In this document: positions 1 through 61,529 of the stretch, one piece after another
How positions within the stretch are numbered: position 1 is the stretch's first letter
How the letters are laid out: each line of letters begins with the position of its first letter
DNA from: a virus
Virus record (IMG/VR): IMGVR_UViG_3300043775_000604
Location: 1-61,529 of that record
DNA: 61,529 nt
Strand: one strand, 5' to 3'
Notes under the pieces: generated by a model
What the model was told of the DNA's origin: nothing
What the model saw: only the letters and a program-made list of their open reading frames with translations
The model's database searches: none
Position numbers and translations under genes: made by a program

Positions 1-127
1 TTTTACATCCAAATACAGAACAATACAATGCTTTAAATGGGTACACAAATGGTGCTTGTAGATTAGAGTTTGTAAAAGATGGAGCAGGTAAATGGTTTAT
101 GACACTTGATGCACTTACATACGAACC
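1..127. repeat. Terminal overlap, left copy
   Basis: These 127 bases are identical to the last 127 bases of the window. A gene reads through the join in one frame, so the sequence is a circle of 61,402 bp. An overlap of exactly 127 is the usual size left by a short-read assembler at its largest k-mer, so this is probably an assembly overlap and not a physical terminal repeat. Confidence 0.95.
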
Positions 128-200
128 GTTTCAGCCAATCCACAACCAATTAAACGAGTTAGAAAGGATTGAATATACACCAATTAAAGAAGAAGAATAA
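1..200 (+). CDS. Small protein across the circular join (3' part)
   Basis: Remainder of the 68-residue protein whose ATG is at 61396; codons are in frame from base 3 and the stop is TAA at 198-200, directly followed by the ATG of the next gene at 201. The C-terminal part is acidic (ending in three Glu). Without closing the circle this gene would be lost. Function unknown; the tight spacing suggests translation together with the fibre-like genes on both sides. Confidence 0.75.
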   Translation, partial: LHPNTEQYNALNGYTNGACRLEFVKDGAGKWFMTLDALTYEPFQPIHNQLNELERIEYTPIKEEE

Positions 201-1178
201 ATGGCAATAATATATAGTTACCCAAAACAAACATCATTACAAAGCACAGACTTGTTAATCAGCACTAGGTTCAGTACAGAGCCTGGTGTTGTACCAAGGT
301 CTATAAGTTTTTCATTAGAAACATTGACAGAATATATAAATGCGGCTGCTCCTATTCCAACGTTAGATCAAGTATTAGCATCAGGTGATATATCTTTACA
401 AACGGCTGGTATCGGGGAATTAGGTTTATGGGACATCCCAAATGGTGGTTATGCTACTATAGCGGTTAGCGATTCCGAATTTACTTTTTATGATTATATA
501 GGCAATATAGTGGCTTATATAAGTAATTCAGGTATAGGTATAAAAGCAAATTCATTTACGGGGGTGTTTGTTACTTCGAATTTCACAGCAAATAGACAAT
601 ACACAATGCCTAATAAATCTGGAACTATAGCTTTAACAAATGATATGCCAAGTAATATTAATTATGGTTTGTTTACACAGACAGCAAATAGTGCAATTAT
701 AGTTAATACAAATAGCGAATTAAGTCTTATTGGGACTGGATTGGGCTCTTTATCTGTACCAGCTTATGGTTTTAATATTGGGGATTCTTTTAGAGCATCA
801 CTAATGGGGCATATATCTTGTCTTGGGTCAGCCACTTTAAGAATACTAGTTAAAGCTTGGAATGGTTTTTCTTATAGTATATTAGGAGACACCGGTGAGA
901 TAGATTTAGATGCTGTTACGGATCAGCATTGGAATCTTGATGTTGATTTTACTATAAGGGCATTAGGAGGAGCAGAGGACGCTAGTATAGTTAGCGGAGG
1001 TAGTTTTTATTATAATAAAAGCAATGGTAATATAGATTTAAGAAACTTTGTATCAGAGAACAATACTGATTTTGATACAGAATCTAACAATGAAATAGTT
1101 ATTACTGCTCAGTTTAATAACGCTAGTACTTCAAATAGTATTTACTCTAATTTATTCACATTAACAAAAACATACTAA
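201..1178 (+). CDS. Putative tail fibre or receptor-binding protein
   Basis: A 325-residue protein with no signal peptide, rich in Gly, Ser, Thr and Asn, with the alternating hydrophobic pattern of beta-rich phage fibres. The N-terminal 50 residues form a short adaptor-like region (YSYP, then TDLLIST), followed by repeated beta strands; the C-terminal half from about residue 155 may be a separate jelly-roll head. It lies between another fibre-like gene and the lysis cassette in the late arm. The family is inferred from composition and position; it could instead be another virion surface protein. Confidence 0.5.
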   Translation: MAIIYSYPKQTSLQSTDLLISTRFSTEPGVVPRSISFSLETLTEYINAAAPIPTLDQVLASGDISLQTAGIGELGLWDIPNGGYATIAVSDSEFTFYDYIGNIVAYISNSGIGIKANSFTGVFVTSNFTANRQYTMPNKSGTIALTNDMPSNINYGLFTQTANSAIIVNTNSELSLIGTGLGSLSVPAYGFNIGDSFRASLMGHISCLGSATLRILVKAWNGFSYSILGDTGEIDLDAVTDQHWNLDVDFTIRALGGAEDASIVSGGSFYYNKSNGNIDLRNFVSENNTDFDTESNNEIVITAQFNNASTSNSIYSNLFTLTKTY

Positions 1179-1375
1179 TGAGTAGAAAGGAAAGAATAGA
1201 CTTATTTTTATCTAAATGGGTAAGCAGAAAGCTAATGGCTTTTGTAATTGCGTCGGTAGCTTTATTTACATCGAACATAGATTCAGACAATTGGACAGTA
1301 GTAGCGGCAATATATATAGGGGCTCAAGCAGCTACCGAAATAGCAGAGCGTTTAATAAAAGCAAAAACGGTATGA
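1178..1375 (+). CDS. Holin-like small membrane protein
   Basis: A 65-residue protein with a charged N-terminus, a hydrophobic segment at about 17-33, a second at about 39-53, and a charged C-terminus ending in lysines. This is the layout of small phage holins, which form holes in the inner membrane at the end of infection. Its ATG overlaps the stop of the fibre gene (TAATG), and its own stop overlaps the next ATG. The next two genes complete a lysis cassette. No holin family can be named from sequence alone. Confidence 0.6.
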   Translation: MSRKERIDLFLSKWVSRKLMAFVIASVALFTSNIDSDNWTVVAAIYIGAQAATEIAERLIKAKTV

Positions 1376-1989
1376 CAAGAAATCATTTAAAAGTTTTATA
1401 TTCAATAATATTAACTTTAATAGTAGTCCTATTGTTACAAAGAAGTTGTAATAAAGCTGAATCAATAGAGGACACTGTAGAAGTAAAGACAGATACTATT
1501 TATAAACATGTACATGATACGGTGATTAAGAAAGTCACAGTATTCAAAAAACAATACATACATATAAACAAACCAGAATATAATTCTGGCGAAACTATAG
1601 ATACATGCAAGGCTAGATTCCAAAACCTTTTAAAAGAACACCTAGTTAGAACTGTGTATTCTGATACATTGAAATTAGACAGTCTTGGTACTATAGTAGT
1701 TAGAGATACTGTTTGGATAAATAAACTGTATGGTAAAAGATCTTATACTAAAAACTATAAGATTCCGCAAATTACAAAAACAATTACTATTACTAAACAA
1801 GAAGAACCTAAGAGACAATTGTACGTGGGGCTTAATGCTTTTGCTAATAGGAATGACATAACTGCTTTTAGTCCTGGATTTATATACAAAACAAAAAAGG
1901 ACCATATTTACCAAGCATCGGTAGGTGTTAGTTTTGATGGTACTATTACATACGGATTTGGTACATATTGGAAAATTAAAATCAAATAA
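1372..1989 (+). CDS. Membrane-anchored Rz-like lysis protein candidate
   Basis: A 205-residue protein with an N-terminal membrane helix (about residues 7-22) and a long soluble part that would lie in the periplasm. Residues 30-110 are charged and repetitive (DT-rich), and the C-terminal 60 residues look beta-rich. The ATG at 1372 is preferred because it overlaps the holin stop by four bases; an upstream in-frame ATG at 1216 would lie inside the holin gene. Its place between holin and endopeptidase suggests an inner-membrane spanin-like role. A lipobox is not convincing, and no separate outer-membrane partner is seen. Confidence 0.45.
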   Translation: MTRNHLKVLYSIILTLIVVLLLQRSCNKAESIEDTVEVKTDTIYKHVHDTVIKKVTVFKKQYIHINKPEYNSGETIDTCKARFQNLLKEHLVRTVYSDTLKLDSLGTIVVRDTVWINKLYGKRSYTKNYKIPQITKTITITKQEEPKRQLYVGLNAFANRNDITAFSPGFIYKTKKDHIYQASVGVSFDGTITYGFGTYWKIKIK

Positions 1990-1991
1990 TA

Positions 1992-2426
1992 ATGGTTACA
2001 AGTGCAGAATGCTTAAAGAAATGGGGAGACCCAACTATAACTACGAATGAATTAAAGTATATGACGCTTTGGGATGTTCCAGCCCATTTAGAAGTTGGTG
2101 TTATACCGAAGAAGTTATACTGCAATAAAATATTAATAGGCCCACTAATGCAAGCGTTGTCTAATATAATAGATAGAGGACTTGTAGATGAATTAAAAAC
2201 ATGGGACGGTTGTTTCAATGTAAGAAAAAAAAGGGGGCTTAAATCATTATCTTTACATTCATGGGGAATTGCAATTGATATCAATGCTGCTTGGAATGGA
2301 TTAGGCAAGGAACCTACTATGTCCACTAAATTAGTAAAATGCTTCACTGATTGTGGATTTGAATGGGGTGGAGCATGGAGTAGAAAAGACGGAATGCATT
2401 TCCAACTAAGGAGCATAAACGCGTAA
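1992..2426 (+). CDS. Endolysin, M15-type peptidoglycan endopeptidase
   Basis: A 144-residue enzyme expected to cut the peptide stem of peptidoglycan and so burst the cell. It has the M15 (VanY / L-alanyl-D-glutamate peptidase) signature: SLHSWGIAIDIN with zinc ligands His89 and Asp96, then GFEWGGAWSRKDGMHF with Asp133 and zinc ligand His136. The length matches single-domain phage M15 endolysins, and there is no signal peptide, so export would depend on the holin-like protein two genes upstream. Confidence 0.88.
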   Translation: MVTSAECLKKWGDPTITTNELKYMTLWDVPAHLEVGVIPKKLYCNKILIGPLMQALSNIIDRGLVDELKTWDGCFNVRKKRGLKSLSLHSWGIAIDINAAWNGLGKEPTMSTKLVKCFTDCGFEWGGAWSRKDGMHFQLRSINA

Positions 2427-2476
2427 ATTCTGCTTAAAACAGGTAATATATATATTAAATTAAATTCAATTAAATT

Positions 2477-4039
2477 ATGACGAATGAAATCGTAAAGAAT
2501 CTTAGCTTTGGAGAAGAAGCTAGGAAGAATGTTTTTGCCGGTATAACAAAGTTAACCAAAGCAGTTAGTTCGACATTAGGAGCCGGTGGTAAATGCGTTA
2601 TGCTAGAAGATGGACAAGGTAGACCAATCATTACAAAAGATGGTGTAACTGTTGCTGATAGTATTATTTTATTGGATCCTGTAGAAAACATGGGGGCAAG
2701 ACTATTAAAAGAAGCAGCTAGAAAAACGGTTAAGGAAGCGGGTGATGGCACAACTACTGCTACATTATTAGCTTACTCGATTTTAAAAGAAGCATACGCA
2801 ATACAAAATACAATAAGTCAAAGAGACTTAAAAACAGGTATCGAAGACACTGTTGAAAGAGTTATAGAATATCTTGAATCTATTAAAGTGCCAGTTACAG
2901 GGGATATGATAGATCACATTGCAACTATCTCTACAAACAATGATCCTGTGCTTGGTAAAATTATTGCCGATGCATTTAGAGCTGTTGGGGAAACAGGTAT
3001 TGTTATGATGGAATCATCAGCAAATGCAGAAACAGAAATAGAAATTATTGACGGTGTTCAATATGATAAAGGTTTAGTAAATTCACATTTCATTACTAAC
3101 CCAAATAAAAGAGTTGCAGAATTAGACAATCCATTAGTATTGCTTATTGAATCACCAGTTGAAACAATTAGGCAGATACAATCGATTTTAGAATATGTTA
3201 TAAAAGCAAAAAGATCGTTGCTTATTATTGCAGACATGGAACAAACAGTTCTAGCCGCTCTAGCAATGAACAAAGTAAAAGGTAATATTAAAGTAAATGT
3301 TATAAATGCACCAACATACGGTATCAATAAAAAAGATACATTATCTGATTTAGCATTATTAACAGGAGCCACTATTATAAACGAAGATTTAGGAGATGAT
3401 ATGGATCTTATTGATCCTGAATGTTTAGGTAGTTGTTTAAAAGCAATAACAGACGATACAGAAACTATATTACAAGTAGGGGAAGTTACTGCTGAAGTTC
3501 AAGAGCTTATTGATGACTTGAAACAACAGTTAGAAGGAAACTTACCTCCAGGAGAAGTAATTAGATTAGAGAAGAGACTTGCTAGATTATCTGCTAAAGT
3601 AGCGGTAGTAAAAGTAGGCGCTGGATCTGATATTGAATTAAAAGAAAAAGCTGATAGAGTTGAAGATGCAATTTGTGCAACTAAAGCAGCCATCAAAGAA
3701 GGAATTGTTCCTGGTGGAGGAATTGCATTACTAGATGCCTCTGTAACAATATCGGGATCCAATAGTGGCGAAGGGGCTTTGCTTGATGCAATAAAAGCAC
3801 CATTTAACACGATATTATCTAATGCTGGTATTGACGTACCAAATATGACTTCTGTACGTTTAAAAGGAACCGGAATCAATGCTGTTACAGGAAAGACTGT
3901 GAATATGATTGAAGCGGGTATTATTGATCCTTTGTCGGTTACAAAAAGTGCATTAAGAAACGCAGCATCTGTAGCTATCACTATATTGTCAACTGATTGT
4001 GTAATTAATAATTTAAGAATCAATGAAGGCAATAGGTAA
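2477..4039 (+). CDS. groEL: Chaperonin GroEL homologue
   Basis: A 520-residue group I chaperonin, slightly shorter than bacterial GroEL (about 545) because the flexible Gly-Met tail is absent. The ATP site is intact: ITKDGVTVA at 51-60, GDGTTTATLLA at 89-99, the late VEDA aspartate and PGGG. The apical domain keeps the order of the bacterial protein. It probably folds phage proteins such as the capsid or the very large virion protein. It follows the lysis cassette after a 50-bp AT-rich gap and overlaps groES at its end. Chaperonin genes are found in only some phages. Confidence 0.97.
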   Translation: MTNEIVKNLSFGEEARKNVFAGITKLTKAVSSTLGAGGKCVMLEDGQGRPIITKDGVTVADSIILLDPVENMGARLLKEAARKTVKEAGDGTTTATLLAYSILKEAYAIQNTISQRDLKTGIEDTVERVIEYLESIKVPVTGDMIDHIATISTNNDPVLGKIIADAFRAVGETGIVMMESSANAETEIEIIDGVQYDKGLVNSHFITNPNKRVAELDNPLVLLIESPVETIRQIQSILEYVIKAKRSLLIIADMEQTVLAALAMNKVKGNIKVNVINAPTYGINKKDTLSDLALLTGATIINEDLGDDMDLIDPECLGSCLKAITDDTETILQVGEVTAEVQELIDDLKQQLEGNLPPGEVIRLEKRLARLSAKVAVVKVGAGSDIELKEKADRVEDAICATKAAIKEGIVPGGGIALLDASVTISGSNSGEGALLDAIKAPFNTILSNAGIDVPNMTSVRLKGTGINAVTGKTVNMIEAGIIDPLSVTKSALRNAASVAITILSTDCVINNLRINEGNR

Positions 4040-4283
4040 TAATATAGTAATCTCTCCAAAGAAGGTGGGATTATCAAAAACAGAAAACGGTTTATTATTA
4101 AAAGAAAAAGATAAAGAAAACATTAGATATAAAGAAGCTATTGTTGTTTCGGTTAGTGATGATATTACCTGCTTAAAACAAGCTGATGTTATTTATTACG
4201 ATAAAGCAGCCGGGCATGGTATTGAATTTGATGGTCAAGATTATCAAGTTATCAGACTACAAGATGTTGTGATAGTTTTATGA
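4023..4283 (+). CDS. groES: Co-chaperonin GroES homologue
   Basis: An 86-residue GroES-like protein with the single beta-barrel pattern, a Gly- and Leu-rich mobile loop at about 15-28, and the typical C-terminal end in which a GxEFDGxxYxVIRLxDVV block closes the barrel. It should cap the phage GroEL. Its ATG lies inside the last 17 bases of groEL, so the order is groEL then groES, the reverse of the bacterial operon. It overlaps the next gene by four bases. Confidence 0.85.
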   Translation: MKAIGNNIVISPKKVGLSKTENGLLLKEKDKENIRYKEAIVVSVSDDITCLKQADVIYYDKAAGHGIEFDGQDYQVIRLQDVVIVL

Positions 4284-4726
4284 GGAAGATAGAAGCTAAG
4301 GATATAAAAGATCTAAACTTATTAAAGCATTATAGATTAATCCGCCGATGGGCTTGTCGAAATTATGATCTTAACGACGCTGATTTAGAGTTATTAATAT
4401 ATTTTGATTGCATGGATTTTTTTACCAAGCAAGATTATAAAATAGGTACATACGCATATAGTTGGGATAATAAGCGCTGGAACAATTTGTTAAAACAAGG
4501 ATGGATAGTGGTATGGCGAAATAGAAACCATACAACCCAGAAATATAACATATATAAAGTTTCATTCAAGTGCAAGCAACTAATACATAGGATGTATCGA
4601 ATTATGCTTGGAGAGGAAGATATACCTACAACAGCTAGAAGCAACAAAATAATGAAGAATAACACGTATACAGATATTGTGTTACGTTCAGCAATACATA
4701 ATTTAAACAAAGACAAAACAAGATGA
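4280..4726 (+). CDS. Winged-helix-like conserved phage protein
   Basis: A 148-residue basic protein. Residues about 20-75 look like a winged-helix domain: helices, then a WNNLLKQGWIVVWRNRN segment that could be recognition helix and wing, followed by an NIYKVSFKCKQLIHRMYR helix. It overlaps groES (ATGA) and the next gene, so it is translated with the chaperonins. It could be a late-phase DNA-binding regulator or packaging accessory. I recognise the general type from Bacteroidota phages but know no function. Confidence 0.5.
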   Translation: MRKIEAKDIKDLNLLKHYRLIRRWACRNYDLNDADLELLIYFDCMDFFTKQDYKIGTYAYSWDNKRWNNLLKQGWIVVWRNRNHTTQKYNIYKVSFKCKQLIHRMYRIMLGEEDIPTTARSNKIMKNNTYTDIVLRSAIHNLNKDKTR

Positions 4727-4983
4727 GATACAACAGTAAATTAGGATCTGCTCCGGCTAATCCAGGTATGTTGCCTAGTGAAGCGGTTACTACTGATATG
4801 AGTTTAACAGGAACACCTACACAACAACCACCGATAGTATCAGAGCCTAGAACATTTAATCCAGGTATAAAAGCTACAGGAGCTCCAGTTCCATTCAGTC
4901 CAAAAGCACAGTCTGCAATGACAGGTGCATTTGGTATGCCAGCGGATGGTTCTTATGATAGAACTATGGGTACAATGGTATAA
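4723..4983 (+). CDS. Small Pro/Gly-rich late protein
   Basis: An 86-residue low-complexity protein rich in Pro, Ala, Thr, Gly and Met, without predicted helices or membrane segments, overlapping the previous gene by four bases. It resembles the neighbouring small late proteins that carry short Ser-Pro or Ala-Pro motifs near the N-terminus. Possibly a minor virion component; function unknown. Confidence 0.6.
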   Translation: MRYNSKLGSAPANPGMLPSEAVTTDMSLTGTPTQQPPIVSEPRTFNPGIKATGAPVPFSPKAQSAMTGAFGMPADGSYDRTMGTMV

Positions 4984-5012
4984 TCGTTAATAGATAATAA
5001 TAAATATAAGGT

Positions 5013-5216
5013 ATGAGAAAAGTAACACCAGCCGTTAAGAGAATAGAAAACGACGGCATAACGGGAGCTAACGCTTTATGGAATGGTCCATTAGATATAG
5101 ATGGCTTTCCTATGGGCAAAGGAGTTAGCAATGGTAAAGATGGAATGCAGGTAAAGAAATCGCCTGTTATGTATAATTCAGCGCCAATTACTCAGCGTGC
5201 TAAATGTAAATTTTAA
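5013..5216 (+). CDS. Small late protein with KKSPVM motif
   Basis: A 67-residue basic protein. Its second half contains KKSPVMY, which is nearly the same as KKSPVMQ in the 178-residue protein at 59749 and related to the SP motifs of other small late proteins here. Its stop overlaps the ATG of the next small membrane protein (TAATG). A minor virion role is suggested by position only. Confidence 0.6.
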   Translation: MRKVTPAVKRIENDGITGANALWNGPLDIDGFPMGKGVSNGKDGMQVKKSPVMYNSAPITQRAKCKF

Positions 5217-5386
5217 TGGGTTACACTGATATAAAACTATATGCATTAAATTCATTAGCTCTGTTTGTTTCTTTAACAGATTTAGAGCCTATATTGAAAA
5301 TAATTCTTCTTATGCTTTCTATTGGTTATACTGCTATTAGAATATACAGCTACTTTGAAGACAAAAATAAAAACAAAAATAAATAA
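5216..5386 (+). CDS. Small membrane protein
   Basis: A 56-residue protein with two hydrophobic stretches (about residues 9-20 and 25-41) and a highly charged Lys/Asn tail. The ATG overlaps the preceding stop codon. The topology would fit a second holin or antiholin, but it is 3.8 kb away from the lysis cassette and no family can be named. Translational coupling to the previous gene supports it as real. Confidence 0.55.
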   Translation: MGYTDIKLYALNSLALFVSLTDLEPILKIILLMLSIGYTAIRIYSYFEDKNKNKNK

Positions 5387-5417
5387 TTAACAACCAACTA
5401 AAACTAAAACAAACAAA

Positions 5418-5753
5418 ATGGCAAAATTTATTACCATCACATCGACTGACACAGGTTACGCTACAGCTACAGATCCTAATGGAGGGCCTATTAACTTACC
5501 TGTAGATTTAATTTTTGATGTAAAACAAACAGCAGCTACAACTACTGTTATTTACTTCCAAAACACATTATCAGCTGGTCAGCAAACACTTACTTTGACG
5601 CATACTACTACTGCGGCTGCTGGTACAACTCCTGTTGTTGCTAATGCAATTTATTCAGCGATGAATGTTGCTCCAGGCGGAGTATTTGTTCCTGTAACAA
5701 TGCCTATCGTTGCTGGTGTCCAAATTTTGGTTACTGCTGCAGTTTACGCATAA
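5418..5753 (+). CDS. Putative small structural protein
   Basis: A 111-residue protein, Thr- and Ala-rich with regular hydrophobic alternation, consistent with a small beta-sandwich such as a head decoration or minor tail protein. It is preceded by a long A-rich leader that is repeated before the gene at 6557, and followed by a strong hairpin terminator, so it may be expressed to a high level. The 89-residue protein at 60317 has a similar composition. No family recognised. Confidence 0.5.
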   Translation: MAKFITITSTDTGYATATDPNGGPINLPVDLIFDVKQTAATTTVIYFQNTLSAGQQTLTLTHTTTAAAGTTPVVANAIYSAMNVAPGGVFVPVTMPIVAGVQILVTAAVYA

Positions 5754-5763
5754 TACATTTTAG

Positions 5764-5793
5764 ATTCCCTATAGATATACATTTATAGGGAAT
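5764..5793 (+). terminator. Hairpin terminator after the 5418 gene
   Basis: A perfect 10-bp inverted repeat (ATTCCCTATA and its complement) around a 10-base loop, just after the stop at 5753 and followed by a T-rich stretch. It fits a factor-independent terminator. Confidence 0.7.
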
Positions 5794-5818
5794 TTAATAA
5801 CTTTTAAACTATATACAC

Positions 5819-6133
5819 ATGGCTTTTAAAATGACCGGTCCTCCTTATAATATTGATAATACACCAATTTACAGTAAAGATATGGATGAGAACATACTAG
5901 GTATGGCTCAGTCAAACGGAACAATACTTGTAAACAAAGATGTATCGCCATTAGATTTAAAGAAGAACAAAACGGTTGAGCATGAAATGATACATATCAA
6001 CCAGATGAAAAGAGGTGATTTAGATTATGATCAAAAGAACGTGTATTGGAAGGGAAAAAGATATCCTCGTTCTAAAATGAATGAAGGTGCAAAAAATCTT
6101 CCATGGGAAGTAGAAGCTTATAAAAAGCAATAA
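5819..6133 (+). CDS. Putative small zinc metallopeptidase-like protein
   Basis: A 104-residue protein with a clear HExxH zinc motif (VEHEMIHINQMK, His55, Glu56, His59) and a downstream WEVEAY block whose Glu97 or Glu99 could be the third ligand. The N-terminus (MAFKMTGPPYNIDNTPIYS) belongs to the Phe-Lys-x-x-x-Pro type shared by small late proteins in this genome. Such a protein could process virion proteins or act on the cell wall; the target is unknown. Confidence 0.6.
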   Translation: MAFKMTGPPYNIDNTPIYSKDMDENILGMAQSNGTILVNKDVSPLDLKKNKTVEHEMIHINQMKRGDLDYDQKNVYWKGKRYPRSKMNEGAKNLPWEVEAYKKQ

Positions 6134-6174
6134 ATGCGCGTGATAATAATAATATAACTTTAATTTAATTTATT

Positions 6175-6540
6175 ATGAGAAATTTATTATTAGCAATCGT
6201 GGCTATTTTAGCAAGTGTACAAGTTAATGCTCAAAAAATGTCTATGGAATTCTTGGAAGGTACATGGATTCCAGAAACGCCAGCGTCTTATCTTGAATTT
6301 TCTGGATTAACAAAAAAAGATTTTAATATAAAAATGACATCAACAGACGAAGGAAATTATGAGCTCGATATTATATCATATAATTTTAATAAAAATAATT
6401 TTTATTTAGAATCATTTTACGAGCCTAATAACTGGAAATGTATTGGAAGATTTATAATAATTGATAAAAATACAATTGCTGTAGATTATGTTAGCGACGC
6501 CGCAGCTGTTGTGATATATAGAAGAAAACTAATGAATTAA
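6175..6540 (+). CDS. Secreted protein with Bacteroidota-type signal peptide
   Basis: A 121-residue protein with a clear signal peptide: MRN, a hydrophobic core LLLAIVAILASV, then VNA|Q, the A|Q cleavage context common in Bacteroidota. The mature 100 residues begin with a GTW motif and look like a small beta-barrel of the lipocalin-like kind. A secreted product inside a virion-gene block suggests an extra gene acting on the host envelope, for example superinfection exclusion. The role is inference. Confidence 0.6.
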   Translation: MRNLLLAIVAILASVQVNAQKMSMEFLEGTWIPETPASYLEFSGLTKKDFNIKMTSTDEGNYELDIISYNFNKNNFYLESFYEPNNWKCIGRFIIIDKNTIAVDYVSDAAAVVIYRRKLMN

Positions 6541-6556
6541 AACTAAAACAAACAAA

Positions 6557-7219
6557 ATGGCTTACAAACAATCACCAGGCAGACAAGCAATGCCTAAAAC
6601 AGGTAGAGGTCTTTCTCCGGTACTTATGAGCGGATGCGGATCACCAATGAAACAACAAGTTTCTAAAAAACCAAAAAATCCAACAACAGGTAATGAAGCG
6701 CCAGCTTATCATCCAGGTGAAGTCGGCGGTAATTTTGCTTATGAAGAAGGCAATAGAACAACATATAACCCTAATTCAAGGAGATTTCAACCTAAACCTG
6801 TTGGTGCCACTTATAATGCTACCACTGGTAATTATGAACCAAATAAAGCTAAATCTTTTGAAATAGTAAAAGATAAAGGTCAAACAAATGTTGTAAAAAG
6901 AGGAGGCAAGGTTATTATGAGAAATACATCGCATAATGGCACCGGTAAAAACAACTTTGATGAAGATGTTAAAATAGCTAGAGGATCACATGTTAGAGAT
7001 TCATTAAATACAGCTCACGCAAACGAAAGACGAGCAAGAGAGTATAACGCTAGAAAATCTGGTTCAGCTCCTGAAAGTAAAGAATCTAAAGAAGCGTTTT
7101 CAAAATGGCAAGCCACAAAAGCAAAAAAAGTCATTGATGATCAAACAAAAAGAAAGCTTATAAAAACCGGTTCTGGTGATGCGAAATCGCAAAAACTAAA
7201 TAAATTAGGTAGAAGCTAA
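6557..7219 (+). CDS. Basic low-complexity late protein
   Basis: A 220-residue, strongly basic, Gly/Asn/Lys-rich protein that is probably mostly disordered. The N-terminus has repeated Ser-Pro motifs (KQSPGR, GLSPVLM, CGSPMKQ) like other small late proteins here. It shares 19 leader bases and the first codons with the gene at 5418. It could bind DNA or scaffold assembly; no family recognised. Confidence 0.5.
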   Translation: MAYKQSPGRQAMPKTGRGLSPVLMSGCGSPMKQQVSKKPKNPTTGNEAPAYHPGEVGGNFAYEEGNRTTYNPNSRRFQPKPVGATYNATTGNYEPNKAKSFEIVKDKGQTNVVKRGGKVIMRNTSHNGTGKNNFDEDVKIARGSHVRDSLNTAHANERRAREYNARKSGSAPESKESKEAFSKWQATKAKKVIDDQTKRKLIKTGSGDAKSQKLNKLGRS

Positions 7220-7229
7220 AAAAATAATT

Positions 7230-7466
7230 ATGAATATATCTAGAACAGGCTATAAAAAAAATAGCAAAGACAAAAACAAACCATATAATGTAATACCTAG
7301 TGGTGATATAACTATGAAAGATGTTGAGTTTGAGGTTTTAGGTATAGACAATTTAGGTAATAAAAAATTAATGAAGCCAGGGAAAGATTATACTTTTCCT
7401 GGTGACATTGTTTTAGAAGTGCCTATGAAAAAACAAAGCCTATACAATAGGTTGTTTAAAAAATAG
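7230..7466 (+). CDS. Conserved small late protein
   Basis: A 78-residue basic protein with an ITMKDVEFEVLGIDNLGN block and a YTFPGDIVLEVP block, patterns I associate with small conserved proteins of Bacteroidota podophages, function unknown. Its stop codon at 7464-7466 overlaps the first bases of the tRNA that follows. Confidence 0.6.
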   Translation: MNISRTGYKKNSKDKNKPYNVIPSGDITMKDVEFEVLGIDNLGNKKLMKPGKDYTFPGDIVLEVPMKKQSLYNRLFKK

Positions 7467-7537
7467 CAGGTGGGAGGTAAGGTATCTCACGGGTCTCATA
7501 AGCCCGCTTAACTGAGTTCGACTCTCAGACGTTGCTA
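7465..7537 (+). tRNA. tRNA with CAT anticodon (Met-type)
   Basis: Cloverleaf: acceptor stem of 7 bp with one bulged G on the 3' strand; short D stem GAG/CTC; anticodon stem CGGGT/GCCCG with loop CTCATAA, anticodon CAT; T arm CTGAG, TTCGACT, CTCAG. No CCA is encoded. Odd points are G in place of T at position 8 and the bulge. It overlaps the stop of the previous gene. CAT may decode Met, or AUA if the C is modified. Confidence 0.72.
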
Positions 7538-7561
7538 CTAATAATAATCAAATTAAATATA

Positions 7562-7816
7562 ATGGAAGTAGTAAGACAAATTACAAAAGAACAATTAGAA
7601 ACTATCACTAAGCATCAAAAAGATTTAAGTGCATTGCTGTCTAATATTGGTTTATTAGAAACACAAAAACATGCGTTATTACATCAAGTTGCTGAAGTAA
7701 ATAGAAACTCAGAAGAATTCAAACTTGAATTGGAAAAAGAATACGGAGCAATCAATATCGATCTATCTGATGGATCATATACTGAGATTGAGCAAACACC
7801 AAATCAAGAGCAATAA
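7562..7816 (+). CDS. Small coiled-coil protein
   Basis: An 84-residue protein, mostly one long helix with heptad spacing (residues 1-60) and an acidic tail. The ATG at 7562 is chosen because the longer reading from TTG at 7532 would start inside the tRNA. Its stop overlaps the next ATG (TAATG). Possibly an assembly factor; function unknown. Confidence 0.65.
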   Translation: MEVVRQITKEQLETITKHQKDLSALLSNIGLLETQKHALLHQVAEVNRNSEEFKLELEKEYGAINIDLSDGSYTEIEQTPNQEQ

Positions 7817-8043
7817 TGGATTCAATAGTTAGAAAAATAAGTATAGGAACTAATTATAAAGATGATGCAATGCATTACTCCGTAGGCCAAGAGGTTTACG
7901 GGGGGCATCGCATATCGCATATCTTATTAGATCAGACTGATAATTCATACAATATATATATTAAGAAAGAAGACGAAGTAATGCCTTGGAAGAAATTTAA
8001 TTCTAATATGGCAATCTCTGTTGAATATGACTTAGAATATTAA
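7816..8043 (+). CDS. Conserved small phage protein
   Basis: A 75-residue protein that looks like a small beta-barrel: VRKISIG, HYSVGQEV, ISHILLD, YNIYIKK and ISVEYDLEY strands. The pattern is familiar from other marine and Bacteroidota phages, function unknown. Coupled to its upstream neighbour by a TAATG overlap. Confidence 0.65.
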   Translation: MDSIVRKISIGTNYKDDAMHYSVGQEVYGGHRISHILLDQTDNSYNIYIKKEDEVMPWKKFNSNMAISVEYDLEY

Positions 8044-8044
8044 T

Positions 8045-8647
8045 ATGAGTATGACGGCTGTATTTGATTTTATAATTAAACCGGTAGGCTCTAGATACAA
8101 TAACACTACAGATGTTAATGGTAATCCATTAATATTAAATACTAAGATAGAAAGTTTTAAATCAGTTAATAAAATAGCAGAAGTGGTTTCAGTGCCATTA
8201 GCTATTAAAACAGATATAAAACCTGGTGATATTATAGTAATACACCATAATGTATTTAGACGCTTTTATGATATTAGAGGTAGACAAAAGAATAGTAGAT
8301 CATACTTTAAAGAAGATCTATACTTCTGTTCACCTGACCAAATTTATTTGTATAAAAGAGATAGCGGATGGATTTCCTACGGAGATCGTTGCTTCGTTAA
8401 ACCTATAAAGAATACGAATCAATTTAAGCTAGATAAAGAGCGTAAACATATTGGAATACTAAAATATGGAAACGACTCCTTAAACAAGCTCGGAATCAAT
8501 CCTGGCGACCTAGTTGGATATAAACCTTACGGGGAATTTGAGTTCATCATAGACGATCAGAGATTATATTGTATGAAATCTAATGATATTGTAATTAAAT
8601 ATGGATATAAAGGAGACGAAGAGGAATATAATAGCCGCTGGTCATAA
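8045..8647 (+). CDS. Double GroES-like protein
   Basis: A 200-residue protein with two segments that each resemble a GroES beta-barrel. The first (residues about 1-65) has an IKPVG start and an IKPGDIIVIHHN strand; the second (about 135-190) has INPGDLVGYKPYG, then FIIDDQRLYCMKSNDIVIKYG, matching the end of GroES. The genome also has an ordinary groES at 4023. This larger form could be a capsid-specific cap for GroEL, comparable in role to T4 gp31. It ends 47 bases inside the next gene, which leads into the terminase genes. Confidence 0.5.
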   Translation: MSMTAVFDFIIKPVGSRYNNTTDVNGNPLILNTKIESFKSVNKIAEVVSVPLAIKTDIKPGDIIVIHHNVFRRFYDIRGRQKNSRSYFKEDLYFCSPDQIYLYKRDSGWISYGDRCFVKPIKNTNQFKLDKERKHIGILKYGNDSLNKLGINPGDLVGYKPYGEFEFIIDDQRLYCMKSNDIVIKYGYKGDEEEYNSRWS

Positions 8648-8876
8648 AGCAGTGCTAGAGTTAATCAAAGTAGCCGAAGAAGCTATCCTTGAAAATGGAG
8701 AAGACGATTTAAGTGCTGATAAATTAAAGAACGCTGCAGCTACAAAGAAGCTTGCCATTTTCGATGCATTTGAAATATTAGGTCGTATTCAAGACGAAGA
8801 ACGAATGATGGATGAAGCAGAGAATACCACTGAAACAAAAGTTTTCAAAGGTTTTGCAGAAGGGAGGTCTAAATAA
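8601..8876 (+). CDS. Putative small terminase subunit
   Basis: A 91-residue, mostly helical acidic protein directly ahead of the large terminase, overlapping it by one base and overlapping the upstream gene by 47. Position, size and the helical repeat (KAVLELIKVAEEAI, then AATKKLAIFDAFEILGRI) fit a small terminase or other packaging adaptor. No helix-turn-helix is obvious, so the call rests mainly on context. Confidence 0.5.
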   Translation: MDIKETKRNIIAAGHKAVLELIKVAEEAILENGEDDLSADKLKNAAATKKLAIFDAFEILGRIQDEERMMDEAENTTETKVFKGFAEGRSK

Positions 8877-11098
8877 TGTACGAACAAACTTTATATAAAG
8901 AGATCAACGATCATATTAGACCAAACATAATAAAGCAAAAGAATAGACACAATAAATGGGAGTATGGTTATAACAAAGAATTTGATGTTGTTGTTATAAG
9001 CCGCACTGGTAAAATCGGAGAGATATACGAAATACAGAATCTTAAGATTGCATTACCATTAATTGAAAGCTCTTATAAAAGATCGAATAAACAAGAAGAT
9101 CAATATTGGGAACAGTTAAATATACCAAAGGAGATCTCGAAAATAAAAAATGTTTTTGATTGGAACAAATATCCGGATGCTTTTAAGGAACGCTGGTATG
9201 ACTACATCGATCAAGAATTTAAACACAGAGAAGAAGGATTTTCATTTTATAATAATGGTAAACCTACTTATATAACAGGTACACATTATATGTACTTGCA
9301 ATGGAGCAAGATAGACGTTGGGGCTCCCGATTTCAGGGAATCTAATAGATTGTTCTTCATATTTTGGGAAGCATGTAAAGCTGATAATAGATGTTATGGT
9401 ATGTCTTATTTAAAGAATAGACGTTCTGGATTTTCATTTATGTCTTCAGCTGAGCTAGTTAATCAAGCAACTATATCAAGTGATTCTAGATATGGTATAT
9501 TATCAAAGTCTGGGGCAGATGCTAAAAAGATGTTTACAGATAAGGTTGTGCCTATATCAATAAATTATCCATTCTTTTTCAAACCTATCCAGGACGGTAT
9601 GGATAGACCTAAAACAGAATTAGCTTATAGAATACCTGCATCAAAACTTACGCGTAAGAAACTTGATACAAATGAAAAGCTAGAAGAGCTCGACGGTTTA
9701 GATACTACTATTGACTGGAAGAATACCGGTGATAACTCTTATGATGGTGAAAAACTAAAACTATTAGTACACGACGAGAGTGGTAAATGGGAAAGACCAG
9801 ACAATATATTAAATAACTGGAGGGTTACAAAAACCTGTTTGCGTTTAGGGGCTAGGATCATTGGTAAATGTATGATGGGTTCTACTTCGAACGCTTTAGA
9901 TAAAGGAGGAGAAAACTTTAAAAAACTTTATTATGATTCAGACGTTACGAAAAGAAACCGCAATGGACAGACTGCTTCAGGATTATATAGTTTGTTCATA
10001 CCTATGGAATGGTCGTACGAGGGATTCATTGATACTTATGGGTTACCTGTATTCGATACTCCAAAAAAACCAGTAAAAGGAGTTGATGGTAGGCTTATTG
10101 AAATGGGGGTAATAGAGCATTGGCAGAATGAAGTTGAAGGTTTAAAAAACAACTCAGATGCTTTAAATGAATATTATAGACAGTTCCCACGTACAGAGCA
10201 ACATGCTTTTAGAGATGAAGCTAAACAATCATTATTCAATCTTACTAAGATATACGAACAGATAGATTATAACGATGATCTAAGAAATACAAACGTTATC
10301 ACACGCGGTAGTTTTCAATGGGAGAACGGTATACAAGATTCAAAAGTAATGTTTTATCCAAATAAAGACGGTAGATTTTTAATTAGCTGGATTCCCGATA
10401 AATACTTACAAAACCGCGTAATAATAAAAGATGGGATTAAATACCCAGGAAATGAACACTGTGGAGCATTTGGCTGCGATAGTTATGATATATCAGGAAC
10501 AGTGGATTCTAGAGGTTCTAACGGGGCTTTACATGGCTTAACTAAGTTTTCAATGGAAAACATACCTCCTAATCATTTCTTTTTAGAATATGTAGCTAGA
10601 CCGCAAACTGCTGAGATATTCTTTGAAGAAGTTCTAATGGCTTGTGTCTTTTACGGTATGCCAATATTAGCAGAAAATAATAAAGCTAGATTACTATATT
10701 ATTTTAAGAGAAGAGGGTATAGAGGATTTTCCATGAATAGACCTGATAAAGTTTGGAATAAATTATCACCAACAGAGAAAGAGATTGGTGGTATACCTAA
10801 CTCAGGGCAGGATATTATACAAGCTCATGCAGCAGCCATTGAAACCTATATAGAGAACCACGTTGGTATACAAGGAGATAATCACGGTGATATGTACTTT
10901 CAAAGAACATTAAATGATTGGGCAAGATTTAATATAAACGATAGAACGAAGCATGATGCTTCTATTAGTTCTGGTTTGGCTATTATGGCTTGCAATAGAC
11001 ACATGTATTCTCCTGTTTATGAAACAGCTAAACGACAAGTTCCGTTGAATTTCAAGAAATATAATAATAGTGGAAATACTTCAAAAATAATACAATAA
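8876..11098 (+). CDS. Terminase large subunit
   Basis: A 740-residue packaging motor and nuclease. The ATPase part has a divergent Walker A at 180-188 (NRRSGFS, no classical GKS) and Walker B LLVHDES with Asp300-Glu301. The C-terminal RNase H-like nuclease shows GCDSYD with Asp535 as first metal ligand, an LAENN glutamate further on, and a KHDASI aspartate near the end. It is followed directly by the portal gene. The long N-terminal region and the RR-G-S P-loop resemble terminases of crAss-like and other Bacteroidota podophages. Confidence 0.9.
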   Translation: MYEQTLYKEINDHIRPNIIKQKNRHNKWEYGYNKEFDVVVISRTGKIGEIYEIQNLKIALPLIESSYKRSNKQEDQYWEQLNIPKEISKIKNVFDWNKYPDAFKERWYDYIDQEFKHREEGFSFYNNGKPTYITGTHYMYLQWSKIDVGAPDFRESNRLFFIFWEACKADNRCYGMSYLKNRRSGFSFMSSAELVNQATISSDSRYGILSKSGADAKKMFTDKVVPISINYPFFFKPIQDGMDRPKTELAYRIPASKLTRKKLDTNEKLEELDGLDTTIDWKNTGDNSYDGEKLKLLVHDESGKWERPDNILNNWRVTKTCLRLGARIIGKCMMGSTSNALDKGGENFKKLYYDSDVTKRNRNGQTASGLYSLFIPMEWSYEGFIDTYGLPVFDTPKKPVKGVDGRLIEMGVIEHWQNEVEGLKNNSDALNEYYRQFPRTEQHAFRDEAKQSLFNLTKIYEQIDYNDDLRNTNVITRGSFQWENGIQDSKVMFYPNKDGRFLISWIPDKYLQNRVIIKDGIKYPGNEHCGAFGCDSYDISGTVDSRGSNGALHGLTKFSMENIPPNHFFLEYVARPQTAEIFFEEVLMACVFYGMPILAENNKARLLYYFKRRGYRGFSMNRPDKVWNKLSPTEKEIGGIPNSGQDIIQAHAAAIETYIENHVGIQGDNHGDMYFQRTLNDWARFNINDRTKHDASISSGLAIMACNRHMYSPVYETAKRQVPLNFKKYNNSGNTSKIIQ

Positions 11099-13501
11099 AT
11101 GATTTATACTAATAGCAATAGTTCTTTTCCAAGTCAGGTAGTACCTGATCAAGTGAAACAAACATTAGAATACGGAGCACTTGTTGGAAGAGCTATAGAA
11201 AACGAATGGTTTAGAGGAGACCGTGTTGGAGGAGCTGGTAACGATAGATTCGGTTCTAACTGGCAAAACTTTCATAGGTTAAGACTTTATGCAAGGGGAG
11301 AACAGCCTATACAAAAATACAAAGATGAATTATCTATAAACGGTGATTTATCTTATTTGAATTTAGATTGGAAACCTATTCCTATTTTACCTAAATTCGT
11401 TGATATTGTTGTTAATGGTATATCTAACAAAAGCTATAGTATAAAAGCTTATGCACAAGATCCAGCGTCTACAAAAGCTAAAACAGATTATGCTGCTAGT
11501 ATAATAAGAGACATGATGGCTCGTGATTTCTTAGATGAAATACAAACTAAATTAGGTGTAAACTTATATAATACAAACGATCCTAAAAACTTACCAGAGT
11601 CTACTGAAGAATTAGAAATGAGACTTCAGCTTGACTATAAACCATCTATTGAGATTGCAGAGGAAGAAGTTATAAACCAAGTATTAGCTACTAATAAATA
11701 TGATTTAATCGCAAAGAGACTTAATTATGATCTAACTGTTATTGGTATTGCATGTGCTAAGACCTCGTGGAATCCAGCTAATGGTATAGTTATTGATTAC
11801 GTTGATCCAGCTAACTTGGTATACTCTTATACAGAGGATCCAAACTTTGAGGATGTATATTATGTTGGTGAAGTAAAAGCGATAAGCCTAGAAGAATTAA
11901 AAAAGCAATTTCCTTATTTGTCTAATGATGAATTAAAAGAGATTGAAAAATATCCTGGAGATATGAATTACATTCGTAACTATCCAGGGCAAAGTATGGA
12001 CAATACAACTGTGCAGGTTTTATATTTCGAATACAAGACATATTCAAATCAAGTATTTAAAATAAAACAAACAGAACAAGGGATGGAAAAAGCTATTGAG
12101 AAAGATGATAGCTTTGATCCGCCAGAAAGTGATAACTTCAAAAGAGTATCAAGAAGCATCGAAGTTTTATACACAGGAGCTAAAATCCTTGGGTATGAGA
12201 AAATGCTAGAATGGAAGTTAGCTGAGAATATGACGCGCCCATTTGCTGATACGACTAAAGTGCAGATGAATTATAATATCTGTGCGCCTAGAATGTATAA
12301 AGGTAGAATTGAATCATTAGTAAGTAGAACTACTACTTTTGCTGATATGATCCAGTTAACACACCTTAAGTTACAACAGGTATTAGCTAGAATGGTTCCA
12401 GATGGAGTATTCGTTGATGTCGATGGTTTAGCTGAAGTTGATTTAGGTAATGGAACAAATTACAATCCAGCAGAAGCGCTTAATATGTATTTCCAAACGG
12501 GTAGTATCGTTGGTAGATCCATGTCACAAGATGGTGGAGTTAACCAAGGTAAAGTGCCAATTCAAGAATTACAAACATCAAACGGTAACGCTAAGATACA
12601 AGCGCTTATAGGTACATACCAGTACTACTTACAAATGATCCGTGATGTTACCGGATTGAATGAAGCTAGAGATGGAAGTACGCCTGATAAAGATGCTTTA
12701 GTTGGATTACAGAAAATGGCAGCTGCTAATTCTAATACAGCTACACGTCACATAAAAGATGCTAGTTTATATTTAACATTGAGAACATGTGAAAATATAT
12801 CATTGAGAATATCTGATTCACTTAATTTCCCATTGACAAGACAATCTTTAATAGAGAGTATATCTTTGTTCAATGTGGAAACATTAAAAGAGATTGAGAA
12901 TTTGAACATCCACGATTTTGGCATCTTCTTAGAGCTAGAACCAGAAGAAGAGGAAAGAGCAGCCTTCGAAAGAAATGTGCAAATAGCTTTACAAGCGGGT
13001 AATATAGATCTTGAAGATGTTATTGACTTGAATCAGATAAGTAACATTGGATTAGCTAATCAAGCTTTAAAATTCAAGAAGAAGAAAAAGCAAGAAAGAG
13101 ATCAAGCTAATCAACAAGAAATGATTAGAGCACAAAGCGAAGCGCAAGCACAAGCATCAGAAGCAGCTGCAATGGCGGAGGTACAGAAAAGAGAAGCTTT
13201 AGCGCAAACAGAAATACAAGTATTACAATCTAAGTCTCAATTTGAGATGCAAAGAATGATGCAAGAAATGTCTATAAAGAAACAACTTATGGCAGAACAA
13301 TTCAAATATGATTTGGAGCTTGCAAAACTTCAAGTAGATATTGCTAATAAAAAATTACAACAAGCAGAAGATCGTAAAGATCAAAGAACTAAGATACAAG
13401 CAACACAGCAATCAGAATTAATTGAGCAAAGAAAGAATAATACGATGCCAAAAGATTTTGAGAACTCAGGAGTAGATACACTCGACTTAGGTCTTATGTA
13501 A
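11099..13501 (+). CDS. Portal protein
   Basis: An 800-residue portal, starting one base after the terminase stop. The first 550 residues are the ordered portal core. The last 150 are a long helix rich in Gln, Ala, Lys and Glu, like the C-terminal barrel helix of large podovirus portals that extends into the head. It should form the dodecameric DNA channel at one vertex. The call rests on length, context between terminase and scaffold, and the helical barrel. Confidence 0.85.
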   Translation: MIYTNSNSSFPSQVVPDQVKQTLEYGALVGRAIENEWFRGDRVGGAGNDRFGSNWQNFHRLRLYARGEQPIQKYKDELSINGDLSYLNLDWKPIPILPKFVDIVVNGISNKSYSIKAYAQDPASTKAKTDYAASIIRDMMARDFLDEIQTKLGVNLYNTNDPKNLPESTEELEMRLQLDYKPSIEIAEEEVINQVLATNKYDLIAKRLNYDLTVIGIACAKTSWNPANGIVIDYVDPANLVYSYTEDPNFEDVYYVGEVKAISLEELKKQFPYLSNDELKEIEKYPGDMNYIRNYPGQSMDNTTVQVLYFEYKTYSNQVFKIKQTEQGMEKAIEKDDSFDPPESDNFKRVSRSIEVLYTGAKILGYEKMLEWKLAENMTRPFADTTKVQMNYNICAPRMYKGRIESLVSRTTTFADMIQLTHLKLQQVLARMVPDGVFVDVDGLAEVDLGNGTNYNPAEALNMYFQTGSIVGRSMSQDGGVNQGKVPIQELQTSNGNAKIQALIGTYQYYLQMIRDVTGLNEARDGSTPDKDALVGLQKMAAANSNTATRHIKDASLYLTLRTCENISLRISDSLNFPLTRQSLIESISLFNVETLKEIENLNIHDFGIFLELEPEEEERAAFERNVQIALQAGNIDLEDVIDLNQISNIGLANQALKFKKKKKQERDQANQQEMIRAQSEAQAQASEAAAMAEVQKREALAQTEIQVLQSKSQFEMQRMMQEMSIKKQLMAEQFKYDLELAKLQVDIANKKLQQAEDRKDQRTKIQATQQSELIEQRKNNTMPKDFENSGVDTLDLGLM

Positions 13502-13531
13502 AAATATTAACCAATTATATATTATTATATT

Positions 13532-14722
13532 ATGTCAGAACAAGTAAAACAAGAAGGAAGTTTTAAAATGCAAAAACCAAAACCCGCTGCTAGAAAGTTA
13601 AATAAACCTGCAGTGGTTACAAAAGTTGATTTACAAACTAAACCAGAAGATAATGCCATTCAAGAGCAAAACACAAATGCAGGCGTGCTGGGCAATGAAG
13701 TCACCAAAGTGGAATTGCCAAAAGTGGATGAAAGAAACACCGAACCCGCAATCATTACCCAAAGCATTGAAGCGCCAGCCGAAGAAGTAACTCATATTAA
13801 TGTAATCCAAGAGATTTCAGAAGAAGAGGTTATTGCTAGTTCAAAAGAATTAGAACAAGAAGCAGCTGCAGCTGTTAGTGTGGCAGAAAGCACTGGTAAG
13901 CAATTACCAGAGAACATTGAGAAGTTGATTTCATTTATGGAAGATACTGGAGGAACAGTTGAGGACTATGTTAGATTGAATGCTGATTACTCAAATGTTA
14001 ACAATGAATTATTATTAAAAGAATACTATAAAAAAACAAGACCTCATCTTAACGAGGAAGAAATTGATTTCCTAATGGATGATCGATTTGCATACGATGA
14101 AGACGAGGACGATGAACGCGATATCCGTAAAAAGAAATTAGCGTTTAAAGAAGAAGTTGCAAAAGCTAAGGGGTTTCTTGAAGATCTTAAAGAAAAATAC
14201 TACGAGGAAGTAAAGTTACGACCAAGTGTAAATAAGGATCAACAAAAAGCACTTGACTTTTTCAATAGATATCAAAAAGAGCAAGAAGTTGTGGAAGATC
14301 AACATTTAAAGTTTAAGAACGACACAAAGAGTTTTTTCTCACAAGATTTCAAAGGTTTTGATTTCAAATTAGGTGAAAAGAATTTTAGATATGGAGTTCA
14401 GAACACAGATGTTGTAGCAGATAAGCAATCGAATATTACTAACTTAGTCAAGAAGTTCTTGAATGATAAAGGAGAAGTAACAGATTTGAAAGGTTATCAC
14501 AAAGCAATGTATGCTGCAGAAAACGTAGATACTTTGGCTAATCATTTTTATGAACAAGGCAAAGCAGATGCTATTAAAGAAATTACTGCAAAATCAAATA
14601 ATATTACGACCGCTCCAAGGCAAACTGCAAGTGGTGAAATATTTGTAAATGGTTTTAAAGTTAAAGCAATTAATGGTGTGGACTCTACAAAATTAAAAAT
14701 AAAGAGTAAATTTAACAACTAA
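13532..14722 (+). CDS. Capsid scaffold-like protein
   Basis: A 396-residue, highly charged and largely helical protein between portal and major capsid protein, the usual scaffold position. The first 120 residues are low complexity (Pro, Glu, Val), the middle 140-290 is acidic coiled coil, and the last part is basic. It probably guides procapsid assembly and may be removed later. No protease gene is evident nearby. Confidence 0.65.
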   Translation: MSEQVKQEGSFKMQKPKPAARKLNKPAVVTKVDLQTKPEDNAIQEQNTNAGVLGNEVTKVELPKVDERNTEPAIITQSIEAPAEEVTHINVIQEISEEEVIASSKELEQEAAAAVSVAESTGKQLPENIEKLISFMEDTGGTVEDYVRLNADYSNVNNELLLKEYYKKTRPHLNEEEIDFLMDDRFAYDEDEDDERDIRKKKLAFKEEVAKAKGFLEDLKEKYYEEVKLRPSVNKDQQKALDFFNRYQKEQEVVEDQHLKFKNDTKSFFSQDFKGFDFKLGEKNFRYGVQNTDVVADKQSNITNLVKKFLNDKGEVTDLKGYHKAMYAAENVDTLANHFYEQGKADAIKEITAKSNNITTAPRQTASGEIFVNGFKVKAINGVDSTKLKIKSKFNN

Positions 14723-14734
14723 AATTAAAAAACT

Positions 14735-16186
14735 ATGGCAAATATCACGCCTAACTTTGGGACCATTAAACCGTCTCAGAAGCAACAAGCTTTAGAAACA
14801 AACTATTTAAACTTTACGGATCCTAATAATGCGGATTTCGTATCTTTCGCACAACAATATTTACCTGAAATCTACGAACAAGAAGTAGAGCGTTATGGTA
14901 ATAGAACATTATCAGGATTCTTACGCATGGTAGGAGCTGAGATGCCAATGGCTTCAGATCAGGTTATTTGGTCAGAACAAAATAGATTACACATTGCTTA
15001 TACAGGAGTTGATGTAACAAGTGCCGCCGCTAATACATTACTTATCCCTGTAAATTTAACGCCATCTGATCCTAAAGATTTCGTACAAAACGTTATTTCT
15101 ATTAATCAGACTATCGTTATTATGAATCCTGATACAGGATTAGAGGTTAAAGCTATTGTTACTGCTAGTAACGTTACTACTGGCGCATTAACCGTTGCTC
15201 CTTATACTGCTGCTACATTAGCCGCTGCTGGTTTTACAGATTCTATGGACGATTTGAAAATCTTTGTTTATGGTTCTGAATACAAAAAAGGATCTACATT
15301 AACAGGAGACAACTATACAAGCATCGAACCAAGCTTTACTCAATTTTCTAACTCACCTATCATTATCCGTAACAAATATGTTGTTAATGGATCTGATACA
15401 GCTCAAATTGGATGGGTAGAGATTGCTACTGAAGATGGTGCTGGTGGATTCATGTGGTATTTAAAAGCAGAATCTGAAACAAGATTACGTTTCGAAGACT
15501 ACCTAGAAATGTCTGTTGTTGAAGGTGAATTAGCTGCTGCTGGATCAGCTGCTTTGGCTGCTGGTAAAAAAGGTACACAAGGTCTTTTTGCTGCTGTAGA
15601 AGAAAGAGGTAATGTATTAAACAACTTCTCTGCTGCTGCTGGTTTAACTGAGTTTGATTCAATCTTAAGAAACTTAGATACTCAAGGAGCTATTGAAGAG
15701 AACATGTTATTCTTAAACCGCCAAACTTCATTAGATTTTGATGATATGTTAGCTGCTTTATCTTCTGGTGCTGCTGGAGGTGTTGCTTACGGTTTATTCG
15801 AAAACTCTGAAGAGATGGCATTAAACTTAGGATTTGCAGGTTTCCGTAGAGGATCTTATGATTTCTACAAAACTGACTGGAAATACTTAAATGATGCATC
15901 GACTCGTGGAGGTATGCTTAAATCTGCAATTGATGGAGTTTTAGTTCCAGCTGGTACTTCAACTGTTTACGATCAAATCTTAGGAACAAACATTCGTAGA
16001 CCATTCTTACACGTTCGTTATAGAGCTTCACAAGCTGATGACCGTAGAATGAAATCTTGGGTGCTTGGATCTGTTGGTGGCGCTTACACTTCTGACTTAG
16101 ATGCAATGGAGGTAAACTTCTTATCAGAAAGATGTTTATGTGTTCAAGGTGCTAATAACTTCGTGTTATTCACATCTATCGGATAA
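14735..16186 (+). CDS. Major capsid protein
   Basis: A 483-residue protein in the standard place after the scaffold, with Ala- and Gly-rich composition and codon choice that is noticeably more regular (many TCT, GCT, GTT codons) than its neighbours, as expected of the most highly expressed gene. The segment YEQEVERYGNRTLSGFLRMVGAEMPMASDQVIW resembles major capsid proteins of Bacteroidota podophages in its arrangement. It is followed by a strong terminator. Confidence 0.85.
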   Translation: MANITPNFGTIKPSQKQQALETNYLNFTDPNNADFVSFAQQYLPEIYEQEVERYGNRTLSGFLRMVGAEMPMASDQVIWSEQNRLHIAYTGVDVTSAAANTLLIPVNLTPSDPKDFVQNVISINQTIVIMNPDTGLEVKAIVTASNVTTGALTVAPYTAATLAAAGFTDSMDDLKIFVYGSEYKKGSTLTGDNYTSIEPSFTQFSNSPIIIRNKYVVNGSDTAQIGWVEIATEDGAGGFMWYLKAESETRLRFEDYLEMSVVEGELAAAGSAALAAGKKGTQGLFAAVEERGNVLNNFSAAAGLTEFDSILRNLDTQGAIEENMLFLNRQTSLDFDDMLAALSSGAAGGVAYGLFENSEEMALNLGFAGFRRGSYDFYKTDWKYLNDASTRGGMLKSAIDGVLVPAGTSTVYDQILGTNIRRPFLHVRYRASQADDRRMKSWVLGSVGGAYTSDLDAMEVNFLSERCLCVQGANNFVLFTSIG

Positions 16187-16207
16187 TCCAAATAAATACT
16201 GTAAATT

Positions 16208-16234
16208 TTACCCCTGTTGTACATACGGGGGTAA
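16208..16234 (+). terminator. Terminator after major capsid gene
   Basis: Ten-base-pair stem (TTACCCCTGT against ACGGGGGTAA, one wobble) with a 7-base loop, 21 bases after the capsid stop, followed by a T-rich run. It would make capsid mRNA end here in part and separate it from the neck genes. Confidence 0.75.
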
Positions 16235-16271
16235 TCTTTACCTTTTACAAATTAACTAATTATATTATATC

Positions 16272-17036
16272 ATGTCAAAACAAACAAAAACAGAACCTCA
16301 AGTATGGGAGGTAAAAGATAGAACATATTTATTAATGGGACCACATAGTCCATTAACATACACAATTTCGTCAAGACATTCAAGGAGATTTCCTTTATTA
16401 TGGTTTGATGAAGATAAAAAAGAACAAAGAGAATTAAGATATGCAACTAATCAGAACTCACCATTTGTAGATGAACAAAAAGGAGAAGCAACATTAGGGC
16501 ATATTATGTTCAAGGACGGAGTATTAACCGTTCCAAAAGACAAGCAAAATTTACAAAAGTTATTATCACTTTATCATCCGATGCTAAATAGAAAGTACAA
16601 AGAATTTGATTCCGTACTTATAGCAGTTGATGAACTTGATTCATTAGAAACAGAACTAGAAGCAATGAATGCAGCGCAATCAATGGACATTGATCAAGCT
16701 GAATCAATCTTGAGAGTAGAGATTGGATCTAAGGTGTCTAAGATGACTTCTAAGGAGATAAAAAGAGACTTAATGATATTTGCTAAAAGAAACCCATATT
16801 TATTCTTAGATTTGGTTAATGACGAAAATATTCAGCTACGCAATTTTGCTATTAAAGCATGTGAAGCTAACATTATAAAGTTGTCAGATGATCAGCGTGA
16901 TTTTAAATGGTCGTCAAACGGCAAGAAGCTAATGACAGTACCTTTTGATGAAAATCCGTATTCGGCTATGGCAGCATTTTTTAAGACAGACGAGGGTATA
17001 GAGATCTTTCAGTCTATTGAGAAAAAACTTCAATAA
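16272..17036 (+). CDS. Conserved virion-associated protein of unknown role
   Basis: A 254-residue protein. The first 75 residues are beta-rich (VWEVKDRTYLLMGPHSPLTYTI), the centre is helical and charged, and the end contains SAMAAFFKTDEGIEIFQSIEKKL. It lies between capsid and neck genes. I associate this N-terminal pattern with an unassigned protein of the same gene block in related phages. A head or neck accessory role is likely, no enzymatic motif is visible. Confidence 0.6.
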   Translation: MSKQTKTEPQVWEVKDRTYLLMGPHSPLTYTISSRHSRRFPLLWFDEDKKEQRELRYATNQNSPFVDEQKGEATLGHIMFKDGVLTVPKDKQNLQKLLSLYHPMLNRKYKEFDSVLIAVDELDSLETELEAMNAAQSMDIDQAESILRVEIGSKVSKMTSKEIKRDLMIFAKRNPYLFLDLVNDENIQLRNFAIKACEANIIKLSDDQRDFKWSSNGKKLMTVPFDENPYSAMAAFFKTDEGIEIFQSIEKKLQ

Positions 17037-17054
17037 CACGTAATACTAATATAT

Positions 17055-17090
17055 GGGCGGCTATTGCGTAGATAAACGTGGTAGCTGCCT
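17055..17090 (+). other. Long hairpin between head and neck genes
   Basis: Bases 17056-17069 pair with 17076-17089 as an uninterrupted 14-bp stem (four G-T wobbles) around a 6-base loop. It is not followed by a T-run, so it is not a classical terminator. Its left flank TAATATATGGGCGGCTATTG resembles the late-arm element at 58465, so it may overlap a late promoter or be an mRNA processing or protection site. Confidence 0.5.
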
Positions 17091-17113
17091 AAATATTATA
17101 ATAAAAACAAACA

Positions 17114-17866
17114 ATGGCAATAAACGTAGATACAGTTTACAAGACAGTACTTTCTATTCTTAATAAAGAGCAGAGAGGCTATATGACTCCAGATGAGTTT
17201 AACAAAGTAGCAACACAGGTTCAATTAGAGATATTTGAATCTTATTTTGATGATTTAAACCAACAATTAAGGATTCCTCAATCTAATACGGAATATGCCG
17301 ATAGACAAAAGAATATAGACAGTATGTTATCTATATTCAAAACATTTGGTTCCTGCACTAAACCTATGGGAGCAGACTATTTTGTGGTGCCTTCTAATCT
17401 ACACAAGTTAGGTACCGTTATATATAAAGATGAAATAGAAATAGAAAGGGTTCAAAAAGATCAATTAATATATCTTAATTTATCACCTCTTACAAAGCCA
17501 ACAAAACAATTTCCAGTATACTTATACGAGAACGCTACATTAGGGGTTGCAGGTACAGCAGCAACATTACCTCGTATATATGTTCATCCAAGAGATATAA
17601 CATTAGCCGCGGATATAAGTGTTTCTTATATTAGAAAACCGGTAGATGTTGTGTGGGGTTATACTGGTATAGGAGGAGTCACTTGGACAAATGGACCATA
17701 CATATATTCTGCTAGTAATTCTGTTCAATTTGACTTAGATGCAGCAGAACAAACTAATGTTATAACTAAGATATTATTATATGCTGGTGTTATAGTAAGA
17801 GACCCTGAGATTGTACAAATAGCAGCTCAGAAATCACAACAAGAAGAAAATAACTCTAAAAACTAA
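17114..17866 (+). CDS. Neck / head-tail adaptor protein
   Basis: A 250-residue protein with a helical N-terminus (1-75) and a beta-rich rest containing a YVHP block and VSYIRKPVDVVWGY, a pattern seen in adaptor proteins just downstream of capsid genes in crAss-like and related podophages. It probably joins portal to tail. The next gene follows after 5 bases. Confidence 0.6.
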   Translation: MAINVDTVYKTVLSILNKEQRGYMTPDEFNKVATQVQLEIFESYFDDLNQQLRIPQSNTEYADRQKNIDSMLSIFKTFGSCTKPMGADYFVVPSNLHKLGTVIYKDEIEIERVQKDQLIYLNLSPLTKPTKQFPVYLYENATLGVAGTAATLPRIYVHPRDITLAADISVSYIRKPVDVVWGYTGIGGVTWTNGPYIYSASNSVQFDLDAAEQTNVITKILLYAGVIVRDPEIVQIAAQKSQQEENNSKN

Positions 17867-17871
17867 AATAT

Positions 17872-19104
17872 ATGCCAATGCCTAATGGCGGTTTAATTAC
17901 CGAAACAAATAGACAATATTACGAAGGAGCACAAGGCTTTATAACTGTAGATGAGGCCACCGAATATGTTACTACTTTTAATACCAACTTGGTTTTTGGC
18001 AGTTGGGATCCCGATAATATAAATTACGCTTTAAATAATTTTAAATTATACACTAGTCCTACTGGATCGCCAGGAACTTTTGAAGAGTACACGTCATCTT
18101 ATAACGTTATTAATAACACAATTATATTTTCGCTTGCTCCAAGTGATGGAACTTATATAGTTGTTCAATTAAAAATATTAGATGGGGGTAATTACGGCGA
18201 CGAAGATGCTTTTGGAAATATTGTAGAGGAGAACTATGGAGGATACCAATACACAAAGTTAAGCGATGTAATAAATAGTTTTATTGTTGCTTACGTTGGT
18301 AATGGCAAATTAATACCAGATGTAAAAAGAACAGATGTAATATTCCATGCTAAGCGAGCTATGCAGGAATTTAGTTATGATACATTGAAAAGTATCAAAT
18401 CACAAGAGTTAACTATCCCTCATTCTTTGAGCGTTGTACTACCACAGGATTATGTAAACTATGTAGGTGTTTATTGGATCGATAGACAAGGCGTAAAGCA
18501 TCCAATTTATCCAGCTAATAACTTAACCTCTAATCCATCAGAAGCTCCTTTACAGGACGATAGAGGAGTTCCTACGCAGGACCAATTTAATAACAACATC
18601 GAAACTGAACCAATAATAGAGGAAAGATGGAGAAGAGCCGATACGGAATTATTAAATGGTACATACCTAGCTAATGGTTGGGGAGCAGATAATGATTTTG
18701 GTGGTTGGTATTATGGAATGGATAATTTCGGAGCTGTAGGTAGACAATATGGATTAGACCCACAATATGCACAAGGCAACGGATGGTTTACTATAAATGA
18801 TAGAGAGGGTAAAATGTCTTTTTCTAGCAATCTACATAAGATGATAATTACATTGGATTATATATCAGATGGATTAGCGTATGATTTAGACTCTAGAGTA
18901 CCTAAAATGGCAGAAGAAGCAATGTATGCTTATATACTGCACGCAATAGTATCTACAAGAAGAGATTCACCAGAATATCTTGTGCAAAGATTGAATAGAG
19001 AAAAGTTTGCTAAATTAAGAAATGCTAAAATACGTTTATCTAATATCAAGTTACATGAGATTGTACAGGTTATGAGAGGTAAATCAAAATGGATTAAACA
19101 CTAA
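17872..19104 (+). CDS. Tail tubular / neck protein
   Basis: A 410-residue structural protein. The first 110 residues are beta-rich. The second part begins with a YTKLSDVINSFIVAYVGNGK segment and continues with helices ending in a basic tail, which resembles the tubular gpA-type neck protein of Bacteroidota podophages. It lies in a tight cluster with the adaptor before it and the large tail protein after it. Confidence 0.6.
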   Translation: MPMPNGGLITETNRQYYEGAQGFITVDEATEYVTTFNTNLVFGSWDPDNINYALNNFKLYTSPTGSPGTFEEYTSSYNVINNTIIFSLAPSDGTYIVVQLKILDGGNYGDEDAFGNIVEENYGGYQYTKLSDVINSFIVAYVGNGKLIPDVKRTDVIFHAKRAMQEFSYDTLKSIKSQELTIPHSLSVVLPQDYVNYVGVYWIDRQGVKHPIYPANNLTSNPSEAPLQDDRGVPTQDQFNNNIETEPIIEERWRRADTELLNGTYLANGWGADNDFGGWYYGMDNFGAVGRQYGLDPQYAQGNGWFTINDREGKMSFSSNLHKMIITLDYISDGLAYDLDSRVPKMAEEAMYAYILHAIVSTRRDSPEYLVQRLNREKFAKLRNAKIRLSNIKLHEIVQVMRGKSKWIKH

Positions 19105-19110
19105 AATATA

Positions 19111-22100
19111 ATGGCAGAAATTAAAAATAATTTTACTGGAGGAAAAATGAATAAAGATCTCGATGACAGGTTAGTTCCTGAAAACGAGTATCGAAATGCT
19201 GTAAATTTGCAAATAAGTAAATCGGAAAATTCAGATGTAGGTACGATGCAAACCGTACTAGGCAATAGTTTATTGGTTGATTTCAATGAGTTGGCCGATG
19301 AGGAAGACTTAGATTGTATTGGGCAATTTATAGATCTATCTAATAACGTTGGCTACTTTTTCTTAACAGATTATATCGATACTACAGGAACAAATCTATA
19401 TTCTCCAACTGCCAAGAATTATATATATACTTATAATTTTGGAACTAATATTGCGACTAAATTAGTGTCTGGAGCTTTCCTAAACTTTTCAGTAACAAGT
19501 CCTATAATCGGTGTAAATTTATTAGAGAATTTATTATTCTGGACCGACAATAGAAACCAGCCAAGAAAGATAAATGTAGACACGGCTTTTAGTACCCCAA
19601 ATTATTATATAACTGAAGACACTATATCTGTTGCAAAATATTATCCATATAAAGCAATAGAACTTTGGCAAGAAAGCGAAGAAGCTCCTGGAAGTTATGA
19701 AACAACAATGAAAGATGTTTCCTCATTATATTATCCAAATGGAGGTGAATGTTTTACAGCTGAAGCAACTACTGCGGATGCCACTTTCTTAGTTAAAGGT
19801 ATAACAGGTATTATTACGCAAGGTGTAGATGTTGGATATATTGGAAGCGACGGGGGGATTGTTCCACTAGGGTTAACAGTTGATAGTTATGATGACTCCG
19901 GTCCATCAATTACTTTATCGGGACCAATAACTTTACCAGACGAAACATCGTTGGTATTTTCAATTAACCCTTATTATGACCCTGCATTCCCTGGCGATCC
20001 TGATTATTTAAAAGATAAATTTGTAAGATTTTCTTATAGATTTAGGTTTGATGACGGAGAATATTCTTTAATGGCTCCGTTTACTCAAATAGCATTTATA
20101 CCACAACAAGACGGTTACTTTACATATAATTCTGATTTTAATGTTAATGATGAGGAAGCAACATACAGAAGTACTGTTGTTGCTTTTATGCAAAATAAGG
20201 TAACACAAATAAAATTAGTAATACCTCTACCTATCGGTAAAGCGCTGCTTAAAGGAGATTTGAAGATTACTGAGTTAGACATTCTGTATAAAGAGTCCGA
20301 TAGCCTAGCGGTTAAGGTTTTAGATACTATAACAATAGAAGAGATAGAGGATCAAGTTGAAGGAGGAGAGGATTATTTCTTATATAATTACAATTCTAGA
20401 AAACCATATAAAACATTACCCACAACGGAAGTTACTAGAGTATATGATATAGTGCCTGTAAGAGCTCTTGCTCAAGAAGTAGTGAGTAATAGAATTGTTT
20501 ATGGTAATTATCAAGATAAACATACTCCATTGCCTTCTAATGTTAGTTTGAATTACAATGTAGCTGTGTCCACAAAGTACGACTTTGATACTGTTAATGG
20601 TTTTACAAGCTCAATCGAATACCCCAATCATAGTTTAAAAGGAAACAGAAGTTATCAAGTAGGGGTTGTGCTAGCAGATAAATTTGGTAGACAATCAACT
20701 GTATTGTTGTCAAGAAATACAAGTTCTGTAGTTACTGAGGGACAAGCTTTTTCTGGATCTACAGTATATGCAGGATATATAAATAGTACGATTGATCAGA
20801 TGAGTTGGCCTGGAAGTTCTTTAAAACTTATATTTAATGATCTTATACCGCCTGATAGACAAGTATCAACAGCTTATCCGGGTGTATATAATGGTGATCC
20901 AGAAGTGCCTGAATATAATCCGCTAGGTTGGTATTCTTATAAGATAGTTGTAAAACAAACAGAACAAGATTATTACAATGTGTACCTGCCCGGAGTGATG
21001 GCCGCATATCCTGACGATGCTGAAAAAGAAATAGGCAAAACATCCCATGTTGTATTAATAAATGATAACATAAATAAAGTGCCGCGAGATTTATCGGAGG
21101 TTGGTCCATTACAAAAGCAATTCAGGAGCAGTGTTAAGCTGTACAATAGAGTTAACACATTGGACAGACCGTTTGGACCGTATGCGGGGAATATACAGTA
21201 CTACCCAGGCAGAACAGCAATGATAGTTAGTACAATTGCTGATAACTTAGAGATGTTTAATGGCGATGGGTCTATATCAGGTTATACCCCATCTACTCGC
21301 TTTTATAATGTTGAATCCAATCCATTAATAGGCAGAATATCTACAGTAAAACAGTTTGGAATAACAGCAGATAGACCTATAGACAGATGGTTCAATCTTG
21401 GAGTAGCCGAGACAGCGCCGTCTAATTCGTTATTAGATATATTCTGGGAAACAACTACCGCTGGGTCTGTCGTTGAATTAAACGAAGCAATAGAAGATGG
21501 AGCAGGTGGAGCTGTTCGCTTAAGCGAATGGAATACAAATAGTTTTGATGAAGCTATGACTATAGGAGAAGATGTTGTGAAAGGTACATTACCCGGTAGC
21601 GAAGGATTTGTTTTGGTTAATGCTTTTAATGTAGCTATTAATAATAGTCCAATAATAATTACGGGCATGACAATGACCTCCGTATATACTCTTGGACCTT
21701 ACGGAACAGACGTAACCTCGTATTTCGAATTAGTGCCTGATCCATCGAATCCAATAACATCACCTTACCCAAGATGGTTTATAAGGGTCACTGAAGATTT
21801 TTATAACAATGTATATTTCAGGGGTGGTCCTGAATTTGAATTAAATAATTTTGTATTCAACTTTGTAGCTGTAGTTAGTGGATTAGATAGAATATTATCT
21901 AGAACAATTACGTTAAATAATATCGATCCAATAATATCTGATCTGCCAGTGCCTGGTGAAATAATAGCCAGTAATCCTACGGCCGCAGTACACACAAGTT
22001 TGTCTGGTACAAACGGATGCGGTAATATTGCTTTAGCAAATGATCCTCCTCTTGAATGGTCCCTTCTAAGTGCTAAAAATTTAGGCGGTACTCCTGTTGA

Positions 22101-22599
22101 TTATTTTTCAGTATCAACTGAGATAGCTGGAACTTCAGCAAAGGGTTTCTTAAACAACAATTATTTACCTCTTATAACGCCAATAGGCCCTTTTGAAATA
22201 ACTATGAGGTTAACCGATGCTGGCGGAGCTGGTGATGCAGCTGATGCAACCTTTCTACTTAGATTAGGATTTGTACCAGGGCCAGATCGAGTTACAGAGT
22301 ATTCTTTCACTTCTGGTGGTGTTCAAAAGTATTTTGTGGTAATACAAGTGCCTTCTGATAGTGACCCGTATGTTCCTGGATATTATTCATATATAGGTAG
22401 CTGGAATGATTTGAGAAGTGGAACTAGTGTTATTCTTATACCGAGCACTGGATATGCTTGCGCTCCGGGGGGATGGCTATATAGTAGCGATATTGATGTA
22501 ATAAAAGATGACTCAGTATCATGTATTGATAACTCGTATACCGGTTTACTAACAGAACGTTTTCCGGGAACATCAGGATATACATTCTCTTTCTCTTAA
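19111..22599 (+). CDS. Large tail protein, N-terminal part of a split gene
   Basis: An 1162-residue beta-rich tail protein. The N-terminus (NNFTGGKMNKDLDDRLVPENEYRNA) is the start typical of large tail-stabilisation proteins in Bacteroidota podophages. Residues about 930-1070 look like an inserted Ig- or cadherin-like domain (ITLNNIDPIISDLP, RLTDAGGAGDAADATFLL). The end is loop-rich. The next ORF appears to carry the expected C-terminal half, so the ancestral gene seems split between them after this insertion. Confidence 0.65.
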   Translation: MAEIKNNFTGGKMNKDLDDRLVPENEYRNAVNLQISKSENSDVGTMQTVLGNSLLVDFNELADEEDLDCIGQFIDLSNNVGYFFLTDYIDTTGTNLYSPTAKNYIYTYNFGTNIATKLVSGAFLNFSVTSPIIGVNLLENLLFWTDNRNQPRKINVDTAFSTPNYYITEDTISVAKYYPYKAIELWQESEEAPGSYETTMKDVSSLYYPNGGECFTAEATTADATFLVKGITGIITQGVDVGYIGSDGGIVPLGLTVDSYDDSGPSITLSGPITLPDETSLVFSINPYYDPAFPGDPDYLKDKFVRFSYRFRFDDGEYSLMAPFTQIAFIPQQDGYFTYNSDFNVNDEEATYRSTVVAFMQNKVTQIKLVIPLPIGKALLKGDLKITELDILYKESDSLAVKVLDTITIEEIEDQVEGGEDYFLYNYNSRKPYKTLPTTEVTRVYDIVPVRALAQEVVSNRIVYGNYQDKHTPLPSNVSLNYNVAVSTKYDFDTVNGFTSSIEYPNHSLKGNRSYQVGVVLADKFGRQSTVLLSRNTSSVVTEGQAFSGSTVYAGYINSTIDQMSWPGSSLKLIFNDLIPPDRQVSTAYPGVYNGDPEVPEYNPLGWYSYKIVVKQTEQDYYNVYLPGVMAAYPDDAEKEIGKTSHVVLINDNINKVPRDLSEVGPLQKQFRSSVKLYNRVNTLDRPFGPYAGNIQYYPGRTAMIVSTIADNLEMFNGDGSISGYTPSTRFYNVESNPLIGRISTVKQFGITADRPIDRWFNLGVAETAPSNSLLDIFWETTTAGSVVELNEAIEDGAGGAVRLSEWNTNSFDEAMTIGEDVVKGTLPGSEGFVLVNAFNVAINNSPIIITGMTMTSVYTLGPYGTDVTSYFELVPDPSNPITSPYPRWFIRVTEDFYNNVYFRGGPEFELNNFVFNFVAVVSGLDRILSRTITLNNIDPIISDLPVPGEIIASNPTAAVHTSLSGTNGCGNIALANDPPLEWSLLSAKNLGGTPVDYFSVSTEIAGTSAKGFLNNNYLPLITPIGPFEITMRLTDAGGAGDAADATFLLRLGFVPGPDRVTEYSFTSGGVQKYFVVIQVPSDSDPYVPGYYSYIGSWNDLRSGTSVILIPSTGYACAPGGWLYSSDIDVIKDDSVSCIDNSYTGLLTERFPGTSGYTFSFS

Positions 22600-22639
22600 T
22601 AATAGGTAATTTATATAAAAATCAAGTAATAATAACTAT

Positions 22640-24082
22640 ATGGGAGCAATAATAGAGGTAAAATATTTCAATACTTTTTTACTAAAGAAAACTACAAATT
22701 CAGATTATGAAGGAGAATGGAATGGTTCTCTTGGTATTCCTGAAAGTTTAGGTGGTTACCCAGGCCCAGTAACTCCTTTCACACAAGAAGACTATAACTG
22801 GGTAATTGAGGAAGCTAGAATAACGGGGGGATATAACAATACCTCCGTTGATTTTGGAGTAAGGGCTTATTTAGTAGAAGAAGAACCTAATGCAAGCGTT
22901 AGAGGTAACTCTTTAATATATTCTGGTATATTTAATTCTAGAACAGGTGTAAACAATACAAATGTATTTTCTATAGGAGATGAGATAACTAGAAGTCTGG
23001 ATCCGGCGAGTGGATCAATTCAAAAGTTATATGCAGAAGATACCAACTTAATAATCTTTCAAGAGAATAAAGTAAGTAGATCTTTAATAGAAAAAGACGC
23101 TATATATTCAGCCGAAGGAGGAGGTGCAGTTACTTCGTCAAATGTTGTAATTGGACAAAATATTCCTTATGCTGGTAATTATGGAATAAGTAAAGATCCA
23201 CTTAGTTTTGCAGCATATGGTTATAGAAAATACTTTACAGATAGATATAGAAATAGTGTTTTAAGATTGTCTCAAGACGGAATTACAGAAATATCAGAAT
23301 ATGGTATGACAGATTTCTTTAGAGATACATTTACTAACATAAGTTCAGCTAATTACGGTCAAGGTAATATAATAGGCAGCTGGGATGCTTATAATAAGCA
23401 ATACATGGTTTCGTTACAAACAAGCGAAGCTAATCCAACCCAGTCTTATGCGACATTGAATTTTGATGATACAATAAACGGATTCACTAGTTTCTTTTCT
23501 TTTAAGCCAACTAGAATGTTCAGTGTTAGAAGCAGTTTCTATTCAATAAAGGATGGTGCGTTGTGGGAGCATTACGCTAAAAATGCATCTGCAGGAACTT
23601 TTTATGGTACGCAAACAAAATCATCGATCACATTGATATTCAATAAAGATGTTGGTATAAGTAAAAACTTTAAGACTGTAAACTACGAAGGTGATAATGG
23701 TTGGCAAGTAGATAGCTTTATAGGTGATGTGCAAAAATATGATTTTGGAAGTGTCTTCTACAACTTTGGAACAAGCAATGATACGACCGCACAGATACCA
23801 AGTTATATTGGTGGAGCATATGACGCGACCGGAGCTACATACCCTACACTTTTAACTCCTCCTATATATAGATATGGGTTTGAAAGAAAAGAGAACAAAT
23901 ACTATGCTAACCTAGTTAACAATAGTGCTCCATTTAGCGGAGAGGTTTTGTTTGGAGAACAGATGTCGGGTATAAAAGGGAGATTCGCAACAGTTACTTT
24001 ATCTACTGATAATATTACAGATGTGAATGGTCTTAAGGAATTATGGAGTGTTGGTACACAATATGTGATGTCAAGCTATTAA
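22640..24082 (+). CDS. Large tail protein, C-terminal part of a split gene
   Basis: A 480-residue protein with NSLIYSGIFNSRTGVNNTN, then IFQENKVSRSLIEKDAIY, then KDPLSFAAYGYRKYFTDRYR and DGITEISEYG. As I recall, these motifs lie near the C-terminus of a single large tail protein in related phages. Here they begin in a new ORF with its own ATG, 40 bases after the previous stop. It is probably a separate subunit of the same tail assembly. A sequencing frameshift is less likely because the join has several stops and a plausible A-rich leader. Confidence 0.6.
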   Translation: MGAIIEVKYFNTFLLKKTTNSDYEGEWNGSLGIPESLGGYPGPVTPFTQEDYNWVIEEARITGGYNNTSVDFGVRAYLVEEEPNASVRGNSLIYSGIFNSRTGVNNTNVFSIGDEITRSLDPASGSIQKLYAEDTNLIIFQENKVSRSLIEKDAIYSAEGGGAVTSSNVVIGQNIPYAGNYGISKDPLSFAAYGYRKYFTDRYRNSVLRLSQDGITEISEYGMTDFFRDTFTNISSANYGQGNIIGSWDAYNKQYMVSLQTSEANPTQSYATLNFDDTINGFTSFFSFKPTRMFSVRSSFYSIKDGALWEHYAKNASAGTFYGTQTKSSITLIFNKDVGISKNFKTVNYEGDNGWQVDSFIGDVQKYDFGSVFYNFGTSNDTTAQIPSYIGGAYDATGATYPTLLTPPIYRYGFERKENKYYANLVNNSAPFSGEVLFGEQMSGIKGRFATVTLSTDNITDVNGLKELWSVGTQYVMSSY

Positions 24083-24086
24083 ATAT

Positions 24087-24560
24087 ATGGAAAATAAAAT
24101 TCAATTAAATCAAGAGCATCGGTTAATAAATACCGAGTTCATCAATAAGGTAGAACAGTTAGAATCCTCTATGCTGGCAATGGATAGCCCATTAATAGCA
24201 AAGGGGAATTCTGATATGTTTCCATTAAAGCATTCATTTTCTGAAGGAGTTTACATTAGAGAAATGTTTATGCAAAAAGACGGATTTGTAATTGGTAAAC
24301 TTTATAAAATATCACATACATGGTTTTTATTAAAAGGAGAGATTACAGTGGCTACTGACGAAGGAGTGAGTAATTATATTGCTCCTTGTTATGTACATGC
24401 TCCTGAAGGAACAAAAAGGGTTATACACGCTATAGAAGATACTATATTTGTAAATGTATATCCAAACCCTGACAATATAACAGACATTGAAACATTGGAG
24501 AACATGTTAACATGTAAATCCTACGAAGAATATAAAGAATATAAACTTTTAAACGAATAG
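24087..24560 (+). CDS. Cupin-like protein of the tail region
   Basis: A 157-residue protein whose residues 70-130 have a cupin beta-helix pattern (ISHTWFLLKGEITVAT, then APCYVHAPEGTKRVIHAIEDTIFVNVYPN). His72 and His112 could be metal ligands. Similar single-cupin proteins occur beside tail genes of many phages, perhaps as assembly factors or tail tips. It starts 4 bases after the previous stop. Confidence 0.65.
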   Translation: MENKIQLNQEHRLINTEFINKVEQLESSMLAMDSPLIAKGNSDMFPLKHSFSEGVYIREMFMQKDGFVIGKLYKISHTWFLLKGEITVATDEGVSNYIAPCYVHAPEGTKRVIHAIEDTIFVNVYPNPDNITDIETLENMLTCKSYEEYKEYKLLNE

Positions 24561-24563
24561 AGT

Positions 24564-25475
24564 ATGAGTATGGTAGTAGCAGGAGCTATTGGAGGTGGAG
24601 CTTCCATAGTTACTGGAATTATTGGCATGGGAGGCGCTAAAAAAGCTAGACGTCGAGCAGAAGCGGAGGCTAGAGCGAGAGCAGCTGAACTTGCTAAATT
24701 AGAAAGATCTAGGCAAGCGATTATTAATCCTTATGCTGGTGTTAAAGACGTTAGTTCTATGGCATCAAATCCATTTGCTAGTTTAGGAGTAGCTACTCAA
24801 GCAGCGGAATTCCAAGCTGAGCAAGCGGATATGTCGTTAGCTAATACATTAGACACATTAAAACAAACTGGAGCAAGTGCTGGTGGAGCAACCGCTTTAG
24901 CGCAGGCTGCACTACAAAGTAAGAAAGAGATTTCTGCAAACATAGAACAACAAGAGGCCGCTAATGAAAAACTTAGAGCTCAAGGAGAACAAGAATTACA
25001 ATCTATAAAAATGGCTGAAGCAGCTAGGGTTCAACAAGCGGAAGCTGCTGGTAAGCAATTTATGTTTGAAGCACGTGAATCTCGTGAACAAGGAAAAATT
25101 GATAGAGTTGCCGGCCAACTTGCAGGAGCACAAGCGCAGGCAGCGCAAGCAAGAGCAGATCAAATGGGGGCTTTAACCGGTATGATTGGAGGTATAACTT
25201 CATCTATTGGATCAATGGCTTCAAGTGGTGCATTCAGCAAAGGAGGCACAACCGCTACTTCAGACAGAAGATTAAAAACAGATATAAAGAAAATAGGAGT
25301 TTCCCCAAGCGGTTTAAATATATACTCTTTTAAATATAAAGATGATAAATTTGGTGAAGGAGTTTGGCAAGGAGTTATGGCTGATGAAGTTCCTGCTTTT
25401 GCTGTATCAAATAATAATGATGGTTATAGTCAAGTTGATTACTCTTTAATCGACGTAGAATTCAAACAAATATAA
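24564..25475 (+). CDS. Internal virion-like protein with S74-type chaperone end
   Basis: A 303-residue protein of two parts. Residues 1-215 begin with a Gly/Ala-rich hydrophobic segment and continue as a long Ala/Gln/Glu-rich helix, as in podovirus internal virion proteins. Residues 230-303 match the S74 intramolecular chaperone of phage fibres and spikes: TSDRRLKTDIKKIG, then PSGLNIYSFKY, then QGVMADEVP and VDYSLIDVEF. The likely catalytic pair for self-cleavage is Ser233 and Lys238 in SDRRLK. Self-cleavage would release the chaperone after trimer assembly. Confidence 0.65.
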   Translation: MSMVVAGAIGGGASIVTGIIGMGGAKKARRRAEAEARARAAELAKLERSRQAIINPYAGVKDVSSMASNPFASLGVATQAAEFQAEQADMSLANTLDTLKQTGASAGGATALAQAALQSKKEISANIEQQEAANEKLRAQGEQELQSIKMAEAARVQQAEAAGKQFMFEARESREQGKIDRVAGQLAGAQAQAAQARADQMGALTGMIGGITSSIGSMASSGAFSKGGTTATSDRRLKTDIKKIGVSPSGLNIYSFKYKDDKFGEGVWQGVMADEVPAFAVSNNNDGYSQVDYSLIDVEFKQI

Positions 25476-25478
25476 TAT

Positions 25479-26894
25479 ATGGGAGCATACAGTAATCCAG
25501 AGATAATAGTCGATACACAAACGGGACAACATTTTAGAAATCTACAAGAGTCAATATCAGGTACGATTGCTAATGTTGCACAAAATTATAGTATTAGGCA
25601 GAAAGAAATACAAAGAAAGTTAGAGGAAAATCAAAAAAAATTAGAAGATATTAATAAAGAGGTAGACGAATACTCTTATGCTTTAAGAGCTTCCGTGGGT
25701 AAATTAAAATCATCCGATGATAAAATAAATATGGCCGAAACATTTGAGCCATTAATACAGCAGGCCGTTACATTAAAGTCAGGATTATTAAATAATACAA
25801 TAACGGGGCAGGATAGACAGAAAGCTATGCAGACATTATCGGATATAAATGCAACTATATCTGGCAACTTTTCCAATAGCTTATCTGAATTATCAGTTTA
25901 TGCGAATGATGTTGATGGAGCTTTAATCAAACCAATTGGCGATCCAGGAGGATTAGCAATAGATATGGACCCTAGTGACGTGAAAGCTTTACGCATAATG
26001 CAAGGTAAATTAGGCGGTACAAAAAAAGCTGTATATAAAGATGCAGATCCAAATAATTTAGTTTGGGAAATATACGACGAAGAAGGGAACCTAGTTAAAG
26101 AATATGCAGCTTCTAAATTAAAGCAAATAGGCGATCTTGGTAATGAGTATGTGAAGATAGTACCAGATAGAACAAAGGATAATGAAAAATTAAAGGCTAA
26201 TAGTAAAACAGTATTTGAAACGAAACCGGTTGATCCAAAAGACCCAAGCAAAGGAGATCAAGCTACGGATAGAATACAAGATGATTTTTTAGAAAAGAAT
26301 CCTGACGGTAGCATTAAAGTTGAGAAGAAATATCTACCTGAGTCAAACGTATTTAAACTGGTAGCAAAACCTGATTTAGCAAAAATAGAAGCATCTATTG
26401 CTACTCAATTAGATGCCCAAATAGCTGGTATGACAGACGAAGAATTAATGTTACATACCAACAATACTGTAAACAAATATAGAAAGCAGGCTGGATTAAA
26501 ACCTATTTATTTTGATTCTGATAGCACGTTAGATAGCCTAGAGAAAGCTGAAGCTATTGCAGCATACAAAAATCATTTCCTAAATACACAGATAAAAAGA
26601 GAACAAGATATTTTAAAAGAGGATTCTAGTGTATTCCTTCAAGAAGATCCTAAACCAGCAAAGCCTAAGGCTGCTAAAACACCTAAAGAGAAAGCTAAGA
26701 AAGTTACTTTTGATGAATTGGCTAAGTTAGTATATGCTCAAGAACCTGGTTCAATAAACGATTTTACTTGGGGTAATAAAAAAGTAAGTTTTGATGGTAC
26801 AGATTTTATGGTAGCTTCCGGTAATAATCAATTCACTACTTTTAAAACTAAAAAAGAAGTTGTGGAATATTTGAAAACAGGTAAAATTAAATAA
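25479..26894 (+). CDS. Helical internal virion protein candidate
   Basis: A 471-residue, mostly helical, Lys/Glu/Asp-rich protein. Residues 35-75 form a strong coiled coil; the middle is acidic; the C-terminal 65 residues form a small mixed domain (VTFDELAKLVYAQEPG through FKTKKEVVEYLKTG). It lies between the S74-ended protein and the 2845-residue protein, the usual place for ejection proteins. No enzymatic motif recognised. Confidence 0.55.
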   Translation: MGAYSNPEIIVDTQTGQHFRNLQESISGTIANVAQNYSIRQKEIQRKLEENQKKLEDINKEVDEYSYALRASVGKLKSSDDKINMAETFEPLIQQAVTLKSGLLNNTITGQDRQKAMQTLSDINATISGNFSNSLSELSVYANDVDGALIKPIGDPGGLAIDMDPSDVKALRIMQGKLGGTKKAVYKDADPNNLVWEIYDEEGNLVKEYAASKLKQIGDLGNEYVKIVPDRTKDNEKLKANSKTVFETKPVDPKDPSKGDQATDRIQDDFLEKNPDGSIKVEKKYLPESNVFKLVAKPDLAKIEASIATQLDAQIAGMTDEELMLHTNNTVNKYRKQAGLKPIYFDSDSTLDSLEKAEAIAAYKNHFLNTQIKREQDILKEDSSVFLQEDPKPAKPKAAKTPKEKAKKVTFDELAKLVYAQEPGSINDFTWGNKKVSFDGTDFMVASGNNQFTTFKTKKEVVEYLKTGKIK

Positions 26895-26910
26895 ACTAAA
26901 ATAAGGATTT

Positions 26911-29900
26911 ATGTTTGAATACATCGATGCCTCTGGGCAAATATATACAGAAGATCAAATCAACAAAATGGCAGCCGAGCAAAAAACCTCGGCTAATGCC
27001 ATTATAAAAGACAAAGGATTAAAAAGAAAATCTTCAATGGTTTCAGCTTCTGCAAAGCCAGCTAAAAAAACATATCCTTGGAGTGATCAAACAAAAGAAA
27101 AAAAATCAGAAGGCGATTTTCTTGGCACATTCAAAAAAGCTCAGAAGAATAAAAAAGCAAATATAAAGAAGAGCACTGAGGAAGTATCAGCATTTGTAGG
27201 TAAACAAAATGATTATTCGTTTTACCAAAAAGATCCTATACAAGACATTTTAAATCCAACTAGCGAATTTGAAAAAGCTATTGCAAATATTCCAATTAAA
27301 AAGGAATTTGAGATACTAGAAGAGAAGGAAGCAGAAGTAATGAATTATATAAAGAGCAAGCCTATTGACTATGCCTCTATTGATAAATTATATGCAGATG
27401 AGGTTAACGATTCTCAAACAATAGATTACATTAGAGAAGGTGCAAAAGGGTTCCTTAATGATGTTATATTAAGCCCAGTATCTATGGTAGGGCAAGTTTT
27501 AGGCGCTGATATAGATATGACTATATCTCCATACAAGCCATTAGAGACACAAAAAAAGAAAGCTATAGATATATTATCAAAGAAAGCTAAAAAAGGCCAG
27601 AAAATAAACGCTGCAGATGTTGATGCGTTAGCTAAGGAGATATTTTATAAAGAGCAAGTATTAATACAAGAGGGCAAAGCTGCGGAAGAATATTGGGATG
27701 ATCAACCTTTATACATCGGAGAAGTAGCTGCACAGAAAGAAAAATTAAAAATAAGAGCAGTACAAGATGTATTGGTATCTTCTGATTTAGCTAGACAACA
27801 AACTATATTAGCTAAAACATATAACAGCCAATTATCTTCATTTGAAAAGTATGCAAATCTTTTTAAAGACAAATATACTAAAGGGGAAGTTACAGAAGAA
27901 GAAATAGCTACTTACGAAACAAGAAGAGAAGATGCTAGAAAGGCTATGGATAACCTTAAAGGTATTGCAGATAATTATCCTGCTTATGTTGATAAAATAA
28001 AAACAGACGAAGAGAAATTAGAGTATTTCAAATATAATTATGATGATGTAACCGCTAATCTATCCAAGTTTATTGGTACTGGTATAAATATATTAGGTGG
28101 AGCTACAAAGTTAATTGGATCTACAATTGAATATGCTGAAGGAGACGAAAAAGGATTAGGTGGATTTTTAGGAGAAGTTGGTACTGCTAATATAGAAATG
28201 GGTAATAAAATAAAAGAAGATGCTAAGAATATATCATTTGATAATGTTAATTCTTTTGGTGACTTTGGTAAATATTTTGCTGGACTAGTTTCAGAACAAT
28301 TACCTATTTATGCAGCAATGTATTTTGGTGGGAATTATGGATTGGCCGCTGTATCAATGGGAGCTGGTGGGCAGAAGATCCAAGAAATGGAAGATGAGAT
28401 TGGTTCTGATTATGATCTTGGTACAAAGCTTTTAGCTGGGTATGGGTTTGCTCTTTCAGAGTTTATACCTGAAAAATTAGGTACACTAAGGATGTTTGAG
28501 AACATGAAGAAAACAATGTCCGCGGTCAGCAAACAGCAAAGACAGCTATTCAAAGATAGCTTTATAAAGTCTAGTCTAAAAACAGCTGGTACTATTGGTT
28601 TTGAAAGTCAAATAGAAGGAGCAACTGAAGTTGTTACCGAAGGATTAAACATGCTTTTAGACGAGCATTTATTAGGCCAGCCAGTTTCTCCAACAGATAG
28701 AGTCAAAAGATTTAAAGAGGCTTATGCTGGAGGCGCATTTATGGGAGGAGGAGCTCAATTTGCAGGTGGTGTATCAACTTTAGTGGCTAAAGAATTAAAG
28801 AACTACGCCACAGATAAAGAGTTAGCTGCTAGTAAAGCAATAATGGAACGTATTGACTTTTTGCAAAATGAATTACAAACTAACCCTAGATTATCTGGAA
28901 AAGAAAGTGAAGAAATAATAACTGAAATAAAAAAGCTCAGTAATGAAGCTGTTAAAGTTATTGAAAATTCAGAAGACAGAGTGTATGACATGTCAAAGGA
29001 AGACATGGTTGATGTTCTACTTATAAACAAACAACAACAAGATCTTAGAGACGCTTACGTTGAATTATCTCAGTCAAACTTTTCGCCAGAGATTAAGAAA
29101 GAAAAAGTAGCAGAATTAAAAAAGCAATTTGGCGAGCTAGAGAATAAAAGAGAATACTTATTAACCGGTAAGTATGCTGAAATAAATAAAATAATAGGTA
29201 ACAGAACTATTATTAATAGCGGAGCCGATAATATAAGAAAAATTGTAGCTTCATTAGGTGAAGAAAATATTGAGAATAGAATAGGTGGTCAAGGATCAAT
29301 CGCTGTATTTGAAGATATCGACTCACTTAAAAAAGCTTACAAAGAATGGTTAACAACCGAAAATAATACTATTAAAAAGAAGATTGCTGATGGCGAACTT
29401 CCTGCTAATACAAAAATAAAATCAGAAGATGAAATAACTAATGATGTAAATGAAGCTGCAAAAAACGATGGATTTGCATTGCCAAATGGTCAATCTGTTA
29501 TTAATCTTAGTGTAGCTTCAAGAACTGGAGCTATTAACGTTGCGCAGCATGAGTTTTTGCATAAAGTATTAGCTAAAGCCCTCAGTAACCCAGTAGAAAG
29601 AAAAAAAATTGTTAATGGGTTTTTAGCTACATTGACGAATAAAGAAAGAGCTGCTGTTCAAAAACGTATTGATGAAAACTATTTAAACCCTGAAACAGGT
29701 AAGATAGACGACGAGAACCTTGAAGAATATTTTACAGCGTTTATTGATGCTATTGCTTACGGAGAAATAGGTAATAGAAATCAAGTTAAAGATGTATTAA
29801 GAAGAGCTGCTCGTCCAGTATTAAAAGTATTACAGAAATTAGGATTCTCTAACGCTAAATTTAGCGAAGGAAGAGATTTCTATGACTTCTTAAAAGAATA

Positions 29901-32900
29901 TCAATCTAACGCTAGTAAGGGCAGAATAAGTAACAGAGCTAAAGCTTTATTAGATGGAGCATCTGTAGCTAGACCTATTAGATACTCAAAGTCAATTGAA
30001 GAACGCATGGACGATTTGGATGAGCAACTTAATGATGGCGAAATTGACTACGACACTTACGAGAAGAAAATGGTTGCTCTGGAAAAAGAGGAAGCTGAAA
30101 TGAAACGTAAAGAATACGAAGAAAAGAAAGCAGAAACGGGTAAGGAGCCAGAAGTTAAGAAAGCAGACAAAAAAGCTACAAAGCAAAAAGAGCCGAAATC
30201 AAAAGAGGAAATAGAGATAAGTGAAGTTGCCGCTAAAGCTAAAGCTAAGCTTGATGCTATTGGTAATGATCCAAGAGGTTACAATCCAAATAATCCAACC
30301 ATATATGATGAGTTAGCTAAAATGGTTAAAGTAAAATCGCGAAACTGGAGAACAAACAAAGGAACTGTTATAGATTTTACAAATAAAGATAAGGGCGGAT
30401 TAGACGGTTTTAGTTTAGAGGAAATGGTGAGTTATGTTAGAACATCGATGATACCATATATTGCTAAATTTGATCCCTCTAAAAATAATAGTTTATACGG
30501 ATATATAAATGCTCAGTATATAAACCGTATGCGCGGCGCATTAAAAAGCGGGGAAGTTGCTGATGTGGTATTTACTGAGGATGTTACTGAAATGACAAAA
30601 CTATCTGCGGAGGATGTTGAGCCAACAAAACCATCTTTACCGGAAAGAAAACGTTTTCAAAATATATTAGAATCTGGTGTATTCAGCCCTGATGTTATTG
30701 AAAATATACAAGCAAAAATATTACCAGTTGTAAGAACTTTAAGAGCTAATATCAACGAGAAAACATCTTTGAATAGAACTGTAGCTCCAATTATTAGTGA
30801 GATACGTGATGAGATGGGTAAGCAAGCTGACATTGATATTAAAAAAGCAATGGGTGGAAAAGAAAATCAAGAATTACAGAATTGGTTAATCACTAATAAA
30901 AAGACTATTCTTGAGAACATGACAACAACATGGCTTATGGGTAAAGACATGGGCGATAAAGTTGCTGGTGGTATGCCGTTTGCCATACAAAAAAGAGTAG
31001 ATGGCCGATGGCTTAATTACCCTGCTTGGGTTGGTAAAAAGATAGATAGAGAATCTGTAGACGTTGACTTAGCTGGTAGAACAGCTGGTCACGAGATGGC
31101 AAGAAGATTACCTGAGGTGAATAGAAATGTTGAAACAATGGAATATTTATCTTCAATTATAGATTTAGAAACGGGTAATCCAATTAGAGGTAGGAAAGAA
31201 TCTTTAGCTAAAGCATTAGCAGAGGAGGTATCATTTGATATTATATCTGATGACTTATCTTCTAACGGCCCTATTGCACAAGCATTAAATAGAAACCAAC
31301 AATTAAAAGGAGCTGTAGTTGAAGACATAATAGTTGAAGAGTTTAATAGATTAGCAGAAAGAGGAAATGTTAAATTTTCTATATCTAATACAAACATCGA
31401 CTTAAATGCAGCTGCTAGATTTATGATAGACTCTAAAGGCAATATGGATGTCATAAATGCAGCAATAAACAATAAGTCTAAAAATTACAATATAAATGAA
31501 TTCCAAAAACTATACAAGTATATAACTAAGTATGGTGTAACAGATGAGGACTTAAAGTATCTAATGGATAAATACAGTGATGTATCTAACGAAGTTGCTG
31601 GTCCTCTTATGAATGACAAAGAAGTTAAATTCTCTAAATCATTGGAGAATAATTTGAATTCATATAATAAATCCGATAAGGGTATTACATTAGTCTCTGA
31701 TTATATTGCTGAAAACAATATTAAGAGAATAGATGCGGAAACCGCTTTCGATGTCTTAAACGATCTTAATAAGTCAATTGAAGATTGGTGGAGTGTCGTT
31801 GAAAATAAAACAATAGAAGGCATGATGAGTTCTGTTGATTATGCGTTTGATGTAATCGAAGATCGTGAGAACGAAGGCGGACCTATGATGGCCGCTGTAA
31901 ACAATGCTCTTAATTTAGAGACAATTAAGTTTGCTGAGAAGCAATTAAACGATTGGATTAGTAACGACACTAAGTGGAAAGCAAGACCTAAATTTAGTAA
32001 GTCATTATCCACTCTTTCACAATTTAATGATATAAGTAAATCTGAAAAAGAATTTATTGATATTTCTGAGAAGTTTGTTAAAGATGTGATGAATAAAAGC
32101 GGGTTGAATAGAAAAGCTATACAGCTTGAGACATTAACTATAAAAGAGGATAATGAGCTATATAATTTTGATCAGGAATATCAAGAGCTATATGATAAAG
32201 ATTATGACGGCACAATAACAGAAGCTGAGAGGGCAAGGATGGAGGAAATATATAAAAGTAATGTATTAGCTAAACAGGTTAATAAGATACTTGAAATATA
32301 TACTAAAGCAAAGATTAACAGCAATAATAATGATATAGTAAATGCTGTTGAAAGTTCAATGCCTAAAAAAGCTTTAACTACTACAAAATTTAGTAGATCA
32401 GGAGGGCCTCTTTCTTCTGTTGAAGAAACCTCTAAAGCTGTAACAGGAGTCATTGACAATATAGACCTGCGTAGCTTTCCTTTTGAAGATCAATCTGCAG
32501 TACAAGCTTTTATCGATGTAGTTAATAACATAAATAAACTAGGTTATAACGTAAGTGATATAAAAACATTTAAAGACTATTTTGACTTTGTAAACCAGAA
32601 CGAGGTAATTAAAGAATATCTAGAAGCTGTAGGCGAAATCGAAGGATTAAATGATATATACAATACTCATGTAGAGAACGTATCAATATATGAAATGGAA
32701 CCGGTTGTATATGGAATAGATACAGATGCTTCAAGAAATAATACCTACATATTAGCCTCTGATGTAATAGACCCTAATTCAGGTGAAATTATTGCTAAAG
32801 CAGGAAGTAAAATAAATGAGGGTATCATTGAAGAAATAAACACTAAAGGTAAAGGATCTATAAAAGAAGTTGAAGTATTTATAGGTAAAATGGCTATGGA

Positions 32901-35448
32901 TAGTAAAATTCCTAACAAGGATTTATTAAAACTAAAAGACAGCATTGCAGATCTTTCTTTAGCGTCAAAAAGAAAAGTAGCTGAAGCAATTTCAGAGAAG
33001 TATCATAAAGCAAAGAGTAAAGGAGATACGGAAGTTGAAAACGCTAGAACATTGACAAAAAAAGAAAGGACAGAGGCTATAGCTAAACTTACGGACTCTC
33101 AGAAAGAGGACTTATTCGTAATAGATGTAGTAGAGAATGTTGTTCCTAAAGATAATGGATCTAGACCTGGTAAATCTTTAGATTATGAATTTAATGACAT
33201 GCTTGAACGTAATAAAGGTGTACCATCATACGAAAAAATATCTGATATTGTTGCGAAAAGGAAAGGGGCAAAAGTAAATAGATTTTCTTTCTATATTCCT
33301 CCTTCAGCTGATGATTTTATTGGACTGACTTCATATATGTTTGCAGGCAAAGGCAAGCAGGGAGAATTAGACCAACAGTTTTTTACGCGTTACTTAATTA
33401 TACCTTATGTAAAAGGAATAAATACACTAGATACAGTAAGACAATCTATAAAGAAATCATACAAAGAACTATTATCAAGTTTTCCTGAAATAAAATCTAA
33501 GTTAGAGAAACTTATTCCTGATAAGTCATTTACATACGATCAAGCTATTAGGGTTTATTTATGGGCAAAGAATGATATAGATATACCGGGTTTAGATAGA
33601 AAAGATAAAAATAAGCTAGTATACATAGTAAAAAATGATCCAGACTTAATTGCATTTGCTGAAGCTTTATCTATTGCTGGTAGGCAAGACGGCGGTTGGT
33701 GGAAACCGTCTACTACATGGGATAGTGAAACTATTATATCGGATCTACACAACATTACAGAAGGCGATGGTAGAAAAATGTGGCTAGAGGAGTTTATAGA
33801 AAACGCTAACACAATATTTTCTAAAGAAAACCTAAACAAAATTCAATCTATATATGGTACCAGTGTAAGAGAGGCTTTGGAAGACGCATTATATAGAATG
33901 AAAAACGGGAAAAATAGACCTGAAGGCACGGATGCGTTAACCAACAGATGGATGAATTGGATAAACGGATCCACTGCTGCGATCATGTTTTTCAATTTAC
34001 GTTCCGCTATTTTACAAACGATATCTACTACAAACTATTTGAATTGGAGTGATAACAATCCTTTAATGGCAGCAAAAGCGTTTGCAAATCAAAAACAATA
34101 TTGGGCGGATTTCGCTATGATTATTAATTCTGATAAATTAAAAGAAAGAAGATCTGGATTGAAAGCTGATGTTACGCAATCTGAAATTGCAAATGCGGCT
34201 AATAATGCAAAAGATAAAGCAAGAGGTGTTCTATCTTATCTACAGAAAATAGGGTTTACGCCTACACAAGCAGCTGATAGTTTTGCGATTGCATTAGGAG
34301 GATCTACTTTCTATAGAAATAGAGTTAATACCTATTTGAATAAAGCAGACGAAGACGGGAACTTGATATATACAGAAAAAGAAGCAGAAGATTTAGCTTG
34401 GCTTGATTTTTCAAGAGCAACTGACCAGTCAATGCAATCTGCTGATCCATTGTATGTTTCAAAACAACAAACAACTTCATTAGGGCGCCTTGTACTAGCT
34501 TTTGCTAATACTCCTATGCAATATAATAGATTAATTAAAAAAGCTTCATTAGACTTAGTTAATAGGCGTGGCGATTGGAAAACAAATATATCAAAAATAG
34601 TATATTATGGAGCCTTACAAAATATTATATTTTCAGCATTACAAGCAGCTTTATTCTTACCATTTGATGACGAGGAAGAAGATATTGCCAATATGACTAA
34701 AGAGCAGAAAAAAGAATATGAAAAGTTAAAAAAGAAAGAAGACGATAAAGCTATTAATATTTTAAATGGGATGGCTGATACATTGTTAAGAGGATCTGGT
34801 ATTACAGGTGCATTAATATCTACTATTAAAAATGTTTACATGGAATATAATAAGCAAGAACAAAGGGAGATGTTTGCGGACCATGCTTATACTATATTAG
34901 CTGCTGCGGGTATATCTCCACCTATAAGTTCCAAGGCTAGAAAATTATACGGAGCGCATCGTACAAAAAAATTCGATAAAGATGTAATAGCTGAACGCGG
35001 ATGGGAAATAACAAAAGACGGTAAGCTTAATCTTAGTCCTAATTATCAAATAGTCGGTAATATAGCTGTAGCAACTACAAATATTCCTCTAGATAGGGTT
35101 GTTGAAAAAGTAAATAATGTATCTGAAGCATTAGATTCTCGTAATACAAAACTACAAAGAACAGCATTAATGCTTGGATGGAAAGCGTGGGAATTGAATG
35201 TTAAAAACGAAGAAAGCGAAGCAATCAAAGCAAAAGCTAAAGAAGTAAGAAATAAAGAAGGGGTAGAAAAAGCTATAGAAACTAGAGAAAGAAAGACAGA
35301 TTCAATAAAGCAAATGATAAAAGAAATGCCTAGTGCTGAAAGAAGTGCTTACCTTAGAAAGCAAAAGCTAGAAAGAAGAGAGAAGACTATTGAAAAAAGA
35401 AAGAAAGCTATAGCTAAAAAGAATAAAAGAAGAATGGGCGGTGATTAA
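26911..35448 (+). CDS. Giant multidomain virion (polyvalent) protein
   Basis: A 2845-residue protein, probably carried in the virion and ejected with the DNA. Visible parts: Lys-rich N-terminus; Gly/Ala-rich hydrophobic segments at about 451-490 and 607-625; zinc peptidase-like HEFLH at 880-884; charged linker 1030-1140; a sigma-2-like helix set with AKFDPSKNNSLYGYIN at 1183-1200; an EF-hand-like loop DKDYDGTITEAE at 1762-1773; conserved hydrophobic helices at 2350-2380 and 2563-2595; basic coiled-coil end. Five KFSKS-type boxes (1024, 1488, 1573, 1694, 1826) punctuate the middle. It resembles phage large polyvalent proteins. No polymerase motif found. Confidence 0.75.
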   Translation: MFEYIDASGQIYTEDQINKMAAEQKTSANAIIKDKGLKRKSSMVSASAKPAKKTYPWSDQTKEKKSEGDFLGTFKKAQKNKKANIKKSTEEVSAFVGKQNDYSFYQKDPIQDILNPTSEFEKAIANIPIKKEFEILEEKEAEVMNYIKSKPIDYASIDKLYADEVNDSQTIDYIREGAKGFLNDVILSPVSMVGQVLGADIDMTISPYKPLETQKKKAIDILSKKAKKGQKINAADVDALAKEIFYKEQVLIQEGKAAEEYWDDQPLYIGEVAAQKEKLKIRAVQDVLVSSDLARQQTILAKTYNSQLSSFEKYANLFKDKYTKGEVTEEEIATYETRREDARKAMDNLKGIADNYPAYVDKIKTDEEKLEYFKYNYDDVTANLSKFIGTGINILGGATKLIGSTIEYAEGDEKGLGGFLGEVGTANIEMGNKIKEDAKNISFDNVNSFGDFGKYFAGLVSEQLPIYAAMYFGGNYGLAAVSMGAGGQKIQEMEDEIGSDYDLGTKLLAGYGFALSEFIPEKLGTLRMFENMKKTMSAVSKQQRQLFKDSFIKSSLKTAGTIGFESQIEGATEVVTEGLNMLLDEHLLGQPVSPTDRVKRFKEAYAGGAFMGGGAQFAGGVSTLVAKELKNYATDKELAASKAIMERIDFLQNELQTNPRLSGKESEEIITEIKKLSNEAVKVIENSEDRVYDMSKEDMVDVLLINKQQQDLRDAYVELSQSNFSPEIKKEKVAELKKQFGELENKREYLLTGKYAEINKIIGNRTIINSGADNIRKIVASLGEENIENRIGGQGSIAVFEDIDSLKKAYKEWLTTENNTIKKKIADGELPANTKIKSEDEITNDVNEAAKNDGFALPNGQSVINLSVASRTGAINVAQHEFLHKVLAKALSNPVERKKIVNGFLATLTNKERAAVQKRIDENYLNPETGKIDDENLEEYFTAFIDAIAYGEIGNRNQVKDVLRRAARPVLKVLQKLGFSNAKFSEGRDFYDFLKEYQSNASKGRISNRAKALLDGASVARPIRYSKSIEERMDDLDEQLNDGEIDYDTYEKKMVALEKEEAEMKRKEYEEKKAETGKEPEVKKADKKATKQKEPKSKEEIEISEVAAKAKAKLDAIGNDPRGYNPNNPTIYDELAKMVKVKSRNWRTNKGTVIDFTNKDKGGLDGFSLEEMVSYVRTSMIPYIAKFDPSKNNSLYGYINAQYINRMRGALKSGEVADVVFTEDVTEMTKLSAEDVEPTKPSLPERKRFQNILESGVFSPDVIENIQAKILPVVRTLRANINEKTSLNRTVAPIISEIRDEMGKQADIDIKKAMGGKENQELQNWLITNKKTILENMTTTWLMGKDMGDKVAGGMPFAIQKRVDGRWLNYPAWVGKKIDRESVDVDLAGRTAGHEMARRLPEVNRNVETMEYLSSIIDLETGNPIRGRKESLAKALAEEVSFDIISDDLSSNGPIAQALNRNQQLKGAVVEDIIVEEFNRLAERGNVKFSISNTNIDLNAAARFMIDSKGNMDVINAAINNKSKNYNINEFQKLYKYITKYGVTDEDLKYLMDKYSDVSNEVAGPLMNDKEVKFSKSLENNLNSYNKSDKGITLVSDYIAENNIKRIDAETAFDVLNDLNKSIEDWWSVVENKTIEGMMSSVDYAFDVIEDRENEGGPMMAAVNNALNLETIKFAEKQLNDWISNDTKWKARPKFSKSLSTLSQFNDISKSEKEFIDISEKFVKDVMNKSGLNRKAIQLETLTIKEDNELYNFDQEYQELYDKDYDGTITEAERARMEEIYKSNVLAKQVNKILEIYTKAKINSNNNDIVNAVESSMPKKALTTTKFSRSGGPLSSVEETSKAVTGVIDNIDLRSFPFEDQSAVQAFIDVVNNINKLGYNVSDIKTFKDYFDFVNQNEVIKEYLEAVGEIEGLNDIYNTHVENVSIYEMEPVVYGIDTDASRNNTYILASDVIDPNSGEIIAKAGSKINEGIIEEINTKGKGSIKEVEVFIGKMAMDSKIPNKDLLKLKDSIADLSLASKRKVAEAISEKYHKAKSKGDTEVENARTLTKKERTEAIAKLTDSQKEDLFVIDVVENVVPKDNGSRPGKSLDYEFNDMLERNKGVPSYEKISDIVAKRKGAKVNRFSFYIPPSADDFIGLTSYMFAGKGKQGELDQQFFTRYLIIPYVKGINTLDTVRQSIKKSYKELLSSFPEIKSKLEKLIPDKSFTYDQAIRVYLWAKNDIDIPGLDRKDKNKLVYIVKNDPDLIAFAEALSIAGRQDGGWWKPSTTWDSETIISDLHNITEGDGRKMWLEEFIENANTIFSKENLNKIQSIYGTSVREALEDALYRMKNGKNRPEGTDALTNRWMNWINGSTAAIMFFNLRSAILQTISTTNYLNWSDNNPLMAAKAFANQKQYWADFAMIINSDKLKERRSGLKADVTQSEIANAANNAKDKARGVLSYLQKIGFTPTQAADSFAIALGGSTFYRNRVNTYLNKADEDGNLIYTEKEAEDLAWLDFSRATDQSMQSADPLYVSKQQTTSLGRLVLAFANTPMQYNRLIKKASLDLVNRRGDWKTNISKIVYYGALQNIIFSALQAALFLPFDDEEEDIANMTKEQKKEYEKLKKKEDDKAINILNGMADTLLRGSGITGALISTIKNVYMEYNKQEQREMFADHAYTILAAAGISPPISSKARKLYGAHRTKKFDKDVIAERGWEITKDGKLNLSPNYQIVGNIAVATTNIPLDRVVEKVNNVSEALDSRNTKLQRTALMLGWKAWELNVKNEESEAIKAKAKEVRNKEGVEKAIETRERKTDSIKQMIKEMPSAERSAYLRKQKLERREKTIEKRKKAIAKKNKRRMGGD

Positions 35449-35497
35449 AAGGAATGAATATAAATAGGCACCATACCTAAATATTCCTATAACCGAA

Positions 35498-35532
35498 AAA
35501 AGGGGACTCGTGATAATTCGCGGTCCCCTTTT
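35498..35532. terminator. Bidirectional terminator between the two arms
   Basis: A 10-bp perfect stem (AAAAGGGGAC and its complement) with an A-run on the left and a T-run on the right, placed exactly between the converging late operon (ends 35448) and early operon (ends 35550). It should stop transcripts from both directions. Confidence 0.9.
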
Positions 35533-35549
35533 CCAATTAATAAAGTAAA

Positions 35550-35765
35550 CTAAATTTCAAGCTTTGGAACTTCTTCTTGTTCCTGCTCTTTTGTTCTTTC
35601 GGTAATTTCCTTGATTGCATCGTCATAACCAGGCATCAACTTAATTGTTTCCATCATGCCGATAGAAAGTGTCCGCAAATTATCCTGTTCGTAAATCAAT
35701 TGTTGAAGCACTCTAGTAATTGCTTCAACCTTATTTTTCATTTCAACCAGTGTTTGTTCTTTCAT
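35550..35765 (-). CDS. Small coiled-coil protein
   Basis: A 71-residue acidic, helical protein (heptad pattern over residues 5-45) and last gene of the early arm, 48 bases after the ribonucleotide reductase gene. No recognised domain. It ends 18 bases before the bidirectional terminator. Confidence 0.6.
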   Translation of the reverse strand: MKEQTLVEMKNKVEAITRVLQQLIYEQDNLRTLSIGMMETIKLMPGYDDAIKEITERTKEQEQEEVPKLEI

Positions 35766-35813
35766 ATTTTATTTAAGTATAAAGTGTAAATCCAACATTT
35801 TGTTCCAAGGTAA

Positions 35814-37682
35814 CTATACAATCTCACAGTTACCTCCTCCACAAGCTGCTGAATCAACAAAGTTAGTATTGTCTTGAACTTCAATTACTTTTGATAGATC
35901 AACATTCTTTAATGTAGACATCATCTCCTCGTAAACTTCTTTGGTACAATCTTCAAATGGAGTTTGTTTGTATGTTCCGCCATTATATGGTAAAACAGAT
36001 AATCCATTATAGTACTCTTTATTTGCCCACATCCATTCACCAATGATTTTCCATTCATCATCTCTGACAGAAACAGTGCAAGATACGTTATGAGTATTGT
36101 TGCCTTTATCGTGACCTGTCTTAACCCAATCCTTAGATATAAGTTTTACTCTTTCTAATAGATCTAATGTAGACTCATGTCGTGTTATAGCTCCGTCTGG
36201 AGCCTTCTGAGGAACAGAAATGACTGACTGTAATGTTGGATTAAAATATTCATCTTCTAACAGTTCTGGATGATTTATTGCAAGATATGAATATATTGCT
36301 TCATTCTTACCTAGTCTCATTCTTCGAATATAATAATCATTATGCCAAGCATGTATACCAGAAGAAGTACCAAGCACAAGACTAGTAGTACCTGCTGGCT
36401 TAACTGCTGTAGTTCTAGCAGCTTTATTAATATTAAGAGCAGCAGAAATAATACTATTTGTTTCTTTAACAACTTTAGACGCCTCTTCATAATTTAATTC
36501 TAAGTTAGATTTTGATGCAATACCGGTCATTGACACTCCAAGCAATGCATCTTTTTCTGTATTCTTTCTCCATATATCACGTAAGTAATGGAAGTCTGAA
36601 TACGATGCCTGTAATGTTCCTAAGAACGATGCAGCTGATGCTCTAGCGTTGAAATCTTCTTGATTCTCAATATCAGCCATATTAATTTCCGTTAAATTAC
36701 AGAATTGATAGGGTCTTAACGCAATTTCGCAACAAGGATTAGTTCCCCAATCTTTATCATTAGTAAGATAAATACCAGGTTCACCAGATCCAGACGCTTC
36801 AATACGTTCCCATACTTTGTCGAAGGTTTTCTTGTCAATCTTATGGCGTAATAAAACTACAGAGTTATTAGCTCTACCTCTTTGTGGATTCTCTTCCCAC
36901 CAATTTCCAGCTTTACAATTCAACATTGCGGTACTATCAAGATCAAATAATGAAATCATCGCAGCTCTACGAATTCCCCCAGCTAAAACAGCATCGGCAA
37001 TATGACACTGAATATCGTGACACTCAATATCTGTTAATTTAGATCTATCTTCTTTCTCTCTTAAGATAGCTTCAACCTTCACTAAAGCTAATCTCAATGG
37101 CTCTGGACCTGGTGCTTTTCCGCCTGCTGTAACAAGCAATGCTCCTTTGTGGCGAATATCTGAAAGATCAAATTCAATATGTGAGGTAAGCTCACCTGTA
37201 TAAGATTTAAACAATGTTTTAATTGCATCTGCCCATCCAATTATACTGTCTTGAACAACGTATCTTTTCTTACGATCATAATTAGGTTTTCTTATTTCCG
37301 GTAATTTATCAATGTTGTGATTTTGTACCGAATATCCAACGCCAGTTCCTCCAAGTAATAAAAACATAGTCTCGGAGAAGCTACGAATATTATCAATAGG
37401 TAGAAAAGCGCAGTTATAAATACGAGCATTATTAAGCTCAATAGCTTTACCACCAAACTGTAAGCTTCGCATCGATGGTAAAACTTTTTTAGTGAACACA
37501 AAATCTTTGTATATCTGCTCAATTTGTTCTTTCATTTGCGGAAATTTGGCTTTGTGCATATCCATATTCCTGGTTACTAATTCTTCCCACGTTTCTCTTC
37601 GTTCTTTTGATGGAATATACTTTGCATACTTGGTGTATACGGTTATATCTGACAAGATCTGCTTATCTAAACTAAGACTCAT
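35814..37682 (-). CDS. nrdJ: Class II (B12-dependent) ribonucleotide reductase
   Basis: A 622-residue monomeric adenosylcobalamin-dependent reductase that makes deoxyribonucleotides without oxygen dependence. The catalytic set is present: YNC with Cys91 and QFC with Cys328 as the redox pair, NPCCE with Asn315, thiyl-radical Cys317 and Glu319, and C-terminal shuttle cysteines Cys614 and Cys619. It is shorter than the Lactobacillus RTPR (about 740) but keeps all these sites. It needs host cobalamin. With the MazG and thymidylate synthase-like genes it supplies the nucleotide pool. Confidence 0.92.
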   Translation of the reverse strand: MSLSLDKQILSDITVYTKYAKYIPSKERRETWEELVTRNMDMHKAKFPQMKEQIEQIYKDFVFTKKVLPSMRSLQFGGKAIELNNARIYNCAFLPIDNIRSFSETMFLLLGGTGVGYSVQNHNIDKLPEIRKPNYDRKKRYVVQDSIIGWADAIKTLFKSYTGELTSHIEFDLSDIRHKGALLVTAGGKAPGPEPLRLALVKVEAILREKEDRSKLTDIECHDIQCHIADAVLAGGIRRAAMISLFDLDSTAMLNCKAGNWWEENPQRGRANNSVVLLRHKIDKKTFDKVWERIEASGSGEPGIYLTNDKDWGTNPCCEIALRPYQFCNLTEINMADIENQEDFNARASAASFLGTLQASYSDFHYLRDIWRKNTEKDALLGVSMTGIASKSNLELNYEEASKVVKETNSIISAALNINKAARTTAVKPAGTTSLVLGTSSGIHAWHNDYYIRRMRLGKNEAIYSYLAINHPELLEDEYFNPTLQSVISVPQKAPDGAITRHESTLDLLERVKLISKDWVKTGHDKGNNTHNVSCTVSVRDDEWKIIGEWMWANKEYYNGLSVLPYNGGTYKQTPFEDCTKEVYEEMMSTLKNVDLSKVIEVQDNTNFVDSAACGGGNCEIV

Positions 37683-37699
37683 ATTTATTTATTTGGTTT

Positions 37700-37849
37700 T
37701 TAATTATCAATTTCTAATGCAATATCTATAAACGGTAAGTAAAACACATAAGTTGTATAATACTCTTCTACGTAGGCTCTGAAACCGAATAGTATTCCAG
37801 AATATATCCCAAGAGATATTGACCAGTTCTTTTCACTAAATTTATTCAT
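37700..37849 (-). CDS. Small hydrophobic protein
   Basis: A 49-residue ORF filling the gap between the reductase and the nuclease gene; its ATG lies one base from the stop of the upstream gene. It has an aromatic, partly hydrophobic sequence (SLGIYSGILFGFRAY and YYTTYVFYLPF) that could insert in a membrane. Support is from tight packing only. Confidence 0.5.
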   Translation of the reverse strand: MNKFSEKNWSISLGIYSGILFGFRAYVEEYYTTYVFYLPFIDIALEIDN

Positions 37850-38296
37850 CTATTTTTTGTTTTGGTTAGCTAATATTAATTCTATTGTTTTAAGGCACTC
37901 CGGTTGATTTTGTGGTTTGTATAAAGTTCTTCTGTCATCATTGTCCATCATCCACTTTTTAAACATCTTCCAACGCAAGGGAAACGAGTCATTAGCTCTT
38001 CCCTTAGTTTCGATTATGAATGTTTCGCTAATAAAGTCAGGAGTGTATTTAAGATTTAATACCTTTTTTAATCCTCTATCAATAAAATCTCCTTTTCCGT
38101 TTGATTGTCTTTCTATTGATGAGTTTTCAAATGTAAAAGAGGGTAACAATTCAAACGTTACCCCCTCATATTTAAAATCTATATTAGCATCTTTCAAAGC
38201 TTTATACATATACTTCTCAAGACCTGACTTAAACGTAATACCATCATATATTATTTTCTTTGACACTACTGGCCCTTTCTTTCTACTCTTTGCCAT
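37850..38296 (-). CDS. Endonuclease I-like PD-(D/E)XK nuclease
   Basis: A 148-residue basic nuclease with Glu27 (FKSGLEKYMY), Asp87 (YTPDF) and Glu96-x-Lys98 (IIETKGR), the ordered residues of T7 endonuclease I-type Holliday junction resolvases. It probably resolves branched DNA before packaging and may degrade host DNA. It overlaps the upstream MazG-like gene by 14 bases, in a cluster of replication genes. Confidence 0.75.
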   Translation of the reverse strand: MAKSRKKGPVVSKKIIYDGITFKSGLEKYMYKALKDANIDFKYEGVTFELLPSFTFENSSIERQSNGKGDFIDRGLKKVLNLKYTPDFISETFIIETKGRANDSFPLRWKMFKKWMMDNDDRRTLYKPQNQPECLKTIELILANQNKK

Positions 38297-38726
38297 TCAT
38301 ACAACAGTTAGTACAACAATGACTCCATTCAATATCGTCATCTATAGTAAAAGAATATGTATCACCTCTGCGCACTTTATAAGCTTCTTTTTTCTTTTTT
38401 TTCTTTTTCTTTTTTGGTTCAGCAAGAATTTCAAATCCTTTAAACGGAGAGACAAATTCTGGATCTTCAACTTCAATAAAATTTGCCTTAGAACGTTCAA
38501 TCCATAAATCTTCTAATACATCTTCAATCTCAATCTTTAATCTTTGGATATATAATGTAGCATCCATCAATTCTTCTTGAACATGATTAAGCCAAACTTT
38601 AATATCAGACTTGTCATCAATCATTGTTTTGCCATATTTAGCAAAGCCTACATCAGATCTTGATACAAACTTATTTACTACTTGTTGTACAACTGGGTCT
38701 CTAAATTCAATTTCTTGTTTCTTCAT
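38283..38726 (-). CDS. MazG-like NTP pyrophosphatase domain with Lys-run and Cys tail
   Basis: A 147-residue protein. Residues 20-70 form an all-alpha MazG-like domain (GFAKYGKTM, then VQEELMDATLYIQ, with Glu51, Glu52, Asp55). Residues 105-113 are nine lysines in a row, coded by an A-run that includes eight consecutive A. The end has a CCTNCC cluster (137-142) that may bind metal. It is probably a nucleotide house-cleaning enzyme, and is next to a second MazG-like gene. Confidence 0.6.
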   Translation of the reverse strand: MKKQEIEFRDPVVQQVVNKFVSRSDVGFAKYGKTMIDDKSDIKVWLNHVQEELMDATLYIQRLKIEIEDVLEDLWIERSKANFIEVEDPEFVSPFKGFEILAEPKKKKKKKKKEAYKVRRGDTYSFTIDDDIEWSHCCTNCCMNGKE

Positions 38727-38727
38727 A

Positions 38728-39549
38728 TTATAAAGTTGATTTTACAAAAGTTCCATTCTCCATTTTACCTTTTCTATTCTTAATTACATCATAAGCTGAT
38801 GTAACACAATCTTCAATTTTTAATCCTTCTAATGCAGCCAGATTAGTTAATACAACAACTGCATCACCAATAGCATCAATCAATTCAGCTCTATCATTTT
38901 TTAATATGGCTCTAGCAAGTTCTCCTGTTTCTTCTTGAAGTTTAATAAACTGAGTTTTAGCATCTCCAGATCTATATATACCTTTATTATCAGCCCATTG
39001 TCTAATTAGATCATATACATTTGGAACTTCTTTATTAACTTCTTCAGGGTAATTTTTATATTCCAATGTTGTTGATTTTTTACCTCTAGACATTTGAAAT
39101 TCGTTTAAAGCTTTATTGTACACATAAGATCTTGAAATATTGAACATTGATGTTTTAGCATTATCAATAATCCATCTGGCTAATTCTTCATCTACAATAT
39201 ATTTGCCAAATGATGTTTCAATTTTTAATCCTAAGTTGTCCATTAAATTACCTTTTAATTTGTTAACAGGACAAGGAAATGTTGTCGTCTGTTCAGTTAC
39301 ATTTAATACCATAGTGTTTTTCTTTTGTTTAGTTTTATTTATTATTAAATCTTTATATGAATCACGATCTACTTTATAGCCATGCCTTAACTGTAATTCA
39401 GCTTCTCTTTTGGAGACATAGTTTATATTATCACTGCATTCAAGCACCTCGTATTCTCCAGGCAAATAGCCTTGTTCTATTGTAACTCTCTTATTAAGAT
39501 TACGCGTTACGCCAATCTTTTTACCAAAAACATGATAGATAAAATACAT
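38728..39549 (-). CDS. GIY-YIG-like and MazG fusion protein
   Basis: A 273-residue two-domain protein. Residues 1-60 resemble a small GIY-YIG-type domain (YFIYHV, then KIGVTRNLNKRV, then EVLE), with a weak catalytic set. Residues 175-270 are a clear MazG nucleotide pyrophosphohydrolase: Glu207 and Glu210 in EETGE, Glu222 and Asp225, Asp229 in IDAIGDA. The middle 80-170 is unassigned. It may remove non-canonical or host alarm nucleotides during replication. The nuclease half is uncertain. Confidence 0.7.
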   Translation of the reverse strand: MYFIYHVFGKKIGVTRNLNKRVTIEQGYLPGEYEVLECSDNINYVSKREAELQLRHGYKVDRDSYKDLIINKTKQKKNTMVLNVTEQTTTFPCPVNKLKGNLMDNLGLKIETSFGKYIVDEELARWIIDNAKTSMFNISRSYVYNKALNEFQMSRGKKSTTLEYKNYPEEVNKEVPNVYDLIRQWADNKGIYRSGDAKTQFIKLQEETGELARAILKNDRAELIDAIGDAVVVLTNLAALEGLKIEDCVTSAYDVIKNRKGKMENGTFVKSTL

Positions 39550-39557
39550 AATTTAGA

Positions 39558-40343
39558 TTAAATGGCCACTTTTGCCGTAATTACTGGACCGTGTTTATAA
39601 TTTATTAAGGATAATGCTCCGTTTTCATAAATATAGTTGGGAGATTCAAAAGTCTCTTGCCCGAAATATTCACGTATAGCATCATGTTGGTTGTTATATA
39701 TGTGAGCATCCACAATCTGTATATCAATATAGTTTGCTTTGAGGTTTGTTTTTTCAGCCACATATAAAAGTATTTTAGAAAACAACGCAACATCATAAGG
39801 TATACCTAAGAATAGATCTCCAGATCTTTGTACTACAAACATATTAAGATAGTCTTTTTCAACAAAGAATTGGAAATACAAATAGCACGGAGGCAAGCGC
39901 ATTTGATCTAGCTGACAAGGATTCCACAAGCTTATAATATGTCTACGGCTATCTGGATTGGCTATTAATTGTTCAATAAGCGTTTGCATTTGATCAATAT
40001 TTTGATCGTTAAAATTGCGCATTTGATGTCCGTATACTGGCCCAAGATCTCCATTCTCATCTGCCCAAGCATCCCATATTTTTACGCCCGCATCTCTGAA
40101 TCTTTGTATATTAGTTTCGCCATTCATAAACCATTCGAACTCTGTATCAAATGTTTTTTGAAACATTTTTCTACCTGTTATTAATGGGAATTGTTTGTGA
40201 ATATTAATTCTTAAACTAGCATTGAATATAGACTTACAACCAACGCCAGTACGATCGTCTCTATCTACTCCTTGAGCAAGTGCTTTCCATAATAATGATT
40301 TGTATTGATCCTCGTATGTATGTGACTTAAAATAGTTGTTCAT
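39558..40343 (-). CDS. thyA: Thymidylate synthase homologue, possibly dCMP-specific
   Basis: A 261-residue ThyA-family enzyme with catalytic Cys153 (LPPCYL), the QRSGDLFLGIP phosphate and base loop, and a DAHIYNNQ block. The Asn that reads the uracil ring in ThyA (E. coli Asn177, in LPFN) is Asp184 here (IPYD). In T4 dCMP hydroxymethylase this position is Asp and gives dCMP specificity, so the product may be a 5-substituted dCMP and not dTMP. GHQM replaces the usual GxQW. Overlaps the next upstream gene by 17 bases. Confidence 0.85.
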   Translation of the reverse strand: MNNYFKSHTYEDQYKSLLWKALAQGVDRDDRTGVGCKSIFNASLRINIHKQFPLITGRKMFQKTFDTEFEWFMNGETNIQRFRDAGVKIWDAWADENGDLGPVYGHQMRNFNDQNIDQMQTLIEQLIANPDSRRHIISLWNPCQLDQMRLPPCYLYFQFFVEKDYLNMFVVQRSGDLFLGIPYDVALFSKILLYVAEKTNLKANYIDIQIVDAHIYNNQHDAIREYFGQETFESPNYIYENGALSLINYKHGPVITAKVAI

Positions 40344-40683
40344 TTATTATTTGTTTTGGTTTTTGTTTAGCTGGTTCTTCTTTTATATATTTCTTTGGTT
40401 GAACTTCTTTTATAACTTTTACGCCACTGTGCTTATCATAGTAATACGTATAAAACTTATAAATTTCTTTCCATATTTCAATCTTCTCATAAGCTAATGG
40501 GCTTTGTGTAACTTTACCGTTTAAAGTAATACATATATACCATTCAGTCGTACTCTTAGCTTTAGGAGCAATAAATATATTATTATGTATGCACCAAGCG
40601 TAAGCCGCTTGCTCTCTGTCTTTGGCTACATAATTACCCATATCTATTGCTTTGCTTTTCTTAGATCCACTACCCATTATCAA
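40327..40683 (-). CDS. Unknown conserved early protein
   Basis: A 118-residue basic protein. The first 80 residues are ordered (AAYAWCIHNNIFIAP, then EWYICITLNGKVTQSPLAY), the rest is Lys/Pro-rich. It overlaps the thymidylate synthase-like gene by 17 bases and its upstream neighbour by 14. ATG codons at residues 1 and 3 are both possible starts. No family recognised; the context is nucleotide metabolism. Confidence 0.6.
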   Translation of the reverse strand: MIMGSGSKKSKAIDMGNYVAKDREQAAYAWCIHNNIFIAPKAKSTTEWYICITLNGKVTQSPLAYEKIEIWKEIYKFYTYYYDKHSGVKVIKEVQPKKYIKEEPAKQKPKQIINEQLF

Positions 40684-40873
40684 TTAATTTTAATCCATAA
40701 TGTTTGTCTTTTATTCTTATGGTAAAACATGAATACTCAGGAATTTTTATAAACATGGTATCTATTGAATTATGCCCTATGTCCTCATATTCTTCCCCGT
40801 ATATTAAAAATTTTGGATATGGAGGTGTTTCTATTAGTTCATATTCTTTACCTTTAAATATTAATTTATCCAT
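40670..40873 (-). CDS. Small early protein
   Basis: A 67-residue protein with alternating beta-like strands (LIFKGKEYELIETPPYPKFL, then MFIKIPEYSCFTIRIKDKHYGLKLI). It overlaps both neighbours, which supports translation. Function unknown. Confidence 0.55.
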   Translation of the reverse strand: MDKLIFKGKEYELIETPPYPKFLIYGEEYEDIGHNSIDTMFIKIPEYSCFTIRIKDKHYGLKLIDNG

Positions 40874-41000
40874 ATTTTTTAATTATCAATTTAGCAATTT
40901 TTTTGATAAGTAGTTCACATGATTCACATTTATCGCCTTCCTCGTCAACGCGAATAAATTGACAGCATCTACATTTTGGTTTTGATTTATCTATTCCCAT
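40866..41000 (-). CDS. Tiny Cys-rich (zinc ribbon-like) protein
   Basis: A 44-residue protein with KCRCCQ near the start and KCESCE after a 13-residue acidic spacer, a plausible zinc ribbon, followed by a basic tail. It overlaps the stop of the primase-helicase gene and the start of the next gene, in the usual compact early style. Possibly a small replication accessory; the role is not known. Confidence 0.6.
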   Translation of the reverse strand: MGIDKSKPKCRCCQFIRVDEEGDKCESCELLIKKIAKLIIKKYG

Positions 41001-42718
41001 GGCAACTTATCTCCTGAAGCATTGACTGGAACATGAGGAATAAAACATCCTGACTTTGGTTCCCAAACAAAATGACATTCAGCACCATTCTCACCAAGAT
41101 TTTGAAACTTAACCTTTAGTACTTTTACTTTTACAGTTTTCTCTTCGTAGTTTCTATGCACTAATAAACCGTGATAGGATGCATCATACCACTCGCCTCC
41201 GCCCTTAATATTATACATGGTTGGTTCTTCAATTTTACCATCGGAGCCTTTATACATTTTAGTTGGATGCGCAACAACCATTACTAGAACATCGTATTTC
41301 TTAGCAAAGATTTCAATCTTACTTAAGTATTCCAATGTATATACATTAACATCACCTGAAGCATCATTATCTCTAACTTTATTGAATGGATCTATAACTA
41401 AGCATTTAATACCTTTACGCTTTACTAGTTCGCCTGCTTTCTTTAACACAGCATCTAATGTATATCTTTCCATGTCAATGAAAAAGAAATTGTCGTTAAC
41501 ATGATTAGCAACTTGATTCCATCTCTCAGAATAAATATCTGCTTCTGTTGGCATACCTTCCCAAACTTTACGCATTAACTTATGAGCATGTAAATAAGTA
41601 GGTGTATTCTCAGGTGAAGCATAAGCTGTTTTCCAACCATAGTTTTTATTATAGCCTACAACCATTTGATCAACGAAATCAGACTTACCCGAACTAGGCA
41701 CACCAGTAACAGTAATAAACTGACCAGTATAAGTGCTGAATATATCATCGAAATTAGGTAATCCAATTTGGAAGCCAGGTTTGAAACCATTCCTAACAAA
41801 GTCCGTAATCTCATCTTCTATATCTTTAAATGTTGTAACGTTTTCTAATGGTACAGGTTTTGCTTTTCCAATTCTTTGCGCTAAAGCTTCTTTACCATAT
41901 TTCAATAAATACTCATTAGCATCTTTACAATCCTCAAACGTGGCTATATAACAAACTTCAGATCCTAATCTTCTAATCAATTCAGATTGTAATGCTTGAC
42001 CAGCTTCATCTGAATCTACCGCAATGATTATTCTATTCTTATCATCGAAGTAATCAATACAGTTATCTAAGTATTCAAGGTTGTTTGTATGTAGTGTTGC
42101 GCCATTAGGTACTGAAATAGCATTTGTTATTCCTGCTTCTGCAAGGGCTAATACATCCATCTCTCCTTCTACTAGTATGCAGTAATCCCAACCTACGATG
42201 CTGTTGATATTATAGAATACTTTTTCTGCTCCTTTGTAAAGCTTAAAGTTTTTACGGCCATCTCTGTATTTTATATTAACAAGATCATCGCCTATAAAGT
42301 AATTAAACTTTATTACGCTTTCTGTTTTAGCTGTTTGAGGCATGAACTCTGATCCGTCTGTAACTTTTAACTCTTCTAATGTGTTTCTTGATATGCCTCG
42401 TGTTGCAAACCATTCCACTACCTTATCAGATAAAGGATAAGTTAAACCTGAATCAAGAACAGTATCTCTCTCTGGTTTTACATATACTTTTTGCGTTTCG
42501 CCTTTTCTTTTATAAGTATGTAATTGAAATGACTTACTACAATTGTGGCAAGTACCAATTCCTCTTTCCCAATCATAAGAGGCACATTTTGCTTTCTTGT
42601 GTTCACCTTTTCTGTCAGCTGAACATAATGGACAAATACCTTGGGTTTTTTCTTCCAATCCATATTGATTAAAAGAATCTATTTGGAATCCATTTATTTC
42701 GGTTTTGTTTACTTGCAT
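40991..42718 (-). CDS. Bifunctional primase-helicase (T7 gp4 type)
   Basis: A 575-residue replication protein. N-terminal zinc-binding domain with Cys29, Cys32, Cys57 and Cys60; Toprim primase core with VEGEMD (Glu184) and AVDSDEAG (Asp235, Asp237); RecA-like DnaB helicase with Walker A GVPSSGKS at 339-346, Walker B LVIDPF (Asp443) and VVAHP (His484). It should unwind the fork and prime lagging-strand synthesis. A terminator lies just upstream, so it may be transcribed less than the recombination genes. No DNA polymerase partner is encoded in the window. Confidence 0.95.
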   Translation of the reverse strand: MQVNKTEINGFQIDSFNQYGLEEKTQGICPLCSADRKGEHKKAKCASYDWERGIGTCHNCSKSFQLHTYKRKGETQKVYVKPERDTVLDSGLTYPLSDKVVEWFATRGISRNTLEELKVTDGSEFMPQTAKTESVIKFNYFIGDDLVNIKYRDGRKNFKLYKGAEKVFYNINSIVGWDYCILVEGEMDVLALAEAGITNAISVPNGATLHTNNLEYLDNCIDYFDDKNRIIIAVDSDEAGQALQSELIRRLGSEVCYIATFEDCKDANEYLLKYGKEALAQRIGKAKPVPLENVTTFKDIEDEITDFVRNGFKPGFQIGLPNFDDIFSTYTGQFITVTGVPSSGKSDFVDQMVVGYNKNYGWKTAYASPENTPTYLHAHKLMRKVWEGMPTEADIYSERWNQVANHVNDNFFFIDMERYTLDAVLKKAGELVKRKGIKCLVIDPFNKVRDNDASGDVNVYTLEYLSKIEIFAKKYDVLVMVVAHPTKMYKGSDGKIEEPTMYNIKGGGEWYDASYHGLLVHRNYEEKTVKVKVLKVKFQNLGENGAECHFVWEPKSGCFIPHVPVNASGDKLPWE

Positions 42719-42754
42719 TGTATATAATTAAATTGTTACTAATTGTAGATAGAA

Positions 42755-42775
42755 AGACCCCAATTAATGGGGTCT
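42755..42775 (-). terminator. Hairpin terminator between SSB-like and primase-helicase genes
   Basis: Perfect 8-bp stem (AGACCCCA and complement) with a 5-base loop, followed on the - strand by TTTCTAT. It lies in the only sizeable gap (112 bases) of this part of the operon and may attenuate readthrough into the helicase gene. Confidence 0.75.
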
Positions 42776-42830
42776 AAACTACTAAAGCGTTCTATTAAAA
42801 TTGGAAGTTATTGCGCCTATACCTGATAAA

Positions 42831-43157
42831 CTAAAACGGTAAATCGTCCGCTTGTGGTGTGAATGAAGCTGCATTAGATTGGCTAGGTGCTGGTGCACTA
42901 CCATCTGTTCTTGGAGCGGCAGCAACATTAGTGCCGTTTGTCCATACAACTTTTACATTACCAAGGTAAACCTTAGCTGCTTTTGATTCTCTTTCTTCCT
43001 TTGATTGTTCTACCATGATTGGTCCTTGATTTCCAAATTGATCAAACTCATCATTAAGTGTAATTGTAATAGGAAGGTATTTTCCTTTCTTGCCATCGAT
43101 GATTTTGTGTTTAGGAATCTCGTTTAAATTGATGCTTGCTTTAATAATTGAAGCCAT
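42831..43157 (-). CDS. Single-stranded DNA-binding protein-like
   Basis: A 108-residue protein with a beta-rich first part suited to an OB fold (IIKASINLNEIPKHKII, YLPITITLNDEF, AAKVYLGNVKVVW) and a disordered Pro/Ser/Ala linker ending in ADDLPF. That acidic tip is the hallmark of bacterial SSB, used to recruit repair and replication proteins. It sits with primase-helicase, RecE-like and ERF genes. Confidence 0.75.
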   Translation of the reverse strand: MASIIKASINLNEIPKHKIIDGKKGKYLPITITLNDEFDQFGNQGPIMVEQSKEERESKAAKVYLGNVKVVWTNGTNVAAAPRTDGSAPAPSQSNAASFTPQADDLPF

Positions 43158-43186
43158 AGTTTTTTATTTGTTTTAGTTAATAATTC

Positions 43187-43927
43187 TTAAAGTGTTTCTG
43201 TTATACAATAATCTTTTAGACTGAAGTTCTCATCTTTAAAGAACAGTCTATACGTTTCAACCGCTTTCTCTACTTTGAATTTACCGGATTCTAAGAACTG
43301 AGGAGAGCAATCATATACGCCAATTTTCTTAGACGTTTTATCTATGGCTATAAATACCATGTCCATATTAAAATACTTAGAATAAATGTATGCTTGGCTA
43401 TCGTAGTTATATTCCTTAGCGGAGTATCTGAATTTATCTATATCAGATGTTGTTTTTAAATCTACTATTAAACCTTGTGTATTATTCTTAATATCTGCTT
43501 TTAATTTGAACCACTCATCTTCTAATTGTATTAGGCCTGGTACTTCATAGTCTACATCTATGTCTCTAATTAGATCACGTGTAATTGAATTTTCTAACAC
43601 AGCATCTCTTAATAACGCTATTGAGTCGGCTTCGTGTTGCAATAAACACATTTCACCATTTGACAGCTCTTTGTACTTAGTAGTATTACGTGTTGTCGTA
43701 TCAATGATTCTGATCTTGTCAAGCTTATCTGGTTCTAATATCAATGTATGGAAGTATGATCCTTTAATTAAATTAGGATTGCCAACTATTGGTTGCTTGA
43801 ATGTTAATGGATCTTTTAGCAATGCTCTTATGTCTGAATTAGATAAGAACTGTTTGCCAAATTCACCATAATAATCTTCATCATTCTCTAATCTTTTTAA
43901 TACACTTTTGATTTGTTCGTCTGTCAT
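43187..43927 (-). CDS. RecE-like PD-(D/E)XK exonuclease
   Basis: A 246-residue nuclease with the order of motifs of the RecE / phage exonuclease VIII-like family: FLSNSDIRALLKDP and KGSYFH (His60), YEVP (Glu128), KADI (Asp145), VDLKTTSD (Asp156, Lys158), and NYDSQAYIYS. It would chew one strand of double-stranded ends to expose ssDNA for the ERF protein encoded 5 bases upstream. Together with the SSB-like gene this is a phage recombination module. Confidence 0.8.
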   Translation of the reverse strand: MTDEQIKSVLKRLENDEDYYGEFGKQFLSNSDIRALLKDPLTFKQPIVGNPNLIKGSYFHTLILEPDKLDKIRIIDTTTRNTTKYKELSNGEMCLLQHEADSIALLRDAVLENSITRDLIRDIDVDYEVPGLIQLEDEWFKLKADIKNNTQGLIVDLKTTSDIDKFRYSAKEYNYDSQAYIYSKYFNMDMVFIAIDKTSKKIGVYDCSPQFLESGKFKVEKAVETYRLFFKDENFSLKDYCITETL

Positions 43928-43931
43928 ATAG

Positions 43932-44504
43932 TTATAGTGTTAATTCTTTTAATGCAGCAGCCGTTAAATCATACTTTGTTTTTATTGCATCTAATGAACC
44001 TCCACTAGCAATGAATGCTTTTGCTTTTTCAAATGCTGCGTCACCAACATCAAGCTTACTTTTAGTTATTGTAGCTGATGCTTTACCGTGTGTATTAGTT
44101 GCATCGGCATCTTGTGTGTCATCAATCAAAAGTAGATTACCTAATGCATACTTCTTGCCATAAGAGGATGCTGATCCAAATGCTTGTGGTGTTTGCATAC
44201 CTTTCTGAACTAGGTCAACACCTACGACAGCTGTAGCTTCAATAGAATCTGTTCCGTTAACATCATAAATTGTAGCGCTTGATAACATAATAGGCAATGA
44301 TCCATTATATGTTACGTGTTCTTTAACTACAAAATAAACGCCATACTTTTCATTAAAAGGTTTTAATGCTTCTAATATGTCTTCTGCGGATCTAAAATTG
44401 TACTTACCAAATGAATTGTACTTACTTTTATTAGCCTTAAATTCTACTTGAATCTTGGATAACTTTTCGTGCAAAGACATTGTTTGTTCTTCTTTTTTTG
44501 CCAT
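43932..44504 (-). CDS. ERF-family ssDNA annealing protein
   Basis: A 190-residue protein with the ERF core (SFGKYNFRSAEDILEALKP, then GSASSYGKKYALGNLLLIDD, then QDADATN at 131-137). ERF proteins anneal complementary ssDNA and work with an exonuclease; the RecE-like gene follows after 5 bases. The C-terminal 45 residues are a linker and a small helical end. A 27-bp palindrome lies about 50 bases upstream of its start. Confidence 0.88.
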   Translation of the reverse strand: MAKKEEQTMSLHEKLSKIQVEFKANKSKYNSFGKYNFRSAEDILEALKPFNEKYGVYFVVKEHVTYNGSLPIMLSSATIYDVNGTDSIEATAVVGVDLVQKGMQTPQAFGSASSYGKKYALGNLLLIDDTQDADATNTHGKASATITKSKLDVGDAAFEKAKAFIASGGSLDAIKTKYDLTAAALKELTL

Positions 44505-44554
44505 ATAATAAAGTTTAATTGTTTAATTTTTATATTATTATAATTACGTATTTT

Positions 44555-44581
44555 GTCCCATATTTAGTATATTTTTGGGAC
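44555..44581. promoter_or_regulatory. Palindrome upstream of the ERF gene
   Basis: Six-base arms GTCCCA and TGGGAC flank an AT-rich centre containing, on the - strand, ATATACTAAAT. The same AATATACTAAA string lies in the centre of the palindromic element at 46399. It is a candidate operator or promoter for the ERF-RecE-SSB group; as a terminator for the sigma gene it lacks a T-run on the - strand. Confidence 0.45.
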
Positions 44582-44596
44582 GGATTTTAATTTAAC

Positions 44597-45364
44597 TTAT
44601 AGGTAATCAAGGACTTGCGAGGAATCAACGTTCGCAACTAGTTTAGCTATCGCTTGCTTTTTTATCTCAGAAATTCTAACATAAGCACTTGCTCCTTCAA
44701 TACCTAAATAGTCTGCTATTGCATTTGCTGGATGCTTATCGCAGTCTAAACCGTAACTTAATCTCAATACATCGTTTTCTGTTTGTGTTAAATGTTTACT
44801 TAATAAATCTACTAAGTATTTATTCATTAAGTTTATATTGTAAGGCTCAGCTCTATCAGGGATCTGATACAACATATTGTCATCATCATCATCATCACTC
44901 ATTTGTTCATCGATGCTAAGGAATATTGAATTGAAGAACATTGATACCATTGCATGATCCTGACCATTATCCTTCCTAATTTCATTTAGTTTATGTTCTG
45001 GGATCTTAATAGCGCCTCTATTGATATCTATAGCTCTTCTAATCGAGCCTTTTATTCTTTTTGATAGAAACGACTTGATTGTTTTTTCTTGATCAACAGA
45101 CGAGCTTATTGTCTTCCATTCTATTTTATCAACAGCTAATATTAAACCAATTGATCCGTATTGAATAAGGTCTGTAATATCTAGTACACCGCAAGCTTGG
45201 GTTGTAGTTGAAAACTTTTTAGCTATGTTTTCTACTAATGGTAGAAACTTACTTATAAGTTGATCTCTAGAATAAGATTCAAAGTTAACTTCGTTGTTGT
45301 TTTTATTAACACGAGCTATATCTTCTTTGTATCTAATGTAATTTGGTATGTTGTAGCTTTTCAT
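44597..45364 (-). CDS. Phage RNA polymerase sigma factor
   Basis: A 255-residue sigma-70 family protein. Region 2 spans about 35-112 (LISKFLPLVENIAKKF, DLIQYGSIGLILAVDKIEW, FLSKRIKGSIRRAID), a region 3 start IKIPEHKLNEIRK is at 119-131, and region 4 spans 192-242 (LTQTENDVLRLSYG, then a helix-turn-helix ending KKQAIAKL). Six consecutive Asp near 157-162 form an acidic linker. It should redirect host RNA polymerase to phage promoters; the 16 repeated elements at 48.8-58.1 kb or the late elements are candidate targets. Confidence 0.85.
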   Translation of the reverse strand: MKSYNIPNYIRYKEDIARVNKNNNEVNFESYSRDQLISKFLPLVENIAKKFSTTTQACGVLDITDLIQYGSIGLILAVDKIEWKTISSSVDQEKTIKSFLSKRIKGSIRRAIDINRGAIKIPEHKLNEIRKDNGQDHAMVSMFFNSIFLSIDEQMSDDDDDDNMLYQIPDRAEPYNINLMNKYLVDLLSKHLTQTENDVLRLSYGLDCDKHPANAIADYLGIEGASAYVRISEIKKQAIAKLVANVDSSQVLDYL

Positions 45365-45366
45365 AA

Positions 45367-45567
45367 TTAATTTCTATTTTGTTTTAAGTTGTTTTTCCAT
45401 TCAATCCAGAAGCCAATTGCTACTAGAATATTCATTCCAAATGATGTTATTATTTCGTGTATATCTTGATAGACATTTAAAGTTAAATGTACATGGCCTA
45501 TAACCCAAAATGGTACAGATAAATTACTAGCTACCCAAGTTATAAAGAATATTATAAATTGTTTCAT
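45367..45567 (-). CDS. Small membrane protein
   Basis: A 66-residue protein with two hydrophobic segments (about 4-25 and 42-57), ending in a basic tail. It lies 2 bases upstream of the sigma gene and overlaps its upstream neighbour by four. Possibly an early inner-membrane protein affecting the host or superinfection; no family recognised. Confidence 0.6.
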   Translation of the reverse strand: MKQFIIFFITWVASNLSVPFWVIGHVHLTLNVYQDIHEIITSFGMNILVAIGFWIEWKNNLKQNRN

Positions 45568-45785
45568 AAACCTTTTTCTATTTTAAATATCTCTAATAAT
45601 TCTTTTGACGTTTTGCCGATATATTTTTTATCCATTATTGAACTTATACTAATATACCAGTTTAAAAATTCAACAGCGTAATCGTCTGATATTCTCTCAA
45701 TAGCATTAGCAGTAGGTGTGTAAATTTTAGAGTAATCGCTAAGTTTACCACTATGTGCTTTTTGTATTTTATCTATTAATTTCAT
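45564..45785 (-). CDS. Small early protein
   Basis: A 73-residue helical protein (AHSGKLSDYSKIYTPTANAIERI at 10-32). Four-base overlaps with both neighbours tie it to the HTH gene and the membrane protein in one translational unit. Function unknown. Confidence 0.6.
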   Translation of the reverse strand: MKLIDKIQKAHSGKLSDYSKIYTPTANAIERISDDYAVEFLNWYISISSIMDKKYIGKTSKELLEIFKIEKGL

Positions 45786-46405
45786 AAACTATTATTTAGT
45801 ATTTCTTTTTCTTTTTTAAGTTCGTTACTCATATTCCGATGTATTGTTCTAATTGTGCAACCAAAATGCTCCGCAATCTTTTTAATGGTTATTTTTTGGT
45901 TTAGGTCATGCATGTATAGCATTACGTCGTAGATATCAGATTCAGTTACTTTTCTAGTTCTACCAATCATTTGCCCTACGATGCTCAACTTCTCGGTTAA
46001 TGTTAAACCACTGTTATCTTTGAATATAATCTTTCTGGTCTTATTATAAGGTGGTTCTTCAAGATCTTTTAAAGACACATCGTACATCATGCTTTGCAAT
46101 AATTGTTCACTAACTGTGAATGTTACAAATCCATTTTTCTTATCACATACATATCTTACGATGCCCTCAAATGCGTTTTGATCAAGACTGTCATTTAGAT
46201 ACCAAAGAACATACAAGTGCCATCTTAAGGACTTATATGTAGTTATCTTTGCACTACTACGAAATAACTCGTAACATTCTTTTGTGCCTTCTTTGTAATA
46301 ACTACCCCAACTAAATTCTTCTGTTGGTTTATCGCTTATTGGTCCTCTTCTATATATCACTCTTTTTTTATTTAAGTATTCTAAGTTTCTATCTGATGAT
46401 GACAT
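45782..46405 (-). CDS. Helix-turn-helix regulator candidate
   Basis: A 207-residue protein. The C-terminus (171-195, KITIKKIAEHFGCTIRTIHRNM) is a helix-turn-helix that reads like a replicative or transcriptional DNA-binding motif. The N-terminal 100 residues are unassigned. Its start codon lies inside a 46-bp palindromic element that recurs at 55395 and 58465, so the protein may bind that element and control its own gene and the late arm. It heads a cluster that includes the sigma factor gene. A replication initiator role is an alternative. Confidence 0.6.
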   Translation of the reverse strand: MSSSDRNLEYLNKKRVIYRRGPISDKPTEEFSWGSYYKEGTKECYELFRSSAKITTYKSLRWHLYVLWYLNDSLDQNAFEGIVRYVCDKKNGFVTFTVSEQLLQSMMYDVSLKDLEEPPYNKTRKIIFKDNSGLTLTEKLSIVGQMIGRTRKVTESDIYDVMLYMHDLNQKITIKKIAEHFGCTIRTIHRNMSNELKKEKEILNNSL

Positions 46406-46444
46406 TAGCCTGCTATTTTTAGTATATTAATTAGCTGACGTCAC
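46399..46444 (-). promoter_or_regulatory. Palindromic control element, copy A
   Basis: On the - strand it starts with GTGACGTCAGC and ends with GGCTAATGTCAT, with an AT-rich centre AATATACTAAAAATAG. It aligns with copies at 55395 and 58465, though the spacing is 2 bases longer. It covers the start codon of the HTH gene. Confidence 0.65.
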
Positions 46445-46454
46445 TATTTGTCAA

Positions 46455-46712
46455 CTACTCATTTTGTTTTAGTTTGTTATTCAACAATTCAATTGTTTTT
46501 TGTATTTCTCCTGCCATATAATATTCTTCTGCTTCAACATATTGTTTTAACAACATTTCAGATACCGCCAATTGTGTTGCAATATGTACAGAGTCAGGTA
46601 TTTCTATCTCTGTATATATATCTCTATTAAATTTTTCATCCCATTCATTTTGTTTTGCTAAAAGCTTTTGGAAAACTAATTCAGCTAATCTTTCAATTTG
46701 TTCGTCTGTCAT
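46455..46712 (-). CDS. Small acidic helical protein
   Basis: An 85-residue protein, helical and Glu/Gln-rich; the start (MTDEQIERLAELVFQKLLAKQ) resembles the first residues of the RecE-like gene. Two bases separate it from its upstream neighbour. Function unknown. Confidence 0.6.
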   Translation of the reverse strand: MTDEQIERLAELVFQKLLAKQNEWDEKFNRDIYTEIEIPDSVHIATQLAVSEMLLKQYVEAEEYYMAGEIQKTIELLNNKLKQNE

Positions 46713-46714
46713 AA

Positions 46715-47020
46715 TTATTTTTTATTATAATATTCGTTAATTAATAAATCATATAAACTTCTTAAATCATAGGCTATTTCGTTTTTATCAGCATCCCAAG
46801 CTTTCATATCAGCACGTTTACCAAATTCTTTTTCATAAATAAACCATTCTATCCAGTCTTTACCTTCTTTAGTAAATACTAATCCTAATAAGTCTTCTAT
46901 TATACCATGCAAATGATCCATCACATCTGTTATATCAACCCCATGCCTATATAATAAATTAGTGTTATCATTAGACTTTTGTAATTTAGTCATGATATCT
47001 TCGAACTGTTCGTATGTCAT
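46715..47020 (-). CDS. Conserved small early protein
   Basis: A 101-residue protein with a long helix at 30-60 (VMDHLHGIIEDLLGLVFTKEGKDWIEWF) and acidic charge. The pattern is familiar from other phages, unassigned. It lies 2 bases from both neighbours in a tight run of early genes. Confidence 0.6.
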   Translation of the reverse strand: MTYEQFEDIMTKLQKSNDNTNLLYRHGVDITDVMDHLHGIIEDLLGLVFTKEGKDWIEWFIYEKEFGKRADMKAWDADKNEIAYDLRSLYDLLINEYYNKK

Positions 47021-47022
47021 AA

Positions 47023-47184
47023 TTAATTTTTTATGGTGTAGTGATATTTATTTTTAGCTGATAAGTACATTTTACCATTAGTAGTTTGTACGTATGGTCT
47101 GTTGTTTGAATCTATTAATACATCATCTTGTACATCAATGTATTTAGATCTGATCTCTTCTAATTGTTCTTGTGTTGGTTTCAT
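47023..47184 (-). CDS. Tiny early protein
   Basis: A 53-residue protein overlapping the previous gene by an ATGA junction and ending 2 bases before the next gene. It has a helical N-terminus and a Lys/Tyr-rich end. Packing strongly suggests it is translated; function unknown. Confidence 0.6.
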   Translation of the reverse strand: MKPTQEQLEEIRSKYIDVQDDVLIDSNNRPYVQTTNGKMYLSAKNKYHYTIKN

Positions 47185-47711
47185 AGTTTATTTTTTTTGA
47201 TTATACTTTTTAATGTTGAACTGTAACTTGATCCTTCAGCGTATGTTTGATCTAAGTAAGAAAAGTATTCTTCTCTTGATAGTTTAGACATATACCTTGC
47301 ATCGTATAAAGCTCTGTCTGTTACGCAATATTTCCAGTTATCATAATAAGCATGGTTTAAATTAGTACCATTCGCCGTTGTTATTCTAATCATAGCTTCA
47401 CGCATACCAAACATATTATTGTTTTGAATAAACACAGGAGCTTTAAAATGGCCACTCTCTAGTATTGCCTGGGCTTTAATTATATCCGGATATTTAAAAG
47501 AATATTTATCTATCTCAATGAATAACTTCTCTTTAGAAAAGCTATTGTCATGCTTTATTGTTATTTCTTTTTCTGCACGGATTATAACAACTTCTTTTAA
47601 AATAACTGATACAATGCTGATTATTACCACTAATAAAAGTAATAATACTATAAAGTATTTAGTTAAATTTATTTTTTCGTAGGCTAGTTTTTCTGAATTA
47701 AATCTATACAT
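47181..47711 (-). CDS. Membrane-anchored glucosaminidase-like protein
   Basis: A 176-residue protein with one N-terminal membrane helix (about 19-39) and a C-terminal domain matching the FlgJ / GH73 glucosaminidase pattern: DIIKAQAILESG (catalytic Glu85), NNMFGM, AYYDNWKYCVTDRALY, then LDQTYAEGSSY. It would act on peptidoglycan from the inner membrane. Unlike the M15 endolysin it is in the early arm, so a role other than lysis, such as envelope remodelling or blocking further phage entry, is possible. Confidence 0.75.
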   Translation of the reverse strand: MYRFNSEKLAYEKINLTKYFIVLLLLLVVIISIVSVILKEVVIIRAEKEITIKHDNSFSKEKLFIEIDKYSFKYPDIIKAQAILESGHFKAPVFIQNNNMFGMREAMIRITTANGTNLNHAYYDNWKYCVTDRALYDARYMSKLSREEYFSYLDQTYAEGSSYSSTLKSIIKKNKL

Positions 47712-47713
47712 AG

Positions 47714-47923
47714 TTAATAATGATTTTTTTGTTTTGATTCGAAATATTCCAGATCTTTTAATTCATCAGCACGCTCTATAATAAATTCACGAATACTTGA
47801 TTGACTAAATGTAGCTTGCACAAGTAAACCTTCAAATGCTTCAAAATATTCCTCTAAAGGGACATCATCATTTTCTGTTTCAAATGTCATTGTTTTTCCG
47901 TATGAGTTAAGTTGTAATTTCAT
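47714..47923 (-). CDS. Small early protein
   Basis: A 69-residue acidic protein (beta-like start MKLQLNSYGKTMTFETEND, then a helix LEEYFEAFEGLLVQATFS). It has a four-base overlap with its upstream neighbour. Function unknown. Confidence 0.6.
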   Translation of the reverse strand: MKLQLNSYGKTMTFETENDDVPLEEYFEAFEGLLVQATFSQSSIREFIIERADELKDLEYFESKQKNHY

Positions 47924-48105
47924 AATTTATCATCTATGTGGTTTAATTCTTTCCTAAGTAGATCCATGTAGAAGTCACTAAGATCCCAGTCATCAATTAA
48001 GACAACTTTAATTCTTTTTAACTTGTCAGCTAATAGTGTGCTATCTGAAGATTCCAGTATATATATAATAGAATCTAGTTCCTCAATTATCTGTGGCTTG
48101 TTCAT
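47920..48105 (-). CDS. Small helical early protein
   Basis: A 61-residue, Leu/Asp-rich helical protein overlapping both neighbours (22 bases upstream, 4 downstream). Function unknown. Confidence 0.55.
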   Translation of the reverse strand: MNKPQIIEELDSIIYILESSDSTLLADKLKRIKVVLIDDWDLSDFYMDLLRKELNHIDDKL

Positions 48106-48361
48106 ATTTATAACAATCTATTTTAATTATTAAGTTATCATCAGTTTCTAATTCTAATACAGGCGTTGCCCAATAGCTTCTATTAATTCCAGCTATTTCA
48201 GTTTTATCATTAATCCGTCTTGTATACTTTCCGTCTAACCATATATCCTCAGCTGTCCAGTTCCAATCTTCAGCCATACCTAAACAAGCGCGTATTAAAC
48301 CTCTATTTTTTTTGTATTCGCCAATAAGTTTTTTTGCTTTGTCGTAATCGTAGTATTTCAT
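48083..48361 (-). CDS. Conserved small phage protein
   Basis: A 92-residue protein with a helical start (KAKKLIGEYKKNRGLIRACLG), then MAEDWNWTAEDIW and IAGINRSYWATPVLEL. I recognise this arrangement from small proteins of marine and Bacteroidota phages with no assigned function. It is coupled to its neighbours in one short operon. Confidence 0.65.
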   Translation of the reverse strand: MKYYDYDKAKKLIGEYKKNRGLIRACLGMAEDWNWTAEDIWLDGKYTRRINDKTEIAGINRSYWATPVLELETDDNLIIKIDCYKYEQATDN

Positions 48362-48362
48362 A

Positions 48363-48800
48363 TTATTTATCTTTTAAGTGAGCTTTTCCAAATTCGTAAT
48401 ACTTTTGATACCCATGTATAGCATCCGCCATTTTATATTCGTCTGGCATACACTGCGGAGGATCACAGAAGTCTTCTGCTTTGATATTTACTGGTATGTT
48501 AGATAGAATATCTCTACACTTCTTAATAGTCAAATGTGTGCGTCCGTATCGCTTAGTGTATTCAGATCCTAATGCTAACATATATTCGTAGCACCATAAG
48601 TAATTAGCTTTTGATGATCGTACCCATACGGCTGATGGATGATTCATGTGTGTTTTTTTGTATGGTACATTACCATTGCCTGATAAGTGATGCGCAGTAC
48701 AAAGTAATTGTGCAGCTTCTAATACCATTTTTACCACGTGTTTCCCGTAATGCATCTCAGCTGCTTTGTAGGGGTCTCTATCTAAATAAAATATATTCAT
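48363..48800 (-). CDS. Conserved phage protein of DNA-metabolism type, role unknown
   Basis: A 145-residue protein with NIFYLDRDPYKAAEMHYGKH, VVKMVLEAAQLLCTAHH, HMNHPSAVWVRSS and PQCMPDEYK blocks, a widespread phage family with several conserved His, Asp and Glu. Members are often annotated loosely as DNA glycosylase-like, which I cannot confirm. It is the first gene after promoter element copy 1, whose GATAA box lies 28 bases before the ATG. Confidence 0.7.
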   Translation of the reverse strand: MNIFYLDRDPYKAAEMHYGKHVVKMVLEAAQLLCTAHHLSGNGNVPYKKTHMNHPSAVWVRSSKANYLWCYEYMLALGSEYTKRYGRTHLTIKKCRDILSNIPVNIKAEDFCDPPQCMPDEYKMADAIHGYQKYYEFGKAHLKDK

Positions 48801-48827
48801 AGTTAATTAATTTTGGTTACATTAATA

Positions 48828-48857
48828 TTATCTATTGTTATTCGTGTCCAGTTTGTA
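48828..48857 (-). promoter_or_regulatory. Bipartite promoter element, copy 1
   Basis: On the - strand: a TACAAACTGGACACG box, ten bases, then GATAATATTAATGTAAC. It is 28 bases upstream of the gene starting at 48800. It is the copy furthest into the operon and the left box departs most from the consensus. Confidence 0.65.
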
Positions 48858-49068
48858 AGCAATCATTTTTTTCTTTATATCCTTTTTTTAGTTTCATTAA
48901 TTTTTTAGATCTTTCTTTAGCATCCTCCCAATAATGTTCACATTCGCCATTTTTAATTGGAGGTTCAGTGAAGTAGGATTGTCTATATTCGCTAGGGTGA
49001 GCAGTATATCTATAGCATGTTAAAGCTAATTCACAGTTATTTCCGTTACACATTGTTATATCAGCCAT
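48838..49068 (-). CDS. Cys-rich small protein
   Basis: A 76-residue protein with CNGNNCELALTCYRY and a later GECEHYWE, giving four or more cysteines suited to a metal site, then a Lys-rich tail with one more Cys. Its last codons overlap promoter element copy 1, so gene end and promoter share sequence. Function unknown. Confidence 0.65.
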   Translation of the reverse strand: MADITMCNGNNCELALTCYRYTAHPSEYRQSYFTEPPIKNGECEHYWEDAKERSKKLMKLKKGYKEKNDCLQTGHE

Positions 49069-49081
49069 ATCTTATTTCTTT

Positions 49082-49231
49082 TTATTTTATTGATTTTAAA
49101 CTATCATTTTTTCTATAAGCCATTACATCAAATGTAACACCTGATTCTGAATTGTCTATTCTTGTTTTATGAATTAATTTACCGTTAATATAAATGTAAC
49201 ATTCGTTTCCTGATATTACTTTGTATGTCAT
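49082..49231 (-). CDS. Tiny early protein
   Basis: A 49-residue ORF filling the gap between two early genes. It has a beta-like start (YKVISGNECYIYINGKLIHKTRI) and a basic end. Support comes from packing and an AT-rich leader; function unknown. Confidence 0.5.
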   Translation of the reverse strand: MTYKVISGNECYIYINGKLIHKTRIDNSESGVTFDVMAYRKNDSLKSIK

Positions 49232-49253
49232 GTCTTATTTCTTTTTAAATTAT

Positions 49254-49616
49254 TTAATATAAACTTGCAACATATTTGTTAATACCATAGTCAAGTAAGA
49301 TGTATTCTTTACCATCCATTCCCCAATTTTTAGAATTATGTAAATCACAATTATCAAAATCAAACTCTTTAACTATTGATTTAATACGTCTAACAACTAT
49401 ATTTGGTACTACTAATAACTCTGTGTCGTATTTTTTCTGACAAACAATGCCCATAAACATCCATTTCAGTTCTGCTAAATACGCTACACTATTATACTTA
49501 TCCCAAATCTTCTTTTCATTGAGTCCTTGTAGATAACCTTTTCTGTTTATAGGTATTTTAATAACTATATTTTTTAATATGATTACTAATCTTGTTGAGT
49601 ACTTAAATGAAATCAT
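49254..49616 (-). CDS. Minimal protein kinase-like protein
   Basis: A 120-residue protein. It has a beta-rich start with Lys20 (IVIKIP), a conserved helix with Glu34, and a C-terminal CDLHNSKNWG...LLDYG arrangement (Asp91, Asn97, Asp109), which mirrors the catalytic DLHxxN and DYG metal motifs of kinase-fold enzymes. It is too short for a full kinase, so it may be a pseudo-kinase or a compact relative. The target is unknown; the early position suggests host takeover. Confidence 0.5.
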   Translation of the reverse strand: MISFKYSTRLVIILKNIVIKIPINRKGYLQGLNEKKIWDKYNSVAYLAELKWMFMGIVCQKKYDTELLVVPNIVVRRIKSIVKEFDFDNCDLHNSKNWGMDGKEYILLDYGINKYVASLY

Positions 49617-49619
49617 ATC

Positions 49620-49892
49620 TTATTTCTTTTTAATTTGTTCAAACCACAACTCTTTCATTTCTGCTTTAGTCTTATCAGCATAAATATGTTTATAAAACTT
49701 TTCAATAGTTTGTTCTGTTATTTTTTTAACTTCTTCTTCACTATACTTATTCTTATCTTGTTCTTGTTGCCATTTAGCACCCTTAATAAAAGTATCTTGT
49801 TTTATAATATTAATAATATCTTTTGATTTAACTCCATAATCTGTTGGATATAGTCTTTCAGCAACTTCTTCAAGTGTTTCTTTATTTTTCAT
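49620..49892 (-). CDS. Small charged helical protein
   Basis: A 90-residue Lys/Glu-rich protein (LEEVAERLYP, then FIKGAKWQQEQ). The start at 49892 is chosen because the longer frame from 49967 would lie within the tRNA that follows upstream. Small proteins with this FIKGAKWQ pattern are common in phages of this kind; function unknown. Confidence 0.6.
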   Translation of the reverse strand: MKNKETLEEVAERLYPTDYGVKSKDIINIIKQDTFIKGAKWQQEQDKNKYSEEEVKKITEQTIEKFYKHIYADKTKAEMKELWFEQIKKK

Positions 49893-49909
49893 AGTTTTAA
49901 TTTGTTTAG

Positions 49910-49982
49910 TAGTCAGGACAGGATTCGAACCTGCATCTTCCCGTTGCCTGAACGGGCTCGTTACCATTTACGCCACCTGACT
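49910..49982 (-). tRNA. tRNA with unusual anticodon loop
   Basis: A perfect 7-bp acceptor (AGTCAGG against CCTGACT), a D arm with GCG and TGGTA, and a T arm GCAGG, TTCGAAT, CCTGT. The anticodon stem CCCGT/ACGGG encloses TCAGGCA, which puts C instead of T at position 33 and gives anticodon AGG. If the last stem pair opens, the loop becomes TTCAGGCAA and CAG follows a normal TT. The isotype is therefore uncertain (Pro-like AGG or Leu-like CAG). No CCA is encoded. Confidence 0.75.
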
Positions 49983-50149
49983 TAGCTTCTAACGGATTAT
50001 CAGTTCCGACGCTTTTCACAGCTTAGCTATTTTATTTTAAGGCTGAATGAACTACCATTTAACTTATTCCTGATACTGCCGAATACCGACAGCGACAAGC
50101 ACCTTGTTTAATTATTTTACACAGTGTATAGCACTCGTAGTGCCACACA
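49983..50149 (-). other. Non-coding, possibly structured leader of the tRNA
   Basis: A 167-base stretch without an ORF between the gp88-like gene and the tRNA. It contains GTTAAATGGTAGTTC, which resembles a tRNA D arm, and short inverted repeats (ATCAG with CTGAT; CTGTCGG with its imperfect partner). It could be a precursor leader, a decayed tRNA or a small RNA. I cannot fold a convincing cloverleaf. Confidence 0.3.
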
Positions 50150-50755
50150 TTAATGGAATATTAATCCAATTTTATTATTAACATTAAACCACTTAGTTGC
50201 ATACAAATCGATCTCGCTAGCATTTACATAGCCGGCTGTTTCAAGATCGCTTTTAGACGAGAATATTTTAGTGTGTCGGTCATTGATTACGTCAATTAAA
50301 TTCTTTTGTTTACCTGAGTCACTAAATATTACGTCAAAGTTAGATGGCAATGTAACTTCTTTTAACATTGCCACAGAGTTAGTGTAGCTATAGAACTTAA
50401 TTTCTGGGAATAAATTAGCAATATCAATCCACTTTTGTAGGTATACTTTACTATAATAATCACCAGAATCATGGATTCTTACATAGTCAGGACGCTTCTT
50501 AAATAATTCGTCTGACATTTTACCAACAAACTCAGTAGTTCGTGTCAACTCATATCGCTTTTCAAATGCAGGTTTAACATTAGACCAGATATATGCGCCT
50601 TTCTGTGCATAACAGAATTTAATACATTCATCAGCGAATGGGCAGGTTAATTTACCGCTGGCAGATTTATATGCTGGTATACCAAAGTTAAATACTTTTA
50701 CACCAAGTAGCTTACTAGTTTTACGAAGCTTAGAGTTTTGCGTTAGTAAATTCAT
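50150..50755 (-). CDS. Gp88-like phage protein
   Basis: A 201-residue protein matching the phage gp88 family: LRKTSKLLGVKVFNFGIPAY, then TCPFADECIKFCYAQKGAY with three cysteines (a possible iron-sulfur or zinc site), then VRIHDSGDYYS, then KFYSYTNS. The biochemical role of this family is not established, as far as I know. It is the first gene after promoter element copy 3. Confidence 0.75.
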   Translation of the reverse strand: MNLLTQNSKLRKTSKLLGVKVFNFGIPAYKSASGKLTCPFADECIKFCYAQKGAYIWSNVKPAFEKRYELTRTTEFVGKMSDELFKKRPDYVRIHDSGDYYSKVYLQKWIDIANLFPEIKFYSYTNSVAMLKEVTLPSNFDVIFSDSGKQKNLIDVINDRHTKIFSSKSDLETAGYVNASEIDLYATKWFNVNNKIGLIFH

Positions 50756-50774
50756 TTTGTTTATCTTTAATTTA

Positions 50775-50804
50775 TTATCAGTTACTATTCGTGTTATGTT
50801 TGTA
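50775..50804 (-). promoter_or_regulatory. Bipartite promoter element, copy 3
   Basis: On the - strand TACAAACATAACACG, ten bases, then GATAATAAATT. It is 20 bases upstream of the ATG at 50755, the shortest leader of the series, and begins one base after the stop of the upstream gene. Confidence 0.7.
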
Positions 50805-50805
50805 G

Positions 50806-51081
50806 CTACCCTACTTGGATAGTAGTATTAAAAGCTTTTACTCTTAATAATCTGTCGATGTTAATAGTACGGTATGCTCCATCTTGCATTGAGAATACTA
50901 TAATATTATTACGTGATGCTGGATTATAAAGTGTGCTACCACCTTTAAGATAGCTTGATACACCTAATCTTGCAACCATTTTACGTTCAGATCCATCTAA
51001 TTTGCGGAATGTTACGCTAAATAACTTACCATCATTGCCAACAAATTTTCTAAAGTCTTCTACTGTTTTAATCGTATTCAT
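50806..51081 (-). CDS. Small beta-rich phage protein
   Basis: A 91-residue basic protein of SH3-like or OB-like appearance (LFSVTFRKLDGSERKMVARLG, then IIVFSMQDGAYRTINIDRLLRV). Proteins of this pattern are widespread in phages, unassigned. It may bind nucleic acid. It ends two bases before promoter element copy 3. Confidence 0.65.
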   Translation of the reverse strand: MNTIKTVEDFRKFVGNDGKLFSVTFRKLDGSERKMVARLGVSSYLKGGSTLYNPASRNNIIVFSMQDGAYRTINIDRLLRVKAFNTTIQVG

Positions 51082-51085
51082 ATAT

Positions 51086-51340
51086 TTATTTTTTATCGTA
51101 TTTATAATAGTTGTATTGCATTGTTTCTATAAGTTCTCTACCGTACGCCGTGTGAAATCCATAACTATGTGTATAACCTAATATAGGCTTGTTTTCTAGC
51201 AATAAGTATAGCATGTCAAATTCGTCTTGATCAAATTGTTTACTTGTTTTAGTTATAGACTTTGCCAAAGCACTACAATTATGCCTTGGCGTTTGATCAA
51301 GTATGTTTTCTATATAATCTTTTACTTGTGATGCTTTCAT
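51086..51340 (-). CDS. Small early protein
   Basis: An 84-residue helical protein with a Tyr-rich end (THSYGFHTAYGREL). It is 9 bases downstream of its neighbour and in the same transcription unit as the gene at 51350. Function unknown. Confidence 0.6.
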   Translation of the reverse strand: MKASQVKDYIENILDQTPRHNCSALAKSITKTSKQFDQDEFDMLYLLLENKPILGYTHSYGFHTAYGRELIETMQYNYYKYDKK

Positions 51341-51349
51341 TATTCTGGT

Positions 51350-51688
51350 TTAGAAAGTTAATCTAGCGGCTATGCCATCATTTAATTCGTCCAAGAAATT
51401 TCTGGTAAATTCTCTTTCGGAAAAGTTAGTATTCATTTCTAAAGTAAAGCTAGAGCCATATCCGCCATTAAGCTCAGGTTCAATTTCAATAAATGCATCA
51501 TAGTCGCAATTTTCTAATACCTCGGTTACAATATTAGTTACATCTTCAACTGATAAACTACTAGGCTGGTCTACACGTTTGAATAGCTCTAACGCATCTT
51601 CAATAGTTATCAATGTTAATCCGGTTTCTTTATAAGATGTTAATCTATCGATCACATCAGTTACTGTAATTTTTACTTCATCACTCAT
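51350..51688 (-). CDS. Small acidic early protein
   Basis: A 112-residue acidic protein with two helical blocks and a beta-like end. It is the first gene after promoter element copy 2, whose GATAA box lies 30 bases upstream. Function unknown. Confidence 0.65.
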   Translation of the reverse strand: MSDEVKITVTDVIDRLTSYKETGLTLITIEDALELFKRVDQPSSLSVEDVTNIVTEVLENCDYDAFIEIEPELNGGYGSSFTLEMNTNFSEREFTRNFLDELNDGIAARLTF

Positions 51689-51717
51689 TTTATTTATGTT
51701 TTTTAGTTACACTTATA

Positions 51718-51747
51718 TTATCAATTTGTTATCGTATTAGTTTTGTA
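51718..51747 (-). promoter_or_regulatory. Bipartite promoter element, copy 2
   Basis: On the - strand TACAAAACTAATACG, ten bases, then GATAATATAAGTGTAAC: a near-consensus copy. It overlaps the last codons of the gene at 51737 and lies 30 bases upstream of the start at 51688. Confidence 0.8.
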
Positions 51748-51961
51748 TTACTCTTTTTTCTAAGAAATATACACCTTCACTAAGAGGAAAGGCTATTGTA
51801 CCGTCTTGTTCTTGTATATATCCGCCATTGCTTTCAGATATTATAGTAAAATAGATTGTATTATTAACTATTCTATCCAATATTACTTCGCAATCTTCGG
51901 TCGTGTCAGGATAATATACCACATTTTTTTTTACATGTTTTAAGTCTACCTGTTTACCCAT
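51737..51961 (-). CDS. Small early protein
   Basis: A 74-residue protein, beta-like (YYPDTTEDCEVILDRIV, then IYFTIISESNGGYIQ). Its stop codon is part of promoter element copy 2. Function unknown. Confidence 0.6.
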   Translation of the reverse strand: MGKQVDLKHVKKNVVYYPDTTEDCEVILDRIVNNTIYFTIISESNGGYIQEQDGTIAFPLSEGVYFLEKRVIQN

Positions 51962-51965
51962 ATAT

Positions 51966-52145
51966 TTATGGTTTTATAATATAGGTTAAACCTTTGAAAT
52001 TGAACCATTTAGTTATACCGTCTTGTTCTTTGTCATCATTGAATATGAATCCAAAACTTTGCGGTAGATCACCGACCATATATGGAGTGTATAGCACGCC
52101 ATTTAGGCTAATCAAGTTGTTCTTTAAGAATTTAATTTTTTTCAT
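51966..52145 (-). CDS. Small early protein
   Basis: A 59-residue ORF overlapping the upstream gene by 14 bases. It has a basic start and a beta-like body (ISLNGVLYTPYMVGD, then WFNFKGLTYIIKP). Support is from coupling and packing; function unknown. Confidence 0.55.
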   Translation of the reverse strand: MKKIKFLKNNLISLNGVLYTPYMVGDLPQSFGFIFNDDKEQDGITKWFNFKGLTYIIKP

Positions 52146-52347
52146 TTGTAGTTATTTTAAGTATGTATTCCCAAATTTCATATTCACGTTGAGCAGAGCG
52201 TAAACAACTTTGTAATTGCTCTGTAGATAAAGGACCGTTGCCTTTGTCCCATCTTAAATCTTCCTTACATCTATCGATATCAAATCGTAAGGTTGTCACT
52301 TTAGCTAACGCTTTTAAGTGTGTCCGGTTGTTTATAGTTTCTCCCAT
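52132..52347 (-). CDS. Small helical protein
   Basis: A 71-residue helical, charged protein. It overlaps a smaller upstream ORF by 47 bases, so one of the two starts may be further downstream. Function unknown. Confidence 0.55.
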   Translation of the reverse strand: MGETINNRTHLKALAKVTTLRFDIDRCKEDLRWDKGNGPLSTEQLQSCLRSAQREYEIWEYILKITTNEKN

Positions 52348-52456
52348 CTTTATTTATCATTGAGTTAAAGGCTTCCATCATTTTTTCGTTGTCCGAGTAG
52401 TAATAACTTTTTACTACATTACGCATCCATTCGTTAAATTTTTCTGCTTTTTCCAT
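52301..52456 (-). CDS. Tiny helical protein
   Basis: A 51-residue ORF starting 12 bases after its upstream neighbour's stop, rich in Lys, Met and Tyr. The long overlap with the next gene is a weakness; the first 35 residues, before the overlap, look like a normal helix. Function unknown. Confidence 0.4.
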   Translation of the reverse strand: MEKAEKFNEWMRNVVKSYYYSDNEKMMEAFNSMINKDGRNYKQPDTLKSVS

Positions 52457-52468
52457 GTTATATCTATT

Positions 52469-52681
52469 TTAACAATATTCTAATTTAGCAATTAATTTAT
52501 CATATATTTCTTCAATATCATCTTCACTTAAGATATTAAATATACTTATACCCTTATAGAATACGTCTTCAATAATATATTCAGGGTACTCTGCAGGTTG
52601 CCAATGCGTTTGTGGTATATATTCTCCTTCAACACGGAAATCAACCTCAACAACTTCGCTACGATATGTTACACTTTCCAT
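52469..52681 (-). CDS. Small acidic protein
   Basis: A 70-residue acidic protein (SEVVEVDFRVEGEY, then HWQPAEYPEY, a pattern often seen in small phage proteins). It lies 5 bases from its upstream neighbour, within the unit started by promoter element copy 4. Function unknown. Confidence 0.6.
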   Translation of the reverse strand: MESVTYRSEVVEVDFRVEGEYIPQTHWQPAEYPEYIIEDVFYKGISIFNILSEDDIEEIYDKLIAKLEYC

Positions 52682-52686
52682 AATTA

Positions 52687-52929
52687 TTATTTGTTATCTT
52701 TAATTCTTATTAACTCACCATCTTCTAGTATTCTAACTTCTAATGTATTTCTCCCTATGTCTTCCCAATGGTTGCCATACGTTAATCCAATAGCTACCAT
52801 GATATTATTAAATCTTTGCACTATTCTACCGTTATAATCACCATTTTCAATTATAATTGCTATCTGGCCATCTCTAAGGTCTCTAGCTAATACTCTATTT
52901 TTTCTTTCATTACCAATTAATTCTACCAT
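52687..52929 (-). CDS. Small early protein
   Basis: An 80-residue protein, beta-rich, perhaps SH3-like (LRDGQIAIIIENGDYNGRIVQRF, then LEVRILEDGELIRI). It is the first gene after promoter element copy 4, 29 bases downstream. Function unknown. Confidence 0.65.
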   Translation of the reverse strand: MVELIGNERKNRVLARDLRDGQIAIIIENGDYNGRIVQRFNNIMVAIGLTYGNHWEDIGRNTLEVRILEDGELIRIKDNK

Positions 52930-52957
52930 AATTATTATTTTTTTAGTTACATTAATA

Positions 52958-52987
52958 TTATCAATTCACGGTCGTATTTAGATTGTA
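52958..52987 (-). promoter_or_regulatory. Bipartite promoter element, copy 4
   Basis: On the - strand TACAATCTAAATACG, ten bases, then GATAATATTAATGTAAC. It is 29 bases upstream of the start at 52929 and overlaps the end of the Cys-rich gene at 52978. Confidence 0.75.
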
Positions 52988-53100
52988 AACCCATCTTCGT
53001 CGAACTCTTCTTCAAAATCGGAATGCTCTAAACAATCGGCACAAAGTTCACTAAATATGTGATGTCTTGGTGCACCACAACAATTACTATATTCTTCCAT
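52978..53100 (-). CDS. Tiny zinc ribbon-like protein
   Basis: A 40-residue acidic protein with CCGAPRHH and LCADCLEH, which can form one zinc site, then a run of Glu and Asp. I recognise similar 40-60-residue proteins in many phages. It overlaps the upstream membrane protein gene by 14 bases. Confidence 0.65.
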   Translation of the reverse strand: MEEYSNCCGAPRHHIFSELCADCLEHSDFEEEFDEDGFTI

Positions 53101-53227
53101 TGTATTTATTTTCTTTTTTGTTTATAATTTTCGTTAACATATCGTGTATAAAGGCCACCAAAAAAACGATCGATGCTAAGATGATAGCGATAAATAATAC
53201 GCTAAATAAGTTTTGTGTTGTTTCCAT
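53087..53227 (-). CDS. Small membrane protein
   Basis: A 46-residue protein with one strong membrane helix (about 8-27, LFSVLFIAIILASIVFLVAF) and a basic cytoplasmic tail. The start at 53227 is chosen because it follows the upstream stop by one base; the longer frame from 53272 would overlap that gene. Possibly a host-envelope modulator. Confidence 0.6.
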   Translation of the reverse strand: METTQNLFSVLFIAIILASIVFLVAFIHDMLTKIINKKENKYNGRI

Positions 53228-53228
53228 A

Positions 53229-53546
53229 TTAGTCTTTGTATATATAAGTTTCATTACCATCCCAAACATCATTACCTAAATACCATACAAAATTCTTTTG
53301 ACGTATTTGCAATGGAGAATTGTACGTGTATAGCAGGTAGTTCAACCGCTCTTTAGTTGTTTTAGTTTCCCAACCGCAATTGCTAATATAAACTTTGCCA
53401 TCGTATTTTGACCGGTATGCGATAGTATTACCATGCAATTTTAAATACACATTATAATCATTAACTTCAATACTCATGTTTTCTCTTCGAAACGGTTTAC
53501 CGGCTATAAAGGCATGTACCGAATCCATTGTTATGTTATTTGCCAT
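53229..53546 (-). CDS. Small early protein
   Basis: A 105-residue protein with a beta-rich centre (DYNVYLKLHGNTIAYRS, KVYISNCGWETKTTKERLN). One base separates it from each neighbour. The general pattern recurs in small phage proteins; function unknown. Confidence 0.65.
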   Translation of the reverse strand: MANNITMDSVHAFIAGKPFRRENMSIEVNDYNVYLKLHGNTIAYRSKYDGKVYISNCGWETKTTKERLNYLLYTYNSPLQIRQKNFVWYLGNDVWDGNETYIYKD

Positions 53547-53547
53547 A

Positions 53548-53739
53548 TTAATCTCTATTTACAATTTCAAATTCTACATCAAAGAAATCATCGCTATCTA
53601 ATACCAATTCCGCGTTATTATAGTCGTACATTACAAACTCTACGGCTTGCTCTTCACTCGTTGCTTCAACGGTTACTATTCTAATAAGTGTTTCAACAAC
53701 TTCAACACTATATTCTTTTGTTACTGGATATACACTCAT
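53548..53739 (-). CDS. Small acidic protein
   Basis: A 63-residue acidic beta-alpha-beta protein (EYSVEVVETLIRIVTVEAT, then EEQAVEFV), perhaps a minimal mimic of a nucleic acid surface. It lies in a run of one-base-spaced genes. Function unknown. Confidence 0.6.
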   Translation of the reverse strand: MSVYPVTKEYSVEVVETLIRIVTVEATSEEQAVEFVMYDYNNAELVLDSDDFFDVEFEIVNRD

Positions 53740-53740
53740 A

Positions 53741-53944
53741 TTACTTTGTTTTATGTAAGTTTAATTGATACTCTATTTCCTCATGGATTTCCTTAATACT
53801 ACGTTGTATATGGTATGACATTTGAACTTGTTCGTTGTCTCCGGTTCGTATAGCATCCGCTAATATATCCGTGTGGTCATCATACAAATGGTCAATAGCC
53901 ACTTGAATTACATTTGCTTCGCTAGTTGTTATGTTTATTATCAT
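53741..53944 (-). CDS. Small helical protein
   Basis: A 67-residue helical protein with several His residues, overlapping the upstream gene by 23 bases. Function unknown. Confidence 0.6.
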   Translation of the reverse strand: MIINITTSEANVIQVAIDHLYDDHTDILADAIRTGDNEQVQMSYHIQRSIKEIHEEIEYQLNLHKTK

Positions 53945-54236
53945 TGTATTTATAGTTATCGTTATAGTTAAAATGTGCCCATATTACTTCATTGATTAAT
54001 TCAATTTCCGTCAAGTCTCTACCCTTAGATAAGTATTTTACACTATGGTAGAAGTCGGTTAAATCTTTATCCGGTTTACCCCACGTTTGTAAGAATTCAT
54101 CTAAAGCGAGAGTCTTATCTTGGGCATAGTTAATACCGGTGATAGCACTATATTCCTTAAAGACTATCACTACTCTATCGTCACTACTACAACGATATAT
54201 TTGCGTACTTTGTACTAAAACATTATCTTTCTCCAT
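53922..54236 (-). CDS. Small early protein
   Basis: A 104-residue protein with a beta-rich start (VLVQSTQIYRCSSDDRVVIVF) and helical middle, ending in an Asn/Asp/Tyr/Lys-rich tail that overlaps the next gene. Function unknown. Confidence 0.6.
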   Translation of the reverse strand: MEKDNVLVQSTQIYRCSSDDRVVIVFKEYSAITGINYAQDKTLALDEFLQTWGKPDKDLTDFYHSVKYLSKGRDLTEIELINEVIWAHFNYNDNYKYNDNKHNN

Positions 54237-54237
54237 A

Positions 54238-54429
54238 TTACTTTTCTTTTAAGGTTAAACTTTTTAATTTCTCTAAGGCATCACGCTCAAGCATACGAAC
54301 ATAACCCGCGGTCATGAGAGGCCGTCTACCATCTTTTTCCGCATTAACAATGTCATTGATAATTTCGGTAATATACATTTTTAAACCTTGCTCAATTAAG
54401 TGAGCTTCGAACCCGTTAAACTTTTTCAT
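54238..54429 (-). CDS. Small helical protein
   Basis: A 63-residue amphipathic helical protein (LIEQGLKMYITEIINDIV), one base from both neighbours. Function unknown. Confidence 0.6.
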   Translation of the reverse strand: MKKFNGFEAHLIEQGLKMYITEIINDIVNAEKDGRRPLMTAGYVRMLERDALEKLKSLTLKEK

Positions 54430-54430
54430 A

Positions 54431-54643
54431 TTAGTTTTCTTTACTTAATAATTCATACTTTAATTCTACCCAATAACCACCACCTCGTTTGGAAGTTGCA
54501 AAGTCAAACCAACCGTATACATCGTAACTTTCATCAGCGATCAAATACGCTAAGAATGCAGGACCATAATTAGGTTGTGTTAATACTTCATCTATCGCTT
54601 CAACTTGTTGAGCTCTACTCAATTTTCTAAAATCTAAATTCAT
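54431..54643 (-). CDS. Small early protein
   Basis: A 70-residue protein (FRKLSRAQQVEAIDEVL, then AYLIADESYDVYGWFDF). It is the first gene of the unit that begins at promoter element copy 5, whose GATAA box is 31 bases upstream. Function unknown. Confidence 0.65.
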   Translation of the reverse strand: MNLDFRKLSRAQQVEAIDEVLTQPNYGPAFLAYLIADESYDVYGWFDFATSKRGGGYWVELKYELLSKEN

Positions 54644-54673
54644 ATCACTATATTTTTATTTGTTACACTTATA

Positions 54674-54703
54674 TTATCAACACTCTATCGTATTATGTTT
54701 GTA
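54674..54703 (-). promoter_or_regulatory. Bipartite promoter element, copy 5
   Basis: On the - strand TACAAACATAATACG, ten bases, then GATAATATAAGTGTAAC. It is 31 bases upstream of the start at 54643, and drives a run of at least five tightly spaced genes. Confidence 0.8.
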
Positions 54704-54709
54704 AACACA

Positions 54710-54925
54710 TTAATCTATCGGTACATTGTTGTGGTTCCACAATCTCGTAAATGCATGGGTCTTACCCTTACGAAATACCGACTTACCTCGAGTAACTACC
54801 TTACTACTCTCTTTCGCCGTAAAGCCACGGATTTCACCATAAGTCGATCGAACCAACTCTAAATGTGCATTATTCCTAAATTTACGGGTACGTTCTTTGT
54901 ACTCACAAGCTTCTTGCATCGTCAT
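54710..54925 (-). CDS. Small basic protein
   Basis: A 71-residue basic protein (EYKERTRKFRNNAHLELV, then KSVFRKGKTHAFTRLW) that could bind nucleic acid. It lies between two promoter element copies (5 and 6). Function unknown. Confidence 0.6.
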   Translation of the reverse strand: MTMQEACEYKERTRKFRNNAHLELVRSTYGEIRGFTAKESSKVVTRGKSVFRKGKTHAFTRLWNHNNVPID

Positions 54926-54950
54926 ATTACTATCTTTTAGGGGTTAAACA

Positions 54951-55049
54951 TTATCTTCTTAGTACATAAGAGGCACTTTTCGCCGCTTCTAAGAACTCAA
55001 ATTTCAATCTTAATACTACAAGCCTAAAGGCACTAGAATAATTCGCCAT
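54951..55049 (-). CDS. Micro-ORF with its own promoter element
   Basis: A 32-residue ORF (starts MANYSSAFRL, ends YVLRR) that begins 37 bases after the GATAA box of promoter element copy 6. It is basic and helical. The promoter placement is the main support; it could also be a short leader for the next gene. Confidence 0.5.
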   Translation of the reverse strand: MANYSSAFRLVVLRLKFEFLEAAKSASYVLRR

Positions 55050-55085
55050 AATCGTTTAAATTTAATTGTTATACTTACATTTATA

Positions 55086-55115
55086 TTATCAATACACTAT
55101 CGTATTAGTCTTGTA
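55086..55115 (-). promoter_or_regulatory. Bipartite promoter element, copy 6
   Basis: On the - strand TACAAGACTAATACG, ten bases, then GATAATATAAATGTAAG. It lies 37 bases upstream of the micro-ORF start at 55049 and directly downstream of a terminator hairpin. Confidence 0.8.
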
Positions 55116-55117
55116 AA

Positions 55118-55167
55118 AGGGTATACTTCATTTATAAGAAATAAAAGTACTTATATGGTAATACCCT
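55118..55167 (-). terminator. Terminator before promoter copy 6
   Basis: Arms AGGGTAT and ATACCCT, 7 bp, with a 36-base loop that holds a smaller palindrome (AAGTACTT); on the - strand the second arm is followed by TTTTA. It ends the unit that holds the 25-residue micro-ORF. Confidence 0.55.
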
Positions 55168-55188
55168 ATCTCTCTACAAGAAACGTAG

Positions 55189-55266
55189 TCATACCAAGCC
55201 TTCGTTGAAGTCGTTGATAAAATTTAGGTACTCAATGTACTCTTCGGTGGTTACTACTTTGTCCAT
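55189..55266 (-). CDS. Micro-ORF with its own promoter element
   Basis: A 25-residue acidic ORF (starts MDKVVTTEEYIEYL). Its ATG is 33 bases after the GATAA box of promoter element copy 7, and it is followed by a terminator, so it forms a complete one-gene unit. It could be a micro-protein or only the marker of a small RNA. Confidence 0.45.
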   Translation of the reverse strand: MDKVVTTEEYIEYLNFINDFNEGLV

Positions 55267-55298
55267 AATTAGTTATTTATTCGTTTGTTACACATATA

Positions 55299-55328
55299 TT
55301 ATCAATGGGGTCTCGTGTTAGTCTTGTA
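55299..55328 (-). promoter_or_regulatory. Bipartite promoter element, copy 7
   Basis: On the - strand TACAAGACTAACACG, ten bases, then GATAATATATGTGTAAC. It is 33 bases upstream of the micro-ORF at 55266. The octamer TGCTATAC abuts its upstream side. Confidence 0.8.
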
Positions 55329-55394
55329 TGCTATACGCTTCGCGGGTAAGTTACGAGGAAAAAGTACCGTGGCGCCCCGAATATCCGGAAAAAG

Positions 55395-55438
55395 GTGACA
55401 TTAGGGGCTTAAGTTAATATATAGTGGGCTAACGTCAC
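55395..55438. promoter_or_regulatory. Palindromic control element, copy B
   Basis: GTGACATTAG at the left, centre TTAAGTTAATATATAGT, and GGGCTAACGTCAC at the right; 44 bases. It matches copy C at 58465 in length and centre. No start codon is close, so it may act on the neighbouring promoters or as a binding site only. Confidence 0.65.
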
Positions 55439-55467
55439 ACTTTTTATGTTACATAAATATAGTGTAG

Positions 55468-55508
55468 GACGGAGTCTACTCTTCCGACGCTATTTCAAAG
55501 TCAGGCCC
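55468..55508. repeat. Non-coding repeat, copy 1
   Basis: GACGGAGTCTACTCTTCCG, 6 differing bases, then TATTTCAAAGTCAGGCC. The same arrangement with about 80 percent identity lies at 57273. Both copies are gene-free and next to promoter elements, which suggests a small RNA or binding site. Confidence 0.6.
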
Positions 55509-55515
55509 GTATGTA

Positions 55516-55545
55516 TTATCAGTAAAAAACCGTATTACCTCTGTA
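55516..55545 (-). promoter_or_regulatory. Bipartite promoter element, copy 16
   Basis: On the - strand TACAGAGGTAATACG, ten bases, then GATAATACATAC. It has no start codon within 200 bases downstream, but would read through the non-coding repeat at 55468. Confidence 0.65.
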
Positions 55546-55551
55546 TGCTAT

Positions 55552-55566
55552 ACCCTCTCCGAGGGT
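55552..55566 (-). terminator. Small hairpin after the 55588 gene
   Basis: ACCCTC, three bases, GAGGGT, placed 22 bases after the stop of the gene at 55588 and just ahead of promoter copy 16. The T-run is poor, so termination would be weak. Confidence 0.45.
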
Positions 55567-55587
55567 GTTTGCGATGGTTAATGGTCG

Positions 55588-55959
55588 TTATTCGTTGTCA
55601 TCATTTATTAATTTTTCTAGTTGTCCTTCTATTTTAACCGTTCCAACGTATCGATCGAAATCTTGTACGCTAATTGAGTCATCCGTAACCGTGAATTGGT
55701 ATTGTGCATCATCATGCTCAGGATCTGGACCTAAATAGATCGTATCGCCGTCGGTATCTTCGATTCGGATCGTTGCACCATCTCTTGGTATTGATTCCTC
55801 ATCATCATTCCACACAAAATGTGTGCGTTGTGAGCCATTTTCGAGACGTGTGATCTCATTTTCCATTGTTGTTACAGTAGTTATACCGATTGTTACTATT
55901 ACGCCTCCAAAGAAGCTTAAAACGCTTAATGTTACGATGTCTTCTTGTAGTTTTGTCAT
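55588..55959 (-). CDS. Membrane-anchored acidic protein
   Basis: A 123-residue protein with one N-terminal membrane helix (about 9-31) and a very acidic exterior or cytoplasmic part rich in Asp, Glu and Thr with beta-like segments. It is 28 bases downstream of promoter element copy 8. It might mimic DNA or modify the envelope; function unknown. Confidence 0.65.
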   Translation of the reverse strand: MTKLQEDIVTLSVLSFFGGVIVTIGITTVTTMENEITRLENGSQRTHFVWNDDEESIPRDGATIRIEDTDGDTIYLGPDPEHDDAQYQFTVTDDSISVQDFDRYVGTVKIEGQLEKLINDDNE

Positions 55960-55986
55960 GGTTACTTTATTTTAGTTACATTAATA

Positions 55987-56016
55987 TTATCATTTGTTCG
56001 CCGTATTTATCCCGTA
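55987..56016 (-). promoter_or_regulatory. Bipartite promoter element, copy 8
   Basis: On the - strand TACGGGATAAATACG, ten bases, then GATAATATTAATGTAAC. It is 28 bases upstream of the start at 55959. The left box is the only one with TACGG. Confidence 0.75.
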
Positions 56017-56031
56017 TGTATAGCAATTCCG

Positions 56032-56322
56032 CTATAAGGTAAATATCCTATCTAAATGTTCCTCTTTTAAAGAATCTTTGTAGGTTTCTACAAATTGTTC
56101 TTTTATACTAGCATCAAGGTTATTATCCCATTCAAGACCTAATTCTTCCAAGGCATGTTGTATTTTGTATAACTTTCTTAATTGTACATCAAGTTTGTCT
56201 ATTAAATCATTGTAATCCGTTCTATCAACATAACAATGTTGGTTGATATATCTTAGTAATTCTTCTTTTGATAAAGAACCTAAATTGCCTAAATAAGCGC
56301 TAGCTTTAACTAAATTTTTCAT
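56032..56322 (-). CDS. Small helical early protein
   Basis: A 96-residue helical protein (LGNLGSLSKEELLRYINQH, then YNDLIDKLDVQLRKLYKIQHAL) with a coiled-coil tendency. Its start is 38 bases after the GATAA box of promoter copy 9. Function unknown. Confidence 0.65.
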   Translation of the reverse strand: MKNLVKASAYLGNLGSLSKEELLRYINQHCYVDRTDYNDLIDKLDVQLRKLYKIQHALEELGLEWDNNLDASIKEQFVETYKDSLKEEHLDRIFTL

Positions 56323-56359
56323 AATTATAAAGTTTAAATTGTTATTAATTTCATATATA

Positions 56360-56389
56360 TTATCATTTGAACGTCGTATTCGGTTTGTA
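56360..56389 (-). promoter_or_regulatory. Bipartite promoter element, copy 9
   Basis: On the - strand TACAAACCGAATACG, ten bases, then GATAATATATATGAAAT. It is 38 bases upstream of the start at 56322. Confidence 0.75.
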
Positions 56390-56416
56390 TGTATAGCACC
56401 CGTTAGGGTCTAGAAA

Positions 56417-56432
56417 CCTACTTTTCAGTAGG
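56417..56432 (-). terminator. Terminator enclosing a stop codon
   Basis: On the - strand CCTACT, GAAA, AGTAGG, then TTTCT: a 6-bp stem with a tetraloop. The TAG stop of the gene at 56418 is part of the second arm, so translation end and transcription end coincide. Confidence 0.65.
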
Positions 56433-56789
56433 CTCTAGATTTTCAATAGTCGCTAAGTGTCTAACATTAGCCGGCATATCCGTTGATTGTGACCAATATT
56501 CGCGCTTAATCCAACATGGCATGATAGATAACTTTGGCAACATTACATTCAATACATCGTCGTGATTGTAAGTTATTCGTTGATTCTTGTTGTTAACGAA
56601 TGTTATTATTTGATTACGACCTAACCATGACTTACGGACTACAAAGTTGGCTCGTTCGATCGGTGGATAGATTAGAGCCAACTGCTCTGGACTTAACGAT
56701 GCGATTGCATCCGCTATTAATTCTTTGCTAGTTTTAGCAACTACTACTTCTTCTACTTGTACTTCTTGTACTTTACTTGACTTTGCCAT
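56418..56789 (-). CDS. Early protein, unknown
   Basis: A 123-residue protein with a Val/Glu-rich start, a helical part (SKELIADAIASLSPEQLALIYP) and a beta-like second half (NFVVRKSWLGRNQIITFVNNK). It is 42 bases downstream of promoter copy 10 and ends in a stop-enclosing terminator, so it forms a single-gene unit. Function unknown; it may act on a host protein. Confidence 0.65.
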   Translation of the reverse strand: MAKSSKVQEVQVEEVVVAKTSKELIADAIASLSPEQLALIYPPIERANFVVRKSWLGRNQIITFVNNKNQRITYNHDDVLNVMLPKLSIMPCWIKREYWSQSTDMPANVRHLATIENLEPTEK

Positions 56790-56830
56790 AATTTTATTAT
56801 TTAGATTGTTATTATTTATTTACACTTATA

Positions 56831-56860
56831 TTATCATTAACTCGTCGTATTTATTCTGTA
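56831..56860 (-). promoter_or_regulatory. Bipartite promoter element, copy 10
   Basis: On the - strand TACAGAATAAATACG, ten bases, then GATAATATAAGTGTAAA. It is 42 bases upstream of the start at 56789 and overlaps the end of the small gene at 56851. Confidence 0.8.
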
Positions 56861-56982
56861 AACTCGTCATTATAATATTCTAATTCTTCTTCTAAGACTT
56901 CGCTTAATGGATATCCATTTGTTTCACAAAAGTCACGTAATTCTTCAATTCTTCTTAGTAATTCTTTGTCTAAACTTTTCAT
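56851..56982 (-). CDS. Tiny acidic helical protein
   Basis: A 43-residue protein, Glu/Leu-rich (MKSLDKELLRRIEELRDF), starting 48 bases after the GATAA box of promoter copy 11. Its stop lies inside promoter copy 10. Function unknown. Confidence 0.6.
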   Translation of the reverse strand: MKSLDKELLRRIEELRDFCETNGYPLSEVLEEELEYYNDEFTE

Positions 56983-57029
56983 AATTTTATTTATTTAGTT
57001 ATTATTATTATTATTTATCTTCATTATTA

Positions 57030-57059
57030 TTATCATTTACTTGTCGTATTAGTCTTGTA
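57030..57059 (-). promoter_or_regulatory. Bipartite promoter element, copy 11
   Basis: On the - strand TACAAGACTAATACG, ten bases, then GATAATAATAATG. It is 48 bases upstream of the start at 56982. Confidence 0.8.
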
Positions 57060-57115
57060 AGACTACTTTAATTATTTTATTTATTAGTATTTATTACTTT
57101 TTAACTTCATATATA

Positions 57116-57145
57116 TTATCATTTACTCTCCGTATTAGGTCTGTA
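57116..57145 (-). promoter_or_regulatory. Bipartite promoter element, copy 12
   Basis: On the - strand TACAGACCTAATACG, ten bases, then GATAATATATATGAAG. It has no start codon close downstream; the next element, copy 11, lies 86 bases on. Octamer TGCTATAC abuts it. Confidence 0.75.
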
Positions 57146-57186
57146 TGCTATACGCGGGGAAAAATTAAAAAAAGTGTTTTTCTATA

Positions 57187-57216
57187 TTATCAGAAGCACC
57201 TCGTATTCGTTCTGTA
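57187..57216 (-). promoter_or_regulatory. Bipartite promoter element, copy 13
   Basis: On the - strand TACAGAACGAATACG, ten bases, then GATAATATAGAAAAAC. First of three tandem copies. A TGCTATAC octamer and a CTCCG repeat lie directly on its upstream side, as at copy 15. Confidence 0.75.
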
Positions 57217-57272
57217 TGCTATACGCTCCGCTCCGCTCCGCGCTATTATGGGGATCGTTGGCATATAGCCGT

Positions 57273-57312
57273 GACGGAGTCCACTCTTCCGGTCTTATTT
57301 CAGAACCAGGCC
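57273..57312. repeat. Non-coding repeat, copy 2
   Basis: GACGGAGTCCACTCTTCCG, then TATTTCAGAACCAGGCC. It is the partner of the repeat at 55468, in the same orientation and also beside promoter elements and TGCTATAC octamers. Confidence 0.6.
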
Positions 57313-57347
57313 ACACGTATAGCAATTAGCTATTGGAAAGGAATTAA

Positions 57348-57364
57348 GGGTTATATATTAACCC
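57348..57364 (-). terminator. Hairpin enclosing a stop codon
   Basis: On the - strand GGGTTA, five bases, TAACCC; the TAA stop of the gene at 57351 is in the second arm. The T-run after it is weak (TTAATTCC). Confidence 0.5.
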
Positions 57365-57605
57365 CTAATCCTGATCCTGCTAAGTAAGCATTTGTGATTG
57401 CTTTCATTTGTTGATCTTTATTTTTACATCGGTTGATTGCATCAATCCATTTGCTTCTTGTCGCATCTGACATATTAACTTCATCATCAACAAGTATTGT
57501 TAAAAATTTAGTTCTTATTGTACTAACATCCATTGATGACATTGTTGATATTAATGGTTCAAGTGCAAATGTTAATGTTCCTTTGTGTTTTGATAAATCT
57601 CTCAT
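57351..57605 (-). CDS. Early protein, unknown
   Basis: An 84-residue helical protein (SKHKGTLTFALEPLISTMSS, then RSKWIDAINRCKNKDQQMKAI). It is the second gene of the unit started by promoter copies 14 and 15. Function unknown. Confidence 0.65.
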   Translation of the reverse strand: MRDLSKHKGTLTFALEPLISTMSSMDVSTIRTKFLTILVDDEVNMSDATRSKWIDAINRCKNKDQQMKAITNAYLAGSGLGVNI

Positions 57606-57652
57606 GGTAATTAAATTTAATTGTTATTTATTATTTTAGTTGTTTTTTTAAA

Positions 57653-57676
57653 GGATAAGGTCATAAGACCTCATCC
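57653..57676 (-). terminator. Terminator enclosing a stop codon
   Basis: On the - strand GGATGAGGTC, loop TTAT, GACCTTATCC: a 10-bp stem with one wobble, followed by TTTAAAAAAAC. The TGA stop of the gene at 57661 spans the loop and second arm. Confidence 0.65.
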
Positions 57677-57885
57677 CATTTACTGTCATCAAAGTAGTAG
57701 TCATAGATTCTGAATAAATAATCCACATGGGTCTCATCATCTAATATTAATAATCCGGCGATGTCTTCAATAAAGGATAAGACCTCATCATTAACCGTGA
57801 TATTAATAAGACCATAGTTACTTCTGTGAATTTCTTCCATTAATAAACTGTACATTTCCTCGTGAAATAAATCTCTTGTTTCCAT
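57661..57885 (-). CDS. First early gene, acidic small protein
   Basis: A 74-residue very acidic protein (LFHEEMYSLLMEEIHRS, then EVLSFIEDIAGLLILDDE). It is the first gene of the - strand arm, 128 bases after the GATAA box of promoter copy 14. An acidic first gene product is typical of anti-host proteins such as polymerase or nuclease inhibitors, but that is only an inference here. Confidence 0.65.
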   Translation of the reverse strand: METRDLFHEEMYSLLMEEIHRSNYGLINITVNDEVLSFIEDIAGLLILDDETHVDYLFRIYDYYFDDSKWDEVL

Positions 57886-57903
57886 AATTATTTAATTTAA
57901 AGG

Positions 57904-57997
57904 TTATTATTATTATTTATTATTATTATTTATTATTATTATTATTATTTATTTATTATTTATTATTTAATATTTAATATTTAATATTTATTACTTT
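57904..57997. repeat. AT-only simple repeat
   Basis: Runs of TTA / TTTA units with almost no G or C, between the first early gene and promoter copy 14. It would be the untranslated leader of that gene and, being easily melted, could also help origin opening. Confidence 0.75.
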
Positions 57998-58012
57998 CTG
58001 ATTTCATATATA

Positions 58013-58042
58013 TTATCATTATATCCCCGTATTTATCTTGTA
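58013..58042 (-). promoter_or_regulatory. Bipartite promoter element, copy 14
   Basis: On the - strand TACAAGATAAATACG, ten bases, then GATAATATATATGAAAT. It is 128 bases from the first early gene and 81 bases downstream of copy 15. Confidence 0.75.
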
Positions 58043-58093
58043 AATAATATATATAAATATAAAAAATAAATTTAAAAAAAGTGTTTTATTATA

Positions 58094-58123
58094 CTATCAA
58101 TATATCTCCGTGTTTATACTGTA
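58094..58123 (-). promoter_or_regulatory. Bipartite promoter element, copy 15
   Basis: On the - strand TACAGTATAAACACG, ten bases, then GATAGTATAATAAAAC (one change in the right box). It is the outermost copy of the series, with TGCTATAC and CTCCG motifs on its upstream side. Confidence 0.65.
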
Positions 58124-58171
58124 TGCTATACGCTCCGCTTCGCTCCGCTTGTATGTACTATAACCATAATC

Positions 58172-58216
58172 CATAACAAACACACATCATCTAATCATAA
58201 CAAACACACATCATCT
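58172..58216. repeat. Two 21-base direct repeats (iteron-like)
   Basis: CATAACAAACACACATCATCT occurs at 58172-58192 and again at 58196-58216, 24 bases apart start to start, a spacing close to two helical turns. Such paired repeats often bind a replication initiator or regulator. Confidence 0.65.
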
Positions 58217-58464
58217 GTTAACTAGCAAGCATAATACACACATAAGTACTAGTAATACATGGATATCTAGATACTTTACGATGTACCACAGGAAAAGGCA
58301 AAACTTTTTCATCAATTTCAAAATCACATACCCGGGGGCTAAAAATCAGATTCATTTTCTTTTTAAAAAGTAAAGTTCAATTGTAGTATATAACCCCTTA
58401 GTCCTTTATATCTAACAATACATTTTTTATTCCACTGGTAATATAATATAAAATTATATACAGT

Positions 58465-58508
58465 GTGACGTTAGCTGATTAAGTTAATAAATAGTAGGCT
58501 ATTGTCAC
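58465..58508 (+). promoter_or_regulatory. Palindromic control element, copy C (late arm)
   Basis: GTGACGTTAGC at the left, centre TTAAGTTAATAAATAGT, GGCTATTGTCAC at the right; 44 bases. It ends 76 bases before the first late gene at 58585 and is the best candidate for the late promoter or its operator. Confidence 0.65.
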
Positions 58509-58584
58509 TATTTTGTTATTAGTTATGCACCGTAAAATTACTTGTCGATGCGTAATAGTATATACTATATTAAAGTGTAAAATT

Positions 58585-58860
58585 ATGTTTCAATTAAGAT
58601 CGCAATCACCGTTGTTAAAACAGAAGTTATCTCCTAAGGCTGCTAAGGCTAAAGCCGAGAGAGATCTTGCTTATGCTAAGACTGATCAACGTAAGGCTAA
58701 GAAGGCTGATGCACAGAGAAGACGTAGAGCTAATCCTGGTGCTGCTAAAGGAATGGATTGGGACCATAAGAATCAGAGATGGGAATCACCTGCTCAGAAT
58801 AGAGGTAACGATGGTTTAGGCACCAAATCAGAGAGTGGCAAACAATATAGAACAAGATAA
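58585..58860 (+). CDS. Basic small late protein with SP motif
   Basis: A 91-residue, very basic protein starting MFQLRSQSPLL. Nearly the same N-terminus opens the next gene (MAFKLRSQSPL). The rest is Lys/Ala/Arg-rich and probably disordered. The ATG at 58585 is preferred to one at 58513 because it gives this shared start and the upstream codons lie just after element C. It may be a DNA-condensing or virion protein. Confidence 0.65.
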   Translation: MFQLRSQSPLLKQKLSPKAAKAKAERDLAYAKTDQRKAKKADAQRRRRANPGAAKGMDWDHKNQRWESPAQNRGNDGLGTKSESGKQYRTR

Positions 58861-58861
58861 C

Positions 58862-59461
58862 ATGGCATTTAAACTAAGATCACAGTCTCCACTGAGACAG
58901 AAAAACGGTAAAACTCAATCTTTCGAAGAATATACTAAGAAAAGATTTGGGGAACAAAAAGGATATAAAGAGACTCCTACGCTAAGCCCCTCTGGTAAAA
59001 CTAGTTATAAGGTAACAAAAAACGGTAAAGATATAACTGGGTCAAAAGATTCTCAAAAATATAAGGCCAAGCAAAAAATGGAAAATTTAGAGAAGGTACA
59101 AGATTATGAAACTACAAATAAGCCAAACGTATATATGGCAGATCCAACAGGAATGTCAAGCTGGGGAGATGCAAAGAGAGGATTTCAACATATAGGGATG
59201 ATGGCTTCAACAGGGGATTGGAAAAAAGATAGATTACTTAAAGATGCTTTGGATATTGCTTCAGCCGTTCCTTTAGTTGGTAAAGCTTCTGCAGTAAAAA
59301 CCGGTCTTAACCTTGTTAAGAAAGCCGCTCCGAAAGCGTCTAAAGTATCTAAAGTTGTTAAAGCTGTTAAAAATTCTAAATTAACCCCAGCTGCTGCAAC
59401 AGCGGCAGGAGATCAGGTTAGTGAAGCTATATCTAATAAAAATAAAAATAAAAAAAGATAA
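58862..59461 (+). CDS. Late protein with SP motif
   Basis: A 199-residue basic protein starting MAFKLRSQSPL, one base after the previous stop. The first 90 residues are polar and Lys-rich; residues 115-155 form a helical, Gly/Ala-rich segment (LDIASAVPLVGKASAVKTGL) and the end is Lys-rich. The composition suggests a minor virion or ejected protein. No family recognised. Confidence 0.65.
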   Translation: MAFKLRSQSPLRQKNGKTQSFEEYTKKRFGEQKGYKETPTLSPSGKTSYKVTKNGKDITGSKDSQKYKAKQKMENLEKVQDYETTNKPNVYMADPTGMSSWGDAKRGFQHIGMMASTGDWKKDRLLKDALDIASAVPLVGKASAVKTGLNLVKKAAPKASKVSKVVKAVKNSKLTPAAATAAGDQVSEAISNKNKNKKR

Positions 59462-59463
59462 CT

Positions 59464-59724
59464 ATGGCCACGCAAATGTTTCAAGGGAGAGGTCAATTGA
59501 TTGATAGATTAATAGCCCAGGTTGGTAGCAGAGGATTAGCTATAGGTATATTAAAGAAGAGGGGTGATTTGACGGATTCAGGTGAGCTAACGGCTAAGGG
59601 TAGAAAAAGAGATGCGATGACTGCTGAGGAGAGAGCTAAGGACCGTGCTTCTAAAGAAAGCGGTAGACCTGATGAAGACTTCGTTTATAATCCAGCTAAG
59701 AACAGTACAAGATTAAAAAAGTAA
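59464..59724 (+). CDS. Conserved small late protein
   Basis: An 86-residue basic protein ending in MTAEERAKDRASKESGR, then YNPAKNSTRLKK, a tail I recognise from small conserved proteins of marine phages including cyanophages. The first half is a helix-loop (LIDRLIAQVGSRGLAIGILKKRG). Probably a virion component; function unknown. Confidence 0.65.
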   Translation: MATQMFQGRGQLIDRLIAQVGSRGLAIGILKKRGDLTDSGELTAKGRKRDAMTAEERAKDRASKESGRPDEDFVYNPAKNSTRLKK

Positions 59725-59748
59725 TGTATCATAAATAAAAGAAATAAT

Positions 59749-60285
59749 ATGGCATGTAAATGTAAAGGCAAATGCTATTGTGGAGCAATGGCTAAAAAAT
59801 CACCTGTTATGCAGGATAGAAAAGTAGCTACTAGAGAAATTAAAAAATACGCTGGCAGCGAAAAGGCGAAGAGCCAACCAAAAAAGCCTGTTGCAAAACC
59901 TGCAGCAAAGCCTAAACCTAAAAAGGTCGACAATCCGGTGGATATGTATAAAGGTCTTAAAGACGCTTGGGGTAAACCGGTTGGAGGAGAAGGCACAAGA
60001 CCTCCTTTCAGTCAAAAAAAAACAGCCGCTTGGGCGCGCAAAGAAGGTAAAGATCCTAAAGGTGGATTGAATGCTAAAGGCGTAGCTAGTTATAGAAGAG
60101 AGAATCCAGGATCTAAATTGCAAACGGCGGTTACTAAAAAACCATCGGAATTAAAACCGGGCAGTAAGGATGCTAAGAGACGTAAATCTTTTTGTGCTAG
60201 AATGTCCGGAATGCCAGGGCCTATGAAAAAACCCAATGGAGAACCAACAAGAAAGAAACTTGCGTTGGACAAATGGAATTGCTAA
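59749..60285 (+). CDS. DUF6321-type late protein
   Basis: A 178-residue, very basic protein. The N-terminus has Cys-rich MACKCKGKCYCG and KKSPVMQ. The C-terminal half carries the pattern of the DUF6321 phage family: KTAAWARKEGKDPKGGLNAK, then SFCARMSGMPGPMKKPNGEP and KLALDKWNC. It is widespread in marine phages, with unknown role. The basic composition suggests DNA or RNA contact within the virion. Confidence 0.75.
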   Translation: MACKCKGKCYCGAMAKKSPVMQDRKVATREIKKYAGSEKAKSQPKKPVAKPAAKPKPKKVDNPVDMYKGLKDAWGKPVGGEGTRPPFSQKKTAAWARKEGKDPKGGLNAKGVASYRRENPGSKLQTAVTKKPSELKPGSKDAKRRKSFCARMSGMPGPMKKPNGEPTRKKLALDKWNC

Positions 60286-60316
60286 AATAAATTAACAAAT
60301 AAAAAATAAATAAGAA

Positions 60317-60586
60317 ATGGGACAATACGGAAATCAACCAGATTTTGCAACACGAGTAGGTACTATATCTGCTTTTCCAACAACAGGTATACAATCAGCC
60401 GCGATATATATAGGTTCGGTAACAGACCCTAGTTTAACAACAACATCGATAACAGTGAGACCAGTTGGTAATAGCAGTGACGTTACTTTTACTGGTATAA
60501 CTAGTGGTAGCTTTTTACCTGTTATAGTTACATCAATAACATCAGCTGTTAACATACCTGCTAGCAGCGTATTATTAGTATACTAA
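60317..60586 (+). CDS. Small beta-rich structural protein candidate
   Basis: An 89-residue Thr/Ser/Val-rich protein with no charged patches, likely a small beta-sandwich. It is similar in style to the 111-residue protein at 5418. It lies directly before a fibre-like gene. Possibly a decoration or fibre-base protein. Confidence 0.55.
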   Translation: MGQYGNQPDFATRVGTISAFPTTGIQSAAIYIGSVTDPSLTTTSITVRPVGNSSDVTFTGITSGSFLPVIVTSITSAVNIPASSVLLVY

Positions 60587-60587
60587 T

Positions 60588-61394
60588 ATGATAGGTCTAG
60601 GAATAGGGGTAGCGTGGAAGAATAACAATAAGCCTAGTGGTAGCAGTTTTGATGCAGATTATCAAGCTGTATTGACTAGAGCTAACAATCTTGGATATTC
60701 AGTACCTACGTATGCGCAACAAATAGTACAAAATAAATTAGTTTTAGATTTAAAAGCAGGTGGTGTTTGGACTAAATTGGATGTTTTTTATGTTTTTGCA
60801 ACTGGAACAAATGGTAACAGAGACTTCGCTACATTGAATTGGAAAACTCCCACGTCATATCAAGCAACGTTAAACAATCCATTAACTTTTAATACAAATA
60901 ATGGGCTTACAGCTTCTAGCACAGCGAACGTTTCAACCAACCTTAGTCCATCAACTAATATAGGAGAATATAAACTAAATGATGCGAGTAGGTTTGCTTG
61001 GATACACACTGCTGGTACAGGAACTATCGATGGTGTGGGTGGTAGCTCAGCGAATAGACTTACTTTTGATGGAACTCTACCGCAAAATATCAACAATGGA
61101 ACAGTAAGTAATGCTACTGGTGCTTTATCAGGAGCTGGTTTAAAATCAATTAACAGACCTGCAAGTAATCAAATAAGAGTCTTTCAAAATACAAATTTAA
61201 GTGTAAGTGGAACTAGTAATAGTTCATCATTAAGTACAACGCCTCAATTAGTTTTTAGGTCATTAACAAATTACGGAACTCACACAATTTCTGTTTACGG
61301 AATGGGAGCTTCTTTAGTCACTTCTGGAGGTGATGCAACTTTGAATACAAACTTATACAACGCAATTAATACTTATATGACAAATTTAGTTTAA
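60588..61394 (+). CDS. Putative tail fibre / adhesin
   Basis: A 268-residue beta-rich protein. The opening (DADYQAVLTRANNLGYSVPTYAQQIVQNKLV, broken by charged residues) is a helical domain that I associate with fibre or adhesin proteins of flavobacterial phages, followed by KLDVFYVFATGTNGNRDFATLNWK and a Ser/Thr/Asn-rich lectin-like body. It probably contacts the host surface. It is one base from each neighbouring gene. Confidence 0.6.
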   Translation: MIGLGIGVAWKNNNKPSGSSFDADYQAVLTRANNLGYSVPTYAQQIVQNKLVLDLKAGGVWTKLDVFYVFATGTNGNRDFATLNWKTPTSYQATLNNPLTFNTNNGLTASSTANVSTNLSPSTNIGEYKLNDASRFAWIHTAGTGTIDGVGGSSANRLTFDGTLPQNINNGTVSNATGALSGAGLKSINRPASNQIRVFQNTNLSVSGTSNSSSLSTTPQLVFRSLTNYGTHTISVYGMGASLVTSGGDATLNTNLYNAINTYMTNLV

Positions 61395-61395
61395 T

Positions 61396-61529
61396 ATGAT
61401 AGTTTTACATCCAAATACAGAACAATACAATGCTTTAAATGGGTACACAAATGGTGCTTGTAGATTAGAGTTTGTAAAAGATGGAGCAGGTAAATGGTTT
61501 ATGACACTTGATGCACTTACATACGAACC
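61396..61529 (+). CDS. Small protein across the circular join (5' part)
   Basis: Start of a 68-residue protein that runs over the join of the circle: ATG at 61396, one base after the stop of the preceding fibre-like gene, continuing at base 1 and stopping at 200. No membrane segment or known motif is seen. It sits between two fibre-like genes in the late arm, so a structural or assembly role is possible, but the function is unknown. Confidence 0.75.
   Translation, partial: MIVLHPNTEQYNALNGYTNGACRLEFVKDGAGKWFMTLDALTYE
61403..61529. repeat. Terminal overlap, right copy
   Basis: Identical to the first 127 bases of the window. It should be trimmed before any count of genome length or gene content. 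It lies inside the small gene that begins at 61396 and finishes at 200. Confidence 0.95.

Follow-up and report, generated by a model that had tools for sequence, protein, structure and literature searches.

The 2845-residue giant protein encoded in the window (the whole 61,529-nucleotide stretch of DNA analysed here, a 61.5-kb virus record) was interpreted as a virion-associated polyvalent protein of exchangeable modules, in which short KFSKS-type boxes are joints that are cut, probably by the protein's own zincin domain. The probability of this reading was put at about 0.5. The gene for the giant protein (26911..35448, + strand; ORF translation) is the last of a structural block ordered terminase-portal-virion proteins-giant protein, the same order as in Flavobacterium elemoviruses and Cellulophaga phage phi38:1. 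Its N-terminal region (residues 150-759; 27358..29187, +) was homologous to elemovirus gp20 (E 2e-38, 28.6% identity), which was labelled 'structural protein' by its depositors. This synteny, together with the depositors' labels of relatives, suggested that the giant protein is located in the virion.

A preliminary description of this DNA had listed five boxes in the giant protein: RYSKS at residue 1024 (29980..29994, between the zincin and a sigma-like region), KFSIS at 1488 (31372..31386), KFSKS at 1573 (31627..31641) and 1694 (31990..32004), and KFSRS at 1826 (32386..32400), all on the + strand and spaced by 464, 85, 121, and 132 residues. A motif scan reproduced these positions and spacings exactly, and the segments between the boxes were indeed unlike one another (best mutual BLAST E about 0.04). 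Each box had also been described as followed by a new charged segment. K+R contents of 10-16% and D+E contents of 15-19%, versus 15% and 16%, respectively, in the whole protein, are not unusual, so this statement adds nothing. The box at 1488 lies at a position (site A) with RGNxK[FY]S across the family. One joint had been missed. At about residue 2086, the border to the conserved C-terminal domain (residues 2088-2845; 33172..35445, +), relatives carry KFSKS and the window protein carries a degenerate box, RPGKS (site C; residues 2085-2089; 33163..33177, +). A weak box-like KFSEG was found at residue 983 (29857..29871, +), in a low-confidence stretch of the structural model past the zincin.

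In 3000 shuffles of the giant protein, [KR][FY]S-x-S was expected 0.14 times (maximum 3) and [KR][FY]S[KR]S 0.019 times (maximum 1), versus five and four observed occurrences, respectively. Boxes in giant proteins numbered 92, versus 14.5 after shuffling; the corresponding numbers for neighbouring ORFs were 10 and 4.8. When all six frames of the window were scanned, further matches to [KR][FY]S-x-S occurred only in open stretches of 70-94 codons that did not resemble protein-coding ORFs. As no box was present in other protein-like ORFs of the window, a capsid maturation site common to virion proteins was rejected as an explanation.

Relatives were collected by scanning IMG/VR with the C-terminal domain, which yielded 516 proteins, of which the best 80 were read. 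An alignment of homologues had been suggested as a way to see whether boxes sit at domain borders; once carried out, it placed them at module borders. Where close relatives had gained or lost a module, the break was located exactly at KFS|KS. The 96%-identical relative L001 runs ...APVKFSKSLDYEFNDMLER and lacks window residues 1829-2087, the module after the box at 1826 (32395..33171, +), which among the relatives read occurred only in the window phage. The preceding module (residues 1699-1825; 32005..32385, +) is present in L001 and absent from L003 and L018, which run ...ARPKFSKSLDYEFNDMLER and lack window residues from about 1697 to 2087, i.e., from the box at 1694 to the C-terminal domain. 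Close relatives keep the module at 1578-1693 (31642..31989, +) behind differing upstream modules. A module of one kind occurs in both L024 (= L032) and L035, flanked by two boxes and set in different surroundings.

For a breakpoint test, eight near-duplicates were dropped, leaving about 70 distinct relatives, and breakpoints were taken as the ends of stretches with at least 60% identity. Of 200 collapsed cases, 24 had the homology break no more than five residues from a box, versus 2.8 ± 1.6 at random positions (~9-fold); these cases are not all independent, because many concern one same joint. Module types were counted to lessen this dependence, with modules considered unrelated when no BLAST match spanning 35 residues reached E 0.01; distant kinship between them is thus possible. 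Before the C-terminal domain, 12 mutually unrelated module types were found, ten of which had [x][FYW]S nearby, about eight clearly; L064 and L105, whose match lies about ten residues off, were doubtful and were not counted as clear. After site A (RGNx), 11 of the 16 unrelated module types stood behind [KR][FYW]S. Several unrelated domains in one large polypeptide and an architecture that varies among relatives, as expected of polyvalent proteins, were thus accompanied by a recurring site at domain borders, as expected of a self-processing polyprotein.

The HEFLH motif noted earlier was present at residues 880-884 (29548..29562, +), within a zincin core of about residues 787-949 (29269..29757, +). 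HExxH occurred in nearly every long member among the best 80 of the 516 relatives. When 56 sequences, most of them ~20% identical to the window protein, were aligned, the only invariant columns were H880, E881, H884, and E939; as these sequences had been picked for HExxH, invariance of that motif partly reflects selection, and that of E939 does not. HExxH plus a downstream glutamate is the established ligand set of zincins (PMC5512222), and both elements were found here. The domain therefore carries all conserved metal ligands and is a predicted peptidase. AlphaFold2 modelled its core with pLDDT above 80 over most of its length and above 90 in the centre. Foldseek comparison of this model with the PDB yielded no significant match, probably because long helices dominate the model, and a comparison with BFVD yielded one uncultured viral protein (E 5e-6) and a weak match to elemovirus gp20. 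Among 28 further window proteins searched, a set without small ORFs and several right-arm ORFs, none matched a peptidase family.

From these observations, we infer both cleavage at the boxes and the role of the zincin as the enzyme. The N-terminal region, the zincin, the sigma-like region, and the C-terminal domain would form a fixed frame with swappable modules between them, for which the boxes would act as protein-level joints. The boxes would most likely be recognition sites for cutting of the chain, or at least for binding. The probable enzyme would be the giant protein's own zincin, acting in cis or in trans; cutting could take place either within the head or once the protein has been ejected, and each module would be released as a separate product. 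Cutting by its own zincin would account for the presence of a box at each joint, the free exchange of modules, the concerted box change described below, and the ever-present zincin. A further-reaching version, in which cassettes are swapped between lineage-specific boxes and a co-evolving zincin cuts every joint and frees injected effectors, is offered tentatively, as the odds appear to be somewhat against it. The last joints of the window protein (RPGKS), L029 (NDSKS), and L039 (KLGKS) have no intact box, which counts against cleavage, as do the box-free elemovirus homologue with its HEIFH motif, the lack of a solved zincin match in the structure search, and the poor model of the box region; four members of the family among the best 80 of 516 relatives contain no [KR][FY]S at all. 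The preliminary description had presented the boxes as either cleavage or docking sites. Their location at module borders, the conserved zincin, and the concerted box change agree with that pair of readings; the N4 virion RNA polymerase, which has a zincin and is reported to be packaged unprocessed (PMC5512222), speaks against cleavage.

Changes of the box appeared to be concerted within single proteins. In L055, L057, and L076, three or four joints, sites A and C among them, read KS[NS][KQR], and L098 carried KFASK at two joints, sites A and C. Shuffled sequences gave 0.4-0.5 matches to KS[NS][KQR] and 0.01 to KFASK, and none of 68 other members had three KS[NS][KQR] or any KFASK. Automatic site labels took the wrong stretch in L073, L076, and L095 and called 'site A' what is really site C in L082, L087, L090, L096, and L101; the concerted change rests on positions that were read directly. 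Since L055, L057, and L076 form one supported clade and L098 lies elsewhere in the tree, the concerted change represents two events. Its apparent restriction to two lineages counts against cleavage. Concerted changes hint at a partner able to read the box, and they would fit a shared recognition partner as predicted by either cleavage or docking.

Accordingly, the same data bear on an alternative in which the boxes are docking or handling sites in an uncut chain, with each module bearing a short signal bound by packaging, unfolding, or ejection machinery for loading and threading of a long polypeptide. Any shared binding partner would give the same placement at borders and the same concerted change, and the short, basic-aromatic boxes resemble what may often be seen in docking motifs. 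Large ejected proteins provide precedent, as illustrated by the N4 RNA polymerase and by P1 DarB, which has an N-terminal packaging signal (PMC9024508). However, an uncut chain should need a single signal, so that one copy per joint would be more economically explained by cutting, and the window giant protein has no box near its N-terminus. Docking without cutting was considered unlikely, if a serious competitor to cleavage.

Codon usage bears on a second alternative, in which the boxes are evolutionary joints only, whose linker DNA provides microhomology for module exchange and which have no biochemical partner. The homology breaks at boxes are consistent with this explanation; in addition, boxes 1694 and 1826 are identical at 14 of 18 bases, and the DNA of L001 and L003 is similar at the joint, which in both cases is perhaps enough for microhomology. 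However, the box serine was encoded by TCN in 33 and AGY in 4 cases at site A, versus AGY in 32 and TCN in 2 cases at site C, counts that within one site are non-independent because relatives share ancestry. No single silent change converts a TCN serine codon into an AGY one. The sites are therefore not recent copies of each other, and recent DNA duplication was ruled out as the origin of the boxes at sites A and C. Retention of the amino acid despite different codon families argues against microhomology as a full account, as do the persistence of boxes where identity of the C-terminal domain is down to 41-50% and the concerted amino-acid change within one protein. Recombination joints without a partner appear a poor explanation, with a low probability.

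A structural model of residues 1399-2304 placed the boxes at 1488, 1573, and 1826 and the border at 2088 in or beside stretches with pLDDT below 50, and the box at 1694 in coil near the edge of a low-pLDDT stretch. With a mean pLDDT of 59, this overall poor model lends weak support to the boxes as exposed linkers. That the boxes instead belong to a fold element shared by the modules, for example a strand capping each of them, is very improbable: the near-constant distance between the site C box and the C-terminal domain in many members would fit such an element, but L052, L054, L067, and L079 depart from this distance, the modules show no relation to one another, and model confidence is low at or next to the boxes.

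The architecture proposed for the giant protein resembles that of the polyvalent proteins of phages and conjugative elements, which are likewise very large, multidomain, and built of varying modules that surround a zincin (Iyer et al. 2017; PMC5512222). In that study, the zincin is the commonest domain of polyvalent proteins; its role is left open, and processing of these proteins by the zincin is proposed (PMC5512222). The passages of the same study that were consulted mention no recurring box at joints (PMC5512222). The frame domains of the giant protein, unlike those of polyvalent proteins, matched no Pfam or PHROG family above cut-off; nor did the whole protein and its modules, and searches for catalogued polyvalent domains (LPD, MPTase-PolyVal, ART-PolyVal) gave no Pfam match above cut-off in it. 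A match to a catalogued domain is usual and not required, as 40 new domains were added by Iyer et al. 2017 (PMC5512222).

Among individual systems, the N4 virion RNA polymerase (about 3500 residues) is ejected and has a large helical part C-terminal to its HExxH domain (PMC12633501). No RNA polymerase family was matched in the giant protein in Pfam or PHROGs, whose sequence profiles a very divergent member could escape. P1 DdrB and DarB are internal head proteins, of which DdrB has an HELGH motif and is reported to be processed (PMC5512222). A single RFS, at 756 in DdrB, and none in DarB indicated that these P1 proteins have no box system. Ejection proteins of SPN3US are cut at a short repeated motif by the prohead protease gp245 (PMC10052503); in contrast to a zincin acting in cis on KFSKS, this system has a separate prohead protease, the motif A-X-E, and N-terminal propeptides (PMC10052503). 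At the same gene place as the giant protein, elemovirus gp20, with N-terminal homology and an HEIFH motif, has no KFS boxes, and gp101 of Cellulophaga phage phi38:1 has neither KFS boxes nor HExxH. The box was rejected as a general mark of polyvalent proteins, as no such pattern was seen in four Bacteroidota giant proteins bearing LPD38 or ART or in P1 DarB and DdrB; in this small sample, it looks particular to the giant-protein family.

Uncultured viruses commonly carry this family, with 516 relatives in IMG/VR. In a phage collection, no match to the C-terminal domain of L014 was obtained, and the whole giant protein matched that collection only via its N-terminal region. Three matches were obtained in Bacteroidota genome assemblies, two of which carry a giant protein with several KFS boxes; the hosts are therefore probably Bacteroidota. 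The recurring box points to precisely defined candidate sites that can be tested and at which giant proteins can be divided up into products. If the cleavage reading is right, it would serve as a parsing rule for annotating giant proteins and finding new effector modules.

Some modules of relatives showed recognisable patterns. Between site A and the 1573 joint, L003, L017, L018, and L022 carry a module (GG-N/T...PD/AD...VExK) that by eye resembles a PD-(D/E)xK nuclease; a profile search with the L003 module gave no match. An HAD-like module (FDFDETL...VLTAR...DDA) precedes the C-terminal domain in L014 and many relatives, and in many ends at a box; it had only a weak DUF2608 match and, in phages, one weak match without boxes. 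The giant gene of L002 is split at about position 13770 into frames of 1279 and 1432 amino acids, while that of its near relative L003 is whole; this split is due either to faulty sequencing or to a genuine change of frame.

The sigma-70 region 2-like segment of the giant protein (about residues 1165-1220; 30403..30570, +) is kept in many relatives. Profile matches were weak: one relative reached E 0.008 against Sigma70_r2, short of the curated cut-off, and the best PDB profile match of the family was a sigma factor (E 0.016). A sigma-like domain carried in the virion would be of interest. For a separate gene (44597-45364, -), the Sigma70_r2 match was likewise weak and, at E 1e-4, narrowly missed the cut-off. 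The window further encodes a phage GroEL (2477-4039, +; PHROG match E 9e-130) and a GroES-like protein (8045-8647, +; PHROG match E 1e-23), and this chaperonin could aid folding or handling of the 320-kDa giant protein. Replication and nucleotide genes at 35817-44504 (-) include those for a ribonucleotide reductase-like protein, thymidylate synthase, MazG, a primase-helicase, ERF, and DUF3799.

Follow-up and report, generated by a model that had tools for sequence, protein, structure and literature searches.

A thymidylate synthase homologue predicted to methylate dCMP, encoded beside a MazG-type enzyme in a virus related to Flavobacteriia phages

Results

The window, by which we mean the whole 61.5-kb virus record analysed here (33% G+C), encodes a thymidylate synthase (TS) homologue whose residues suggest a cytosine reader on a methylase body, that is, a predicted dCMP methylase. 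The best explanation as a whole, which we consider probable, is that a dCMP-specific methylase and the neighbouring MazG-type enzyme provide 5-methyl-dCMP, leading to phage DNA that contains 5-methylcytosine (5mC). The positions of the features are collected in Table 1.

Table 1. Features of the window discussed in the text, with their positions, strands and supporting evidence.
Feature	Position	Strand	Evidence or remark
TS homologue, predicted dCMP C5-methylase, D177/Y147 type	39558-40343	-	PF00303, AlphaFold2 model, residues
Asp184 codon (Asn177 in E. coli TS, Asp179 in T4 dCMP hydroxymethylase), cytosine-recognition residue	39792-39794	-	conserved in 85 distinct sequences
Tyr154 codon (His147 in E. 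coli TS), second position linked to modified cytosine	39882-39884	-	alignment; PMC8670742
Catalytic Cys153 codon (Cys146 in E. coli TS)	39885-39887	-	alignment
Leu150 codon (Leu143 in E. coli TS, Asp145 in T4 dCMP hydroxymethylase), methylase-type, not hydroxymethylase-type	39894-39896	-	alignment; PMC6400193
MazG-type all-alpha NTP pyrophosphohydrolase, proposed dCTPase partner	38728-39549	-	PF03819/PF01503; adjacency
Small conserved gene c2, same operon	38283-38726	-	PHROG 11184, unknown function; conserved in slot
DUF1064/Holliday-junction-resolvase-like gene, downstream in operon	37850-38296	-	Pfam and PHROG matches
Small gene c5, directly upstream of TS, slot marker	40327-40683	-	84 loci
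Primase-helicase, upstream anchor of slot	40991-42718	-	PHROG match
Class II-like ribonucleotide reductase, in the same nucleotide cluster	35814-37682	-	PHROG 367, E 3e-129
GroEL	2477-4039	+	phage-encoded
GroES-like protein	8045-8647	+	phage-encoded
crAssvirus muzzle protein domain matches	22640-24082	+	PF25729, PF25731; yet portal relatives are flavophages
Single protein of 2845 aa, end of structural genes	26911-35448	+	no annotation
Protein resembling sigma-70 region 2, perhaps a phage sigma factor	44597-45364	-	Pfam/PHROG
tRNA-Pro gene	49909-49982	-	overlaps ORF 49620-49967

Identity and active site of the TS homologue

The open reading frame starts with ATG and encodes 261 amino acids, which matched the Pfam profile PF00303 with an E value of 2.8e-74. 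The structure prediction that had been suggested as a check was obtained with AlphaFold2 from 43 sequences (pLDDT 93.6), and the nearest PDB fold to this model was E. coli TS (TM 0.92, 38% identity), with TSs also on top in a profile search. The protein is 39-43% identical to true TSs and has the TS fold together with the catalytic Cys, Arg, Asp, His and Tyr residues of the PF00303 superfamily. No relatives were found in bacterial and archaeal genomes, and neither ThyX nor a second TS was found as a backup; in each of 22 whole contigs, the TS of the window's type was the sole one.

According to the original prediction, the Asn of the LPFN motif is replaced by Asp in this protein, and so it proved: Asp184, with the codon GAT on the minus strand, occupies the place of E. 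coli TS Asn177 in alignments with solved TS structures and phage TSs. The numbering of the E. coli TS reference matches both the PDB alignments and the positions given in the literature (C146, H147, N177, L143, W83 and Y94). An Asp at position 177 appeared in all 47 relatives from IMG/VR (54-98% identity), and the wider set comprised 85 distinct D177/Y147 sequences (hereafter D/Y), every member of the clade having Asp177, Tyr147 and Leu143. Since this Asp is conserved across relatives with both Asp codons (GAT in 68 cases and GAC in 18), Asp184 is neither an error nor a private mutation. Moreover, the dN/dS values against relatives, of about 0.07-0.17, indicate strong purifying selection on the D/Y clade.

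A second change that had gone unmentioned, His147 to Tyr154, accompanies Asp184 without exception. Among 175 aligned TS-superfamily sequences, 85 were L143/Y147/D177 and another 85 were H147/N177 (83 of the latter with L143), the other five presenting D177 with P147 or T147 (AXL1, DLP4, RDJL Phi2, Triscuit gp66 and T4 gp42), and no mixture of H147 with D177 or of Y147 with N177 was found in the 175; these are counts of sequences and not of independent events, since the sampled D/Y clade may go back to a single origin. The tree of the D177 types has long branches and gives no firm answer on one versus several origins.

The MazG neighbour

The original prediction also linked the TS homologue to MazG enzymes, a link that gained support from the gene order. 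A MazG homologue of the window's type adjoined the TS in 83 of the 84 distinct D/Y TS genes, at 24 bases or fewer in 79 of them, and this adjacency was maintained despite otherwise unrelated flanks (L102, L116, L125 and L132). The sole exception was a marine Autographiviridae phage (L049), which has a PF01503 pyrophosphohydrolase of its own next to the TS, together with a P-loop kinase.

The MazG domain occupies the C-terminal portion of the product (about 100 aa), the N-terminal part being unrelated to it. Of the metal-binding motifs EExxE and ExxD, residues E206, E207, E210 and D225 were invariant and E222 nearly so. The closest PDB folds to the MazG model were the mouse and human dCTPases with E values of about 5e-3, a weak match of fold that is too weak for specificity, and it counts against our explanation that MazG enzymes vary in specificity. 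DCTPP1, the closest fold, reportedly takes part in the metabolism of 5-methyl-dCTP (PMC4491611). We infer that the MazG partner is a dCTPase.

Variation was also seen around this domain and in the cluster. In one relative (L116), the N-terminal part matched T5orf172 (GIY-YIG-like), and some relatives carried the MazG part alone (L125, 107 aa). Furthermore, class I ribonucleotide reductase (RNR) genes, for the large and small subunits, replaced the class II-like RNR in relatives (L034, 4938-6671; L123, 6669-7643), a further exchange of enzymes within this cluster.

A hydroxymethylase-type enzyme in the same slot of sister phages

The strongest evidence on function came from a closely related contig (G026), whose portal and terminase are 65% and about 76% identical to those of the window, respectively. 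Between c5 and MazG this contig has a different TS-superfamily gene, separated from MazG by a short run of N, and the encoded protein was a closer match to MilA and T4 dCMP hydroxymethylase than to any TS. A total of 576 relatives of this enzyme were found in a scan of IMG/VR, of which 80 were fetched for analysis. All 69 distinct sister sequences had the full T4 signature (Ser94, Tyr96, Asp145, Cys148 and Asp179), and a MazG of the window's type was located 15-31 bases downstream in all 72 of the loci whose sequence extended far enough in that direction. Upstream, c5 was present in 57 of 64 loci and the primase-helicase in 63 of 64. The T4-signature enzyme thus belongs to the slot of the sister phages and not to that of the window phage. 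As two active-site types with the same cytosine-reading Asp occupy one position beside one MazG partner, the function of the slot is very probably the C5 modification of dCMP.

Whether a TS-derived dCMP methylase and a dCMP hydroxymethylase of the T4/MilA type interchange in this slot across a large flavobacterial phage clade, giving whole-genome 5mC in some phages versus 5-hydroxymethylcytosine (5hmC) in others, and extending full 5mC replacement well beyond the Xp12 group through an independently evolved enzyme, is in our judgement an evenly balanced question. If true, it would represent a natural swap of DNA alphabets between closely related phages. An ATP-dependent DNA ligase was present in all five hydroxymethylase-type sister genomes versus none of 13 D/Y genomes (e.g., L451, 3595-4467, minus strand), and its Pfam families have been tied to modified contigs in MetaGPA (PMC8670742). 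No glycosyltransferase was recognised among the genes specific to the hydroxymethylase-type sisters.

Product and substrate

The original prediction had implied a hydroxymethylase similar to that of T4, and in this respect the sequence points elsewhere. T4 dCMP hydroxymethylase is characterised by Asp or Glu three residues before the catalytic Cys, Ser or Thr two before the catalytic Tyr, Val replacing Trp83 and the lack of a C-terminal tail, and its D145N variant formed no product (PMC6400193). The window's enzyme has the Asp equivalent to T4 residue 179, but it presents Leu150 three before the Cys, Pro two before the Tyr and a full C-terminal tail ending in KVAI. The residues for TS methylation are kept (E58, W80, W83, Y94, L143 and D169, together with the tail), so that D177 stands on a TS methylase scaffold. 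As the hydroxymethylase features are missing and the methylation machinery is retained, the product predicted from dCMP is likely 5-methyl-dCMP rather than 5-hydroxymethyl-dCMP. Such a product would explain the missing glucosyltransferase, no gene for a glucosyl- or other glycosyltransferase having been recognised in the 61.5-kb window.

The residue code for methylation is, however, not settled, because the Xp12-like enzymes of phages AXL1 and DLP4, from a known 5mC group, differ in having N143/P147 and, at the second residue ahead of the Tyr, Ser. A third active-site type was formed by the Xp12-like and RDJL Phi2 TSs (L053, L056 and L134), with N143/P147/D177 and Ser or Thr two before Tyr94.

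The best-surviving alternative is that the window's enzyme is a dCMP hydroxymethylase like T4 gp42 with a different water-activating arrangement, making 5-hydroxymethyl-dCMP. It shares Asp177 with the T4 enzyme, and the sister phages indicate that the slot can make 5hmC. Nevertheless, the whole D/Y clade lacks both the acidic residue before the Cys and the Ser/Thr before the Tyr, which all 69 sisters have, the T4 D145N result argues against activity lacking that acid, and Trp83, Leu143 and the tail are retained, making this reading improbable.

With regard to the substrate, a dUMP-specific ThyA has Asn177 and His147, at which positions the window's enzyme has Asp184 and Tyr154. The original prediction of a shift towards dCMP is reinforced by the coupling of D177 with Y147 and by the hydroxymethylase-type enzyme in the same slot. 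In MetaGPA, which compared the TSs of cytosine-modified and unmodified phage contigs, positions 177 and 147 were the two best discriminators, modified contigs had Asp at 177, and the change from Asn to Asp was described as redirecting TS to dCMP, from which 5-methyl-dCMP is then made (PMC8670742). In the CMP hydroxymethylase MilA, which prefers ribose, Ala176 and Lys133 stand where TS has Ser167 and Arg126 (PMC5175136). Here, Ser174 at the sugar site and the Arg at the phosphate site are kept, which argues for deoxyribose, unlike MilA. Taken as a whole, dCMP is likely the substrate.

An enzyme that still works on dUMP, tolerating the Asp177/Tyr147 pair and raising dTTP during infection, would agree with the overall TS fold, with the identity to true TSs and with the nearby RNR; ordinary TS genes often lie in RNR clusters, which counts against our explanation. 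However, the published effect of Asn177 to Asp runs from dUMP to dCMP (PMC8670742), and the perfect coupling of 147 and 177, the near-invariant MazG and the hydroxymethylase-type substitute all fit dCMP, so that a dUMP enzyme seems quite unlikely.

Restriction palindromes

The occurrence of palindromes was compared with that of seven portal-related phages for which the 50 kb covered per phage contained no TS, namely the cultured Flavobacteriia phages elemoD, Panino, phi38:1, Calle_1, phi19:3 and Gundel_1 and the uncultured MW202828. Contigs G023-G032 were dropped as TS-less controls, being fragments that mostly ended short of the slot. In all seven phages, GATC was at or below 0.53 of expectation, and 1-4 C-containing tetramers were wholly lost in four of them. 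In the window and 12 D/Y contigs, GATC was near or above 1 in most, with a single tetramer below 0.4 (GGCC, 0.36, in G021). The counts of depleted palindromes differed between the D/Y and comparison phages (Mann-Whitney, P-values of 6e-4 for tetramers and 3e-5 for hexamers), and depletion was also absent from the five hydroxymethylase-type sister genomes. This pattern fits protected cytosine and is supportive, although not proof; the phages are related and their hosts differ, and the contrast may be a host or lineage effect. Moreover, several 4-base palindromes (CCGG, CGCG and others) were wholly absent from the 50 kb of Flavobacterium phage elemoD (L140) and Maribacter phage Panino (L141), which is a strong trace of restriction pressure.

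Discussion

From the residues, their coupling and conservation, the MazG linkage, the slot swap and the palindromes, all of them computed, we infer co-transcription, substrate, product, MazG specificity and DNA replacement as follows. Asp184, in place of the uracil-reading Asn, would hold or protonate N3 and the 4-amino group of cytosine, and Tyr154 would stand in for the His that contacts O4. Cys153 would attack C6, and C5 would receive the one-carbon unit of methylene-THF; as the hydride-transfer machinery is kept, the proposed products are 5-methyl-dCMP and dihydrofolate. The presumably co-transcribed MazG probably cuts dCTP to dCMP, both supplying the methylase with substrate and depleting the normal dCTP, like T4 gp56 with gp42. 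Host kinases would then phosphorylate 5-methyl-dCMP, a host polymerase would incorporate it, and 5mC might replace much or all of the cytosine in phage DNA and protect it from restriction. We lean slightly towards 5mC widely replacing cytosine in virion DNA. The predicted methylation follows from residue logic, and the enzyme differs from the documented 5mC enzymes of the Xp12 group.

The portal relatives of the window are all Flavobacteriia phages where the host is known, and the window encodes GroEL, GroES, RNR, a primase-helicase, ERF and exonuclease VIII. Genes for a DNA polymerase, a kinase, DHFR, dCMP deaminase or a carbamoyltransferase were not recognised in the window, in which the sole convincing P-loop was that of the primase-helicase, leaving no candidate for a 5-methyl-dCMP kinase; the absence of such a kinase and of DHFR counts against our explanation. 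As related contigs reach 66-68 kb, some unrecognised genes may lie in missing sequence. Thus, of the two absences noted in the original prediction, that of a glucosyltransferase is expected of a 5mC phage, but that of a dCMP kinase is unexplained. A manipulation of pools with no DNA modification, in which MazG converts dCTP to dCMP and the product of the TS homologue is kept out of DNA (e.g., to cut off the dCTP supply of the host or of another phage), would suit the lack of a recognised product kinase and phage DNA polymerase in the window, but it is very unlikely, given that known dCMP-modifying phage TS enzymes serve DNA modification and that the palindromes suggest protected phage DNA.

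Comparison with known systems

The window's enzyme resembles E. coli ThyA in its fold, catalytic Cys, folate-site residues, W83, L143 and C-terminal tail, but differs from it in the Asp for Asn177, the Tyr for His147 and the MazG pairing in nearly all relatives. The engineered E. coli N177D and L. casei N229D mutants, which are dCMP methylases (via PMC8670742), carry the same change on a TS scaffold, whereas the window's enzyme is natural, adds the change from His147 to Tyr and has been under long purifying selection. T4 gp42 with the dCTPase gp56 shares Asp at 177 and the logic of a partner pyrophosphatase; however, gp42 is only 26% identical, and the window's enzyme lacks equivalents of Ser94, Asp145 and Val85 and has a C-terminal tail.

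The Xp12 group, compared through the Bosavirus phages AXL1 and DLP4, likewise has D177 and a TS adjoining a PF01503 pyrophosphohydrolase. Xp12 DNA is fully 5mC (PMC7653180), and AXL1 DNA withstands most enzymes (PMC9206674). In contrast to the window's enzyme, to which they are 27% identical, the AXL1 and DLP4 enzymes have N143/P147, and these phages also encode dCMP deaminase and DHFR. The MetaGPA TS homologues (PMC8670742) share D177, an altered position 147 and the co-occurrence of PF01503, but their association is with carbamoyltransferases and deaminases. A search for carbamoyltransferases in the window and 26 related contigs yielded none. Separately, Microbacterium phage Triscuit (L136) has a pair of TS genes (2078-2986 and 2986-3783), one of an odd D177/T147/R143 type and the other an ordinary N177 type. 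MazG and a kinase are encoded nearby, and this is probably another base-modification cluster.

Therefore, D177 dCMP-modifying TS homologues tied to cytosine-modified phage contigs were already known, and what is new is a clade on a methylase scaffold with the Tyr147 change, a near-invariant MazG and the hydroxymethylase swap in sister phages. The D/Y and sister enzymes offer a clear test of the residues that choose methylation versus hydroxymethylation on dCMP, and they supply enzymes and phages. Full replacement by 5mC is documented for phage Xp12, and a common, independently derived enzyme for it in flavobacterial phages, interchangeable with a hydroxymethylase in one operon, would, if true, show the switching of base chemistry against restriction and modification-dependent enzymes.
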